This document shows positions 1-43,542 of a stretch of DNA of 43,542 nucleotides, piece by piece. The stretch's first letter is position 1. Each line of letters starts with the position of its first letter. Position numbers and translations under genes: made by a program. The stretch is from a virus, in IMG/VR virus record IMGVR_UViG_3300011013_002353, positions 1-43,542 of that record; one strand, written 5' to 3'. The notes beneath the pieces were generated by a model. The model saw only the letters and a program-made list of their open reading frames with translations, did not search any database and was not told the DNA's origin.

Positions 1-121
1 CAAGCCCGAAGTACAACTGACTGTGCTTGCGAACGAGATACGTGTTTATGTTCAGCATCTGGACGCTATTACAAATGCGTATGAGGATATGCTATCGCGT
101 ATTGAACTACCAACATCCTGA
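1..121 (+). CDS. C-terminal fragment of an unknown upstream gene
   Basis: An open frame enters from the left edge (codons read from base 2) and ends at the TGA at 119-121. It gives 39 residues ending in ...AYEDMLSRIELPTS. The segment looks helical and mildly acidic. No motif is visible and no family can be named from so short a piece. It is on the same strand as everything downstream and is followed by a hairpin, so it is probably the last gene of a preceding transcription unit. Confidence 0.5.
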   Translation, partial: KPEVQLTVLANEIRVYVQHLDAITNAYEDMLSRIELPTS

Positions 122-140
122 TATATGATGTGGGTTAATG

Positions 141-160
141 AGCCTTACGGTTGTAGGGCT
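141..160 (+). terminator. Hairpin after the upstream gene, terminator-like
   Basis: An 8-bp stem (141-148 with 153-160, one G-U pair) closes a GGTT loop. Flanking bases allow an outer stem (AATG 137-140 with CATT 167-170) or an alternative GAGCC/GGCTC pairing. Only a weak T-rich tail follows (TTTAT), so intrinsic termination is plausible but not strong. The rest of 161-275 holds no gene I can support; it includes an A-rich run near 238-246 and the AGGTGG ribosome binding site of the next gene at about 264-269. Confidence 0.35.
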
Positions 161-275
161 GGCTCTCATTTATAAAAGTAATAAATTTGTGGAAGTGCTG
201 AATTGGCTGAAGAAAGGTGGCCTTCCGGGTTGTGCTAAAAAAAACAAACATGGCCTGGTAAACTAGGTGGTCTAA

Positions 276-1178
276 ATGTTCTCGTGTCTTCACACTCATA
301 CGGATTATTCTGTGCTAGATGGAATGATGACAGTTGGTAGAGCTTTTAGCAGGGCGAAGGAACTGGGGTATTCTGCTCTTGCAGTTACTGAACATAATAA
401 TTTGGCATCAATGTTTCATGCTCTTGATGAATCCACTTCTAATGATGTACAATATATTCCAGGGGTTGAGTTCAACTTTAAAGAGTCTGCTGAAGATAGA
501 AACCCTCATCAACTAGTGGTTCTAGCTACGACGCATTCCGGTCTTAAGTCAATATTAAAAACTACTTATCAGTCTTATTGCAGAGACGTAAACTATCCGT
601 ATATACTGTGGGGTGATCTTGAGATTCTTGATACTGAAGGTGTGTATGTTTTGTCAGGGGGCGCTGGTGGAGTTCTGGCTGTTAAAACTCTGCTTTATGG
701 TCCAAGGATAGGGAATGAACTGGTTGATAGATTTCTCATGGTTTTTAAGGACAGGTTTTTCATTGAGACTAATATTCCGTTTGATAATAAGCAGAAAGAG
801 ATTAATATGCTTCTCAAAGATATTTCTGAGAAGAAGGGCGTTAGAAGAGTTCTGGCTTTAGATTCTCATTTTGCGGTAGAAGATGACCGATATTTATTTA
901 ATATATTTCTTGCGATACAAAATAAAGGTTCTATTTATGAGAAAGATTCACTGTTTTATTATCGTCCGCCCTTGTTGTCAGAAGACGAGATAAGAAGTCA
1001 AGCAAAGGAGAGTGGACTCATAGCTGATGTTGACGCAACGGTTGAGCTTTCTAGGTTATGTGACGATCCGAGAGAATATTTAAAACCATCCGAGAGATTT
1101 CTTATGCCAGAGTTTGATGTAAAATCTGCGGATAACTATGAGGAGTTTATTGCGTGGAGAAACAAGTCAAGAGCCTAA
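276..1178 (+). CDS. dnaE: DNA polymerase III alpha, PHP-domain part (split DnaE N-terminus)
   Basis: This 300-residue protein matches the N-terminal PHP domain of bacterial replicative polymerase DnaE and nothing more. The PHP signature HTHTDYSVLDG sits at residues 6-16. Likely metal ligands are H6, H8, D15, E39-H40 (AVTEHNN), E65 (IPGVE) and D196/H198 (LDSHF). Most ligands of a catalytic PHP domain are therefore retained, unlike E. coli DnaE where the domain is degenerate, so a PHP proofreading nuclease is possible; that is inference. The protein ends at FLMPEFDVKS...FIAW, which in ordinary DnaE leads directly into the palm. The remainder lies in the next gene, in another frame, overlapping by 25 nt. 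The start is ATG with AGGTGG upstream. Confidence 0.88.
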   Translation: MFSCLHTHTDYSVLDGMMTVGRAFSRAKELGYSALAVTEHNNLASMFHALDESTSNDVQYIPGVEFNFKESAEDRNPHQLVVLATTHSGLKSILKTTYQSYCRDVNYPYILWGDLEILDTEGVYVLSGGAGGVLAVKTLLYGPRIGNELVDRFLMVFKDRFFIETNIPFDNKQKEINMLLKDISEKKGVRRVLALDSHFAVEDDRYLFNIFLAIQNKGSIYEKDSLFYYRPPLLSEDEIRSQAKESGLIADVDATVELSRLCDDPREYLKPSERFLMPEFDVKSADNYEEFIAWRNKSRA

Positions 1179-3676
1179 GTTTTGATTATCTATCTTATCT
1201 ATGTGTAAAAGGGTGGGAGAAACATATAGTTCCCTTGAATCTTTCTAAAGAAGAACAACTGGTGTATGCTAATAGATTAAGATACGAATTAGATATGATT
1301 AAAAAGGCAAATTTGGAAGACTATTTTCTTATTGTTTGGGATATATTAAGATTCTGTGATAAACAACATATTCTTCGTGGACCAGGGAGGGGGTCAGTTG
1401 GTGGCTCTTTAGTGGCATATTTGACTGGAATAACTAAGATTGATAGTGTTAAGTATGGGTGTTTGTTTAGTAGGTTTTTCAATATTGGACGATTGCAGAC
1501 TGGATCACTGGCTGATATTGATATGGATATAGATAACCGTTATACTGATAGAGTTATTAAGTATATTAGACAAAAATATGGACATGAAAGTGTAGCCGGT
1601 GTTTCAACAGTTGTTAAAATATATGGTAAGACTGCAATTAAAGATGTAGCTAGGTCATTGGCATTAGGATTTGACGGTATAGGAAAGGCTAATGATAGGC
1701 CGGAGACATTTAAAATTGCTAGTAAGATTACTGATGAATTTCCAAAGGCTATGAATGTCCCTAATATATCAATAGATACGGCTCTTGAATCATCATATGA
1801 ATTAAGACTTTATGAGAAAAAATATCAAGATGTTTTCGATTATGGTAGAAGATTAGAAGGTCTAGTGCGGTCAAATTCTGTGCATCCAGCAGGATTAATT
1901 ATATCAAGTGTTCCATTGATAGAACATCTTCCGATGAAAAGGGCAGTTGGTAAAAATTCAGACGGTGATGAGATTTTGCTTGATGTCGCAGACGTGGATA
2001 TGAAAGTTCTGGAGCGCAGGAAATTTTTGAAGTTTGACCTACTTAAATTATCTACTCTATCAGTTATTGATGATACTTTGAAACTTATTGAGGAGAATCG
2101 TGGAGAAAGGTTATCAATTGATGATATTGATCTGGAAGATGAGGAGACATTCAGGTATTTGTGGAGAGCAAAGAGTTTATTGGGAGTCTTCCAGTTTGAA
2201 AGTACTGGTATGAGACATTTGATTAAAAAAGTTAAACCTAAGAATATCGAAGAACTAGCTCATTGTAATGCTCTTTATCGTCCCGGGCCAATGGATTCTG
2301 GAGTATTATCAGAATATGTGAAACGTAGACAGGGTTTGGAGCCGGTTACATATGATAACCCTATACTTGAACCTATTCTTGAGCAAACGCAAGGTTTGCC
2401 AATATTTCAGGAGCAGATCACACAGATTGCTCAGGCCGTGGCTGGTTTTTCAGAACAGACAGCAGATATATTGAGGGCTGCCATTGGTAAGAAAAATGAA
2501 CAAAAAATGCAGTCTCTTAAAAAATACTTTATAGCTGGTGCAATTAAAAATAATTATACTGAATACTCTGCAGAGCGTTTATTCGCTAATATTCAGAAGT
2601 ATGGAAGATATGCTTTTAATAAACCACACAGTATTGCATATTCAATACTTGCTTATTACACATTTTGGTTAAAACGTAACTATAGAGTAGAGTTTATTAC
2701 TGCTTCTATTAACAACGAAAAGCATTGGGACAAGATTGCAATGTTTATCTTCGATGCAAAGAGTCATGGGATTGAGGTGTTGCCAGTAGATGTTTCTAAG
2801 TCTAAGTTGGATTTTACAGTAGAAGGTGAGAATAAAATTCGTACTGGTTATAGAACTGTTAAAGGGTTGGGTTCTATAGCTCCTAAGTTAATAGTTGAGA
2901 GTGCTCCATATTCAGATTTCTTGGATTTTTTAGATAGAACTCACTATACTGGTTCGAAGGTGAGTAGTGCGGTTGTTACGGCCATAAATGCTTGCGGTGG
3001 TTTTGAATCACTAGGACTTAATCGTCATCAGGCTGAACTTTTCTATGAGAAAGCGTTGCCAGTTCTTAGAAAGAAATATCCTACAAAACTTGAGAGGTTA
3101 GTAGGATACATTGGTAGACAAAATCTGGATGGTGTTAATAGCAAAGAACTGGCGCTAGAGATTATAAACGGCGGGTTCAGTGAAGAAAGCCTTTCTCTTT
3201 TTGACAAGAGAAGGATTAACCATATCAAAAAAATTCTCGGTGCTGAATATAAAAGTCGGGCAGATGCACTAGCAGAACTTGTTATTGATGATGTGGAAGA
3301 CTGGGATATAAGAAAAAAGTGCAAAGAAGAAAAGATATTTCTTGGTTATTTTGTTAGTGGACATCCCACACATGAATATTTGTCTATGGCGTCTGATAGG
3401 ATAGCATATCTGTCATCAATGTTAGATGGTGATGAATTAGATTTGGTAGTATTTGTAGACCAACTGGATAAATCTAAACAGGTGCGCGGAAAGAAAAAAA
3501 TGTTTAAATACCTTGTCTCTGATGAGAGCGGGACTGCTGAATTAACATATTTTGCTAAGCAAGGAACAGAGCCAATAATTACTCCAGGGTTTGTTTATCA
3601 TATAAAGGGTAAAGTGAATACTTTTAATGGTAAGAATTCGATTCTTCTTTGGAAGTCTGATCCTGTGGCTGCTTGA
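1154..3676 (+). CDS. dnaE: DNA polymerase III alpha, catalytic part (split DnaE C-terminus)
   Basis: These 840 residues carry the rest of a C-family replicative polymerase. GPGRGS is at residues 76-81. The catalytic acidic motif DIDMDID is at 121-127 and the third palm aspartate lies in KFDLLKLSTL near 295. The fingers follow (FQFESTGMRHL, YRPGPMDSG, FQEQITQIAQ, AFNKPHSIAYS), then a helix-hairpin-helix region (TVKGLGSIAPK) and a C-terminal OB fold ending ...SILLWKSDPVAA. With the preceding PHP protein the total is about 1140 residues, normal for DnaE. The start is GTG inside the upstream gene, with GAGGAG about 8 nt before it, so translation by coupling or reinitiation is well supported. No canonical -1 slippery heptamer is seen at the junction. 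A single-base sequencing error would look similar but would not explain the well-placed ribosome binding site. Confidence 0.92.
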   Translation: MEKQVKSLSFDYLSYLCVKGWEKHIVPLNLSKEEQLVYANRLRYELDMIKKANLEDYFLIVWDILRFCDKQHILRGPGRGSVGGSLVAYLTGITKIDSVKYGCLFSRFFNIGRLQTGSLADIDMDIDNRYTDRVIKYIRQKYGHESVAGVSTVVKIYGKTAIKDVARSLALGFDGIGKANDRPETFKIASKITDEFPKAMNVPNISIDTALESSYELRLYEKKYQDVFDYGRRLEGLVRSNSVHPAGLIISSVPLIEHLPMKRAVGKNSDGDEILLDVADVDMKVLERRKFLKFDLLKLSTLSVIDDTLKLIEENRGERLSIDDIDLEDEETFRYLWRAKSLLGVFQFESTGMRHLIKKVKPKNIEELAHCNALYRPGPMDSGVLSEYVKRRQGLEPVTYDNPILEPILEQTQGLPIFQEQITQIAQAVAGFSEQTADILRAAIGKKNEQKMQSLKKYFIAGAIKNNYTEYSAERLFANIQKYGRYAFNKPHSIAYSILAYYTFWLKRNYRVEFITASINNEKHWDKIAMFIFDAKSHGIEVLPVDVSKSKLDFTVEGENKIRTGYRTVKGLGSIAPKLIVESAPYSDFLDFLDRTHYTGSKVSSAVVTAINACGGFESLGLNRHQAELFYEKALPVLRKKYPTKLERLVGYIGRQNLDGVNSKELALEIINGGFSEESLSLFDKRRINHIKKILGAEYKSRADALAELVIDDVEDWDIRKKCKEEKIFLGYFVSGHPTHEYLSMASDRIAYLSSMLDGDELDLVVFVDQLDKSKQVRGKKKMFKYLVSDESGTAELTYFAKQGTEPIITPGFVYHIKGKVNTFNGKNSILLWKSDPVAA

Positions 3677-3715
3677 TTTTTTCTAATTATTTACGTATAA
3701 TATGGAGAACGAATT

Positions 3716-4063
3716 ATGAATAACGATATGGTAAAGTTAGAGTTAGCAAAGGCTTTGAGGTCAGATCCAAGACAAAGATTTTATCTTACTAATAAAGACT
3801 GTAAGATAATAATTGATATTATTTTAGACCATATGAAAAGAGCGCTTAAGGAAGGTAGGGGGGTTAATCTCGGTGAGTTTGGACGTATATCTATGGAAAG
3901 ACTATCACCGAGGAGACTATTTAATTATAAATTGAGAAAGACAATTGATGTGCCTATTAGTTTCCAGCCGAAGATAAGATTTAAGCCAGAGTTCAAATAT
4001 GAGTTAAAAAAGGCGTTGCTAAAATTGGCAGAAGAGGAGGGTAATGATGAGAGGCAGGAGTAG
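3716..4063 (+). CDS. HU/IHF-family DNA-binding protein
   Basis: The 115-residue protein has the HU/IHF layout. An N-terminal helical dimerisation part (LTNKDCKIIIDIILDHMKRALKEGRGVNL) is followed by the GEFGRISMERL turn, a basic beta-arm (SPRRLFNYKLRKTIDVP) and the closing strand and helix (ISFQPKIRFKPEFKYELKKAL). The arm lacks the exact RNPxTG tip of HU but keeps the Pro (IDVP) and the FKP motif. Such proteins bend DNA and are common in phage replication regions. The ATG has GGAG upstream. The gene overlaps the next one by 17 nt. Confidence 0.85.
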   Translation: MNNDMVKLELAKALRSDPRQRFYLTNKDCKIIIDIILDHMKRALKEGRGVNLGEFGRISMERLSPRRLFNYKLRKTIDVPISFQPKIRFKPEFKYELKKALLKLAEEEGNDERQE

Positions 4064-4739
4064 TGGAATAGTTTGTAGTAATTGTGAACGTGTTGTTTCG
4101 TATAATATGGCTTATGCCATTGTCCAACGGCGTTGCCCATTCTGTGGGAATCCGCTTGGAGATGAGTCTATAAAAATAGCGGAATGTTATTCTGATATTA
4201 TGAAGACGAGTCTAATGAGTTCAGAAAAAGCGATTGATTTTGATAGGATAACAGATATAATGTCGTTTATTTTTGGGCCAAATTTTGAGGAGGAAAAAAC
4301 TATACTTGAACGACATGTTGGGACAATTGCAGAGATTACCGGGGCTAGAGTTGAAAATTCTGATATTGTAGAAACCAGTCATGAAGAGATAAGAGCCCCG
4401 TTATCAATGTCGTCAAAAAAAATGCCTTTTAATCCACCGGTACAAACTAGTGTAAGAGTAAAAAAGAAGCCCATTAGTAGATTAACTTCTTCAGGAGATT
4501 CAGTCGGTATAGGACGAAATTCTTCTGCTGTACAGAGTGGAGACGGGGTGGAAATGGTTAGCCCTTCTGATGCGATAGAAGAGGCGTCAGTGGATAGTTC
4601 TGAAGATAATAATGGGTGTATAGTAGCAGAAGACGCTATCCGTGATTTGCCGCCTGAATTCCAAGAGAGGGCTAGACAGATAAGGTCTGAGAAGGAGTTG
4701 TCAAAACTTATGAAAGATATAGCTCTGGCTGGTATGTAA
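4047..4739 (+). CDS. Zinc-ribbon protein of unknown function
   Basis: About 230 residues. The N-terminus is a four-cysteine zinc ribbon (CSNCERVVSYN... then CPFCGNPLG). A helical segment follows, then a long Ser/Lys/Glu-rich, probably disordered centre, and a short charged C-terminal helix (FQERARQIRSEKELSKLMK). Two tandem ATGs exist at 4044 and 4047. The AGAGGAGG ribosome binding site at 4033-4040 is better spaced for 4047. Its position between the HU-like and recombination genes suggests a DNA-related role, but no family is recognised. Confidence 0.7.
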   Translation: MRGRSSGIVCSNCERVVSYNMAYAIVQRRCPFCGNPLGDESIKIAECYSDIMKTSLMSSEKAIDFDRITDIMSFIFGPNFEEEKTILERHVGTIAEITGARVENSDIVETSHEEIRAPLSMSSKKMPFNPPVQTSVRVKKKPISRLTSSGDSVGIGRNSSAVQSGDGVEMVSPSDAIEEASVDSSEDNNGCIVAEDAIRDLPPEFQERARQIRSEKELSKLMKDIALAGM

Positions 4740-4746
4740 ATGTATA

Positions 4747-5250
4747 ATGGAGGCTGTGTTGTCGCTTGAATTTATAAAAAATGCACTTGATGAATTTTAT
4801 AGTGGTGATATGAGTTATTTTCTCGAACAGTACGGTTATGTAGAGGAAATATTGAATCGTACTCCGAAATATTCTGCAATAGATGCTGCAACGGCGGCGG
4901 AGCTTGCTAATCTTTGTCTAGCTGCGTCGATTACCTGTACTGAACTAATACATGATATTTCTAGGCAAGTGGGTGAGTTAGATGTAAGAGTCAAAGCAGA
5001 AGAGGCAAATGCAATGTCGCGTTGCACTGAGAAGCGTTCGGCTGTTCAAAAGTATGCTGCACAGAATGATAAAAAATTGATAGATGTGCAACTAAAGGCT
5101 TCAGCGGCAAAGAGTTTTTTGGACTTATTAAAGCGTAAATATCAGATTCTTATTTGTCAACATTATAATTGTAAGTCGGTGGCTCAGGAGACACATAGTA
5201 TTCATTTGGGTAGTCGTTCTGGGCCGACTGGTGCTGAAGACTATTTATAA
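4747..5250 (+). CDS. Helical protein, possible UvsY-like recombination mediator
   Basis: The 167-residue protein appears largely alpha-helical. Its second half (RVKAEEANAMSRCTEKRSAV...DVQLKASAAKSFLDLLKRKYQIL) has the feel of T4 UvsY: a charged helical stretch, a K.D...A.....LDLL-type helix and a final helix near the C-terminus. It precedes the SSB-like, RuvC-like and RecA-like genes, where a recombination mediator would be expected. The assignment is inference from context and overall shape, not a diagnostic motif. The start is uncertain: ATG 4747 has no clear ribosome binding site, whereas TTG 4759 has GGAGG 5 nt before it and would begin at SLEFIKNAL. Confidence 0.6.
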   Translation: MEAVLSLEFIKNALDEFYSGDMSYFLEQYGYVEEILNRTPKYSAIDAATAAELANLCLAASITCTELIHDISRQVGELDVRVKAEEANAMSRCTEKRSAVQKYAAQNDKKLIDVQLKASAAKSFLDLLKRKYQILICQHYNCKSVAQETHSIHLGSRSGPTGAEDYL

Positions 5251-5284
5251 TACAAAATAGAAAAAAAATAAAAAGGAGAAAAAA

Positions 5285-6121
5285 ATGACGAGTGATAATA
5301 CCTGGGATGAATTTGAGAATACTGGGCAAGATGCCGGTGCGGGAACAAATAAAAAAATTTATAATAGGATTGACTTTAAAGATTCTATGACTCAGATAAG
5401 GCTGCTTTCTAATAATGGTATAAAAAGGTTTTACCATTTCATAAGGACTGGCAATAATAGAGGCAAACCTGTCATTTGTTGTGGGAAAGAATGCCCTGTT
5501 TGCCTTAGGGGAAATAATAAGCCTTCTCCAAAATGGTTATTTCCAGCACTTGAGCGAAGCACGCTTAAAGTTGGTGTTGTTCAGCTTCCTATAACTGCTA
5601 TGAAAAGCATTGCAGTACTTAGAAAGTTGCCTATGTATGGACCGAATGTTATGGAATATGACATAGTAATTGTGAAAACAGTTACTTATGATAGTAATAA
5701 TAAGAAAAATACAAGGTATTCTGCACAAGGTATCCCAAAGGGGACTACTGAGAAACTTTCTGATGATGTAAAGGCCAGTATTAAAAGAGAGCTTGATGCG
5801 TTAGATATGGAATCAGTGGCAAAGCCTTATTCGCCGGAGCAGACTCTCAGATATTTAGGATGGGATTCGCCACAGCCTCAACAGTCTCAACCACAGCATC
5901 AAGAAGAGCAGGTCCAGTCGACTGTTAATCCTGCTGCAATGTCTGTCCCACCATCTGATAGTGGCGAATCTATAAAATCTGTTACAGATAATGAGAATAT
6001 AAATATCTCTTCCTTTTTGAATACCGATTCGCCTTCAGCAGATGAGTCTTTTGCTGGTCCTGTGGACCAGGATTCATCGGGACAAGATGATGAGTTTGGA
6101 GATGATCCATTGGAGTTTTAA
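5285..6121 (+). CDS. gp32-like single-stranded DNA-binding protein
   Basis: 278 residues. A zinc subdomain of the T4 gp32 type is suggested by H51 followed by C65/C66 and CPVC at 70-73 (gp32 uses His-Cys-Cys-x2-Cys). A beta-rich core follows (KWLFPALERSTLKVGVVQLPITAMKSIAVL). The C-terminal third is Gln/Ser/Pro-rich and ends in a strongly acidic tail with a terminal aromatic (GQDDEFGDDPLEF). That tail is the hallmark of SSB proteins and recruits replication and recombination partners. The AAGGAG ribosome binding site is strong. The stop codon abuts the next start, so expression is coupled to the resolvase gene. Confidence 0.78.
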   Translation: MTSDNTWDEFENTGQDAGAGTNKKIYNRIDFKDSMTQIRLLSNNGIKRFYHFIRTGNNRGKPVICCGKECPVCLRGNNKPSPKWLFPALERSTLKVGVVQLPITAMKSIAVLRKLPMYGPNVMEYDIVIVKTVTYDSNNKKNTRYSAQGIPKGTTEKLSDDVKASIKRELDALDMESVAKPYSPEQTLRYLGWDSPQPQQSQPQHQEEQVQSTVNPAAMSVPPSDSGESIKSVTDNENINISSFLNTDSPSADESFAGPVDQDSSGQDDEFGDDPLEF

Positions 6122-6655
6122 TTGGCTGAAAATAAAAATAATAAACTTGTGATATTATCACTCGATGTATCGTCAGTGAGCACTGGATGGGCCTATTTTG
6201 TCTATAAATGTAAAAAAAAATCTATAATTCTAAAAAATTATGGTACATTGTCTCCATCAGCAAAAGATACTTCTGGTAGGTTAATCTTATTTGAGAGTAT
6301 GTTAAAGATATTAATTCATGAGATATCGCCTGATGTTATAGTAATAGAGGACTTGAATCATATGAGAAATATGAATGTAGTAAAGACGCTTGCAGCATTT
6401 TTGGGTACTGCTAGAAAGCTGTCTTATGAATTTCTGCATTCGGATCCTATACAACTTGGTAGAACTGCCGTTCTAAAGTCTGTTCTCGGCGACGGTAGTG
6501 CTAAAAAACAAAAGGTAGTGGAGTTTGTTAATAGTGAACTTATTGGGGAAGAAAAACTTCCTTATAATGTCAAGGAGGCAGAAGACATCTCGGATGCAAT
6601 AATAACAGGTTATAGTTATCTGTTAAGTTATCAGGAGGAGAGAAAGGATGGATAA
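6122..6655 (+). CDS. RuvC-like Holliday junction resolvase
   Basis: 177 residues with the RuvC RNase H-like layout and acidic residues in the expected order: D15 in ILSLDVSSVSTGWA, E76 in VIVIED, and D155/D158 in EAEDISDAIITGY. Family members cleave Holliday junctions or other branched DNA, which in phages resolves recombination intermediates before packaging. The start is TTG, supported by GGAG at 6112-6115 and by the frame beginning exactly after the SSB stop. The next gene starts 8 nt before this one ends. Confidence 0.85.
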   Translation: MAENKNNKLVILSLDVSSVSTGWAYFVYKCKKKSIILKNYGTLSPSAKDTSGRLILFESMLKILIHEISPDVIVIEDLNHMRNMNVVKTLAAFLGTARKLSYEFLHSDPIQLGRTAVLKSVLGDGSAKKQKVVEFVNSELIGEEKLPYNVKEAEDISDAIITGYSYLLSYQEERKDG

Positions 6656-7790
6656 TGTGAATAATGTAGATAAACTAAGGAGAAAATATCTACAAGATGC
6701 TTTTGGCGATGTAGTTTGGGACGGAAATAGATTTCATTCGGATATAATCCCTACATCATCATTTATGCTGAATTATATATTGGGTGTTGGAGGAATTCCT
6801 ACTGGAAGAATTGTCCAGCTTGCTGGCGCGGAATCTAGCGGTAAGACTACTATGTGTATGGATATTATGCGTAATGCAGAAAAGCTTGGGTATAGTTTCT
6901 TATTTTTTGACGCAGAACAAACTTTTGATATAGATCTTGCGGCTCAGATGGGGATTCAGACTCCGCCGGAAGAGTATTTGGTAAGAGAGAGCAGAATGTC
7001 ACAGATTATGGCGAAGTTAATAGGAAGTCTTAAGGGCCAGAAGAAGCAAAATGGGATATTACTTCCTGATTCTGAGATAGGAGATTTTTTTCTACGAGAG
7101 AAAAAATTGAAGATTATTGTTATTGATAGTTTGAATTCGCTTATTACTCCTAGGTCTGAGGGTTCGGATTTGGAAAAGGGGCAAGTAGCGCATCTCTCTG
7201 CTTATTTATCTTATTGTCTGCCACTGTTGGTTCCTAAACTGTCCTTCGCAGGAGTCACCTTGATAGGAGTCCAACAGCTTAGGGAAAAGGTAGGAGCATG
7301 GTCGCCATCTGGCAAACCACCTACGACTACTTCTGGTGGAAGGGCTTGGAAGCATAATATATCTATTGCTATAAATCTTACACCCAAAAGTAGTAAAGAT
7401 GACCAGATATTGGACGAGAATGGTGCAAAGATGGGGACTACTGTGAGCGCCTATATCTCTAAGAGTAAAGTATCTAGGGCGTATCTTAGGGGTGATTATA
7501 AAGTTGTATTTGGTAAGGGTATAATAGAGCCTGAAAGTGAAATCTTTGATGTCGGTGTAAGAACTGGAGTTATTGAAAGACCTAGCAGTGCTGTTTATAA
7601 ATTTGGTGAAGAGTCTTGGAGAGGTGCTGCAAATATGAAATCTGTTATTGCAGAGAATGAGGAACTAAGAAATAATATTATTGAAAAAATTAAAGCAAAG
7701 GGATCTCCTTCTCGTGCTTTCGGTGACTTAGAAGGAGAGGCCCCAGAAGAATTTATTGATGATGACCAAGATGTCGTCGAAGGAGAATGA
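6648..7790 (+). CDS. recA: RecA/UvsX-like recombinase
   Basis: 380 residues of the RecA family. The Walker A motif GAESSGKT is at 60-67, the FFDAEQTFD segment (RecA FIDAEHALD) at 86-94, and Walker B KIIVIDSL at 155-162. The sensor/L2 region GVQQLREKVGAWS...TTTSGGRAWKH is at 207-236, with the conserved Gln pair and GG.A.K pattern. The C-terminus is acidic (DDDQDVVEGE). The protein should form ATP-dependent filaments on ssDNA and drive strand exchange. The adjacent SSB, RuvC and putative mediator complete a phage recombination cassette. The start ATG has AGGAGGAG upstream. Confidence 0.93.
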   Translation: MDNVNNVDKLRRKYLQDAFGDVVWDGNRFHSDIIPTSSFMLNYILGVGGIPTGRIVQLAGAESSGKTTMCMDIMRNAEKLGYSFLFFDAEQTFDIDLAAQMGIQTPPEEYLVRESRMSQIMAKLIGSLKGQKKQNGILLPDSEIGDFFLREKKLKIIVIDSLNSLITPRSEGSDLEKGQVAHLSAYLSYCLPLLVPKLSFAGVTLIGVQQLREKVGAWSPSGKPPTTTSGGRAWKHNISIAINLTPKSSKDDQILDENGAKMGTTVSAYISKSKVSRAYLRGDYKVVFGKGIIEPESEIFDVGVRTGVIERPSSAVYKFGEESWRGAANMKSVIAENEELRNNIIEKIKAKGSPSRAFGDLEGEAPEEFIDDDQDVVEGE

Positions 7791-7793
7791 GCT

Positions 7794-8183
7794 ATGTTAG
7801 CAGAATGTAAACATTGTGGTACATCAAGGGAGATTAAGCTTAAGATGATTGACGGAGAATATAAGCCTGTGTGTATGGAGTGTGGCGAGGTTCAAGATGG
7901 TATGTCTAAGGTAGTTGTTAATGTTATGAAATCTAATAGAGATATTGTAGTGGATGCTGTAGATTCTCATAGTCCTTTCGGTGCCAGGTGTGAAAAATGT
8001 GGTAAGATTCAAGAGGCTCTTTTCGATAAGAAACAGAGGGCTGCTGTGTGTTGTGTATGTGGTGAGAAAATGAAAGTCACTCCTTATATGCTTAGAAGTC
8101 TTGAGCTTACAGGTCATGTAAGGCCAGCAAAAGAATCTGCTGCGGATTTTGATGGAGGTGAAGAAAATACTCCAACTAAATGA
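7794..8183 (+). CDS. Double zinc-ribbon protein
   Basis: 129 residues with two CxxC...CxxC modules: C5/C8 with C27/C30, and C66/C69 with C86/C89. Each resembles a rubredoxin-like zinc ribbon. It lies directly before, and overlaps, a primase core that lacks its own zinc domain, so supplying a nucleic-acid-binding zinc function in trans is conceivable. The ribbons are not of the DnaG CHC2 pattern, however. AGGAGA at 7781-7786 supports the start. Confidence 0.72.
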   Translation: MLAECKHCGTSREIKLKMIDGEYKPVCMECGEVQDGMSKVVVNVMKSNRDIVVDAVDSHSPFGARCEKCGKIQEALFDKKQRAAVCCVCGEKMKVTPYMLRSLELTGHVRPAKESAADFDGGEENTPTK

Positions 8184-8970
8184 CAATTATTATTTAGCTT
8201 ATATCGCAGATGTCTGCCATACGAATTTGTCGGATGAGCATAGAAAATATATGCGTTCTAGGGGTATCAGTGATAGAGTTATAGACGAATTCTCTATAGG
8301 GACTTTCCAATCTGATATAATTTTTGAGAATGTTCCTGTAGAGTTTCTCCAGTCTAAGAGAATCTTATTCCGTAATAAGGGTAAGCTGTGGTCTGAATTC
8401 AATGACAGAATTATTTTTCCAATTCGCCATTATAATGGCTCATATGTTGGAATCAGTGGTAGAATTTTAAATAGTGACGACGAAGAAAGGGCGAAATACT
8501 ATAATAGCAGTTACGCAAAAGCTTCGGTGCTTTATGGAATGGACAAAGCTAAGCGCCCTGCTCTTGTCAAAAATGCTATAATAATAGTTGAAGGTAACCT
8601 AGATGTTATGTCTGCTTTCCAAGCCGGTGTAGATAATGTAGTGGCTTTATGCGGAACAGCTATCTCCAAGAAACATCTAGGACTAATATTACCTTATTGT
8701 AGTAGAGTGGCACTATGTATGGATAACGATGAGGCAGGTCGTGCGGCTCGTGGCAGAGCTATTAAGATAATGGAGCCGTATACTTCAGGGGGTCTGTTAG
8801 ATGTTGGTATTATTAATCTTCCCGACGGTGTTAAAGATTTAAATGATGTATTAGTGAAGAATGGGGCTGCGTCACTAGAAAGTTTGTTATCTCAAGTAGA
8901 ATATACCAATAACAGGGTTGAAATCCACAGAGACTACTCTTGGGATGAGTGGGCGAGTGGAATCTGCTAA
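8152..8970 (+). CDS. Minimal DnaG-type primase (catalytic core only)
   Basis: About 272 residues matching the RNA-polymerase/TOPRIM core of bacterial DnaG. The N-terminal part has LSDEHRKYMRSRGIS...IDEFSIG, then NDRIIFPIR...VGISGRIL and KYYNSSYAKASVLYGM. The TOPRIM elements are IIIVEGNLDVMSA (E147) and CMDNDEAGRAA (D191, D193). It lacks the N-terminal CHC2 zinc domain and the C-terminal helicase-binding domain, so it is less than half the usual DnaG length. It would synthesise RNA primers for the phage replisome. The start is ambiguous among TTG 8149, ATG 8152 and GTG 8158; none has an ideal ribosome binding site. It overlaps the upstream gene by 32 nt. Confidence 0.85.
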   Translation: MEVKKILQLNDNYYLAYIADVCHTNLSDEHRKYMRSRGISDRVIDEFSIGTFQSDIIFENVPVEFLQSKRILFRNKGKLWSEFNDRIIFPIRHYNGSYVGISGRILNSDDEERAKYYNSSYAKASVLYGMDKAKRPALVKNAIIIVEGNLDVMSAFQAGVDNVVALCGTAISKKHLGLILPYCSRVALCMDNDEAGRAARGRAIKIMEPYTSGGLLDVGIINLPDGVKDLNDVLVKNGAASLESLLSQVEYTNNRVEIHRDYSWDEWASGIC

Positions 8971-8997
8971 TTAGCCCTGAGATAGGAGTAATCTCTT

Positions 8998-9555
8998 ATG
9001 TCAGAAGGCAAAAGCAAAAGGTACCAGTATAAATTCAGAGAGATAAGCGTAGACTCTCTAGATTCTTTCGGTCAGTCAGATGCCCTTAATAAACATGACC
9101 CGCCCAGTGAGTCTGTTGTAGAGTGTAAGGATAAAATTTTTCAGGCAGTATTAGAGATCGCCGATGAGCAGCTAACTGAACGGCAAAAGCAAATATTATA
9201 TTTAAGATTTGTCAGAGGTATGACTCAAGTAGAGATAGGTAAGGCGCTCGGTGTGTCTCAGGGTTGCGTATCTTTGCATATAAATGGTGTCCCAAACTAT
9301 GTATATAATAAAAAGCATGGTGGTATTCTTCCGAAACTAAAACGAATATGTGTAGAGGAGGCGACAATGGTTTCGGAGGGTATGGACAATGATGAGGTAC
9401 TTAAAAGACTCCTGAAAAATGTTAAGGGGCGTATCAAGAAAGCACATCCAGAATATACTGAGGCACAGGTAATTAGAAAGGCAGTCGACAGTATATCAAG
9501 AATGGGAAGTATTATGGAGCTTCTGGAGGCTCTTATGCAGAGTACAGAAGAATAG
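8998..9555 (+). CDS. Sigma-factor region 4-like DNA-binding protein
   Basis: 185 residues. Residues 59-96 (LTERQKQILYLRFVRGMTQVEIGKALGVSQGCVSLHI) form a sigma-70 region 4 type helix-turn-helix. No region 2 is evident, so this is either a partial sigma-like factor that redirects host RNA polymerase or a DNA-binding regulator. A terminase small subunit or a LuxR-like regulator cannot be excluded. The C-terminal half is helical and charged (KGRIKKAHPEYTEAQVIRKAVDS). The TAGGAG ribosome binding site is good. It is the last gene before the terminator at 9593. Confidence 0.72.
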   Translation: MSEGKSKRYQYKFREISVDSLDSFGQSDALNKHDPPSESVVECKDKIFQAVLEIADEQLTERQKQILYLRFVRGMTQVEIGKALGVSQGCVSLHINGVPNYVYNKKHGGILPKLKRICVEEATMVSEGMDNDEVLKRLLKNVKGRIKKAHPEYTEAQVIRKAVDSISRMGSIMELLEALMQSTEE

Positions 9556-9592
9556 TGCTTTGTTTTCTTATCATAAAATATATGATTAACTT

Positions 9593-9640
9593 ATAAATTC
9601 TTACAGCTTGTAAAAGTCTTAGTAGGCTGTAAGAATTTAT
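9593..9640 (+). terminator. Perfect 15-bp inverted repeat, terminator-like
   Basis: Arms 9593-9607 (ATAAATTCTTACAGC) and 9626-9640 are exact reverse complements around an 18-nt loop. A short T-containing tail follows (TTGTCTG). The element closes the replication module. Because the arms are AT-rich and the U tract is weak, it might be bidirectional, or a protein-binding or processing site. A smaller AT-rich hairpin (9570-9575 with 9581-9586) precedes it. Confidence 0.55.
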
Positions 9641-9704
9641 TTGTCTGTAGGCTTAAAATAAAAATAAAACACGCTTTCTCATTAATAAACTATTAATATT
9701 ATTT

Positions 9705-9717
9705 GCCTATATTAGGC
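9705..9717. promoter_or_regulatory. Short palindrome in the gap before region 2
   Basis: GCCTA-TAT-TAGGC is a perfect 5-bp-arm palindrome in the AT-rich 9641-9756 leader, about 40 nt before the next ATG. It could be an operator, or its TATATT centre could be a promoter -10 element. No convincing -35 is seen at the right distance. A new transcription unit would be expected to start somewhere in this leader. Confidence 0.25.
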
Positions 9718-9756
9718 GGCTTGCTGTGCCGTCACTATTTTTACTCGGAGGAATAA

Positions 9757-10248
9757 ATGACGCCCAATGATTTGAAGGAGCTAGAACACAAGTTGCATAA
9801 GACTGGAGACAGGGAGTTTGATGGTGTGGCAAAATTTGTAGTAGGGTCTAAATTACCCTATGATGAGTTTGCCAACTCGTTTGTTAAGGTAGCTTTCGAT
9901 CTCTGGCAGTTAAATCCCAATGTGGAGATTAGTGATGATTTTTGGAAATTGGACAAGGACAAGAGGTTTTTTGTTAAGGTATATGATGGAGAAGTAGTTC
10001 CGCATGACAGACGCTGGACTGTATTCCCAACGGAAAATAATGAAAAAATCTCAATTGCTTATAAGAATGATCCTCTAGTGACGCTTGATGTAAATGTTCT
10101 GGGGTTTGGGAAAGAGAATATAACAGCCGCACAGAAGAGTCTTCTGAAGCTTTTGAGTACTGCCGATGGTGCATCTTCCTTACTTGGGAGTGTAGATGAA
10201 AATATCAGGCGCAGTTTTCTTGGCAAATATCCAGAGCTTGAGGGTTAA
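9757..10248 (+). CDS. Unknown protein, probable virion-block gene
   Basis: 163 residues with no recognised family. The N-terminus is helical (DLKELEHKLHKTGDREFDG). The middle is beta-rich with aromatic residues (RFFVKVYDGEVVPHDRRWTVF) and a small helical C-terminal part follows. It carries FVKVA at residues 42-46, one of several hydrophobic-x-Lys-x-Ala motifs in this region. CGGAGGA ahead of the ATG is a strong ribosome binding site. It begins the long unknown block that leads to the terminase gene, and its stop is 3 nt before the next start. Confidence 0.6.
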   Translation: MTPNDLKELEHKLHKTGDREFDGVAKFVVGSKLPYDEFANSFVKVAFDLWQLNPNVEISDDFWKLDKDKRFFVKVYDGEVVPHDRRWTVFPTENNEKISIAYKNDPLVTLDVNVLGFGKENITAAQKSLLKLLSTADGASSLLGSVDENIRRSFLGKYPELEG

Positions 10249-10251
10249 ATC

Positions 10252-12489
10252 ATGAGTTGTAGACTTTTCTATTCTGCTAACCGAGAGAAGTTGAATTCTT
10301 TGAAGATTGCTGAAAGTGAAAACAGTGGATCTTCTCGTGGCTATGGATGGGGCCAGATGTTTTTGGGGTCTCTAAGGTTAGCAGCGGCGAACATTACTTT
10401 GCTTAAGCTTATTCAGAAGCTCACAAACAAGGTATTAAAAGACAATTTTGATGTTACTTCTCCAGAGGATATTGGTGAAAATGCTTCTACCACACCCTCT
10501 CCTAGTAATAGTAATGCTTCTACCACAAATAGTAATGCTTCTACCACACCCTCTCCTAGTAATAGTAATGCTTCTACCACAAATAGTAATGCTTCTACCA
10601 CACCCTCTCCTAGTACTAGTAATGCTTCTACTCAGCTTGCTTCTACTATGAGGCTTATGCGCGTTGCTGAGGGCCAGCCGGAGCAGCCTGCGATAGGTGT
10701 TCATGAGGCTAGAGCGGTGTTGATAGATCTAGTTAAGCAATTGCTTGGTTATTCTAAGAGTACCTCGGCGCTAGTTGATAAGACGATGAGCTATACTTCG
10801 GTAAATGGTGACCAAGTTATAAGGTCATTGTTTAGGTGGCTATCAGGTGAAGCACATAATATGGAGTACATATTATCTAGACTTGGTGGTTTGAGTAATG
10901 ACGTATACGGGATTCTAACTGATGCCTCGAAAACTGACGGTGATGTCGTAAAAGATTATAAAAAGCCAATTATCAAGGCTTTATATCAAGCACTAGGATC
11001 AGACAGTGTTCCGAAGCCCACGTCAGCAGCTAGATTATTACTTGATATCAATGAGAAGGGTGGAGAACCATTCCTAGAGAGTTATGCTAGAGACATAATT
11101 ATACTAATTCGAGATGCCCTGAGAGCGGGGCAAAGGGTACATAATAATGGTATGGCTCGCGCGGCGTCATTTAATAGCGTGTCGTGGAAGTTTAAGTCTG
11201 GTGCGCTGGAACAAAAATATATTTATCTCAATAAAGTAGTAAGAGATTTGATTAAGGGAGAAAACGTATTGTCTAGGTATAGGCGAATGGCTAAGGCTGT
11301 TGAGGAGTTTAATAAATTAGCTGAAGACTTAAAGCAGTCTGGTCAGGCGGATAAGATTACATATTTTGACTTGATTAATGGTATAGCTAAATTACTAAAT
11401 CTTCGTAGATTCTCAGAGCGCAAAGAAGAGCTTCTTAGTAGGATACCTAATGAGCTATCTTTGGAGATAGAAGATGCTTTACAAGACCTTGGTATTACTG
11501 GCGGGATAAAGTCTCTTGATATTAAGAGTGCGGATAAAATGCGGGATATTCTTATGCGTATCAAAGAGAATTCACGAGAGTTATTCTATTTCTTGCGTGA
11601 GTTTAAAGATGATAATTCTAATTTGGTTGAAAACATTAATAGAACTAGTAAGAAAGTTAATGACGCTATAAGTGCGGGAAAGGAATCTGATCAGGTTAAG
11701 AAATCTTTAGTGGCATTGCAGACTTACCTTAAATATGGATTAAAAGAAGTTGTGGAGCTTAAACAAGCCGTTTCTAATTTTGAGAGTGATGTAGACGATC
11801 ATTTTCTTCAGAGATTTAAAGATGTGTTTAATAAATTGGGTTCCGAGCTCTCTACAATAGAGACTAAGACACCCAAAATGCTGTCTAATATTGAACAGAA
11901 GTTAGCACAATACACGAAGGCGAACCTACACGGTCTGAATTTATTTTATAAGATAGCGGATGATAGTGGTAATCAAGGGGCACCTGGTGTGGGTGGGGCC
12001 GGTGCTAATGCCGCTAAACCGTCAGAAAATCCTGCTAAACCGGCGTCTGGTCCTGTGTCAGAAGGGGTTATGATTGAAGATGAAGACATTAGGATGCTAA
12101 CCGATGCTTGGACTAATACTATTAAGTATGTAAATAAAATTATAAATGGACTTAGTGTGTTATTTAAAAAAATCGGTGATCCAAATAAAAAAGGTGGTAT
12201 AACTAAATTTTTTAGTTCATTCGTGGATGAAGAGTCGGCTACAGAGCCAACGTCTATGCCGGTAGTTAATGTTAGTTTTAAAAATGACAAAGATATAGCA
12301 CCTATTTTGAACGAGATTAAATCCTGGTTTAATAAGAATGAACCTCTAATTGTTGCGTCTATGAAAAAAATTATGCCTGGCACCGGGCGTATGAATCATC
12401 ATACTAAGGAGGATATGAACACAATTATTGAATCTGCAAATCAGTTCAAGAATAAGGCGATAGCGTCAATTGACAGATTATTATCATAG
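10252..12489 (+). CDS. Large unknown helical protein with Ser/Thr repeat linker
   Basis: 745 residues. A short N-terminal helical region (about 1-70, with LKIA at 17-20 and a small hydrophobic patch GWGQMFLGSLRLAAANI) is followed by a tandem-repeat linker at about 77-128 rich in Asn, Ser, Thr and Pro. A long mostly helical body follows, with an Ala/Gly/Pro-rich second linker near 575-600 (GAPGVGGAGANAAKPSENPAKPA) and a final helical domain. No enzymatic motif is seen. Two domains joined by flexible linkers suggest a structural or ejected virion protein; that is inference from context. Confidence 0.6.
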   Translation: MSCRLFYSANREKLNSLKIAESENSGSSRGYGWGQMFLGSLRLAAANITLLKLIQKLTNKVLKDNFDVTSPEDIGENASTTPSPSNSNASTTNSNASTTPSPSNSNASTTNSNASTTPSPSTSNASTQLASTMRLMRVAEGQPEQPAIGVHEARAVLIDLVKQLLGYSKSTSALVDKTMSYTSVNGDQVIRSLFRWLSGEAHNMEYILSRLGGLSNDVYGILTDASKTDGDVVKDYKKPIIKALYQALGSDSVPKPTSAARLLLDINEKGGEPFLESYARDIIILIRDALRAGQRVHNNGMARAASFNSVSWKFKSGALEQKYIYLNKVVRDLIKGENVLSRYRRMAKAVEEFNKLAEDLKQSGQADKITYFDLINGIAKLLNLRRFSERKEELLSRIPNELSLEIEDALQDLGITGGIKSLDIKSADKMRDILMRIKENSRELFYFLREFKDDNSNLVENINRTSKKVNDAISAGKESDQVKKSLVALQTYLKYGLKEVVELKQAVSNFESDVDDHFLQRFKDVFNKLGSELSTIETKTPKMLSNIEQKLAQYTKANLHGLNLFYKIADDSGNQGAPGVGGAGANAAKPSENPAKPASGPVSEGVMIEDEDIRMLTDAWTNTIKYVNKIINGLSVLFKKIGDPNKKGGITKFFSSFVDEESATEPTSMPVVNVSFKNDKDIAPILNEIKSWFNKNEPLIVASMKKIMPGTGRMNHHTKEDMNTIIESANQFKNKAIASIDRLLS
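10480..10635 (+). repeat. 54-bp coding tandem repeat (2.6 copies)
   Basis: A 33-bp unit (NASTTPSPSNS) alternates with a 21-bp unit (NASTTNS) in the order A-B-A-B-A', at 10480, 10513, 10534, 10567 and 10588, then runs into a degenerate NASTQ. The copies are nearly identical at DNA level, with one substitution in the last (AAT to ACT). Near identity implies recent expansion by slippage or recombination. Copy number is likely to vary between isolates. Confidence 0.9.
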
Positions 12490-12532
12490 GTATATGGGAA
12501 TGTAAAACAAGAATTATGTTAAAGAATATAAA

Positions 12533-12555
12533 AGCCAGACATGTTATGTCTGGCT
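12533..12555 (+). terminator. Perfect 10-bp hairpin after the 745-residue gene
   Basis: AGCCAGACAT (12533-12542) pairs exactly with 12546-12555 around a GTT loop. It lies 44 nt after the stop of the preceding gene. The downstream sequence (ATAGTAAATTCGTTTT) has T residues only after 10 nt, so intrinsic termination would be weak. It could instead be an mRNA processing or stability element. Confidence 0.5.
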
Positions 12556-12581
12556 ATAGTAAATTCGTTTTATGGAGATAG

Positions 12582-12600
12582 TCAACAACGATTTTGTTGA
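12582..12600 (+). promoter_or_regulatory. Leader hairpin before the 388-residue gene
   Basis: TCAACAA (12582-12588) pairs with TTGTTGA (12594-12600) around CGATT, ending about 15 nt before the GAGGGAGG ribosome binding site. It may stabilise the mRNA 5' end or tune translation of the next gene. An overlapping alternative pairs GTCAA with TTGAC further downstream. Confidence 0.3.
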
Positions 12601-12629
12601 TTTTAATTGACTCCTAGAGGGAGGACTTA

Positions 12630-13796
12630 ATGGCACAAAATAAGATTATTAATTTGGCGGAGAATTTAGTAGCAGCTTACAAAGAAATTCCGTATAGTGT
12701 GTTGTCTGGGTTTGTGAAGGAAGCAGCAGGTAAGTTCCCTTATGACCGCGTATTACAACATATGGATGCAATTATAGAAAAAAGAGCAGATAAACACCCT
12801 TATGGTTCGGTGTATGTAAAAGATCTGGATGCACTTATTTCTGAATTATCTTCATTTGGTAATACAGAACGAGCGAGAGAATTATTTGCGTCCTATCTAG
12901 GAAAACTTTCTCCTGAGGATGGTCAGACAAAAGTTTCAAGAGATGTGTTTACAGAGGACTCCAGAAGTCTTTCTGAGGTTAAAGCTAGTGAGAAACAAAA
13001 AGAGCTTATTTCAGCAGGTCAGAGACCGGATAAAATAGGCGAAATCCCTATAGATAAAATTATGCCTGATTATAAAATATCCAAGGCCCATGATAAGCAG
13101 ACTATAGGCTTGGGTGCGAATGTTGTCAATCGTACAGTCACTGCTGTTTTTGGGGTATCGCCAGTGTCTGTGAAGTTTGCAGAAGACCTAGACGAAAATG
13201 GTGTAATGTATGACGTTGTTATGGTTACAAAGCATGGTCGTGCTGAGATTAAGGTGCCGGTTGTGGTTGGTAGCTTTGGTTTTCATTCACCCGATAACTT
13301 TTTAGCAGATATTGACGGCAAACAGGTTAAGTATGAATTAGAACCAAGGGCGGCGATTGACTTTCTAAATAGTATAGAGAGTGAAAAACCAGTGTCTTAT
13401 GACCCAAATTTTGTTAATGCGTCGTATAGTGAGTTACACGCAGCATTGCTTAAGAGAGCATCTGACAAAGACTATAGAGGGGCTGAAGAGGCTATCCAGC
13501 TTATCCAAAAGAAGTATCCTGGTATGGCAAAGGCGGCGTTAGAAGATTATCAGGGTGTGCTTATGTTGTTTGCTAAGGCTGAAAATAAACAATTGTGTAT
13601 GGGGTGTTCTTTCTTTTCTCCAGCATCAGAAAAAAGTGTTAGTATTCATGATTATTGTAATAAACTTGGCCATCCTGTTAATGAGATTATCAAGCATTCT
13701 GATTGTAATAAATGTACACTTGCTAGCCGTGAAGCTAAAAAAACAATAGCTGGATTTGTAGGGAAAATAAGATCTCATAATATTAAAATTGTATAA
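12630..13796 (+). CDS. Unknown protein with C-terminal Cys cluster
   Basis: 388 residues with no recognised family. The N-terminal 100 residues are helical (FVKEA at 28-32). A beta-rich middle follows (VNRTVTAVFGVSPVSVKF, GVMYDVVMVTKHGRAEIKVPVVVG). The C-terminal region has a CMGC, a DYC, and a DCNKC within about 45 residues, plus His, suggesting a metal (zinc or Fe-S) site. The GAGGGAGG ribosome binding site is strong. Position suggests a virion or morphogenesis role; nothing in the sequence proves it. Confidence 0.6.
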   Translation: MAQNKIINLAENLVAAYKEIPYSVLSGFVKEAAGKFPYDRVLQHMDAIIEKRADKHPYGSVYVKDLDALISELSSFGNTERARELFASYLGKLSPEDGQTKVSRDVFTEDSRSLSEVKASEKQKELISAGQRPDKIGEIPIDKIMPDYKISKAHDKQTIGLGANVVNRTVTAVFGVSPVSVKFAEDLDENGVMYDVVMVTKHGRAEIKVPVVVGSFGFHSPDNFLADIDGKQVKYELEPRAAIDFLNSIESEKPVSYDPNFVNASYSELHAALLKRASDKDYRGAEEAIQLIQKKYPGMAKAALEDYQGVLMLFAKAENKQLCMGCSFFSPASEKSVSIHDYCNKLGHPVNEIIKHSDCNKCTLASREAKKTIAGFVGKIRSHNIKIV

Positions 13797-13829
13797 TAGG
13801 CTTGCCAGAACAACAATAGGAGATAAGGG

Positions 13830-14144
13830 TTGTCGATAAATGATACTGCAATGTTAAAAATAATTATAGCGTCGGATGGTAGTATTCTTGTCCATGATAT
13901 GTTATTTGCCCCAACCATGGAACGGAGCAGGTATTGCCCAGATATGTCTGGAGTGCAAATGCAATATATTGGTAATGGAGAATATATGAACCCTATTACT
14001 GGAGAGGTTTATGATTTTTCTAGGGGTGTTCGTGTTAATGGTAAACTTTGGGGAGGGGGGAGCATTAATGAGCAAACTAATTCTGACTCTCCATTCTTAA
14101 ATGTTGTACCTAGGAATCCTATAATGTTTAAAAAAGAGATATAA
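13830..14144 (+). CDS. Small unknown protein
   Basis: 104 residues, beta-rich, with no recognised family. Features are a Gly/Tyr-rich centre (QYIGNGEYMNPITGEVYDFSRG) and VNGKLWGGGS. The start is TTG, chosen because AGGAG at 13818-13822 lies 7 nt upstream; the next in-frame ATG would remove the first seven residues. It lies between two unknown genes in the same orientation. Confidence 0.55.
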   Translation: MSINDTAMLKIIIASDGSILVHDMLFAPTMERSRYCPDMSGVQMQYIGNGEYMNPITGEVYDFSRGVRVNGKLWGGGSINEQTNSDSPFLNVVPRNPIMFKKEI

Positions 14145-14169
14145 CAAATAGGAACCAGGAGGTAGTACG

Positions 14170-14955
14170 GTGAGAGGGGCATCAATTGCTAGACACCCAG
14201 ATGTGGATTATATAATTTCCTTGGTAAGGAAGGGTCATGGGTGTCGTTCTATAGCTGATATTATTAATAAGAAATACGAGGGGCGACCTCGTTATCGAGT
14301 TACTTGGCTAACAGTAAATGATTTTATTAGAAATTTTATGGACCTTACTAAAGAAGATAGGAGAGAGCTTAGGGCCCTGGCCAAAGAAAAACGCAAAGGC
14401 GCATTGAGTGAGAAGCAACTTGCTTTAAAATCCAAGATACAAAGAAAAAATAGTATTTTGGATATGAAAGAGGGGCTAGCTGAGCGGCGAGTAGATATTC
14501 AGGAGGAGCTTGAGAGTTTGATGTCGAGGGCTGTTGCAGAGATTGACCAGATCGATGAAAGGGTAAAGGGTATGAGGTCTGATAGAGATTTCGTTTTAGG
14601 TAAGAGCGCATTGATTTCTGCAATAGAACAAGTTAGAAAGATAATAATGGACATTAAAACTGAACAGGATGACAGTATTAGACGAGAGACGAACGCTAAT
14701 GAAAGGAGCGGCGGAGATGTTGTTATTCAGTTTGGGCATGTGGACGCCTATGTAAAAGCTATGAAACAGTCAATTGTTGATACCTTTAGAGAGCTTGGAT
14801 TTTTACAAGAGTTGCCAGTGTTTTTAGAGCATCTTTCAAAGCGTTTGAATAAAATAAATTCGCTTGAGATAAGTGACGCCACCGGTGTATCAGTGAATCT
14901 TGTAAGGGACGAAAACGGTCTTAAGGCTATTGCTGGGAGTGATCATAATGGATAA
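14170..14955 (+). CDS. HTH/coiled-coil protein, possible terminase small subunit
   Basis: 261 residues. The first 55 resemble a helix-turn-helix (VDYIISLVRKGHGCRSIADIINKKYEG...VTWLTVNDFIRNFM). A long charged helical region follows, with coiled-coil character (AEIDQIDERVKGMRSDRDF...IEQVRKIIMDIKTEQDDSI). HTH plus oligomerising helices is the layout of many small terminase subunits. The large terminase gene is 20 kb downstream, however, and no family-specific motif is seen, so this is only a candidate. The GTG start has AGGAGGT 6 nt upstream. It overlaps the next start by 8 nt. Confidence 0.6.
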   Translation: MRGASIARHPDVDYIISLVRKGHGCRSIADIINKKYEGRPRYRVTWLTVNDFIRNFMDLTKEDRRELRALAKEKRKGALSEKQLALKSKIQRKNSILDMKEGLAERRVDIQEELESLMSRAVAEIDQIDERVKGMRSDRDFVLGKSALISAIEQVRKIIMDIKTEQDDSIRRETNANERSGGDVVIQFGHVDAYVKAMKQSIVDTFRELGFLQELPVFLEHLSKRLNKINSLEISDATGVSVNLVRDENGLKAIAGSDHNG

Positions 14956-15820
14956 AAATGGGTATCCTCAGCCTTCGAACGAGGCGATAATGTTTAACAA
15001 TTTAGAAAGAGCGGATTTAGAGAAATGGGCAAATGCTCATAGAGATATATGGCGTTTGTCGAAGATTGCCGGTATTTCGCTTAGTGATGCTAAGAATATA
15101 GTTATTAGAGGTTGGAGTATTGACGAAAAAGATAGGTTCGAAAGATGGGTGAGATTTTATGAATCTGAGGACGATAAGAAATATAAACCTGCGTTAGCAT
15201 ATATAGATTGTGATTTGACTCTTATTAAGACTGCCGCTTTGAAGTTATCGAAAGGCCTTGGCGGAGAACGTGGCAAGAGATTTACTAAGAGAATAAGTAA
15301 GGCAAGAAATGCTCGAAGCGTGGTTGATTATATAAAGGCTATGTCTGTAAACCCAGAGATTATTAAACAGGCGAGTCAGGAGAAAGAACGAGCGGCTAGG
15401 GTATTTGAAATTGTTAGGTCTATACAGACAAGTTTGTCGAAGAAGAAGGTTGTTCGAAATCTGGCTAGAGTATTAGCTATGGACAAAGATGGCATCTATC
15501 CAGAAATATCTCAGGCTTTGGCAAAATTAATAGATTCTTATAATTATGCTACAACTAGAGTACAGGATGTTATGGGTCGTTTGGGATTACAGTTAAGTAT
15601 AGGGGAAGAAGAGCCAGAGGAAGATAAGCTCTCTGAGCCTATTGAGGCTCCAGAGGTAGTAAAAAATCAGCCAGGGTCAACGCCATTGGAGAAGACAAAG
15701 AACCCGTTTAACCCTGTTAAACAAGAGAGGACAACGGCCCCAGTTTCTCCAAAAACTGAGAATACAACGGAGAGACAATTGGCGGCTCCTATTCCAAGGG
15801 TTGAGAATAGGGGCTTGTAG
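14948..15820 (+). CDS. Unknown protein with Pro-rich tail
   Basis: About 290 residues with no recognised family. The first 220 residues are mainly helical and basic (RISKARNARSVVDYIKAM, SKKKVVRNLARVLAM), and include LSKIA and LIKTA motifs. The final 70 residues are Pro/Glu/Thr-rich and likely disordered. Starts at TTG 14930 and GTG 14939 are also open, but ATG 14948 is best placed relative to the GGGAG at 14935-14939. The next gene begins immediately after the stop, indicating coupling. Confidence 0.58.
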   Translation: MDKNGYPQPSNEAIMFNNLERADLEKWANAHRDIWRLSKIAGISLSDAKNIVIRGWSIDEKDRFERWVRFYESEDDKKYKPALAYIDCDLTLIKTAALKLSKGLGGERGKRFTKRISKARNARSVVDYIKAMSVNPEIIKQASQEKERAARVFEIVRSIQTSLSKKKVVRNLARVLAMDKDGIYPEISQALAKLIDSYNYATTRVQDVMGRLGLQLSIGEEEPEEDKLSEPIEAPEVVKNQPGSTPLEKTKNPFNPVKQERTTAPVSPKTENTTERQLAAPIPRVENRGL

Positions 15821-16309
15821 ATGTCGTATGATGAGCTTTCGATGGGATTAAAGCCTCCATTCTGGAGCGTTATGACTCCAGCGACCACTTATGTCAGACC
15901 TGAATCAGAGAACCCAACAGACCAACTAGTATTTCTTCCAGAGGATGGAGATACAAAGCAAGCGGACCCGGAGAGCTGGAAAACTGATAAGGATTTTGAG
16001 AAAAGTATTAAAGTAAATAAGAAACTTGGATTAAGTCTTCCAAGGCTGGGCTTGAAAATATTTGTGGTTAGTTTTCCTAATTTAGGAGATGAGATTTTAA
16101 ACTATGTTGATAATAAAAGGGTGCCGCTTGGAGAGATATGGGTTTCAAACTTAGAGCGTAACAAGGCAAAGTTATTAAAAACTATACTTTATTGTTTTTT
16201 AGTAGTCAAAAACAATTACACTAGGGACGATGCAAAAAGAACGGCGGACTCTATTTACAAAGCACTATCTATTATAGAGGGAGACCAAAATAATGACAAA
16301 GTTAGATGA
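15821..16309 (+). CDS. Unknown protein, virion-block
   Basis: 162 residues with no recognised family. The N-terminal third is Pro-rich and extended (MGLKPPFWSVMTPATTYVRP). A mixed alpha/beta segment follows (LPRLGLKIFVVSFPNLGDEILNYVD), then a C-terminal helical part (RNKAKLLKTILYCFLVVKNNYTRDDAKRTADSIYKAL). The ATG abuts the upstream stop, and the next gene starts 17 nt before this one ends. Confidence 0.55.
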   Translation: MSYDELSMGLKPPFWSVMTPATTYVRPESENPTDQLVFLPEDGDTKQADPESWKTDKDFEKSIKVNKKLGLSLPRLGLKIFVVSFPNLGDEILNYVDNKRVPLGEIWVSNLERNKAKLLKTILYCFLVVKNNYTRDDAKRTADSIYKALSIIEGDQNNDKVR

Positions 16310-17849
16310 TGCTGTACTAGACTCAGTTGGAAGAGCTATAGGCGGACTAAAATCATTGATAGAGTCTAAAGTGTTCTCTGACTTTTTGAAAGAGAGCAGA
16401 GAAGAAATATTTGCAGTATATAGAGTTAGGAAATCTAGGCAGGGACTCAAACCGGAAGACCTAGTTAGGGCTATTAGTGAGAAACTGGAGTCGGCCTTGA
16501 ATTCAATAAAATCCACTGGCGTCAAACTTAGATTAAGAGCAATTAGGGGAGATATGATGCCCGGTTTGATGGCGGATGATGATTTTTCAGTTGTCCGTGC
16601 ATCGTACATTTCTATCCTAGATATTGTATTAGCGATGGATCCTGACTTGGCAGCGGATTCAGAATACTTAGTTTCAATAATATCCAAAGTGGTCTACAAT
16701 GACATTTTATATTCTTCGTTTTTTATCCCTTCCGTTGATATTGATGGCAAACGCAATGCAAATGAAATGTTTGAACAGATGAAATCTATGGCAATAATAA
16801 AATGGATATCTGATCGTCATAGTGGGTTCCTTACGGCCCTAAGCAGAATTGGGAATATTGCTCACAAAAACATGATTGAATACTTAGGACAACAGTTCTC
16901 TGGGTCATACTCTGTGTATGGGTCTTTACAAATAGGCGATAACCTAGATGCTGGTATATCGAGACAAACCATTGATGATGAACACCGTGAAACCGCAGAA
17001 GTGGATTACAGGATACTGGCGTTAAAGGATATGTTAATCTGGAATATTATTCTTTCTGCTTTGGATATTATTAATGGTTCGTCCGACCGCGTTCTAGTCT
17101 TTCGTAAACGTAGAGATGTGGATGGGATGGAGTTTGATTATGAAGGTCAGAAGGAGTATAGTGAGGAGTCTGACAGAAACAGTATTATATTATTTTTAAT
17201 TTATAAAGTAATGTCTGTTCCATTCTCATCTGCTATGAAAAAATTTGTGCAGGAAATGCATGACTATCTAAAAAGGTCTAAAGAGGATGACTATGAAGAA
17301 GAGGTTGGGTTGCCTCCAAAGATATCTGGGCCTTTAGGTCAAGGGATGAAGTTATTATTAGATGATAAACTATCATCTTCGTCCATAAGTAGTCTAAGAG
17401 ATACTCAGGAGAAACTTAGGGAAGTTGCAGCGAAGCATATCGCATCAGCTTTGGTATCAATGCTTGCTTATTATACTAGACTTTCAATGGTACCTTATGA
17501 TGGTATTGTTATTGACGGTGCGACTAGTGATCGTAGTAATGAAAAAATCTATACTCCTTTTCAAAGAATGTATGCCATTTATGATACTGGGCATGATTTG
17601 TTCTGGGATCACGTGAATGAGAATTCTATCAGGCTTAATACTAAATGGGAAGTTTTAAAGAAGGAGCATCCAGATCCCACGGCGAACATTGAGGTAGAAA
17701 GCCCGTTTAGCCACAAGGAAGAGGTCGAAGAGAGCGGAGGATTTGAAGTCGCAGACACTGTCAATCATGAGACCGATTCTTTTGGCGAACCGTCAAACTT
17801 ATTTGAATTATTAGTAGATGAATGTATTAGCAATATGTTAAATACATGA
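16293..17849 (+). CDS. Unknown helical protein
   Basis: 518 residues, mostly predicted helical by eye, with no catalytic motif or known family. Acidic/polar runs near 325-340 (KRSKEDDYEEEVGLPP) and in the last 60 residues separate likely domains. GGGA precedes the ATG at about 11 nt. Position between other unknown genes and the packaging module suggests a virion or morphogenesis protein, but this is context only. A 7-bp hairpin follows the gene. Confidence 0.55.
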   Translation: MTKLDDAVLDSVGRAIGGLKSLIESKVFSDFLKESREEIFAVYRVRKSRQGLKPEDLVRAISEKLESALNSIKSTGVKLRLRAIRGDMMPGLMADDDFSVVRASYISILDIVLAMDPDLAADSEYLVSIISKVVYNDILYSSFFIPSVDIDGKRNANEMFEQMKSMAIIKWISDRHSGFLTALSRIGNIAHKNMIEYLGQQFSGSYSVYGSLQIGDNLDAGISRQTIDDEHRETAEVDYRILALKDMLIWNIILSALDIINGSSDRVLVFRKRRDVDGMEFDYEGQKEYSEESDRNSIILFLIYKVMSVPFSSAMKKFVQEMHDYLKRSKEDDYEEEVGLPPKISGPLGQGMKLLLDDKLSSSSISSLRDTQEKLREVAAKHIASALVSMLAYYTRLSMVPYDGIVIDGATSDRSNEKIYTPFQRMYAIYDTGHDLFWDHVNENSIRLNTKWEVLKKEHPDPTANIEVESPFSHKEEVEESGGFEVADTVNHETDSFGEPSNLFELLVDECISNMLNT

Positions 17850-17857
17850 AGCTGCAT

Positions 17858-17878
17858 CCCCTAATTTATTGTTAGGGG
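17858..17878 (+). terminator. 7-bp hairpin after the 518-residue gene
   Basis: CCCCTAA (17858-17864) pairs perfectly with TTAGGGG (17872-17878) around TTTATTG, 8 nt after the stop codon. No U tract follows (TCTAGTGAT), so it is at best a weak intrinsic terminator or an mRNA stability element. Confidence 0.4.
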
Positions 17879-17921
17879 TCTAGTGATAAGCTAACGTAGT
17901 TTGGCAAATTAGGAGAACTAG

Positions 17922-20609
17922 ATGCCATTAGGAAGAAAACCACAGAGCCTAGAGCTATTAAGCGAAGGAGTGCTCGAAAGAATTATCATTAGTGTCAATG
18001 CTGGAGTTGAAGTAGATAGAACTCAATATAAAGGGATACAGTTACGTGTAGACAATGGAATAGCAGAATTATTCGTTAGAAAATCCTTGCCCGGTACAGT
18101 CTATTTCGGTCTTGATGCTCTTTTAAAACTGTTATCGGGGAACACAACCATTCGATCTATTTATGCTCTTTTTATGAAAGGTAATATTGATAGGCTTGTG
18201 TCAGAAGACATACTGGTCTCTTCAGAATTGACAGAGAAGAATGAGCTCAATGCAAATGCTCTCAAGGAATTTTCTGCTAAACTAGGCGAAATGAGCGGAA
18301 AATCAGCTGTCATGATGAAAGAGTGGAGTACATCAAATAAAGAAGAGCTACATTATTATATGTCTACTATGGTTTCTGATGTGGCAGAAGAGAATGTGGA
18401 GAGAATAGTTCAAAATTGTTTAGTTGTGGTGGACCGCTACAAGAAGTCTAAGAAAATTAAAGAAATCACGGCGTCCCAATTATCTATTTTTATTGCGACT
18501 GTGCTTGGAGATCATATAGATAGGTTAAAGCCTGCTTATCACCCAAGTGTAAACCATAATTTGGTAAAGAGCATTCGGCGTGATATGGATAGTATTAAAA
18601 TTGACCCCAGTGATTTAATACCTATGGTGTCTAATTTTAGTATGGATTCTTCACAGACGGGTTCACGTATGTCAAAATTTATAAAAGGTCGTTTTCGTAC
18701 TCTACTAGGTAAATTAAACTACATTGTTTCTGAAGCCATCAATGCTCTCGCTTCCGAGTCGGGGGATATCGCCGATGCAATTATGAGAATACTTAAGCAA
18801 TATATGGAAAAATTATCCTCCGTAAGGAATGCGAGTATGGGTATGCGTGGGCTGGCTATCGGTGGAAGACTTCTGTTCGCAGATGACGCAGCTGCTATTT
18901 TGGGTTCACTGTCAGAAACTATCGAAAGTGTAATTAGTGCAATTGCTATAATTAGGAATATAGCACAATCACTCGATGCGGCTAAGGATAGTATGAATGT
19001 GCAATACTTAGAACGCGTTCTGGCTTCTATTATTATGTCTGGTGAGAGTCAAGCAGATGTTGGTCGTGGGCTTGACGAAATATCTTCTCCATTTATTAGT
19101 GGATTGAGATTTCCATCTGACGTGGCTATTCCAAAATCGGAAGACGATGTCTGGAAAGAATATCCACATGAACAAGAGATGCTAAGAGCAGCAAATCTAA
19201 AAATATTGTTGAAAGATATGAGTTTATCATTGGTGGACAACAGAATGTATACCGATGCAATAAGATTAGCCAAATACGCGGCGACTGTTAGTGTATCTTC
19301 AGCAGTATCTGGAGAAATAGAGAGAATAAATAACCTGATGACTGCGATGGGATCTATGAGGTCCACAATTGTTCCTTCTATGAAGATGCAGTACCCCTTT
19401 AGGGACGTGGCTGTAGTTGTGATGGGAAAACTAAAAGACAGCTATAGAAGCGAGGAATATGGTACACAAAGTATTGAATCTATAGCTATCCCCCTAATGA
19501 AAGCATTACCTACAATTAATAATCATTTAGAATTGCTTGAGTCAGTAGAGGGATTTGTATTTTCATATACTATGAATAATGATATGTATGATGCTATCAA
19601 TCGTACACTTAACCGTACATTCGAGGCGAAAATTAGTGAAGAAGTTGGTAATAGGTATCAAAAGACCAGAGATAGAGTATTCGTGCTTAGACGGTTTAAG
19701 GATAGTCAACATTTCTCTACATTCTTAAATGAAGAAGCCATGCTTTTATTTGCTATAGCGTTAAATAGCTATGAACCAGGTGGTATAGACCTTCTATTAG
19801 AAAACTTATTTAGTGATACAGACTTTCAAAATAAAGCGGATTTCTTAACAAGTTTTATGGAATCGCTAGGCTTAGAATCTATGGCGGCGATTAACGAAGA
19901 TCCGACTTTAAAGCATATAGGTATAGCAGTTCAGCATGATCTCGATGAGCTTGGAATGCCAGCTGTGCCCGGTGCAAAAGGTATTTTTCATGCAGCGTGC
20001 CAACTATATAGAACTTGTTCAATGTATAGCATGCTTAATAAAAGATTAACTAATAAAGCACGTCATTATCAAGAGGGGATTTACAAGGTTGGAGAAGACG
20101 TGGCAATGTTAATAAAAGATGGTAAATTAGACGATTTTAAGTCTTTAGTGACGGCGGCAGTGAGGTCTGATAGTTATAATGATAAGTGTCCATTCGGTCT
20201 TAGTATCCCTAGCGCATGTAAATGCGTAGGAAAATATATTGACAAAATGCAGGTTATTTTGCCTAACGATTCGCCTCGGGATATAGATGAAAAACGTAGA
20301 ACTAATAGGCTGTCAATGGAGAGATTGGAGAGAGACAATAAGAAGTGTGAAAAATGTAAATATGCAAGGTCTTTTATGCAAGCTGAGAGTGGTTTACAGA
20401 GTGTTGTATGTAATTACGGTGAGGCTAATGCTGGAGTCGGCTCAGTTGATTTTACTGAAGGTGTAGGTGCAGCATATCCGACTTCGTTTTGGGCTGGGCT
20501 GTTTACTATACCTAGTGCTCTTGGCCCAGAGGCTAGAGATTCCTGGTTTGCTCGTTCGCCCGGGGCAACTCCATTCGGGATGACACAAGTAACTTTACCT
20601 GGGTTATAG
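17922..20609 (+). CDS. Large unknown protein with C-terminal Cys clusters
   Basis: 895 residues. Residues 1-740 are largely helical without recognisable motifs. From about residue 756 there is a Cys-rich region: CPFGLSIPSACKC, then KKCEKCKY, then VVCNYGEANAG. This spacing looks like a bound metal site, zinc or Fe-S. The last 60 residues are Gly/Pro/aromatic-rich (AYPTSFWAGLFTIPSALG). ATG is preceded by TAGGAG. No family is recognised. Length and context suggest a virion protein. Confidence 0.58.
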   Translation: MPLGRKPQSLELLSEGVLERIIISVNAGVEVDRTQYKGIQLRVDNGIAELFVRKSLPGTVYFGLDALLKLLSGNTTIRSIYALFMKGNIDRLVSEDILVSSELTEKNELNANALKEFSAKLGEMSGKSAVMMKEWSTSNKEELHYYMSTMVSDVAEENVERIVQNCLVVVDRYKKSKKIKEITASQLSIFIATVLGDHIDRLKPAYHPSVNHNLVKSIRRDMDSIKIDPSDLIPMVSNFSMDSSQTGSRMSKFIKGRFRTLLGKLNYIVSEAINALASESGDIADAIMRILKQYMEKLSSVRNASMGMRGLAIGGRLLFADDAAAILGSLSETIESVISAIAIIRNIAQSLDAAKDSMNVQYLERVLASIIMSGESQADVGRGLDEISSPFISGLRFPSDVAIPKSEDDVWKEYPHEQEMLRAANLKILLKDMSLSLVDNRMYTDAIRLAKYAATVSVSSAVSGEIERINNLMTAMGSMRSTIVPSMKMQYPFRDVAVVVMGKLKDSYRSEEYGTQSIESIAIPLMKALPTINNHLELLESVEGFVFSYTMNNDMYDAINRTLNRTFEAKISEEVGNRYQKTRDRVFVLRRFKDSQHFSTFLNEEAMLLFAIALNSYEPGGIDLLLENLFSDTDFQNKADFLTSFMESLGLESMAAINEDPTLKHIGIAVQHDLDELGMPAVPGAKGIFHAACQLYRTCSMYSMLNKRLTNKARHYQEGIYKVGEDVAMLIKDGKLDDFKSLVTAAVRSDSYNDKCPFGLSIPSACKCVGKYIDKMQVILPNDSPRDIDEKRRTNRLSMERLERDNKKCEKCKYARSFMQAESGLQSVVCNYGEANAGVGSVDFTEGVGAAYPTSFWAGLFTIPSALGPEARDSWFARSPGATPFGMTQVTLPGL

Positions 20610-20660
20610 ACTTTGGGTCAGATGTATTAATATTACAGTTTCGTTACTGGAGGATAAGTT

Positions 20661-21419
20661 ATGGACCATAATAATGATAAAGAGATAACAGTAATAGCGT
20701 CTGCGGCGCTAGACGATATAGAGGTTAGAGACAAGGGGGCAATTTCTAAGGAGGCGTTTGGACGTACCGTGTCTGATGTTGATAATGTTTCTTTTTCTGG
20801 GAAGGAGGCTTATGGTAAAAGTTTGGAGACAGCTATAGAGTTTCTGTGGAAGAAAGTAAATGATGGTGTGAAAGTATCTCCTGATAGTAAAAGTTCGGTG
20901 GAGAGGGCGGCAGCTTATTATGCTATGATAGATAAGAGTATATCTGATATTGTTAAGTCGGATGTTACGGCTTCGATTCCGGATGAAAGTATGGATGAGT
21001 TTGAGAAAATGCGTACAGCTATAAATGACAAACATCGTGCTATTCTTGCTTCGGTTTTATCTAAGCACTCTAAACCAGATGAGGACATTTGTGAACAGTG
21101 TGGGATGCCTTTATTCGGTGACCACTGTCTTATATGTGAGGATAAGTCTGGTCAGCAGTCTGACGGTGAACTAGTTAAAAATGCGGCTTCCCCATCTCTA
21201 CAATTCTTTGAGAATGGTTTTATAGTCGGACTGGCTACAGATATTTCTAATTATGTTATTACGTCCGGTTTTAATCTTAATGACGCGATTAAAATTGCTA
21301 AGGATAGCTTTGATCTTTCTCCTAGAGAGGAGTACAGATTGAGAAAGTATTTAAATTATATGGGTTATATGGCTCCTCAGATGATCTGGCTTCCAGCATC
21401 AGAAGTTAAGCATAGTTAG
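20661..21419 (+). CDS. Unknown protein with central zinc ribbon
   Basis: 252 residues. A short zinc ribbon CEQCGMP...DHCLICED lies near residues 147-165. It is flanked by an acidic/polar N-terminal half (with ISKEAFG near 28-34) and a helical C-terminal domain (NYVITSGFNLNDAIKIAKDSFDLS). TGGAGGA precedes the ATG. It is the third Cys-cluster protein in this block. Function is unknown. Confidence 0.57.
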   Translation: MDHNNDKEITVIASAALDDIEVRDKGAISKEAFGRTVSDVDNVSFSGKEAYGKSLETAIEFLWKKVNDGVKVSPDSKSSVERAAAYYAMIDKSISDIVKSDVTASIPDESMDEFEKMRTAINDKHRAILASVLSKHSKPDEDICEQCGMPLFGDHCLICEDKSGQQSDGELVKNAASPSLQFFENGFIVGLATDISNYVITSGFNLNDAIKIAKDSFDLSPREEYRLRKYLNYMGYMAPQMIWLPASEVKHS

Positions 21420-21430
21420 GAGAAATAAAA

Positions 21431-21964
21431 GTGAGCGTATTAGAAAAGATTAAAGATGCCATGTCAAAACACGGACGTAAAATTTCTTTGTCAGGTTTGG
21501 TAATTGAAGGTAATTCAGTTGACGAAGACGGCGAAGCTACTCAATTTACTGTAAAGATTACACCTGATATGAAATATACAGATTATTTAGACGCGTTTGA
21601 AGAGTCTATTTTAAATACCGGTGGCGATGATGATAGAGAAATGACACCGGCGTCAGAGAATAAGAAAAAAAATTTTGATAGATTAGTTAATGTTGATAAA
21701 CCTGAGCGCACTGAGGAAGAGACCACTAATGGTTCTAAATCTAAGCGCTCTAAGAAAAATACCGTTAAGGAAGAGACCACGAATAAGGAGTTTCTGAGGG
21801 AGCAGGCGCTAAAAAAGGGCTGGACAGAAAAAGTTGTAAATGACCCTATGATAAGTTATTTATTGTCTACGTTAGCGACTACTTCTCCGGATGAAATGTT
21901 CCCTCACACACCTCCGGATGATATTGATGCGCAAGAAGTTCTACAAAAATTCTTGACACAGTGA
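21431..21964 (+). CDS. Unknown charged protein
   Basis: 177 residues. A small N-terminal beta-containing segment (KISLSGLVIEGNSVDEDGEATQF) is followed by a highly charged, low-complexity centre (EETTNGSKSKRSKKNTVKEET) and a short C-terminal helix-rich part. The start is GTG with AGGAGA about 10 nt upstream. Its stop overlaps the possible GTG start of the giant gene, so the two are probably translationally coupled. Confidence 0.52.
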   Translation: MSVLEKIKDAMSKHGRKISLSGLVIEGNSVDEDGEATQFTVKITPDMKYTDYLDAFEESILNTGGDDDREMTPASENKKKNFDRLVNVDKPERTEEETTNGSKSKRSKKNTVKEETTNKEFLREQALKKGWTEKVVNDPMISYLLSTLATTSPDEMFPHTPPDDIDAQEVLQKFLTQ

Positions 21965-21972
21965 GGACTTGC

Positions 21973-24900
21973 ATGAGATTATATAAATTCGCTGATGACT
22001 ACAATAATCGCGGGAAGGCGTTTTCCAATATAGAGAAACAGACAGCAATAAGCAATTTTTGGGAAGAGAGTAAAGAAAAACGCGAGTCTAATCCCCGTGA
22101 TATTGGTTTTGGTGATAACTTCTTCGGTGAAGGCGGAGCATTATCTACTGGTGATGTAAGTAAGCCACCCGTAGCTTCTGGGTATGATGTTTGTTATATT
22201 ATGCAGAGTTCTGGCCGATTCAAGTATATAGATAAGTCGAGTGGGGCTATGGTTCTTGTTCATCATGGCAATAGGGCGGCGTTATATCTCAGCGAATCTG
22301 CAATACCTAGCGATGATAAGGGATTATATGAGAAGAATTCGGAATCGGTTAGAAGATCTATTTCATATATATTGATGAAGCAACTAGTTTCTGGTTTTAT
22401 CTCTCCTGCCATAGAGAGTATGCCTTCGGATATACCAGAAGAAGAAGGGGCAGTTCCTAGTGCCGAAGAGATAGTTAATGATATGTCTCATACGGATGAG
22501 TTTAATCGGGTTGTTTCTATTACATCGGAGATAACTGGGCCTTCTATTAAGCCAGAGGTAAAGGAAACTATTAACGGACTTTTTAACACTCTATTAAGTG
22601 ATGCCAGGCTTCTTAGGATAGTAAAGTATAATCCTGGTTTTAAGAAAACTTATTATGATAGATGGGTGACTCCCGGTGGGTATGATTTTAGTAGTTTAGT
22701 ATTTGGTATTGCATCTGCGGTATTTTCATATAACATTAAGGCAGTTAGAGCTACATCGGCGACGGTTGCGATCCCTTCTATGTCTGAACATGAGGTGCCT
22801 GGAGTAATTAGGGAAAAGATAAATGGTTTTACAAATATTGAATCTTACGATATTCTTGTCATTTTGAACGGTATCACGTCTGAATTGTATAATGATGTCC
22901 TATTTGGTACGACTCAGTTGGGTGGAGACAATGTCAAGTATGCAGTACTTGACAAAGACGGCGAGTTCGTGACAGTTTCTAATATAACTAATGCCACAAT
23001 TATAGCCCCGCGTGAGGCACCGGAAAAATATGTGGAACGCGGTAAATATTATCTCGTATTTGCGGCAGTTAATGCTGGGCCTTCTATATCACATTATATG
23101 GGCTCCGGTATTAAGCCTTATATATTACAAGTTCGTAATGCGCAAGATGTTTATAGCGATTTTAGACTTATGCCTTTATCTGATAAGGAAAATAATCTTG
23201 GTAGGTATCCTTTTGTTTTATTTGATAGCGGTATGAAAGCGGTGCAGTTAGATTCTGATGTTATAGATAGTGTCTATAAGTCGTATTATAGCTTTGAAGA
23301 AGCTCGTAATGCTGTTATAAGTGATGATTATGCTGGTCAGGATGTTATTTTTAATGACAAAGAAAAAATGGCGTATACTGGGTCTGGTGCATTACACGTT
23401 GTTACCAAAATAAAAAGTCCTTGGAAACAAAATCGCGATGGAAAACTGAAAATTATTAGTACTACGACTGAGGGTGGTATAAGAGGTATTTCAGTGTTGC
23501 CGAGAATGATCAAAGGGCCAGATGAAGATGGTAACTATGTTTTATCTACTTTCAAAACCGGAAGGGCTTCGAGTGATATTTTATTAACTTCAGAGAGGAT
23601 AGATATGGACATTACCGTGGCCAAAATAGTTAGTGTATTGGGCTTTGGCTATGTTCCACTTGAAACTGGCGTCGGGGCATTAAAGAGCGAGGTTTTATAC
23701 GGTAATATTGTGGAGATGCAAGAATACCTCATAAAAAATGATGATAATTCTGGAGTATACTTAGAGGAACTTTCGGGAACATTCATGGCGGTTCTTCCTT
23801 ATGTTGAAGAATCGTTCTATATTGAGATACCAAAAGAGTTTAAGAAATTAGTTGATACAGCCAGTAACCCATATTTCTCTCTTACTTCAGCATTGGTTGA
23901 TAGTGGTATACTAAATAGGCAAGATACAGATAGGTTTAATAGTTTAATAAACTCTTCGCTTGATAACGAGTCTGGTAGTGGTATTCTGGCTGCACTCAAT
24001 ATTATAGACAAAAATAGTTTATCAGATAAAATTAATCCTATGAAAGATTTAAGAAATGTTTTTAATTCTGTTGAGCCGCCAGAACTTGCTTCCATGAACG
24101 AGGAAGAGCGTGATAAGTATCTGGTTAAGGAATTTAAGAACTCATATTTTGCTAACTATGCGGATGGTAGTTCACATAGAATGTTGGAATATATTGAGAA
24201 GGCATCAATGATATCAATGGATGATTTCGGATTCTATGTAAGTCAGCCGGTCCAATTCGGGCAGTTTAATACTAAAAGATTATCCGGTGACTTATTCGCA
24301 GCTAATATGATTGAAAAATCTTATGATGATTACGGTGCTATCTATAGCTTTAACATATATAGTTTTGAGAGGAGTGGTGGCCATCCACTAAAAATTGATA
24401 CTGTTAGGACTAGGCTAGCACCCGGTTCTGATCCACAGAGATTTTATGCCATAGGTTCGTTAGAAGAGCAGGCAATTTCTGATATGCCTGAGTATAATAT
24501 TAGTGGGAAGTCTCCGGTAGTTACTCGTCACAGACCAGAGACGAGCAAATTCAATTTAGGAAAATATTTTGATGTATATGTTTTTGCTAATAATCCTTTA
24601 ATGATGTTATTAGTTCGTAAGTTAGTAGATAAATACGCCTATTTATTTGGTATTGAAAAGGGGGGATATAGCGAATTACTTGACAATGCGTATCGTAATT
24701 GTTATAGAGTAATATATGATGTATCAAAAAGAGTCGCGGGCAAAAATAATGTGCCAAGACTAGCAGCGAGAATTGTTGAAGCATTATTATCAATGGATGC
24801 GTCTGAAAAGACTGGCGTTATACTAAACATAGATGGTAAACGAGTAGAATTATCTTTGGAAAGTATTATCCCTCCCATTTTTGGTATTGCAGATGAAGAT

Positions 24901-27900
24901 GGAGAAGCTGTATATGCAGATTACGCTTCTATATCGGACGATCCGAGGTATAAAGACCTTCTTAAGGCCTCTTCTAAGGCTCTTGCATCTATTGCCGGTC
25001 ATCAACTAGACGTGGTTGAAAAAGAGGAGAAACACGAGGCAGATATCGGATTTGTTGAAACTCCAAATTATATTTATGAGAATGGAGAATATATTAAGGG
25101 GATTAAGGGTACATATATTTCATTGAATGGTGTAGGCGGTGACGTTTACGGCCCAATGTCTCCCTTTAAGATAAACACCGGTGAAGGTATTAGATATTAT
25201 TTGATTGATTCTCTAAACGCGATTAGATGTTCATCGAAAGTTTTGGGGATTGATAGTAAAGATTCTTATGCGGGAATAATATCGCCTGATGATATTTGGA
25301 TGCTGAAGTCCACCTCTATCAAACAGGCTATTATTGCTGGCTCTCAAGGAAATACAGATGTCTTTGCTAAACTTGAAGAAGACGAGGCAAGGCTCGCTGA
25401 GTTAGAGGGTCGGCTTAAAGAAAAAGAGAGGGACTTGGAGAATAATATCGGTGTTAGCTTAGAAGAGTATTCATCTATTGATCAAGAGATACAAGATATT
25501 AAAAATAAAATTCAATCATTATCAAATAATATTAAGAATGATAAAAGGACTGTGGAAACAATTAAAATACATAATAATGGTATGACGACCTTAGCTTATA
25601 AACATACATCTGGTGGTAATAATTTATTTTTATTCTTAAAAAGACCAGACAGTGCTGGTTTCCCTGATGATATTTCTAAGGTTAAAAACGAAGATAATGT
25701 TGAATGGTGGGAGGATAGATTAGGTAATAGAATCAATATTACAACTGCGTCACGTTTAGACTCGGTAACGTCTACATGGAGCGATACTTTTACTGAGAAA
25801 GCAGTTAATTATAATCCTAGTGTAGAGTCTTCAGTAATTTCAGTATATAATGATATTAAAGATCGTTCAGAGGGCCAAACAAAATATCTTCCTAACAACA
25901 TGTATCTTTTGATATTGTCTAAAGCAGAGCCCGGCATGGTTATTACTGATGATATGCTTCGTGGTATAGCGGAAGCACTTTTTCTGGAGGATAGAGAGGG
26001 CACACTTAAGAGAGTAATACACGATTATTTGCTGAATTTGAAGAAAAATAATAATAGAAATTATAAAAAAATTGTCTATTCTGCGATGAAGACAGCTTAT
26101 TCTGATGAGTGGTCCGTTGAAAGTGTTGCAGATGTGATATGCAAGTTTGTTTATGATAATGCGGATATATTGGGTTCCATAATTAAATTTAGAGAAAATG
26201 ACGATCTTCTGGAAGTGGATTTTAAGCAACCATCTAATAGTTATATGAAGTTTACCACTGGGACGGCAAGATCAATTTGTAAACTATTTGCTAATCTTAA
26301 TCCACAATATATAATCGGTGATGGGATGTTACCATTTCTCCGTGCTCTGGTTAAAGCTGCAATCAGTCATGGTCTTGATGTTATTTTGAATAATCGAACT
26401 CTTCGTGATAGACTATTGTATAAGTTTAATGGGTTATATGATTTTTCTTCTGGTGATAATGAAAAATTTATTGTCGATATGACAGAATTGTTTATGGCTG
26501 TATGGCTAAATATGAGGATTAGAAAGCCAGAGTTAAGGAAGGTTTACGTTGGAGTAAGAGAAAAAGACAGCGTTGCCTATATGACATCAGCGTATAAGAA
26601 AGCAAATAGATTTGGTATATTTGATGGAGATCCACTTAATGTTGCGGATTCTTTATTTGCAAGTGAGCATATTGATGAAATAGCGCAAGCCTTTTTGATG
26701 GACCTTGTATCTAGTCCGGTAGTGGCTAATTATGTCAAGAGAAGACAGGAAGATTTTGCGAATTACGCCGCGTCTTCTGTTGTCACTGCTGATAGTATAG
26801 ATTCATCTATGAACGATTCAATTATTAAATCTACTATTTTAGGCGCGCTTGGTTCTTTTGCATATTCTATCGTTGATATGTTTGACCGTGAATTTTCTAT
26901 AATTAAGGACGAATACCATAATGTCCTAGCAGAAGAGTATATGGATGATTTAATTGATGAAAGACGACGGGTACTTAATGCGATTAATAGCGGTGAGCCT
27001 ATATCTGAGACTCCAGTCAAGGATAAAGTTATAGGTGCAAGAGAAGCAAACATTACCAAGGCCTTTCATAGAGCGTTTGAAAGGTACAAAACTAAATTCG
27101 ATGGGTTCTATAGTCAATCTGGGAATTCTGAAAGTATAGCTGCTGTTTCAGGAATAGGTACTGTATGGGCGTCTGATGCTGATTCGGCGTTTATTATGAA
27201 TTTATTACAATGTTTGTTTAGAGACCAAAATTTTGCTTTTTTGCTAGCTTCGACAAACAAAAATCCACAAGGTATGTCGTCGGTTATAAAAATATTAAAG
27301 TCCGTTTTAAAGAATCATCCTAAGTATTCTAAGGTGGTAGATCAATTTAGTGATTCAGACCTTTTTCAATATGCTAGGGCGATTTATGTACATATGCTTT
27401 CTGACAGTGTTTTGCACGAACCAGGGAAATCTTATTTATCCCCCAGTTATGGTGGGGAAAGTCTGCGTGGGTATATGAAGGATTTAATTGATGAGGGAGA
27501 GTTCGAGAGTCTAGCAGGATTAGATTCGGATAGTCTATATGTTGTTAGAAGGAAAGACAAGAAGCGTATTCGAATGAATGTTATGTCGGTTGGTATATCT
27601 GGTCAGATCCAATCGTATAAAGATATGAAGACATTATTAGTTTCACTTCCTGAGCCGGAGATAGGCTCAGTTGTAGCATTGGAAAAGCCATATAATGGAA
27701 ACTCATTTTTCATATATTCAGGATTGTCTGAGAGCAGCGGTAAGGATACCATAGTGCCGGTATGGGATCCTGTGAAGATTATTAATGGTCGTGCGGTTTT
27801 TGATACAGGATTATTCAACGATATAGATATTGGGTTTGGAGGTAAAACGTGGGATGGCGAGTTTAAACATGTTTTGGGTATTATGGACCCATATTATAAT

Positions 27901-30900
27901 AGTATTAGTTATGTGCCTATTGCAGATATTATAAAAAGTAAGGTAGAGGATGATGATAGTTTGAAGAGAGAGAACATACATTATGATACTAGACTTGCTG
28001 CAAAGTTGAGCGAAATATCTTCGGTGGTAAGTAATTTTAGAGCTTCTTTTCATGGTGTTACGGCTGATGCGGATATCCATAATTCCTTTGCAGATGTAAA
28101 TTCCATTGCTAAAGGTGAGGCAGGTAATGTATCTAATGTATTAGTAAGAACAGTTGATGCTTTAGTACATTTATTTGCAGAGAAGAAGATAGTTTATAAA
28201 AAGTCTAGGGACATGGATAAACTTTTGGAAGAATTAAAAGAGGAACTACGCAAGGGCCCAGTTACTATAGTAAAGGCTAATGGCAAGGATATGAAAGTTG
28301 AAATACCATCTGCTCTGATTGATGCTCTAACTACAAAGACAATTAAGGATCTAGCAAATAGACTAAGAAAAGTTAGGGATTTTGAAACTCAATATAGAGA
28401 TGGTCTTGTGATTATGGAAACTGAGTTGGCAAAGGGATTGCATTTTGTGGCAAACAAACTTGGCTTGCGTATTTCATCTAAGCTTGGTGTAGATAGTGAA
28501 TCTATCCCGTTTACTAACTCTGAAACCATGTCGGCGTATGACAAAGTTTATGAGCATTTGAGATTTATATGGGACGCTCTTCCTACGAGCACTAAAAAAG
28601 CTATTGCTCGTGATGGATTAGGACAATCGGAACTATCTGAGGCTATGTCAGATGTGACAAATGATGATTATGCTATGAGGGATTGGATTGACTTGATGCT
28701 TAGTAGGGAAGCCCGAGGCGGATTAGATGTTGTTAAGAGTCTTTCATCTTCGTGGTCGTCTATGGCGGAAAAAGTTTCAAAGGCAATGCACTTATATTCT
28801 ACGGAAAAGATTTCTAAATCTAAAGCTGGGGAGTTGATAGATAATCCTGAATCAATTTCGCACTTAGATATAGCTCATGGTAGTCTTAGTATAATTAATG
28901 GTCTAAATCAATATGAGCGTAGGCGTGTAATAACTCCCGCTTTGATAAGTTCATCTGTTCTAGGTATTATGCGTTCTGTGGTTGATGAGGCTAGAAAGTT
29001 ATGGAAGGAGATAGAGAAAAAAGAGAATGACCTAAGGGATAAAGTGCCAAGTCTAGCAGAGTCTATTATAGATAGTCTCAGACATGCTAAATACCCCTAT
29101 GAATTGCCAGAAGATATAAAGAATAAAATTAATTCTATACCAGATAATAAAACTAGAATATACGTCTCTAATGCGTTATCGCTTTTTAGCGGTGAAATTG
29201 ATTATAGTGGGATATGGAATGGCCCTTCTTTAAGAGAAATAAAAACCACGCTTCATGACGACGATGGTTTTATCAAGACATTAGACTTGTTACTAGAAAA
29301 ATATCCGGATGATGTAAACTATATTAAGTCCAAATTAAGGGAGAAATTCGGTGATGATTGGAATACAGAACTAGATAATGCTGCTGCTAGAATGTCTGTC
29401 AAGGTGCCGGAGTCTTCTAAAATATTTACTGTTGTCGGTGCTCACTTTAGTCCTGAATTTATTAGTATTAGCAACAAGGACGTGGTTGATAATAATGTTT
29501 TTGGTATTAGAAATAAAGTAGCGAGTGCGCATACTGCTCTTTGGGATTTAAGGGCCAGAATGAACAAAGAACTCAAGAATAATGAGTTCGATGAGAAGAC
29601 TATTAGAGATATAAACAAGTTTTATAGTACAGAGTTGAATCGTAGGTTAGAGGACGCGGCGAGGTCTCTCTCGTCTAAGAATATGAAAATCGATGCAGAT
29701 GCTCTTATAAAGAGCATTGAAAACAAACAGAATTTTGCTAAGGTCTTGGAAGATGATGTTGACAATAGAGTATTAGGCAGTGGGTATTTGAGGGGGCTTT
29801 TTGAGGAAGTTATAGCTCCAGCGGCGGCTATAGCTATGAAAGGCAAAGAAACAAGGAGCAATAAACTTATCTGGTCGGTTTTAAATACAATTAAAGATAA
29901 TGTTGATGTGGCCTTTGAGAAGATAGATAATATGATTAACTCCGGGTTGTCGGATGCAGTCGGTCTGGGTAAATTTAAAAGATATATTGATTCGGTAAAA
30001 AAAGAGCTTTCGTCTCCGAAGTTTGCTAATTGGGTTATAGATAATGTGACAAAACCAATAGGTGAAGAGGATTCAAAGACCACAAAAACTATATTCACTA
30101 ATAGTGAAGGTGTTTTGGGTACGAAAGATGAAAGATTGAGAGTTCTGTTTTCCAGATGGGTTTCGCGTGATAATGTTAAGATGATTTTTAATTCACTTAA
30201 GGATTTGAAATCGTCAGATGCGGAGGCTTATAAAAAAGAAACTGATGAAATGAGGGCAACAATCTATGCTGGTCTTTTATCCCGCTCTAAGGAACTAAGC
30301 AATGAACAGATTTCAAAACTTTATAATATTATTCTGAAGTTTATAAATGATGATTTAAAATCTCTTAATGAGGTTGAGAATCTTAACGGTTCTATTGACG
30401 CTCCGCCAATAGGTATTGAAGTTGTTATTTCAGACGCCCGGCCAGGGGTAGCTAAGAAAGTTTTGTCAGCAGAGGAGGCTATGAGTAAGCGTCATATTAG
30501 ATATGCTGATGGCGGAACTGTTATGAGCACTGAAAATTATAACAGATTTCTTGAAATGCGTGGAACACTGGTTGCTAGATATCGGGCTTCTACAGGAGTA
30601 TATTGTGCTATTAAAGGCGGGCCGGACGGGAATTATACAGTTTCAGGTATTCCAGACGAGATGGTGTTTATGTCTTCATCTGTTTCTAAAGTTAATCCTC
30701 TCGTTATTGTAGATATGGAAAGAATTGTAAATTTCTATAATAGCCATTCTGATGCAGATCCTATATCTGTAAAGGATCTTACTGTGCAATGGCTTAATGC
30801 GAATATGTCTGAGTTTAATAAAATGATGTCTGGTGTGTCTGAGTCTGAGCGTGAAGATATACGAAAAATATTTGATAGATTACTTTCTCCTCATCAAATA

Positions 30901-33900
30901 AATAATGAGAATAGAGCAACCATATACGATCTAATTGACAATGGTCAGGTCACTCCAAAAATGCTTTCTGGTGCTCTTTATAATTATCTTAAAGAGGTTG
31001 GGTTACCGAATGAACAGGTTATTAAGCTGGTCAAGCGTGCTGCGAAAAGGGATTATGGTGCCTATAAGATCACCCAGGCTGGTCGTAAGGCTGTGGTATA
31101 TGATAGGGAAAGTAAGAGTTATAAGTCTATTCCTGAGAATGAAATGTCAAAAGGAGCATGGCATAGGGGATGTGTTGTTAAAGTAAATGATGACATAGAT
31201 AGAAAGTGGATGCGGGCAGAGTTGGAATCTAATATAGATAATATTACATATAATCAAGAAGAGATTATTAGTGATCTTGCATCTGAAGAAGTAAAGAGAT
31301 ATAATGCTCAGGTCTTAAAGAGTATAAATGATGGGACTTCTATAGTTTCACAAGTTAATGATGGTTGCAGAGAATGGCTCATGGTAATTTATAAATCTTT
31401 GAATTCTAAAAAAGACGAACTTTCCTTGGCCATGGCTAATTATATGAAACGTACATGTTTAGATGTAATCGATTTTCATCCTGTTAGAATTACTGGTTCG
31501 GGAACAAGGGGCTTCTTATTGTTTTCTGGTGATGGTATTCCATTTGTCGGAGATGATAGCAAGACAAGGTTGTTTTCTATGGAAGACCTTTGGAGTCTTT
31601 TTGGCGCCGCTAAAGAGCGCAAAGTTGGTAAGAGTGCGTTAGTACGCAGAGTTATTAACCAGGATAATTTAAATAAACTCCTAGATAGTATGAAGGCCGG
31701 TGCGGTAAGGCTAGGGGCGCCATATTATTTCGGTTCTGATATTTATAAATATACGGAACAAAATACTAATGGTATAATCAGGGAGTACAGGTTTAGTATC
31801 GACAATAAATCTGGAGATGTCAAACTCCATCCGGTTATAGTGGCATCCGGCGTAGCGACTAGCGGTTCAAATACTACGCTTACAGATATCAACACTATAG
31901 AATCCTCATCGTCTAAAAGAGGTAAGAAACGTAGAATAAAACCATTTGATAGGTTTAGGAATGTTAATGGTTTAAAGTTAGAAGTGATTAGGGATGGAGA
32001 AACTATATTTCGTACATTTGTAACTAGTCTAGCGGGCGATACGGTGGTATTTGCCCAACAGTATGATTCTGAAGCAAACCCAATTGAAATTAAAAGTGGA
32101 GATAAATATCGTTTGACTTATCCATTTAGCATAGAGAGATCGTCTTATGTCCCGTTGGCGTCTTCTGAAACAGGAGCGGGTAAATATAGAGTTTCCGTTA
32201 GCGCAGGAGATTTGATGGCGATGGTGAAATCGTTGAGTGAGGAGGGGATGCTTAGTAGAAAAGAGCTTCTGAGGAAATACTATAGTGCCGTACAAAGAGT
32301 GATAGGTTCAATTTCCCATTCAAAGTTTTTCGGTGGACTTAGAAAACGTATGAAACAGATGAAAAGGGAAGAAAAAAATCGCATGGAGCGTCGTGAGATT
32401 AGTAAAAGAATAGGCGATTATTTATTTTCTTTAGGTGAAATGTTCAAAGATGAGTATAGCATTGTTGACAATACGAGTAGAGTATTGACAGACAAACTGT
32501 TTACAGAAAGAGGTAGTAATATATTGGCTAGGCTTGTGATTAAGAGAGAGGGTACGGAAGCCGGATTTGGTGAAGTATTATATGACTTGTATCGTAAACA
32601 GATAATAGGCGAGAACGTGACGGCTGCATTTTTGTCTAGCTACACAGGCGAGAATTTTGAACGGATGATTGACGACTATAACAGACTTGAGCTTCGCTCT
32701 AATATAGTTGCGTCGAGTACTAGTAAAGATAAATTTAGACATGATAATATGGTTAAGGAGTGGACTAAGATTTTCCGTGATAGATTAAAAGTTGCGGATA
32801 TTGAGTCTATTAAGTCTAGGATTGCGCGTGAGAAGGCTGAGAGAGACAAACTAAATAAAGTTATTTCTCAAATGGAGTCTTTAAAAAAGAAAAAAGCGTC
32901 CTTAGGCAAAGAAAAGACAGATATGCCAGTGTCTTCGTTTAATATATCTCTTGTTAATGCTAGGGCTTTGGTACACCAGCATGAAGAAGAGATTGATAGA
33001 TGGAATAGATATTTGGAGTGGGCTAGAAACTACTCCAAGGCCATTAGAGAAAAGAATAATAATCCCAAGCTATTAGAAGAAATTGAATCAAAAATGGAGT
33101 CGATTGCTCTATCATTTGCGCCGCTAACGTCTAAAGATGTGCTTAGGATGGTCAAGAATCGTAACAGACTTGGAGAAGAAATGCACCCTGAGCGTATTAT
33201 CAGTAAGGACGAATTCAAGTCTGCTGCAAAAGCAAGGATTTATTATAATGCTGTGAAGAATTTAGCAATGAAAGATTTTTCATCTCTTATGAATATGCCT
33301 TTTATACCTGTTCCTGGTAATAATGCGTTGAGAAAGAAACAACGTGGTGTTACTGTGGCTTCTGATAATATGAAAGAAATAATAAGCGAGACACGATCTA
33401 AAGCAAATATCCATTCTAAGATTTATGATTATTATTCTTTAGGGACTCTTTGGGTTATGATGATGAGAAATAAAAATGGAGATATTTCTGCCAAAGATAG
33501 TGCGCGCGCTAAAGAATTATATAAAGAGTTTTTGATGGAAGAGGCAAGAGGAATAGCAGATTGGTATAATTCGGTGTTTGGTAAAAAATTAAAAGTGCAT
33601 GGAATTAGTAAGGCGTCGGCAAAGAAAATATCAACGGTGAGTTCTACTGGGCCACTAGAGGTTAATGATAAAGTATTAAGTCGGAATGCAGATAGAATTG
33701 TGAAGGCGATTGTGTCTGGTGAGCCGATCGGTGATATTACTTTTGTGCTAGGCCATAGTGCTGTTAATTATTTATTTCCATTGCAAAATAAGATGCTTCT
33801 GAAAGAGTTGCTTAGAGACGACGCAGTTTCTTGTGCAGATATAAAAATAGATGAAAATACTATGAAGTCTATGGGAGTGACTGCCGACTATATGGAATCA

Positions 33901-35022
33901 GCAAAACAGTATATTAATCGTAGTCTATACTACGAATTGTTTTTAAAACATGACCTAGCGGATAGAAACTTGATAGGGACTGCACAAATAATATCAAAGA
34001 CTGGCCCAGGAGAACTTTATAGGACGATGTTTAATGGTCGTTTCGGTGAGGAGAATTTATCTGATGAATTAGAGATTGATCTAGCAGACCCATTGTTTTG
34101 GCCAGACAGCGGTAATAAGACGGAAGGAAATAATGGTCCATTTACTGAGGCTGGGATTGATAGATTCTCGAAGCTATTATTTGCCAGGGATTTCAATAAA
34201 GTAAGGCCATTAAGGCTATGGGGAGTAGACATGGAACCTTTAATAATTGGCACTTTTGATGTTGAGCCGACAATCGAGGTTAGGGAGTCTGATATGATTC
34301 CGGTAACCACTTTTGATACTAATACTACCACTGGGTATATTTCTGATGATATGCAGCAGGCTCAGGGTACTCTACCTTGGGATTGGGAAGAAAATAGCTC
34401 TGTTGGGCCTAGTGTAGTAGAACCAGGAGTAAGGGCAGCGACGCTAAAGTTGACTAGAAAAATTACAGCAGAAGAGATTAGGAAACAAGAGCTTATATTA
34501 AAACTGGCTTTGTTTGAGGGGGCGCATTTTGGTTCTCGGCTTTTTAGGGGATCAGATAGCAAAATGTCTAAGATTAAGAAGGAGTGGATAGATATTATAA
34601 ATAATCTAGGAGAATTAGATGATATGGACCCAAAAGTACGAGACTCTTTAGGCAAAACGTTATTTGATGATTTTGTTGCCTTTATATTTTCTGAAGCTAA
34701 TATACATAAAACTATGGATGACCTGCGTGCATTATTGAATAATCTTAATCAGATTGAGACTACCAGAGAAGTGTTCTCAGATATAGATATCCCTTCTGGG
34801 TTTATAAATAGGGTATTGGGGTATGATTCTCCATTATTAGATAAAATGAAAGAGATTATAGAGTTATATCACGATGATAGCTTTAGAAATTATATGAGAC
34901 ATATAGTTGATGAGGCGTTTACTTCAGATTTAGCAACACCTATGGACTCCAATTATGAGAATAATGAGGGTGAAGAAAGCCCAGCGGGCTCCATATTATC
35001 TAGGAACTTAGCAGGTATGTAG
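21973..35022 (+). CDS. Giant protein of about 4349 residues, unknown function
   Basis: One uninterrupted frame of about 13 kb, roughly 490 kDa. I recognise no family. It seems to be an array of helical domains alternating with small beta-rich modules (for example DNVKYAVLDKDGEFVTV, GSVVALEKPYNGNSFFIY, YCAIKGGPDGNYTVSG, GLKLEVIRDGETIF). Clear coiled coils lie near residues 1130-1198 (ARLAELEGRLKEKERDLENN) and 3605-3650 (ESIKSRIAREKAERDKLNK). The C-terminal 300 residues are acidic. No signal peptide or membrane helix is evident. A GTG at 21961 is in frame, but ATG 21973 with GAGGA 5 nt upstream is a better start (MRLYKFADDYNN). Location just before terminase suggests a virion or ejected protein; a polyvalent injected protein or an inner-body component are both possible. 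Confidence 0.75.
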   Translation: MRLYKFADDYNNRGKAFSNIEKQTAISNFWEESKEKRESNPRDIGFGDNFFGEGGALSTGDVSKPPVASGYDVCYIMQSSGRFKYIDKSSGAMVLVHHGNRAALYLSESAIPSDDKGLYEKNSESVRRSISYILMKQLVSGFISPAIESMPSDIPEEEGAVPSAEEIVNDMSHTDEFNRVVSITSEITGPSIKPEVKETINGLFNTLLSDARLLRIVKYNPGFKKTYYDRWVTPGGYDFSSLVFGIASAVFSYNIKAVRATSATVAIPSMSEHEVPGVIREKINGFTNIESYDILVILNGITSELYNDVLFGTTQLGGDNVKYAVLDKDGEFVTVSNITNATIIAPREAPEKYVERGKYYLVFAAVNAGPSISHYMGSGIKPYILQVRNAQDVYSDFRLMPLSDKENNLGRYPFVLFDSGMKAVQLDSDVIDSVYKSYYSFEEARNAVISDDYAGQDVIFNDKEKMAYTGSGALHVVTKIKSPWKQNRDGKLKIISTTTEGGIRGISVLPRMIKGPDEDGNYVLSTFKTGRASSDILLTSERIDMDITVAKIVSVLGFGYVPLETGVGALKSEVLYGNIVEMQEYLIKNDDNSGVYLEELSGTFMAVLPYVEESFYIEIPKEFKKLVDTASNPYFSLTSALVDSGILNRQDTDRFNSLINSSLDNESGSGILAALNIIDKNSLSDKINPMKDLRNVFNSVEPPELASMNEEERDKYLVKEFKNSYFANYADGSSHRMLEYIEKASMISMDDFGFYVSQPVQFGQFNTKRLSGDLFAANMIEKSYDDYGAIYSFNIYSFERSGGHPLKIDTVRTRLAPGSDPQRFYAIGSLEEQAISDMPEYNISGKSPVVTRHRPETSKFNLGKYFDVYVFANNPLMMLLVRKLVDKYAYLFGIEKGGYSELLDNAYRNCYRVIYDVSKRVAGKNNVPRLAARIVEALLSMDASEKTGVILNIDGKRVELSLESIIPPIFGIADEDGEAVYADYASISDDPRYKDLLKASSKALASIAGHQLDVVEKEEKHEADIGFVETPNYIYENGEYIKGIKGTYISLNGVGGDVYGPMSPFKINTGEGIRYYLIDSLNAIRCSSKVLGIDSKDSYAGIISPDDIWMLKSTSIKQAIIAGSQGNTDVFAKLEEDEARLAELEGRLKEKERDLENNIGVSLEEYSSIDQEIQDIKNKIQSLSNNIKNDKRTVETIKIHNNGMTTLAYKHTSGGNNLFLFLKRPDSAGFPDDISKVKNEDNVEWWEDRLGNRINITTASRLDSVTSTWSDTFTEKAVNYNPSVESSVISVYNDIKDRSEGQTKYLPNNMYLLILSKAEPGMVITDDMLRGIAEALFLEDREGTLKRVIHDYLLNLKKNNNRNYKKIVYSAMKTAYSDEWSVESVADVICKFVYDNADILGSIIKFRENDDLLEVDFKQPSNSYMKFTTGTARSICKLFANLNPQYIIGDGMLPFLRALVKAAISHGLDVILNNRTLRDRLLYKFNGLYDFSSGDNEKFIVDMTELFMAVWLNMRIRKPELRKVYVGVREKDSVAYMTSAYKKANRFGIFDGDPLNVADSLFASEHIDEIAQAFLMDLVSSPVVANYVKRRQEDFANYAASSVVTADSIDSSMNDSIIKSTILGALGSFAYSIVDMFDREFSIIKDEYHNVLAEEYMDDLIDERRRVLNAINSGEPISETPVKDKVIGAREANITKAFHRAFERYKTKFDGFYSQSGNSESIAAVSGIGTVWASDADSAFIMNLLQCLFRDQNFAFLLASTNKNPQGMSSVIKILKSVLKNHPKYSKVVDQFSDSDLFQYARAIYVHMLSDSVLHEPGKSYLSPSYGGESLRGYMKDLIDEGEFESLAGLDSDSLYVVRRKDKKRIRMNVMSVGISGQIQSYKDMKTLLVSLPEPEIGSVVALEKPYNGNSFFIYSGLSESSGKDTIVPVWDPVKIINGRAVFDTGLFNDIDIGFGGKTWDGEFKHVLGIMDPYYNSISYVPIADIIKSKVEDDDSLKRENIHYDTRLAAKLSEISSVVSNFRASFHGVTADADIHNSFADVNSIAKGEAGNVSNVLVRTVDALVHLFAEKKIVYKKSRDMDKLLEELKEELRKGPVTIVKANGKDMKVEIPSALIDALTTKTIKDLANRLRKVRDFETQYRDGLVIMETELAKGLHFVANKLGLRISSKLGVDSESIPFTNSETMSAYDKVYEHLRFIWDALPTSTKKAIARDGLGQSELSEAMSDVTNDDYAMRDWIDLMLSREARGGLDVVKSLSSSWSSMAEKVSKAMHLYSTEKISKSKAGELIDNPESISHLDIAHGSLSIINGLNQYERRRVITPALISSSVLGIMRSVVDEARKLWKEIEKKENDLRDKVPSLAESIIDSLRHAKYPYELPEDIKNKINSIPDNKTRIYVSNALSLFSGEIDYSGIWNGPSLREIKTTLHDDDGFIKTLDLLLEKYPDDVNYIKSKLREKFGDDWNTELDNAAARMSVKVPESSKIFTVVGAHFSPEFISISNKDVVDNNVFGIRNKVASAHTALWDLRARMNKELKNNEFDEKTIRDINKFYSTELNRRLEDAARSLSSKNMKIDADALIKSIENKQNFAKVLEDDVDNRVLGSGYLRGLFEEVIAPAAAIAMKGKETRSNKLIWSVLNTIKDNVDVAFEKIDNMINSGLSDAVGLGKFKRYIDSVKKELSSPKFANWVIDNVTKPIGEEDSKTTKTIFTNSEGVLGTKDERLRVLFSRWVSRDNVKMIFNSLKDLKSSDAEAYKKETDEMRATIYAGLLSRSKELSNEQISKLYNIILKFINDDLKSLNEVENLNGSIDAPPIGIEVVISDARPGVAKKVLSAEEAMSKRHIRYADGGTVMSTENYNRFLEMRGTLVARYRASTGVYCAIKGGPDGNYTVSGIPDEMVFMSSSVSKVNPLVIVDMERIVNFYNSHSDADPISVKDLTVQWLNANMSEFNKMMSGVSESEREDIRKIFDRLLSPHQINNENRATIYDLIDNGQVTPKMLSGALYNYLKEVGLPNEQVIKLVKRAAKRDYGAYKITQAGRKAVVYDRESKSYKSIPENEMSKGAWHRGCVVKVNDDIDRKWMRAELESNIDNITYNQEEIISDLASEEVKRYNAQVLKSINDGTSIVSQVNDGCREWLMVIYKSLNSKKDELSLAMANYMKRTCLDVIDFHPVRITGSGTRGFLLFSGDGIPFVGDDSKTRLFSMEDLWSLFGAAKERKVGKSALVRRVINQDNLNKLLDSMKAGAVRLGAPYYFGSDIYKYTEQNTNGIIREYRFSIDNKSGDVKLHPVIVASGVATSGSNTTLTDINTIESSSSKRGKKRRIKPFDRFRNVNGLKLEVIRDGETIFRTFVTSLAGDTVVFAQQYDSEANPIEIKSGDKYRLTYPFSIERSSYVPLASSETGAGKYRVSVSAGDLMAMVKSLSEEGMLSRKELLRKYYSAVQRVIGSISHSKFFGGLRKRMKQMKREEKNRMERREISKRIGDYLFSLGEMFKDEYSIVDNTSRVLTDKLFTERGSNILARLVIKREGTEAGFGEVLYDLYRKQIIGENVTAAFLSSYTGENFERMIDDYNRLELRSNIVASSTSKDKFRHDNMVKEWTKIFRDRLKVADIESIKSRIAREKAERDKLNKVISQMESLKKKKASLGKEKTDMPVSSFNISLVNARALVHQHEEEIDRWNRYLEWARNYSKAIREKNNNPKLLEEIESKMESIALSFAPLTSKDVLRMVKNRNRLGEEMHPERIISKDEFKSAAKARIYYNAVKNLAMKDFSSLMNMPFIPVPGNNALRKKQRGVTVASDNMKEIISETRSKANIHSKIYDYYSLGTLWVMMMRNKNGDISAKDSARAKELYKEFLMEEARGIADWYNSVFGKKLKVHGISKASAKKISTVSSTGPLEVNDKVLSRNADRIVKAIVSGEPIGDITFVLGHSAVNYLFPLQNKMLLKELLRDDAVSCADIKIDENTMKSMGVTADYMESAKQYINRSLYYELFLKHDLADRNLIGTAQIISKTGPGELYRTMFNGRFGEENLSDELEIDLADPLFWPDSGNKTEGNNGPFTEAGIDRFSKLLFARDFNKVRPLRLWGVDMEPLIIGTFDVEPTIEVRESDMIPVTTFDTNTTTGYISDDMQQAQGTLPWDWEENSSVGPSVVEPGVRAATLKLTRKITAEEIRKQELILKLALFEGAHFGSRLFRGSDSKMSKIKKEWIDIINNLGELDDMDPKVRDSLGKTLFDDFVAFIFSEANIHKTMDDLRALLNNLNQIETTREVFSDIDIPSGFINRVLGYDSPLLDKMKEIIELYHDDSFRNYMRHIVDEAFTSDLATPMDSNYENNEGEESPAGSILSRNLAGM

Positions 35023-35031
35023 AGGATAGTT

Positions 35032-37008
35032 GTGTCTAAAAAGGCAAGGCTTTGTAAAATTTGTAAAACATCTGTCTCTATACCGGGGTCTGATTTGTGT
35101 AAAGAGTGCGCTGAATTTACGCATGACAACGGGTCTAATATTAAATCAGTTAAGGTAGATCGTGGGCTTTTATCTGATATAGTAGACTCGTTTGTAGATA
35201 TTGACGTTGTTAAATGGTGTGAGAAGCATGTCCAATTACCAGATAGTGACAGGGCTTTCAAAATTAATGGTTGTGGAAGAGAATATTTAATAGAGCCTAT
35301 GACCTACATAACATCAGATGCTTTGCAAAGAGACGGATCTCCGGTGGTAATATTAAAGGGCAGACAGGTGGGTATGTCAGTTACCATTACTTCATTATAT
35401 TTATATCTGATGGCGTCTGGTTTGTATGATAGTCTTAGAGTTCTCCATGCTTTCCCCGGTTTATTGGCGACTAGTGACTTTCATAAGACTAAAGTAGAAC
35501 CAATGATTATGAAGTCAGAATATATAAGGAGAAGACGATATACAAGAGAGACAATGGGGTTCGATGAGTCATCTAAGCGTGTGTTTGCTAAACCTAAGTT
35601 GGTTGGAACGTGGACGGACCATTTGAAGGCGTTCCAGTCTAATAATATGCTTACTATTAATGCTACGGCTAAAGATGCGGGACGGCTTCGTGGTCAGACT
35701 TTTCATATTATATTATTTGATGAAGTCCAAGATATGACACGTAAGGCAATTGAAAATGTTGAAGAATCGTTGACTACCTCGCCTTATGGGCCTCCAGGGT
35801 TAGGTGTTAGAGTATATTTTGGTACTCCGTTTTTAGAAGGTAGTAACTTTCATAATCTATGGGAGAGCAGTGATCAGAGATATTATCATCCTAGATGTCA
35901 CACTTGTGGTAAAACCTATCAGTTTTATACGTATGGGAGCGATGATTGGGAAAAGATATGGATAGAGTCGTTTTTATTTAAATGCCCTCATTGTGGAGCC
36001 ATTGAAGACAAACGCGAAGCCATGAAGGACGGAGAATGGGTTCCCACTAAACCAGATGCCACAAAACGCGGTTATCATTTTAATCAACTTTATACGCCTA
36101 CTATTCCCAAGGAGGCTATCATGATGAAGAAAAATGATAAGCTTCCTCAGCAGTTTAAGAATGAAGTCTTGGGGGAATTTTACGGTGGCATTCTTAGTAG
36201 TGAGTCTTACAGGGAATTAGTTTTGTCTTGTACAGACGAGGACGAATCATACGTAGATTACATAGAACCTTATGTCCATCCAGTGGTAAGTATTGGAGTG
36301 GATTGGGGTGGTAAAGTAGAGGAACAGTCTCTAGATGGTTCTTGGACTGTTGCTCTTGTAATGACTGAAGAGGATGGTAAGTTTTATGTAAGGCATATGG
36401 AACGTATAGAGACTAAAAATCCTGAAGAGCAGATTAATAGAGTAAAGCAATTATTTTCAAAGTATTCCATAGTGCAGGGGGTCGGTGATATGGGATATGG
36501 ACAAGATAAAATTTGGTCACTCCAGAGTGAATACGGAAAAAGGTTTATGGGTTGTCATAGCGTTCCTTCTAAAAACATATATAATTATAATGAGAAAGCA
36601 ATTCCACCATTTATTAGTATTAATAAAGATATGGTAATAGATGAAGTATTATCGTTGTTTCGTAGCCATAGGATTGTTTTACCATATAAGAATGAGAAAG
36701 ATCAACTATTAACTGAAATACTTACCACAGAGATTTCAGCAATTATGCCGACAGAAAGGATTGTGGGTGGTGCTAGAATTAGGTCTTATATGCAACGAGG
36801 TTCACAGACTATTGATTCACTCATGGCTTTAATTTATGCTTATGTGGCTGTCAGATTCAGTATTTCTAATGGGTTTACTAATATGCAGTCACATGGTTAT
36901 AATAATAACCGTTCTATGCCGCTCCCAAGAAAATTTTATTCTGTAGATGAAGCGTCTCTTCTAAGGCTAAAGGATAGCTCTTCGAGAGCTCTAAGACGAA
37001 AGAGATAG
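35032..37008 (+). CDS. terL: Terminase large subunit, GpA family
   Basis: 658 residues: the DNA-packaging motor ATPase and genome-cutting nuclease. An N-terminal zinc-like segment (CKICKTS...LCKECAEF) is followed by the ATPase. Its phosphate loop KGRQVGMS (109-116) lacks the usual GK[ST] lysine but has a lysine at the first position, as in the deviant Walker A of lambda gpA. Walker B IILFDE is at 226-231. An inserted zinc finger (C289, C292, C318, C321) separates ATPase and nuclease, typical of the GpA group. Nuclease acidic residues are D424 (SIGVDWGG) and D486 (GVGDMGYG), with TIDSLMALIYAY as the last motif. The GTG start has AGAGGA 5 nt upstream. Confidence 0.9.
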   Translation: MSKKARLCKICKTSVSIPGSDLCKECAEFTHDNGSNIKSVKVDRGLLSDIVDSFVDIDVVKWCEKHVQLPDSDRAFKINGCGREYLIEPMTYITSDALQRDGSPVVILKGRQVGMSVTITSLYLYLMASGLYDSLRVLHAFPGLLATSDFHKTKVEPMIMKSEYIRRRRYTRETMGFDESSKRVFAKPKLVGTWTDHLKAFQSNNMLTINATAKDAGRLRGQTFHIILFDEVQDMTRKAIENVEESLTTSPYGPPGLGVRVYFGTPFLEGSNFHNLWESSDQRYYHPRCHTCGKTYQFYTYGSDDWEKIWIESFLFKCPHCGAIEDKREAMKDGEWVPTKPDATKRGYHFNQLYTPTIPKEAIMMKKNDKLPQQFKNEVLGEFYGGILSSESYRELVLSCTDEDESYVDYIEPYVHPVVSIGVDWGGKVEEQSLDGSWTVALVMTEEDGKFYVRHMERIETKNPEEQINRVKQLFSKYSIVQGVGDMGYGQDKIWSLQSEYGKRFMGCHSVPSKNIYNYNEKAIPPFISINKDMVIDEVLSLFRSHRIVLPYKNEKDQLLTEILTTEISAIMPTERIVGGARIRSYMQRGSQTIDSLMALIYAYVAVRFSISNGFTNMQSHGYNNNRSMPLPRKFYSVDEASLLRLKDSSSRALRRKR

Positions 37009-37044
37009 AATTCGGGGGTAATTTAGTAAGAATCAGGACTTTAG

Positions 37045-37100
37045 AAAGGAGGACGGTGCATTTCATGGTGTGGCAAACTGTTGTGATTACTTGCACCTAA
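37045..37100 (+). promoter_or_regulatory. Strong RBS and 11-14 codon leader ORF before portal
   Basis: AAAGGAGG at 37045-37052 is the strongest Shine-Dalgarno site seen here, but it is badly placed for the portal frame. It best serves a tiny frame beginning GTG 37056 or ATG 37065 (MVWQTVVITCT) that stops at TAA 37098-37100, 5 nt before portal ATG 37106. This resembles a leader peptide with coupled reinitiation. The alternative is portal initiation at GTG 37070, 17 nt from the site. Confidence 0.4.
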
Positions 37101-37105
37101 TTATT

Positions 37106-39985
37106 ATGGACGATAAAGACAAATTTGATGTAATGAATGAATTATCTCCTATGAGGAGAGAACAACTGAAAGATGAGCGTTGTGACTCGGTTATGGTTAA
37201 ACCGAAGCTTGGCGTTCCTTCTACGCCGAGTAAAGAAAATCGCAGTATGCCTCGCTCTAGTTCTTCTAGTAGTGGTAAACTTATTTCTGGCGGTAGTGGA
37301 ATATATAAGATGGGCATGGGTAGCAGTGATAATAAATCAGTTACTTCAGTTCGGACTATGCCTAGAGTGTATTCTCCGCTCTTTGAGCTTTCTAATTTAC
37401 AGCTTCCTAGAGACAGAAGGACTCTAAACGCGTGGTGTAGGCATTTCTACGCAACGCATCCGATAGTTAGGAATTGCATTAATCTCCATTCTACCTTTCC
37501 GATTTCTAAGTTTGAGTTTATGAGTGATGATCCTCAGATTCTGAAAGAAGTACAAGATCTTTCAGACGAGATGAGACTACCATCAGTTTTATATTCAGTG
37601 GCACTGACGTACTGGCTTTTAGGTGAATCCTTCCCTTACGGTGACTGGGATGAAAATAACGCCAAATGGAGACGTTGGGTAGTACATAATCCAGACTACA
37701 TAGACGTGAAGTATTCTACTGTTATGGCAGAACCAATTATAACATTACAGCCAGACGATACTCTTAAGCGGGTAGTGCGTGGTGGTTCTTCGAGGGATAG
37801 GTATATTAGGGCAACTCTTCCAAAGGAAATAATTTATTATATTTCCAGGGGTATGAATATACCATTAGATAATTTTAATGTTACTCATGTCAAAGCTTTG
37901 TCAGAACCATATGACCATAGGGGGACATCGATCATTGCTTCTTGTTTTAAGGACTTGATGTTGTATGATCTTCTAAGAGAAAGCGAGTATGCACAGGCTA
38001 GTAATATGATTAATCCTTTAACATTAATTAAGCTCGGTGATCCGCTTGGTCGTTGGCGTCCTAATGACGAAGATATTGCTGCGTTTCAGGACTTGTATGT
38101 CGATATGCAGTTTGATTTAGATCCGAAGATTATAACTCATGGCGCGGTTAATATCGAAAAGATTGGTAATAGCGGAGCCATAGTGGATGTGTCTCCTAAG
38201 ATGGAGCGTATTGAGAAAAATATTTTTAGTGGTATGATGGTCCCACCGGCGCTGATTAATGGCGAGGGTCCTAATTATTGTTATGATGAAGAGACTGAAA
38301 CTTTAACTAATAATGGTTTTAAGTTTTACGACGAGATAACTGAAGACGATAAGATTTTAACTCTTAATCCTGATAATCACGAATTAGAATATCTAGGTTA
38401 TGCTGAGAAAATTGTGTCTCATTATAAAGGTGATATGATACACTTCAAGACGAAGGTAATTGATATAATGGTGACTCCTAATCATAAAATGTATATTCAA
38501 GAAAGAGCAGACTACGGTGGAGAAGAAAGGGAATGGGTGAAAAAAGAGGCAAAAGATGTGGCGCTTAGGAGTAGGACACTGGCGTATGGTACTTGGAGAG
38601 GTGAAACTCCAGATAAGATACCATTTGGGGGGTTTGAGTTTACTCCTACAGAGTTTGTGTCATTATTGTTATATACGTGGACTAGGTCTAGGTTGATAGA
38701 TTATAATGGTAAAAAATGCATTGCCTTCTTTGCATCTCCGTTTGGTCCTTCTGTAGAGTGGAGAGACGCCATGGTTGCAATAGACGCTCAATATTCTTCT
38801 AAAAATTATTGTTATGTTTCTGATAGTCAGGAGCTGAAAGAGGCTTGCTTGGGCCAGATGGGAAATATATTCCATGAGTGGAAGATACCAAGGCTTATAG
38901 GAAACTGGGCTGCTGCTGATCTTGAGAAGGCACTTGATAGAATATTTATGGTTCTAGCATTCCGTAAACATTTTAAGGACCCCAAAGCTAAGAATAAATA
39001 TCTGACTAAAGCCTGGTTCTCATCTTATGATAAGAGTTTGTTAGACACAGTATCTGAAATGCTTTTTAAACTTGGATACTTTACTAAGGTGTATTCAGAA
39101 TACAAACCTAGAACTGATAAAATTATATATAAGATGGTTTTCTCAAAGAAATCTAGGTACAAAACGCCTGTTATAGATAACCATGGTCATAAGACGCGTA
39201 TAACTGGGAATAGTTGTAAAACTAATGTGAAGTACGATGGTATGATATATTCTTTCGATGTTCCTCCTAATCACCTGTTTGTGACTCGTAGGAATGGCAT
39301 TATTGCTATCCAAGGCAACAGTACCGCTAGTGTTAGTCTCGAAGTCTTAAGACAAAGGTACTTGATGTTCCGAGATGAGATGTCTAATTGGATTAGGCAG
39401 AAGGTGCTTAAACCAATCGCCGAGGCAAGGGATTGGTCTAAAGAGGGCGATGGGAAGAATAAAACATTGATGATACCTCGTGTGCAATGGAACAAGCTGA
39501 ATTTGAAAGATCTACAGGATTATATGCAAAAGGTTATGGACGCAGTTGGCAAGGAGGCGGCGTCTAAAGAGTCTTTGCTTCGCGTATTAGATATGGACCC
39601 AAATGAGGAATTAGCTAGGAGGAGAAAAGAACTAATTCAGGAAGTTGTTCTCCAGAAGGAAAAGGCAGCGTTATATGCTTACACTCTTGGTGAGCTTAAG
39701 GATATGGATGAAAACTCTATAATTAAAGAAAAGCCTGGCGCGGTACCTGCCCAGCCTGGGATTGCTGGTGGGCCCGGTGGTCCAGGTGGAGAGCTTGGTG
39801 GTGGATTAGGTATGCCCGGTGGTATGCCTGGACTTGGTGAAGGCGGCCTAGGTGGTATGGAGGGCGGTGGAGGTCTTGAAGCACCACCTCTAGGAGGTGA
39901 AGCTATGCCTGCACCACCAGGAGGAGGTGAAGTCGGTGGAGCCGGTGGTGCACCACCGGCTCCGGGTTCGGAGGGCGGTGTGTAG
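37106..39985 (+). CDS. Portal protein (precursor containing an intein)
   Basis: About 959 residues, of which 347 are an intein, leaving a mature portal near 612. The portal forms the dodecameric DNA gate and terminase dock at one capsid vertex. Portal features are the N-terminal LNAWCRHFYATHPIVRNCI, YWLLGESFPYGDWD (receptor-like central fold), HVKALSEPYDHRGTSII, and GMMVPPALINGEGPNY | STASVSLEVL, the conserved portal segment in which the intein sits. The C-terminal 80 residues are Gly/Pro-rich, beginning PGAVPAQPGIAGG. GTG 37070 is also in frame upstream (adding 12 residues), but ATG 37106 right after the leader frame is favoured. It lies directly after the terminase gene, as usual. Confidence 0.88.
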   Translation: MDDKDKFDVMNELSPMRREQLKDERCDSVMVKPKLGVPSTPSKENRSMPRSSSSSSGKLISGGSGIYKMGMGSSDNKSVTSVRTMPRVYSPLFELSNLQLPRDRRTLNAWCRHFYATHPIVRNCINLHSTFPISKFEFMSDDPQILKEVQDLSDEMRLPSVLYSVALTYWLLGESFPYGDWDENNAKWRRWVVHNPDYIDVKYSTVMAEPIITLQPDDTLKRVVRGGSSRDRYIRATLPKEIIYYISRGMNIPLDNFNVTHVKALSEPYDHRGTSIIASCFKDLMLYDLLRESEYAQASNMINPLTLIKLGDPLGRWRPNDEDIAAFQDLYVDMQFDLDPKIITHGAVNIEKIGNSGAIVDVSPKMERIEKNIFSGMMVPPALINGEGPNYCYDEETETLTNNGFKFYDEITEDDKILTLNPDNHELEYLGYAEKIVSHYKGDMIHFKTKVIDIMVTPNHKMYIQERADYGGEEREWVKKEAKDVALRSRTLAYGTWRGETPDKIPFGGFEFTPTEFVSLLLYTWTRSRLIDYNGKKCIAFFASPFGPSVEWRDAMVAIDAQYSSKNYCYVSDSQELKEACLGQMGNIFHEWKIPRLIGNWAAADLEKALDRIFMVLAFRKHFKDPKAKNKYLTKAWFSSYDKSLLDTVSEMLFKLGYFTKVYSEYKPRTDKIIYKMVFSKKSRYKTPVIDNHGHKTRITGNSCKTNVKYDGMIYSFDVPPNHLFVTRRNGIIAIQGNSTASVSLEVLRQRYLMFRDEMSNWIRQKVLKPIAEARDWSKEGDGKNKTLMIPRVQWNKLNLKDLQDYMQKVMDAVGKEAASKESLLRVLDMDPNEELARRRKELIQEVVLQKEKAALYAYTLGELKDMDENSIIKEKPGAVPAQPGIAGGPGGPGGELGGGLGMPGGMPGLGEGGLGGMEGGGGLEAPPLGGEAMPAPPGGGEVGGAGGAPPAPGSEGGV
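38279..39319 (+). mobile_element. Intein in portal, with degenerate LAGLIDADG-like domain
   Basis: 347 residues beginning at the Cys codon 38279-38281. Splicing block A is CYDEETETLTNNGFKF. Block B is VTPNHKMYIQE (the TPNH motif). Block F is YDGMIYSFDVPPNHLFVTRRNG, and block G is IIAIQGN followed by Ser at +1. The usual penultimate His is Gly, a substitution known in some functional inteins. The middle (TEFVSLLLYTWTRSRL...KAWFSSYDKSLLDTVSEMLFKLGYFTKVY) resembles a two-repeat LAGLIDADG endonuclease whose acidic residues are lost, so homing is probably defunct. Splicing would join ...GEGPNY to STASVS. Confidence 0.9.
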
Positions 39986-40058
39986 GATAATAAAAGACTA
40001 TATTAATATTCCTACACTGAATTAGGACCGCTGTGTGCACAGGGGGTGTTGTGTATTT

Positions 40059-40586
40059 ATGGGGAAAAGATTTTTTAATCTTATTAAGTCTGCTGCTGGT
40101 ATAAATATTCGAACTGATGATTTAGAGTCCAGAATAGACTCTGGGGATGTCTCACAGAGGGATAAATGGTCTGAGAAACTAAGTGATTATAAACAGGAGC
40201 TAGCGCGTTATAGGACAATATGTAATAATAGTATTATGCCAGGACTACAGCAGTTGCGTGAGGAACTGAATGAGATTAGTAAAAAAATAGATGATAAATC
40301 TTATAAGACAGAGGATTTATTAAATGAGCTACTGGGTTTATTGGGAGTGGTACATTATGAAACTGGGCCAGAGACGAGGCCTAACCCAGCTGTTGAGAAT
40401 GATGAGGCAAAGGAGAAAGAACAGGTATCTGACATTAATAAGAGTATTGACGAGCAGAAGAAGAAGAACATGCAAGCTATTTTACAACCTGCTCAATCTA
40501 CTACAACTGAAACTGGGGCTATGCCCTCATTGTCTCAAGCTGGTGTGGCAAAAAATAATCTAGAGGAGAATCTTCCCAATGGATAA
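40059..40586 (+). CDS. Coiled-coil protein of unknown function
   Basis: About 175 residues from ATG 40059 (MGKRFFNLIKSAAG). An in-frame GTG at 40035 is possible but has no good ribosome binding site, while AGGGGGT lies 11-12 nt before the ATG. LIKSA near the N-terminus belongs to the recurring motif set. Residues from about 25 to 95 are helical and charged (QRDKWSEKLSDYKQEL...REELNEISKKIDDKS). The last 70 residues are polar and low-complexity. Between portal and protease such genes often encode head assembly or scaffold-related proteins, but no family is recognised. Confidence 0.55.
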   Translation: MGKRFFNLIKSAAGINIRTDDLESRIDSGDVSQRDKWSEKLSDYKQELARYRTICNNSIMPGLQQLREELNEISKKIDDKSYKTEDLLNELLGLLGVVHYETGPETRPNPAVENDEAKEKEQVSDINKSIDEQKKKNMQAILQPAQSTTTETGAMPSLSQAGVAKNNLEENLPNG

Positions 40587-41079
40587 AAAAGAATTGTCTA
40601 TGGCTGAAATAGTGAGAATGGCAATAGGTAATCAAGAATTGGCTAATTCTCCTGGATCTGCGGTTGGGATTCCTGGTCCACAAGAGTCTCAGCAGACTCA
40701 AATAAATTTGAAAGACATTGCTTTATTAGTGGGTATAGATGGAATTAAACCGGCAGATGACAAGTCTATTTTAGGTATTGTGGACAATGTAGTATCTATA
40801 GCTAAGGATATGTTGGAAACTACTAGTGGTGTACCGAAGATTGAAAATGTTGAAAGACAATTATCCGAGCCTGCTGATGACGTGCGACAAGCGTTAAGTG
40901 CAGTTGTGCAAGCATTAAGTACTTTGGTTTCGGAGTTGGAAGAGTCGAATATGTCCAAAAACCTGGAAGCTTTTGAACGAAAGATTGATGAAATTCGTGA
41001 GGCTGCAGAAAAGACAAATGATGAGACCGAAGAACAGCTGGAAAAAGGACAACCGAGACGTACACCGGTTAGTAGTTAG
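40579..41079 (+). CDS. Unknown small acidic helical protein
   Basis: 166 residues with no recognised family. A polar N-terminal part (QELANSPGSAVGIPGPQESQQ) precedes helical segments (VDNVVSIAKDMLETTS, DDVRQALSAVVQALSTLVSELEESN) and a charged tail. It overlaps the previous gene by 8 nt and has GAGGAG about 10 nt before the ATG. It lies in the head-gene operon. Confidence 0.55.
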   Translation: MDKKELSMAEIVRMAIGNQELANSPGSAVGIPGPQESQQTQINLKDIALLVGIDGIKPADDKSILGIVDNVVSIAKDMLETTSGVPKIENVERQLSEPADDVRQALSAVVQALSTLVSELEESNMSKNLEAFERKIDEIREAAEKTNDETEEQLEKGQPRRTPVSS

Positions 41080-41090
41080 GAGAGAATATT

Positions 41091-41249
41091 ATGTTAATAA
41101 AAACTGCGATTTGCGAAGAGCCTAAAAGGTGTATAAAGTGTGGTATGTATCATGGCCCAGATGTAGAATGTGAAGAGGAGACAGAGTGCAAGGATGATAA
41201 GGTAGTTGATTCCAATACTGTTGACAAAGGAGCTTCAGATGAGAAATAA
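41091..41249 (+). CDS. 52-residue Cys-rich small protein
   Basis: A short frame beginning MLIKTAICEEPKRC. It carries CIKCGMYHGPDVEC (CxxC, His, Cys) and a further Cys in the acidic tail, compatible with a small zinc knuckle. AGGAGA ends 7-8 nt before the ATG, and the frame fills the otherwise empty gap between its neighbours. The next gene's ATG (41239) overlaps its end. LIKTA at residues 2-6 fits the recurring N-terminal motif. Confidence 0.6.
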   Translation: MLIKTAICEEPKRCIKCGMYHGPDVECEEETECKDDKVVDSNTVDKGASDEK

Positions 41250-41811
41250 GTTTAGTTATGAGGATCTTAAAAGCCAGATTGAATTGGCTAAAAAAACTAA
41301 TATTATTAAAACTGCAACGGCTATTGATCCTGAAAACAATGTTATGGCTAATGCAATGGAATCCATTTGCAAAGTAGCAGATAGTTTAGATGATATGGGC
41401 GAGACGCAACTATCTGACCAGCTTATAGCTGCAGTGAAAGTCGCTTTGATGGGTAAGATTAAGGTTGCCGAGTCCAAGAAAAAAGAGGATGAGCATAATA
41501 AGGATGAGTATAATGATGAGCTTGATGCTGACGATGTGAATGATACAGATGAAGATGAAATGAAAGAAGTATTTACAGTAGAATGTCCTTATTGCAATAA
41601 AGAATTCGGTGTTGTGGTAGAGTATGAGGACGGCGACATCGAAGTAGAAACTGAGAAAGAAGACGAGGAAGAAGCTGAAGAAGAAGGTGAAGAAGAAGCT
41701 GAAGAAGAAACTGAGGATAAAAAAGGGTCTGGGTCTTATGAAGAAGATAAAGATACAGATGAAAAAGCCTTCCATAGGATGTATGGTTATGGCAGCGATG
41801 CTTTTCATTAG
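41239..41811 (+). CDS. Acidic protein with single CxxC, unknown
   Basis: 190 residues from ATG 41239, chosen because AAAGGAG at 41226-41232 lies 6 nt upstream; an in-frame TTG at 41206 has no such site. The N-terminal 80 residues are helical (with NIIKTATAIDPEN). Two highly acidic stretches flank a short beta hairpin carrying CPYCNKEFG. The second acidic stretch is an imperfect GAAGAA-rich repeat at about 41640-41720. Strong acidity next to a prohead protease is typical of scaffold or internal head proteins, but this is inference. Confidence 0.58.
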   Translation: MRNKFSYEDLKSQIELAKKTNIIKTATAIDPENNVMANAMESICKVADSLDDMGETQLSDQLIAAVKVALMGKIKVAESKKKEDEHNKDEYNDELDADDVNDTDEDEMKEVFTVECPYCNKEFGVVVEYEDGDIEVETEKEDEEEAEEEGEEEAEEETEDKKGSGSYEEDKDTDEKAFHRMYGYGSDAFH

Positions 41812-41831
41812 TATAAACAAGGAGTGGTAAA

Positions 41832-43542
41832 GTGTTGATTAAACTCGGTGAAGCGACAACAGACGGCAGTAATCTTCACATAGTTAATCCTGAAGATGCG
41901 TTAAATAACCAGCAGATTTCAGAGCGTTTTGCACGTCTTGTGGATAAGCTGAAACAAATTAATGCGTCCGGCGGTCCAGCAATAGCCCCCTTTAAGAGTG
42001 AGGATTTTCTTTATTTTAGAACTGCTATTATGCATGCGGCAGAGAAAGCAAATTTAGACAAGAATGGTAATCTTGTCGGAGATGGTAAGTTTGTTATTGA
42101 TAAGACCGCCGATGGAAAGGATGTATGGAAATGGTCTTCTGCTTCAGGTGTTCACCCTTATACAAACTCTAATGGAGATCTTTTTCCAGAGGAAGAACTG
42201 ATTAAAGCTGCACCGACCTGGATAGGTAAGGGATTATATTGTAATCATCAATCTAGTGATGTTGAGAAACTTAGAGGGATCATTATTGATACGCAATATG
42301 ATACAGCTACGAAGGCGTTATGGGGATTGGTCGCCCTTGATAGAAAGAACTTCCCAATTCTGGCTTCTCAGGTTAAGAATGGAACCATTAGAAATGTTTC
42401 TATGGGGACAGCGGTCAAACATTCATTCTGCACCGTATGTGGTAATGAGGCTATAGTTGAGGCAGATTATTGTCCTCACATTAAGAACAAACTCAAGAAT
42501 AAATTTATTGATGCTGAGGATGGTAGAAAGATATTAGTTGGGGAAATCAACGTAGGTCTAACCGGAGTAGAACTATCTTTGGTTTCCATTCCAGCAGACT
42601 CTGAGGCTACTATTAGACACGTCTATGCTAGTTTAGAGTCTCAATTAAGAGAGGCTAGAAAGGAACTGGAGGATAATAAAACCGACAATGGTATTACTAC
42701 AGCAAGTCTGGACGAGATTAAAGAGACGCTTGACGCTGTGAAAGTGAAGATAGATAAGATAGGGAAAGATAATTATGATAAAATTATAGGAGGAACTTCT
42801 ATGGATAAAATTCGTAAAGAGAGAGCTGCTAATAGGCGTAAAAGTCTAATAGCATATTATCAAGGTACATTTGAACCTAAGCCTGGCCAGGTGAATTTTG
42901 AGCCGGAGTCTATGAACAAGGATTTGAGAGATAATTTCGAACTTGGGAAAGCCAGGAAAGAAGAGGCGGAAACTGCTCCTAAGATGGGGGACAAAGGTAC
43001 AGACCAAAAGGTTCGTGAGGAGCAGCAACGTGTAGTAGCAGAAAGAAAAGCGAAAAGAGAGAAGATCAGAAGAGCTTATATGCAGGGAACTCTTGAACCG
43101 ACTCCTCCAGTTACATTTACTCCGGACACGACTGAGAGGGATTTGCGTAGAAAAGATGTAGAGAAATTTACTTCGGAAGCGCGCGAGACCGGTGTGTCAT
43201 CTACTGGATTGGCTGGTGGTGACTTGCCTGTCAAGGAAAAATTACAGAGAGCACATTATCTGGGTGCGAAATTCACCTATGCTAAGAATAAAAATGGCGA
43301 TATCAATAAGCCTAATTCTTATTGGACAGTGTATGCTACTAAAGAAGTAGATACGCCGTTTGATGAAAGTAATAAACTTTTCAGTGTTACTGCTGGACAG
43401 GCTTATGGTCCTGAGCTGAACAAAATAGCTCGTGATGATAACGGCGATGAAGATAAGTATGGTCGTACAAATTGGAATTTCATCTCAAGTAAAGAGTATG
43501 GAAATGAGCTTATTGAGTTTATTAAGGCAAGAGGCGTAGACC
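41832..43542 (+). CDS. Prohead (head maturation) protease with C-terminal extension, partial
   Basis: At least 570 residues, running off the window. The first 265 match phage prohead serine proteases of the herpesvirus-assemblin fold: WIGKGLYCNHQ with probable catalytic H139, RNVSMGTAVKHS with probable nucleophile S190, and GVELSLVSIPAD. A zinc-like insertion CTVCGNEA...DYCPHI lies at 200-216. After a coiled-coil-like segment the frame continues into a charged region with an imperfect repeat (AYYQGTFEPKP, AYMQGTLEPTP), likely a scaffold domain. The GTG start is supported by AAGGAG at 41819-41824. The protease should digest scaffold and trim head proteins during capsid maturation. Confidence 0.82.
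   Translation, partial: MLIKLGEATTDGSNLHIVNPEDALNNQQISERFARLVDKLKQINASGGPAIAPFKSEDFLYFRTAIMHAAEKANLDKNGNLVGDGKFVIDKTADGKDVWKWSSASGVHPYTNSNGDLFPEEELIKAAPTWIGKGLYCNHQSSDVEKLRGIIIDTQYDTATKALWGLVALDRKNFPILASQVKNGTIRNVSMGTAVKHSFCTVCGNEAIVEADYCPHIKNKLKNKFIDAEDGRKILVGEINVGLTGVELSLVSIPADSEATIRHVYASLESQLREARKELEDNKTDNGITTASLDEIKETLDAVKVKIDKIGKDNYDKIIGGTSMDKIRKERAANRRKSLIAYYQGTFEPKPGQVNFEPESMNKDLRDNFELGKARKEEAETAPKMGDKGTDQKVREEQQRVVAERKAKREKIRRAYMQGTLEPTPPVTFTPDTTERDLRRKDVEKFTSEARETGVSSTGLAGGDLPVKEKLQRAHYLGAKFTYAKNKNGDINKPNSYWTVYATKEVDTPFDESNKLFSVTAGQAYGPELNKIARDDNGDEDKYGRTNWNFISSKEYGNELIEFIKARGVD
42801..43542 (+). CDS. Putative nested scaffold protein (in-frame internal start), partial
   Basis: Inside the protease frame, AGGAGGA at 42788-42794 lies 6 nt before an in-frame ATG at 42801 (residue 324 of the protease), MDKIRKERAANRRKS. 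This would give a separate protein identical to the protease C-terminus, like lambda Nu3 within C or herpesvirus UL26.5 within UL26. The region is basic and helical with the repeated QGTxEPxP element. The site is as strong as those of real genes here, but the glycines it encodes could also be coincidence. The end is beyond the window. Confidence 0.5.
   Translation, partial: MDKIRKERAANRRKSLIAYYQGTFEPKPGQVNFEPESMNKDLRDNFELGKARKEEAETAPKMGDKGTDQKVREEQQRVVAERKAKREKIRRAYMQGTLEPTPPVTFTPDTTERDLRRKDVEKFTSEARETGVSSTGLAGGDLPVKEKLQRAHYLGAKFTYAKNKNGDINKPNSYWTVYATKEVDTPFDESNKLFSVTAGQAYGPELNKIARDDNGDEDKYGRTNWNFISSKEYGNELIEFIKARGVD
42852..43151 (+). repeat. Imperfect protein-level repeat in the scaffold-like region
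   Basis: Two copies of about 27 residues, at 42852-42932 and 43074-43151. Each has the pattern Ala-Tyr-x-Gln-Gly-Thr-x-Glu-Pro-x-Pro, then V-x-F-x-Pro and Asp-Leu-Arg, and each is preceded by a basic helix. A possible third, weaker copy begins at QRAHYLGAKF near 43248. DNA identity is low, so the duplication is old or the motif is under selection. Confidence 0.65.

Follow-up and report, generated by a model that had tools for sequence, protein, structure and literature searches.

A 4,349-residue phage protein of no known family, encoded beside terminase and portal: candidate head cargo

Large proteins encoded with phage heads

Several kinds of phage encode very large proteins alongside the genes for their heads. 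Polyvalent proteins (Iyer et al. 2017, PMC5512222) are very large, lineage-specific products of genes lying among the late virion genes, and it is this late-gene context on which the published argument for their packaging and injection is built. They are defined by combining domains of disparate activity. The cargo proteins of crassviruses (PMC10172136), which include an RNA polymerase, and the head ejection proteins of SPN3US and phiKZ-like phages (PMC5694885, PMC10052503) are likewise large and encoded with head genes. SPN3US has a five-subunit RNA polymerase, a prohead protease and head proteins with N-terminal targeting peptides in common (PMC5694885). The N4-like virion RNA polymerase, given as 3,398 aa for phage DEV in PMC10925440, is a single giant product of similar size to the one we describe here.

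Our window is the whole stretch of DNA analyzed, 43,542 bp. It is an entire IMG/VR record (43.5 kb), and so a fragment of a larger phage. Within it is a giant gene that invites comparison with all of these systems. Like the polyvalent proteins, its product is very large and lineage-specific, it lies near late virion genes (in four lineages), and the head block of sister phages in its group likewise encodes clear multi-enzyme proteins. Unlike them, it has no recognizable enzymatic domain; a polyvalent protein has at least two recognizable domains of disparate activity, and Pfam finds no domain at cut-off in the giant or its two full-length homologues. There is no sequence link to crassvirus cargo or to the SPN3US and phiKZ-like proteins, and the polymerase motifs of both systems are absent from the giant. 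The clade, like SPN3US, has a prohead protease, and the N-terminus of the window giant is a weak candidate for a targeting peptide. The N4-like enzyme differs too, the giant having no polymerase motif or profile match. With neither the polyvalent domains nor the polymerase motifs, we place it in no known family. Bacillus phage G and uncultured huge phages have head genes in common with the window; the giant family was absent from all 17 other large related records tested, phage G and Rctr197k among them.

The giant gene and its neighbors

A replication block (split DNA polymerase III alpha, RecA-like, RuvC-like, primase and sigma-like genes) precedes the head block of the window. The head block runs 12630, 13830, 14170, 14930, 15821, 16293, 17922, 20661, 21431 and the giant, followed by terminase, a portal with an intein, small genes and the prohead protease. 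The main features are these.

16293..17849, + strand: companion of 518 aa, matched in position by proteins of 547 and 550 aa that are only 17-20% identical to it
17922..20609, + strand: 895-aa companion protein; same clade, fast evolving, conserved C-terminus with cysteines
20661..21419, + strand: 252-aa conserved head-block protein
21431..21964, + strand: protein of 177 aa immediately before the giant, with a stop codon that overlaps an alternative GTG start
21973..35022, + strand: the giant gene; product of 4,349 aa and 489 kDa, in no known family
21973..22002, + strand: N-terminal peptide MRLYKFADDY, a weak candidate for a head-targeting peptide
31849..32470, + strand: better conserved central segment (residues ~3293-3498; GVATxGSNxxLxD ... 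RNVNGLxLxV ... GDxY)
34495..34935, + strand: helical domain at the C-terminus (residues ~4175-4320), with good conservation in four lineages
35032..37008, + strand: terminase large subunit (GpA-type ATPase)
37070..39985, + strand: portal protein with intein (about residues 405-750)
41832..43541, + strand: prohead protease, open at the record's end

The giant stands in a continuous same-strand block with terminase, portal and prohead protease, and the terminase gene starts ten bases after its stop. A reading of the sequence alone had described a single gene of about 4349 codons filling 30 percent of the window with no recognized domain, and every part of that description holds. The single open reading frame has 4,349 codons, from an ATG at 21973 to a TAG at 35020-35022, and its 13,050 bp are 30.0% of the record. 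A ribosome site, GAGG, lies 7 nt 5' of the ATG; the alternative in-frame GTG is at 21961. The protein, of about 489 kDa, has a pI of 5.8. Composition is even along the whole gene, and the length of the frame is far above chance. Pfam gave no match above cut-off for the window protein or for either full-length homologue, PHROG matches to the giant were all at E >= 0.012 and those of a PDB profile search all at E >= 0.59, none of them significant; the homologues likewise had no significant match in the three collections. BLAST-level searches against phage records found no match, nor did k-mer scans of viral and genome contigs with the whole giant or single-sequence pieces of it. By these comparisons it resembles nothing of known function. 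Profile searches with companions 16293 and 17922 gave no solved relative.

Relatives in other huge phages

Relatives of the giant were reached only by way of its neighbors and its end: a portal alignment, a terminase alignment and later a C-terminal alignment. The portal alignment led to three closer lineages in IMG/VR: G019 (27.8 kb), G020 (44.4 kb) and G021 (332.7 kb). The ends of G021 overlap by 132 bases at 126 identities, which makes that contig nearly circular, and a fourth contig is identical to it over a shared 18 kb. In all four lineages, the window included, the giant lies directly before the terminase, which is followed by the portal. Full-length homologues have 3,891 aa in G020 and 3,988 aa in G021, where the giant is the longest gene of the sole near-complete related genome checked. 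G019 has only the C-terminal part, in two overlapping frames at the start of the contig; the frame changes near a CAAAAG run (L030:1944-1962), which may be a real split, slippage or an assembly error. With two independent contigs that have a homologue at this position, and a third, partial one, the giant frame is not an assembly artifact, a possibility that the sequence-only reading had said would undo it.

The surrounding order is conserved as well: 12630, 14170, 14930, a protein of 518-550 aa, one of 835-895 aa, 20661, a short protein, the giant, terminase, portal and protease. A counterpart of 13830 was detected in G021 only. Beyond this clade, identity to the Bacillus phage G counterparts is about 37% for the window portal and protease, and the portal is 38-47% identical to those of many uncultured huge phages in IMG/VR. 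A scan of the viral collection with the C-terminal domain returned already known lineages only; it depends on short conserved peptides, so remote members of the family can be missed.

How has the gene fared over time? The giants of G020 and G021 share 66.6% identity across 3,818 aligned residues, with dN of 0.25 and dS saturated, and pN/pS is 0.20-0.39 in every 300-residue bin, pS being saturated. In this pair purifying selection acts on the giant from end to end. The window giant is just 25-26% identical to these two, against about 40-58% for most window neighbors with a detected match, and so evolves fast; companions 16293 and 17922 show a similar rate of divergence. The gene is thus real, conserved, fast-evolving and undescribed, and is confined to a narrow clade of huge phages. 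The important role that had been suggested for it from its size gains support from full-length retention in independent lineages and from selection over the whole length.

Features of the protein

Little in the protein itself points to a function. The sequence-only reading saw repeated small beta modules, which we do not support: tile profiles of the three full-length giants, compared with themselves, gave no off-diagonal match at E < 0.05. Two of its other observations were borne out. No membrane helices were found, and the DxDGD motif of RNA polymerases is in none of the three giants, nor is there a Pfam or PDB profile match. No Walker A, zincin or CxxC motif is common to the three. Their 663 identical columns contain no cysteine and two histidines. 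Cysteine makes up 0.25-0.33% of the giants versus 1.04% of the other window proteins and 1.53% of the G021 proteome. Low cysteine content weakly marks the virion-block proteins of the same genome (P = 0.05 among long proteins).

AlphaFold was applied to both ends of the G021 homologue. The C-terminal 1,089 aa had a mean pLDDT of 41.7, and the last helical domain is the only part of the giant modeled with confidence; the N-terminal 1,138 aa, at a mean of 29.1, were unusable. Foldseek matches of the C-terminal model were rejected as noise.

The N-terminus MRLYKFADDY resembles those of prohead proteases in these phages (MLIKLGEA, MTLYKFAEI, MGFYKFADS) and that of an unrelated 976-aa protein, MRLYKYSDD (G021:283171-286098). 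It fits a pattern taken from the group's prohead protease N-termini, which only 2 of 2,120 non-protease proteins fit; the pattern was drawn up after the window giant's N-terminus had been seen. The G020 and G021 giants (MAFILYSAKGK, MAFTLYSAKGK) do not fit. A general K-x-A protease-site motif showed no clear enrichment in late proteins.

What the giant may be

The sequence-only reading proposed an ejected protein or a scaffold of the virion. The gene's location among the head genes fits a virion role, and so do the large multidomain proteins encoded there by sister phages. If one follows the reasoning published for polyvalent and ejection proteins, the best reading is a soluble protein packaged in the head and probably ejected, to which we give roughly even credence. 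Such a protein would be made late, along with terminase and portal, and would enter the prohead, perhaps by way of its N-terminal peptide. It would be stored in the head with the DNA, probably together with companions 16293 and 17922, and would most likely pass out through the contractile tail and act as infection begins. We counted in favor a position that four lineages share, purifying selection in every bin, low cysteine, the sisters' large head-block proteins, the published late-gene argument and the protease-like N-terminus of the window giant. We counted against it that no domain, fold or catalytic motif ties the giant to any known cargo protein, that the N-terminal motif is missing from the G020 and G021 homologues, and that the cysteine difference is weak. 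A more specific proposal is made tentatively: the giants may be an undescribed, apparently non-enzymatic family of head cargo in a replaceable region beside terminase and portal, where sister clades hold other giants.

The same head-block position would be expected of a structural protein that stays inside the head, be it a prohead core or scaffold, an inner body or an organizer of the portal vertex, and a sequence without a conserved enzyme motif, its identical columns free of cysteine and with two histidines, would suit one. Yet sister phages build heads without the giant family, and a scaffold could be supplied by the long extensions of the clade's prohead proteases, enzymes with a total length of up to 982 aa here and about 1,200 aa in sister phages; we regard a structural role as unlikely, though it is one of the two main rivals. 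Fast divergence suits host-facing proteins, and the giant might work outside the virion in host takeover or intracellular organization and merely be located in the late block. That seems improbable for a gene ten bases before the terminase and identically placed in every lineage.

Size and position also recall giant virion polymerases, as in N4-like phages or crassviruses, and the related genomes searched yielded no beta or beta-prime subunit of bacterial type. Against a very divergent polymerase, virion RNA polymerase or other, stand the missing DxDGD and profile matches, and the sigma-like protein encoded by the phage, which suggests use of the host polymerase; we consider this very improbable. 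Giant tape measures exist, and length alone would admit the protein to their number. It has no membrane helices, however, and the tail cluster of G021 lies elsewhere. At 41-105 kb are a probable sheath (by sequence appearance), hub/lysin, spike, baseplate and alpha-rich tape-measure candidates, across the contig junction from the giant, which is with the head genes at 312.6-324.6 kb. A tape measure is scarcely credible.

Other giants in sister phages

In the terminase-portal-protease region of sister phages are other multidomain proteins, large and lineage-specific, with enzymatic or nucleic-acid-binding domains, and this suggests that huge phages may use the region for large exchangeable cargo proteins. 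Such cargo in sister clades would include anti-CBASS-like and DNA-ligase domains, and the region would offer a practical route to injected proteins in uncultured phages. If packaged and ejected, the giant itself, at close to 490 kDa, would rank with the largest single chains delivered by a phage and would test the passage of so large a chain through a contractile tail.

The sister proteins are varied. Rctr197k has a 2,175-aa GNAT-bearing frame between terminase and portal; homology to the giant was rejected (hhalign probability 0.3%). A 1,406-aa head-block protein (L034:14813-19030) has CCA/polyA polymerase, HD and 2H phosphoesterase/Acb1-like (anti-CBASS) domains. An ATP-dependent DNA ligase occurs in head-block multidomain proteins at L180:15921-21704, L177:15810-20963 and L194:17814-21704, some of which also match ASCH, DJ-1/PfpI or LigD PrimPol-like domains. 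Directly after the portal, L067:9776-14317 and L165:6310-10845 encode proteins of about 1,510 aa, which between them have S4 domains plus a collagen-like stretch, and many winged-helix matches. G021 encodes a 1,185-aa fusion of polyA/CCA polymerase and topoisomerase IB (G021:286738-290292; L111:8739-12293), near the 976-aa protein with the MRLYKYSDD N-terminus. On visual comparison, the C-terminus of the window's 252-aa protein is similar to a sister-group protein of 313 aa, likewise encoded just before the terminase.

Some smaller observations concern the genomes at large. The portals of G020 and G021 (964 and 938 aa, aligned over nearly the whole length) appear to have an intein too, and L018 has inteins in both portal and terminase. 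G021 has 29 predicted tRNA genes, among them an ARAGORN call at 14708-14783 with anticodon CTA (amber-reading), and still uses TAG as a stop. The DNA polymerase III alpha of the window is split into a PHP-domain gene (276-1178) and a polymerase gene (1154-3676) in overlapping frames; that of G021 is also split (292441-293337, 293297-295849), and in several sister phages (L022-L025) it is one gene of 1,171-1,203 aa.
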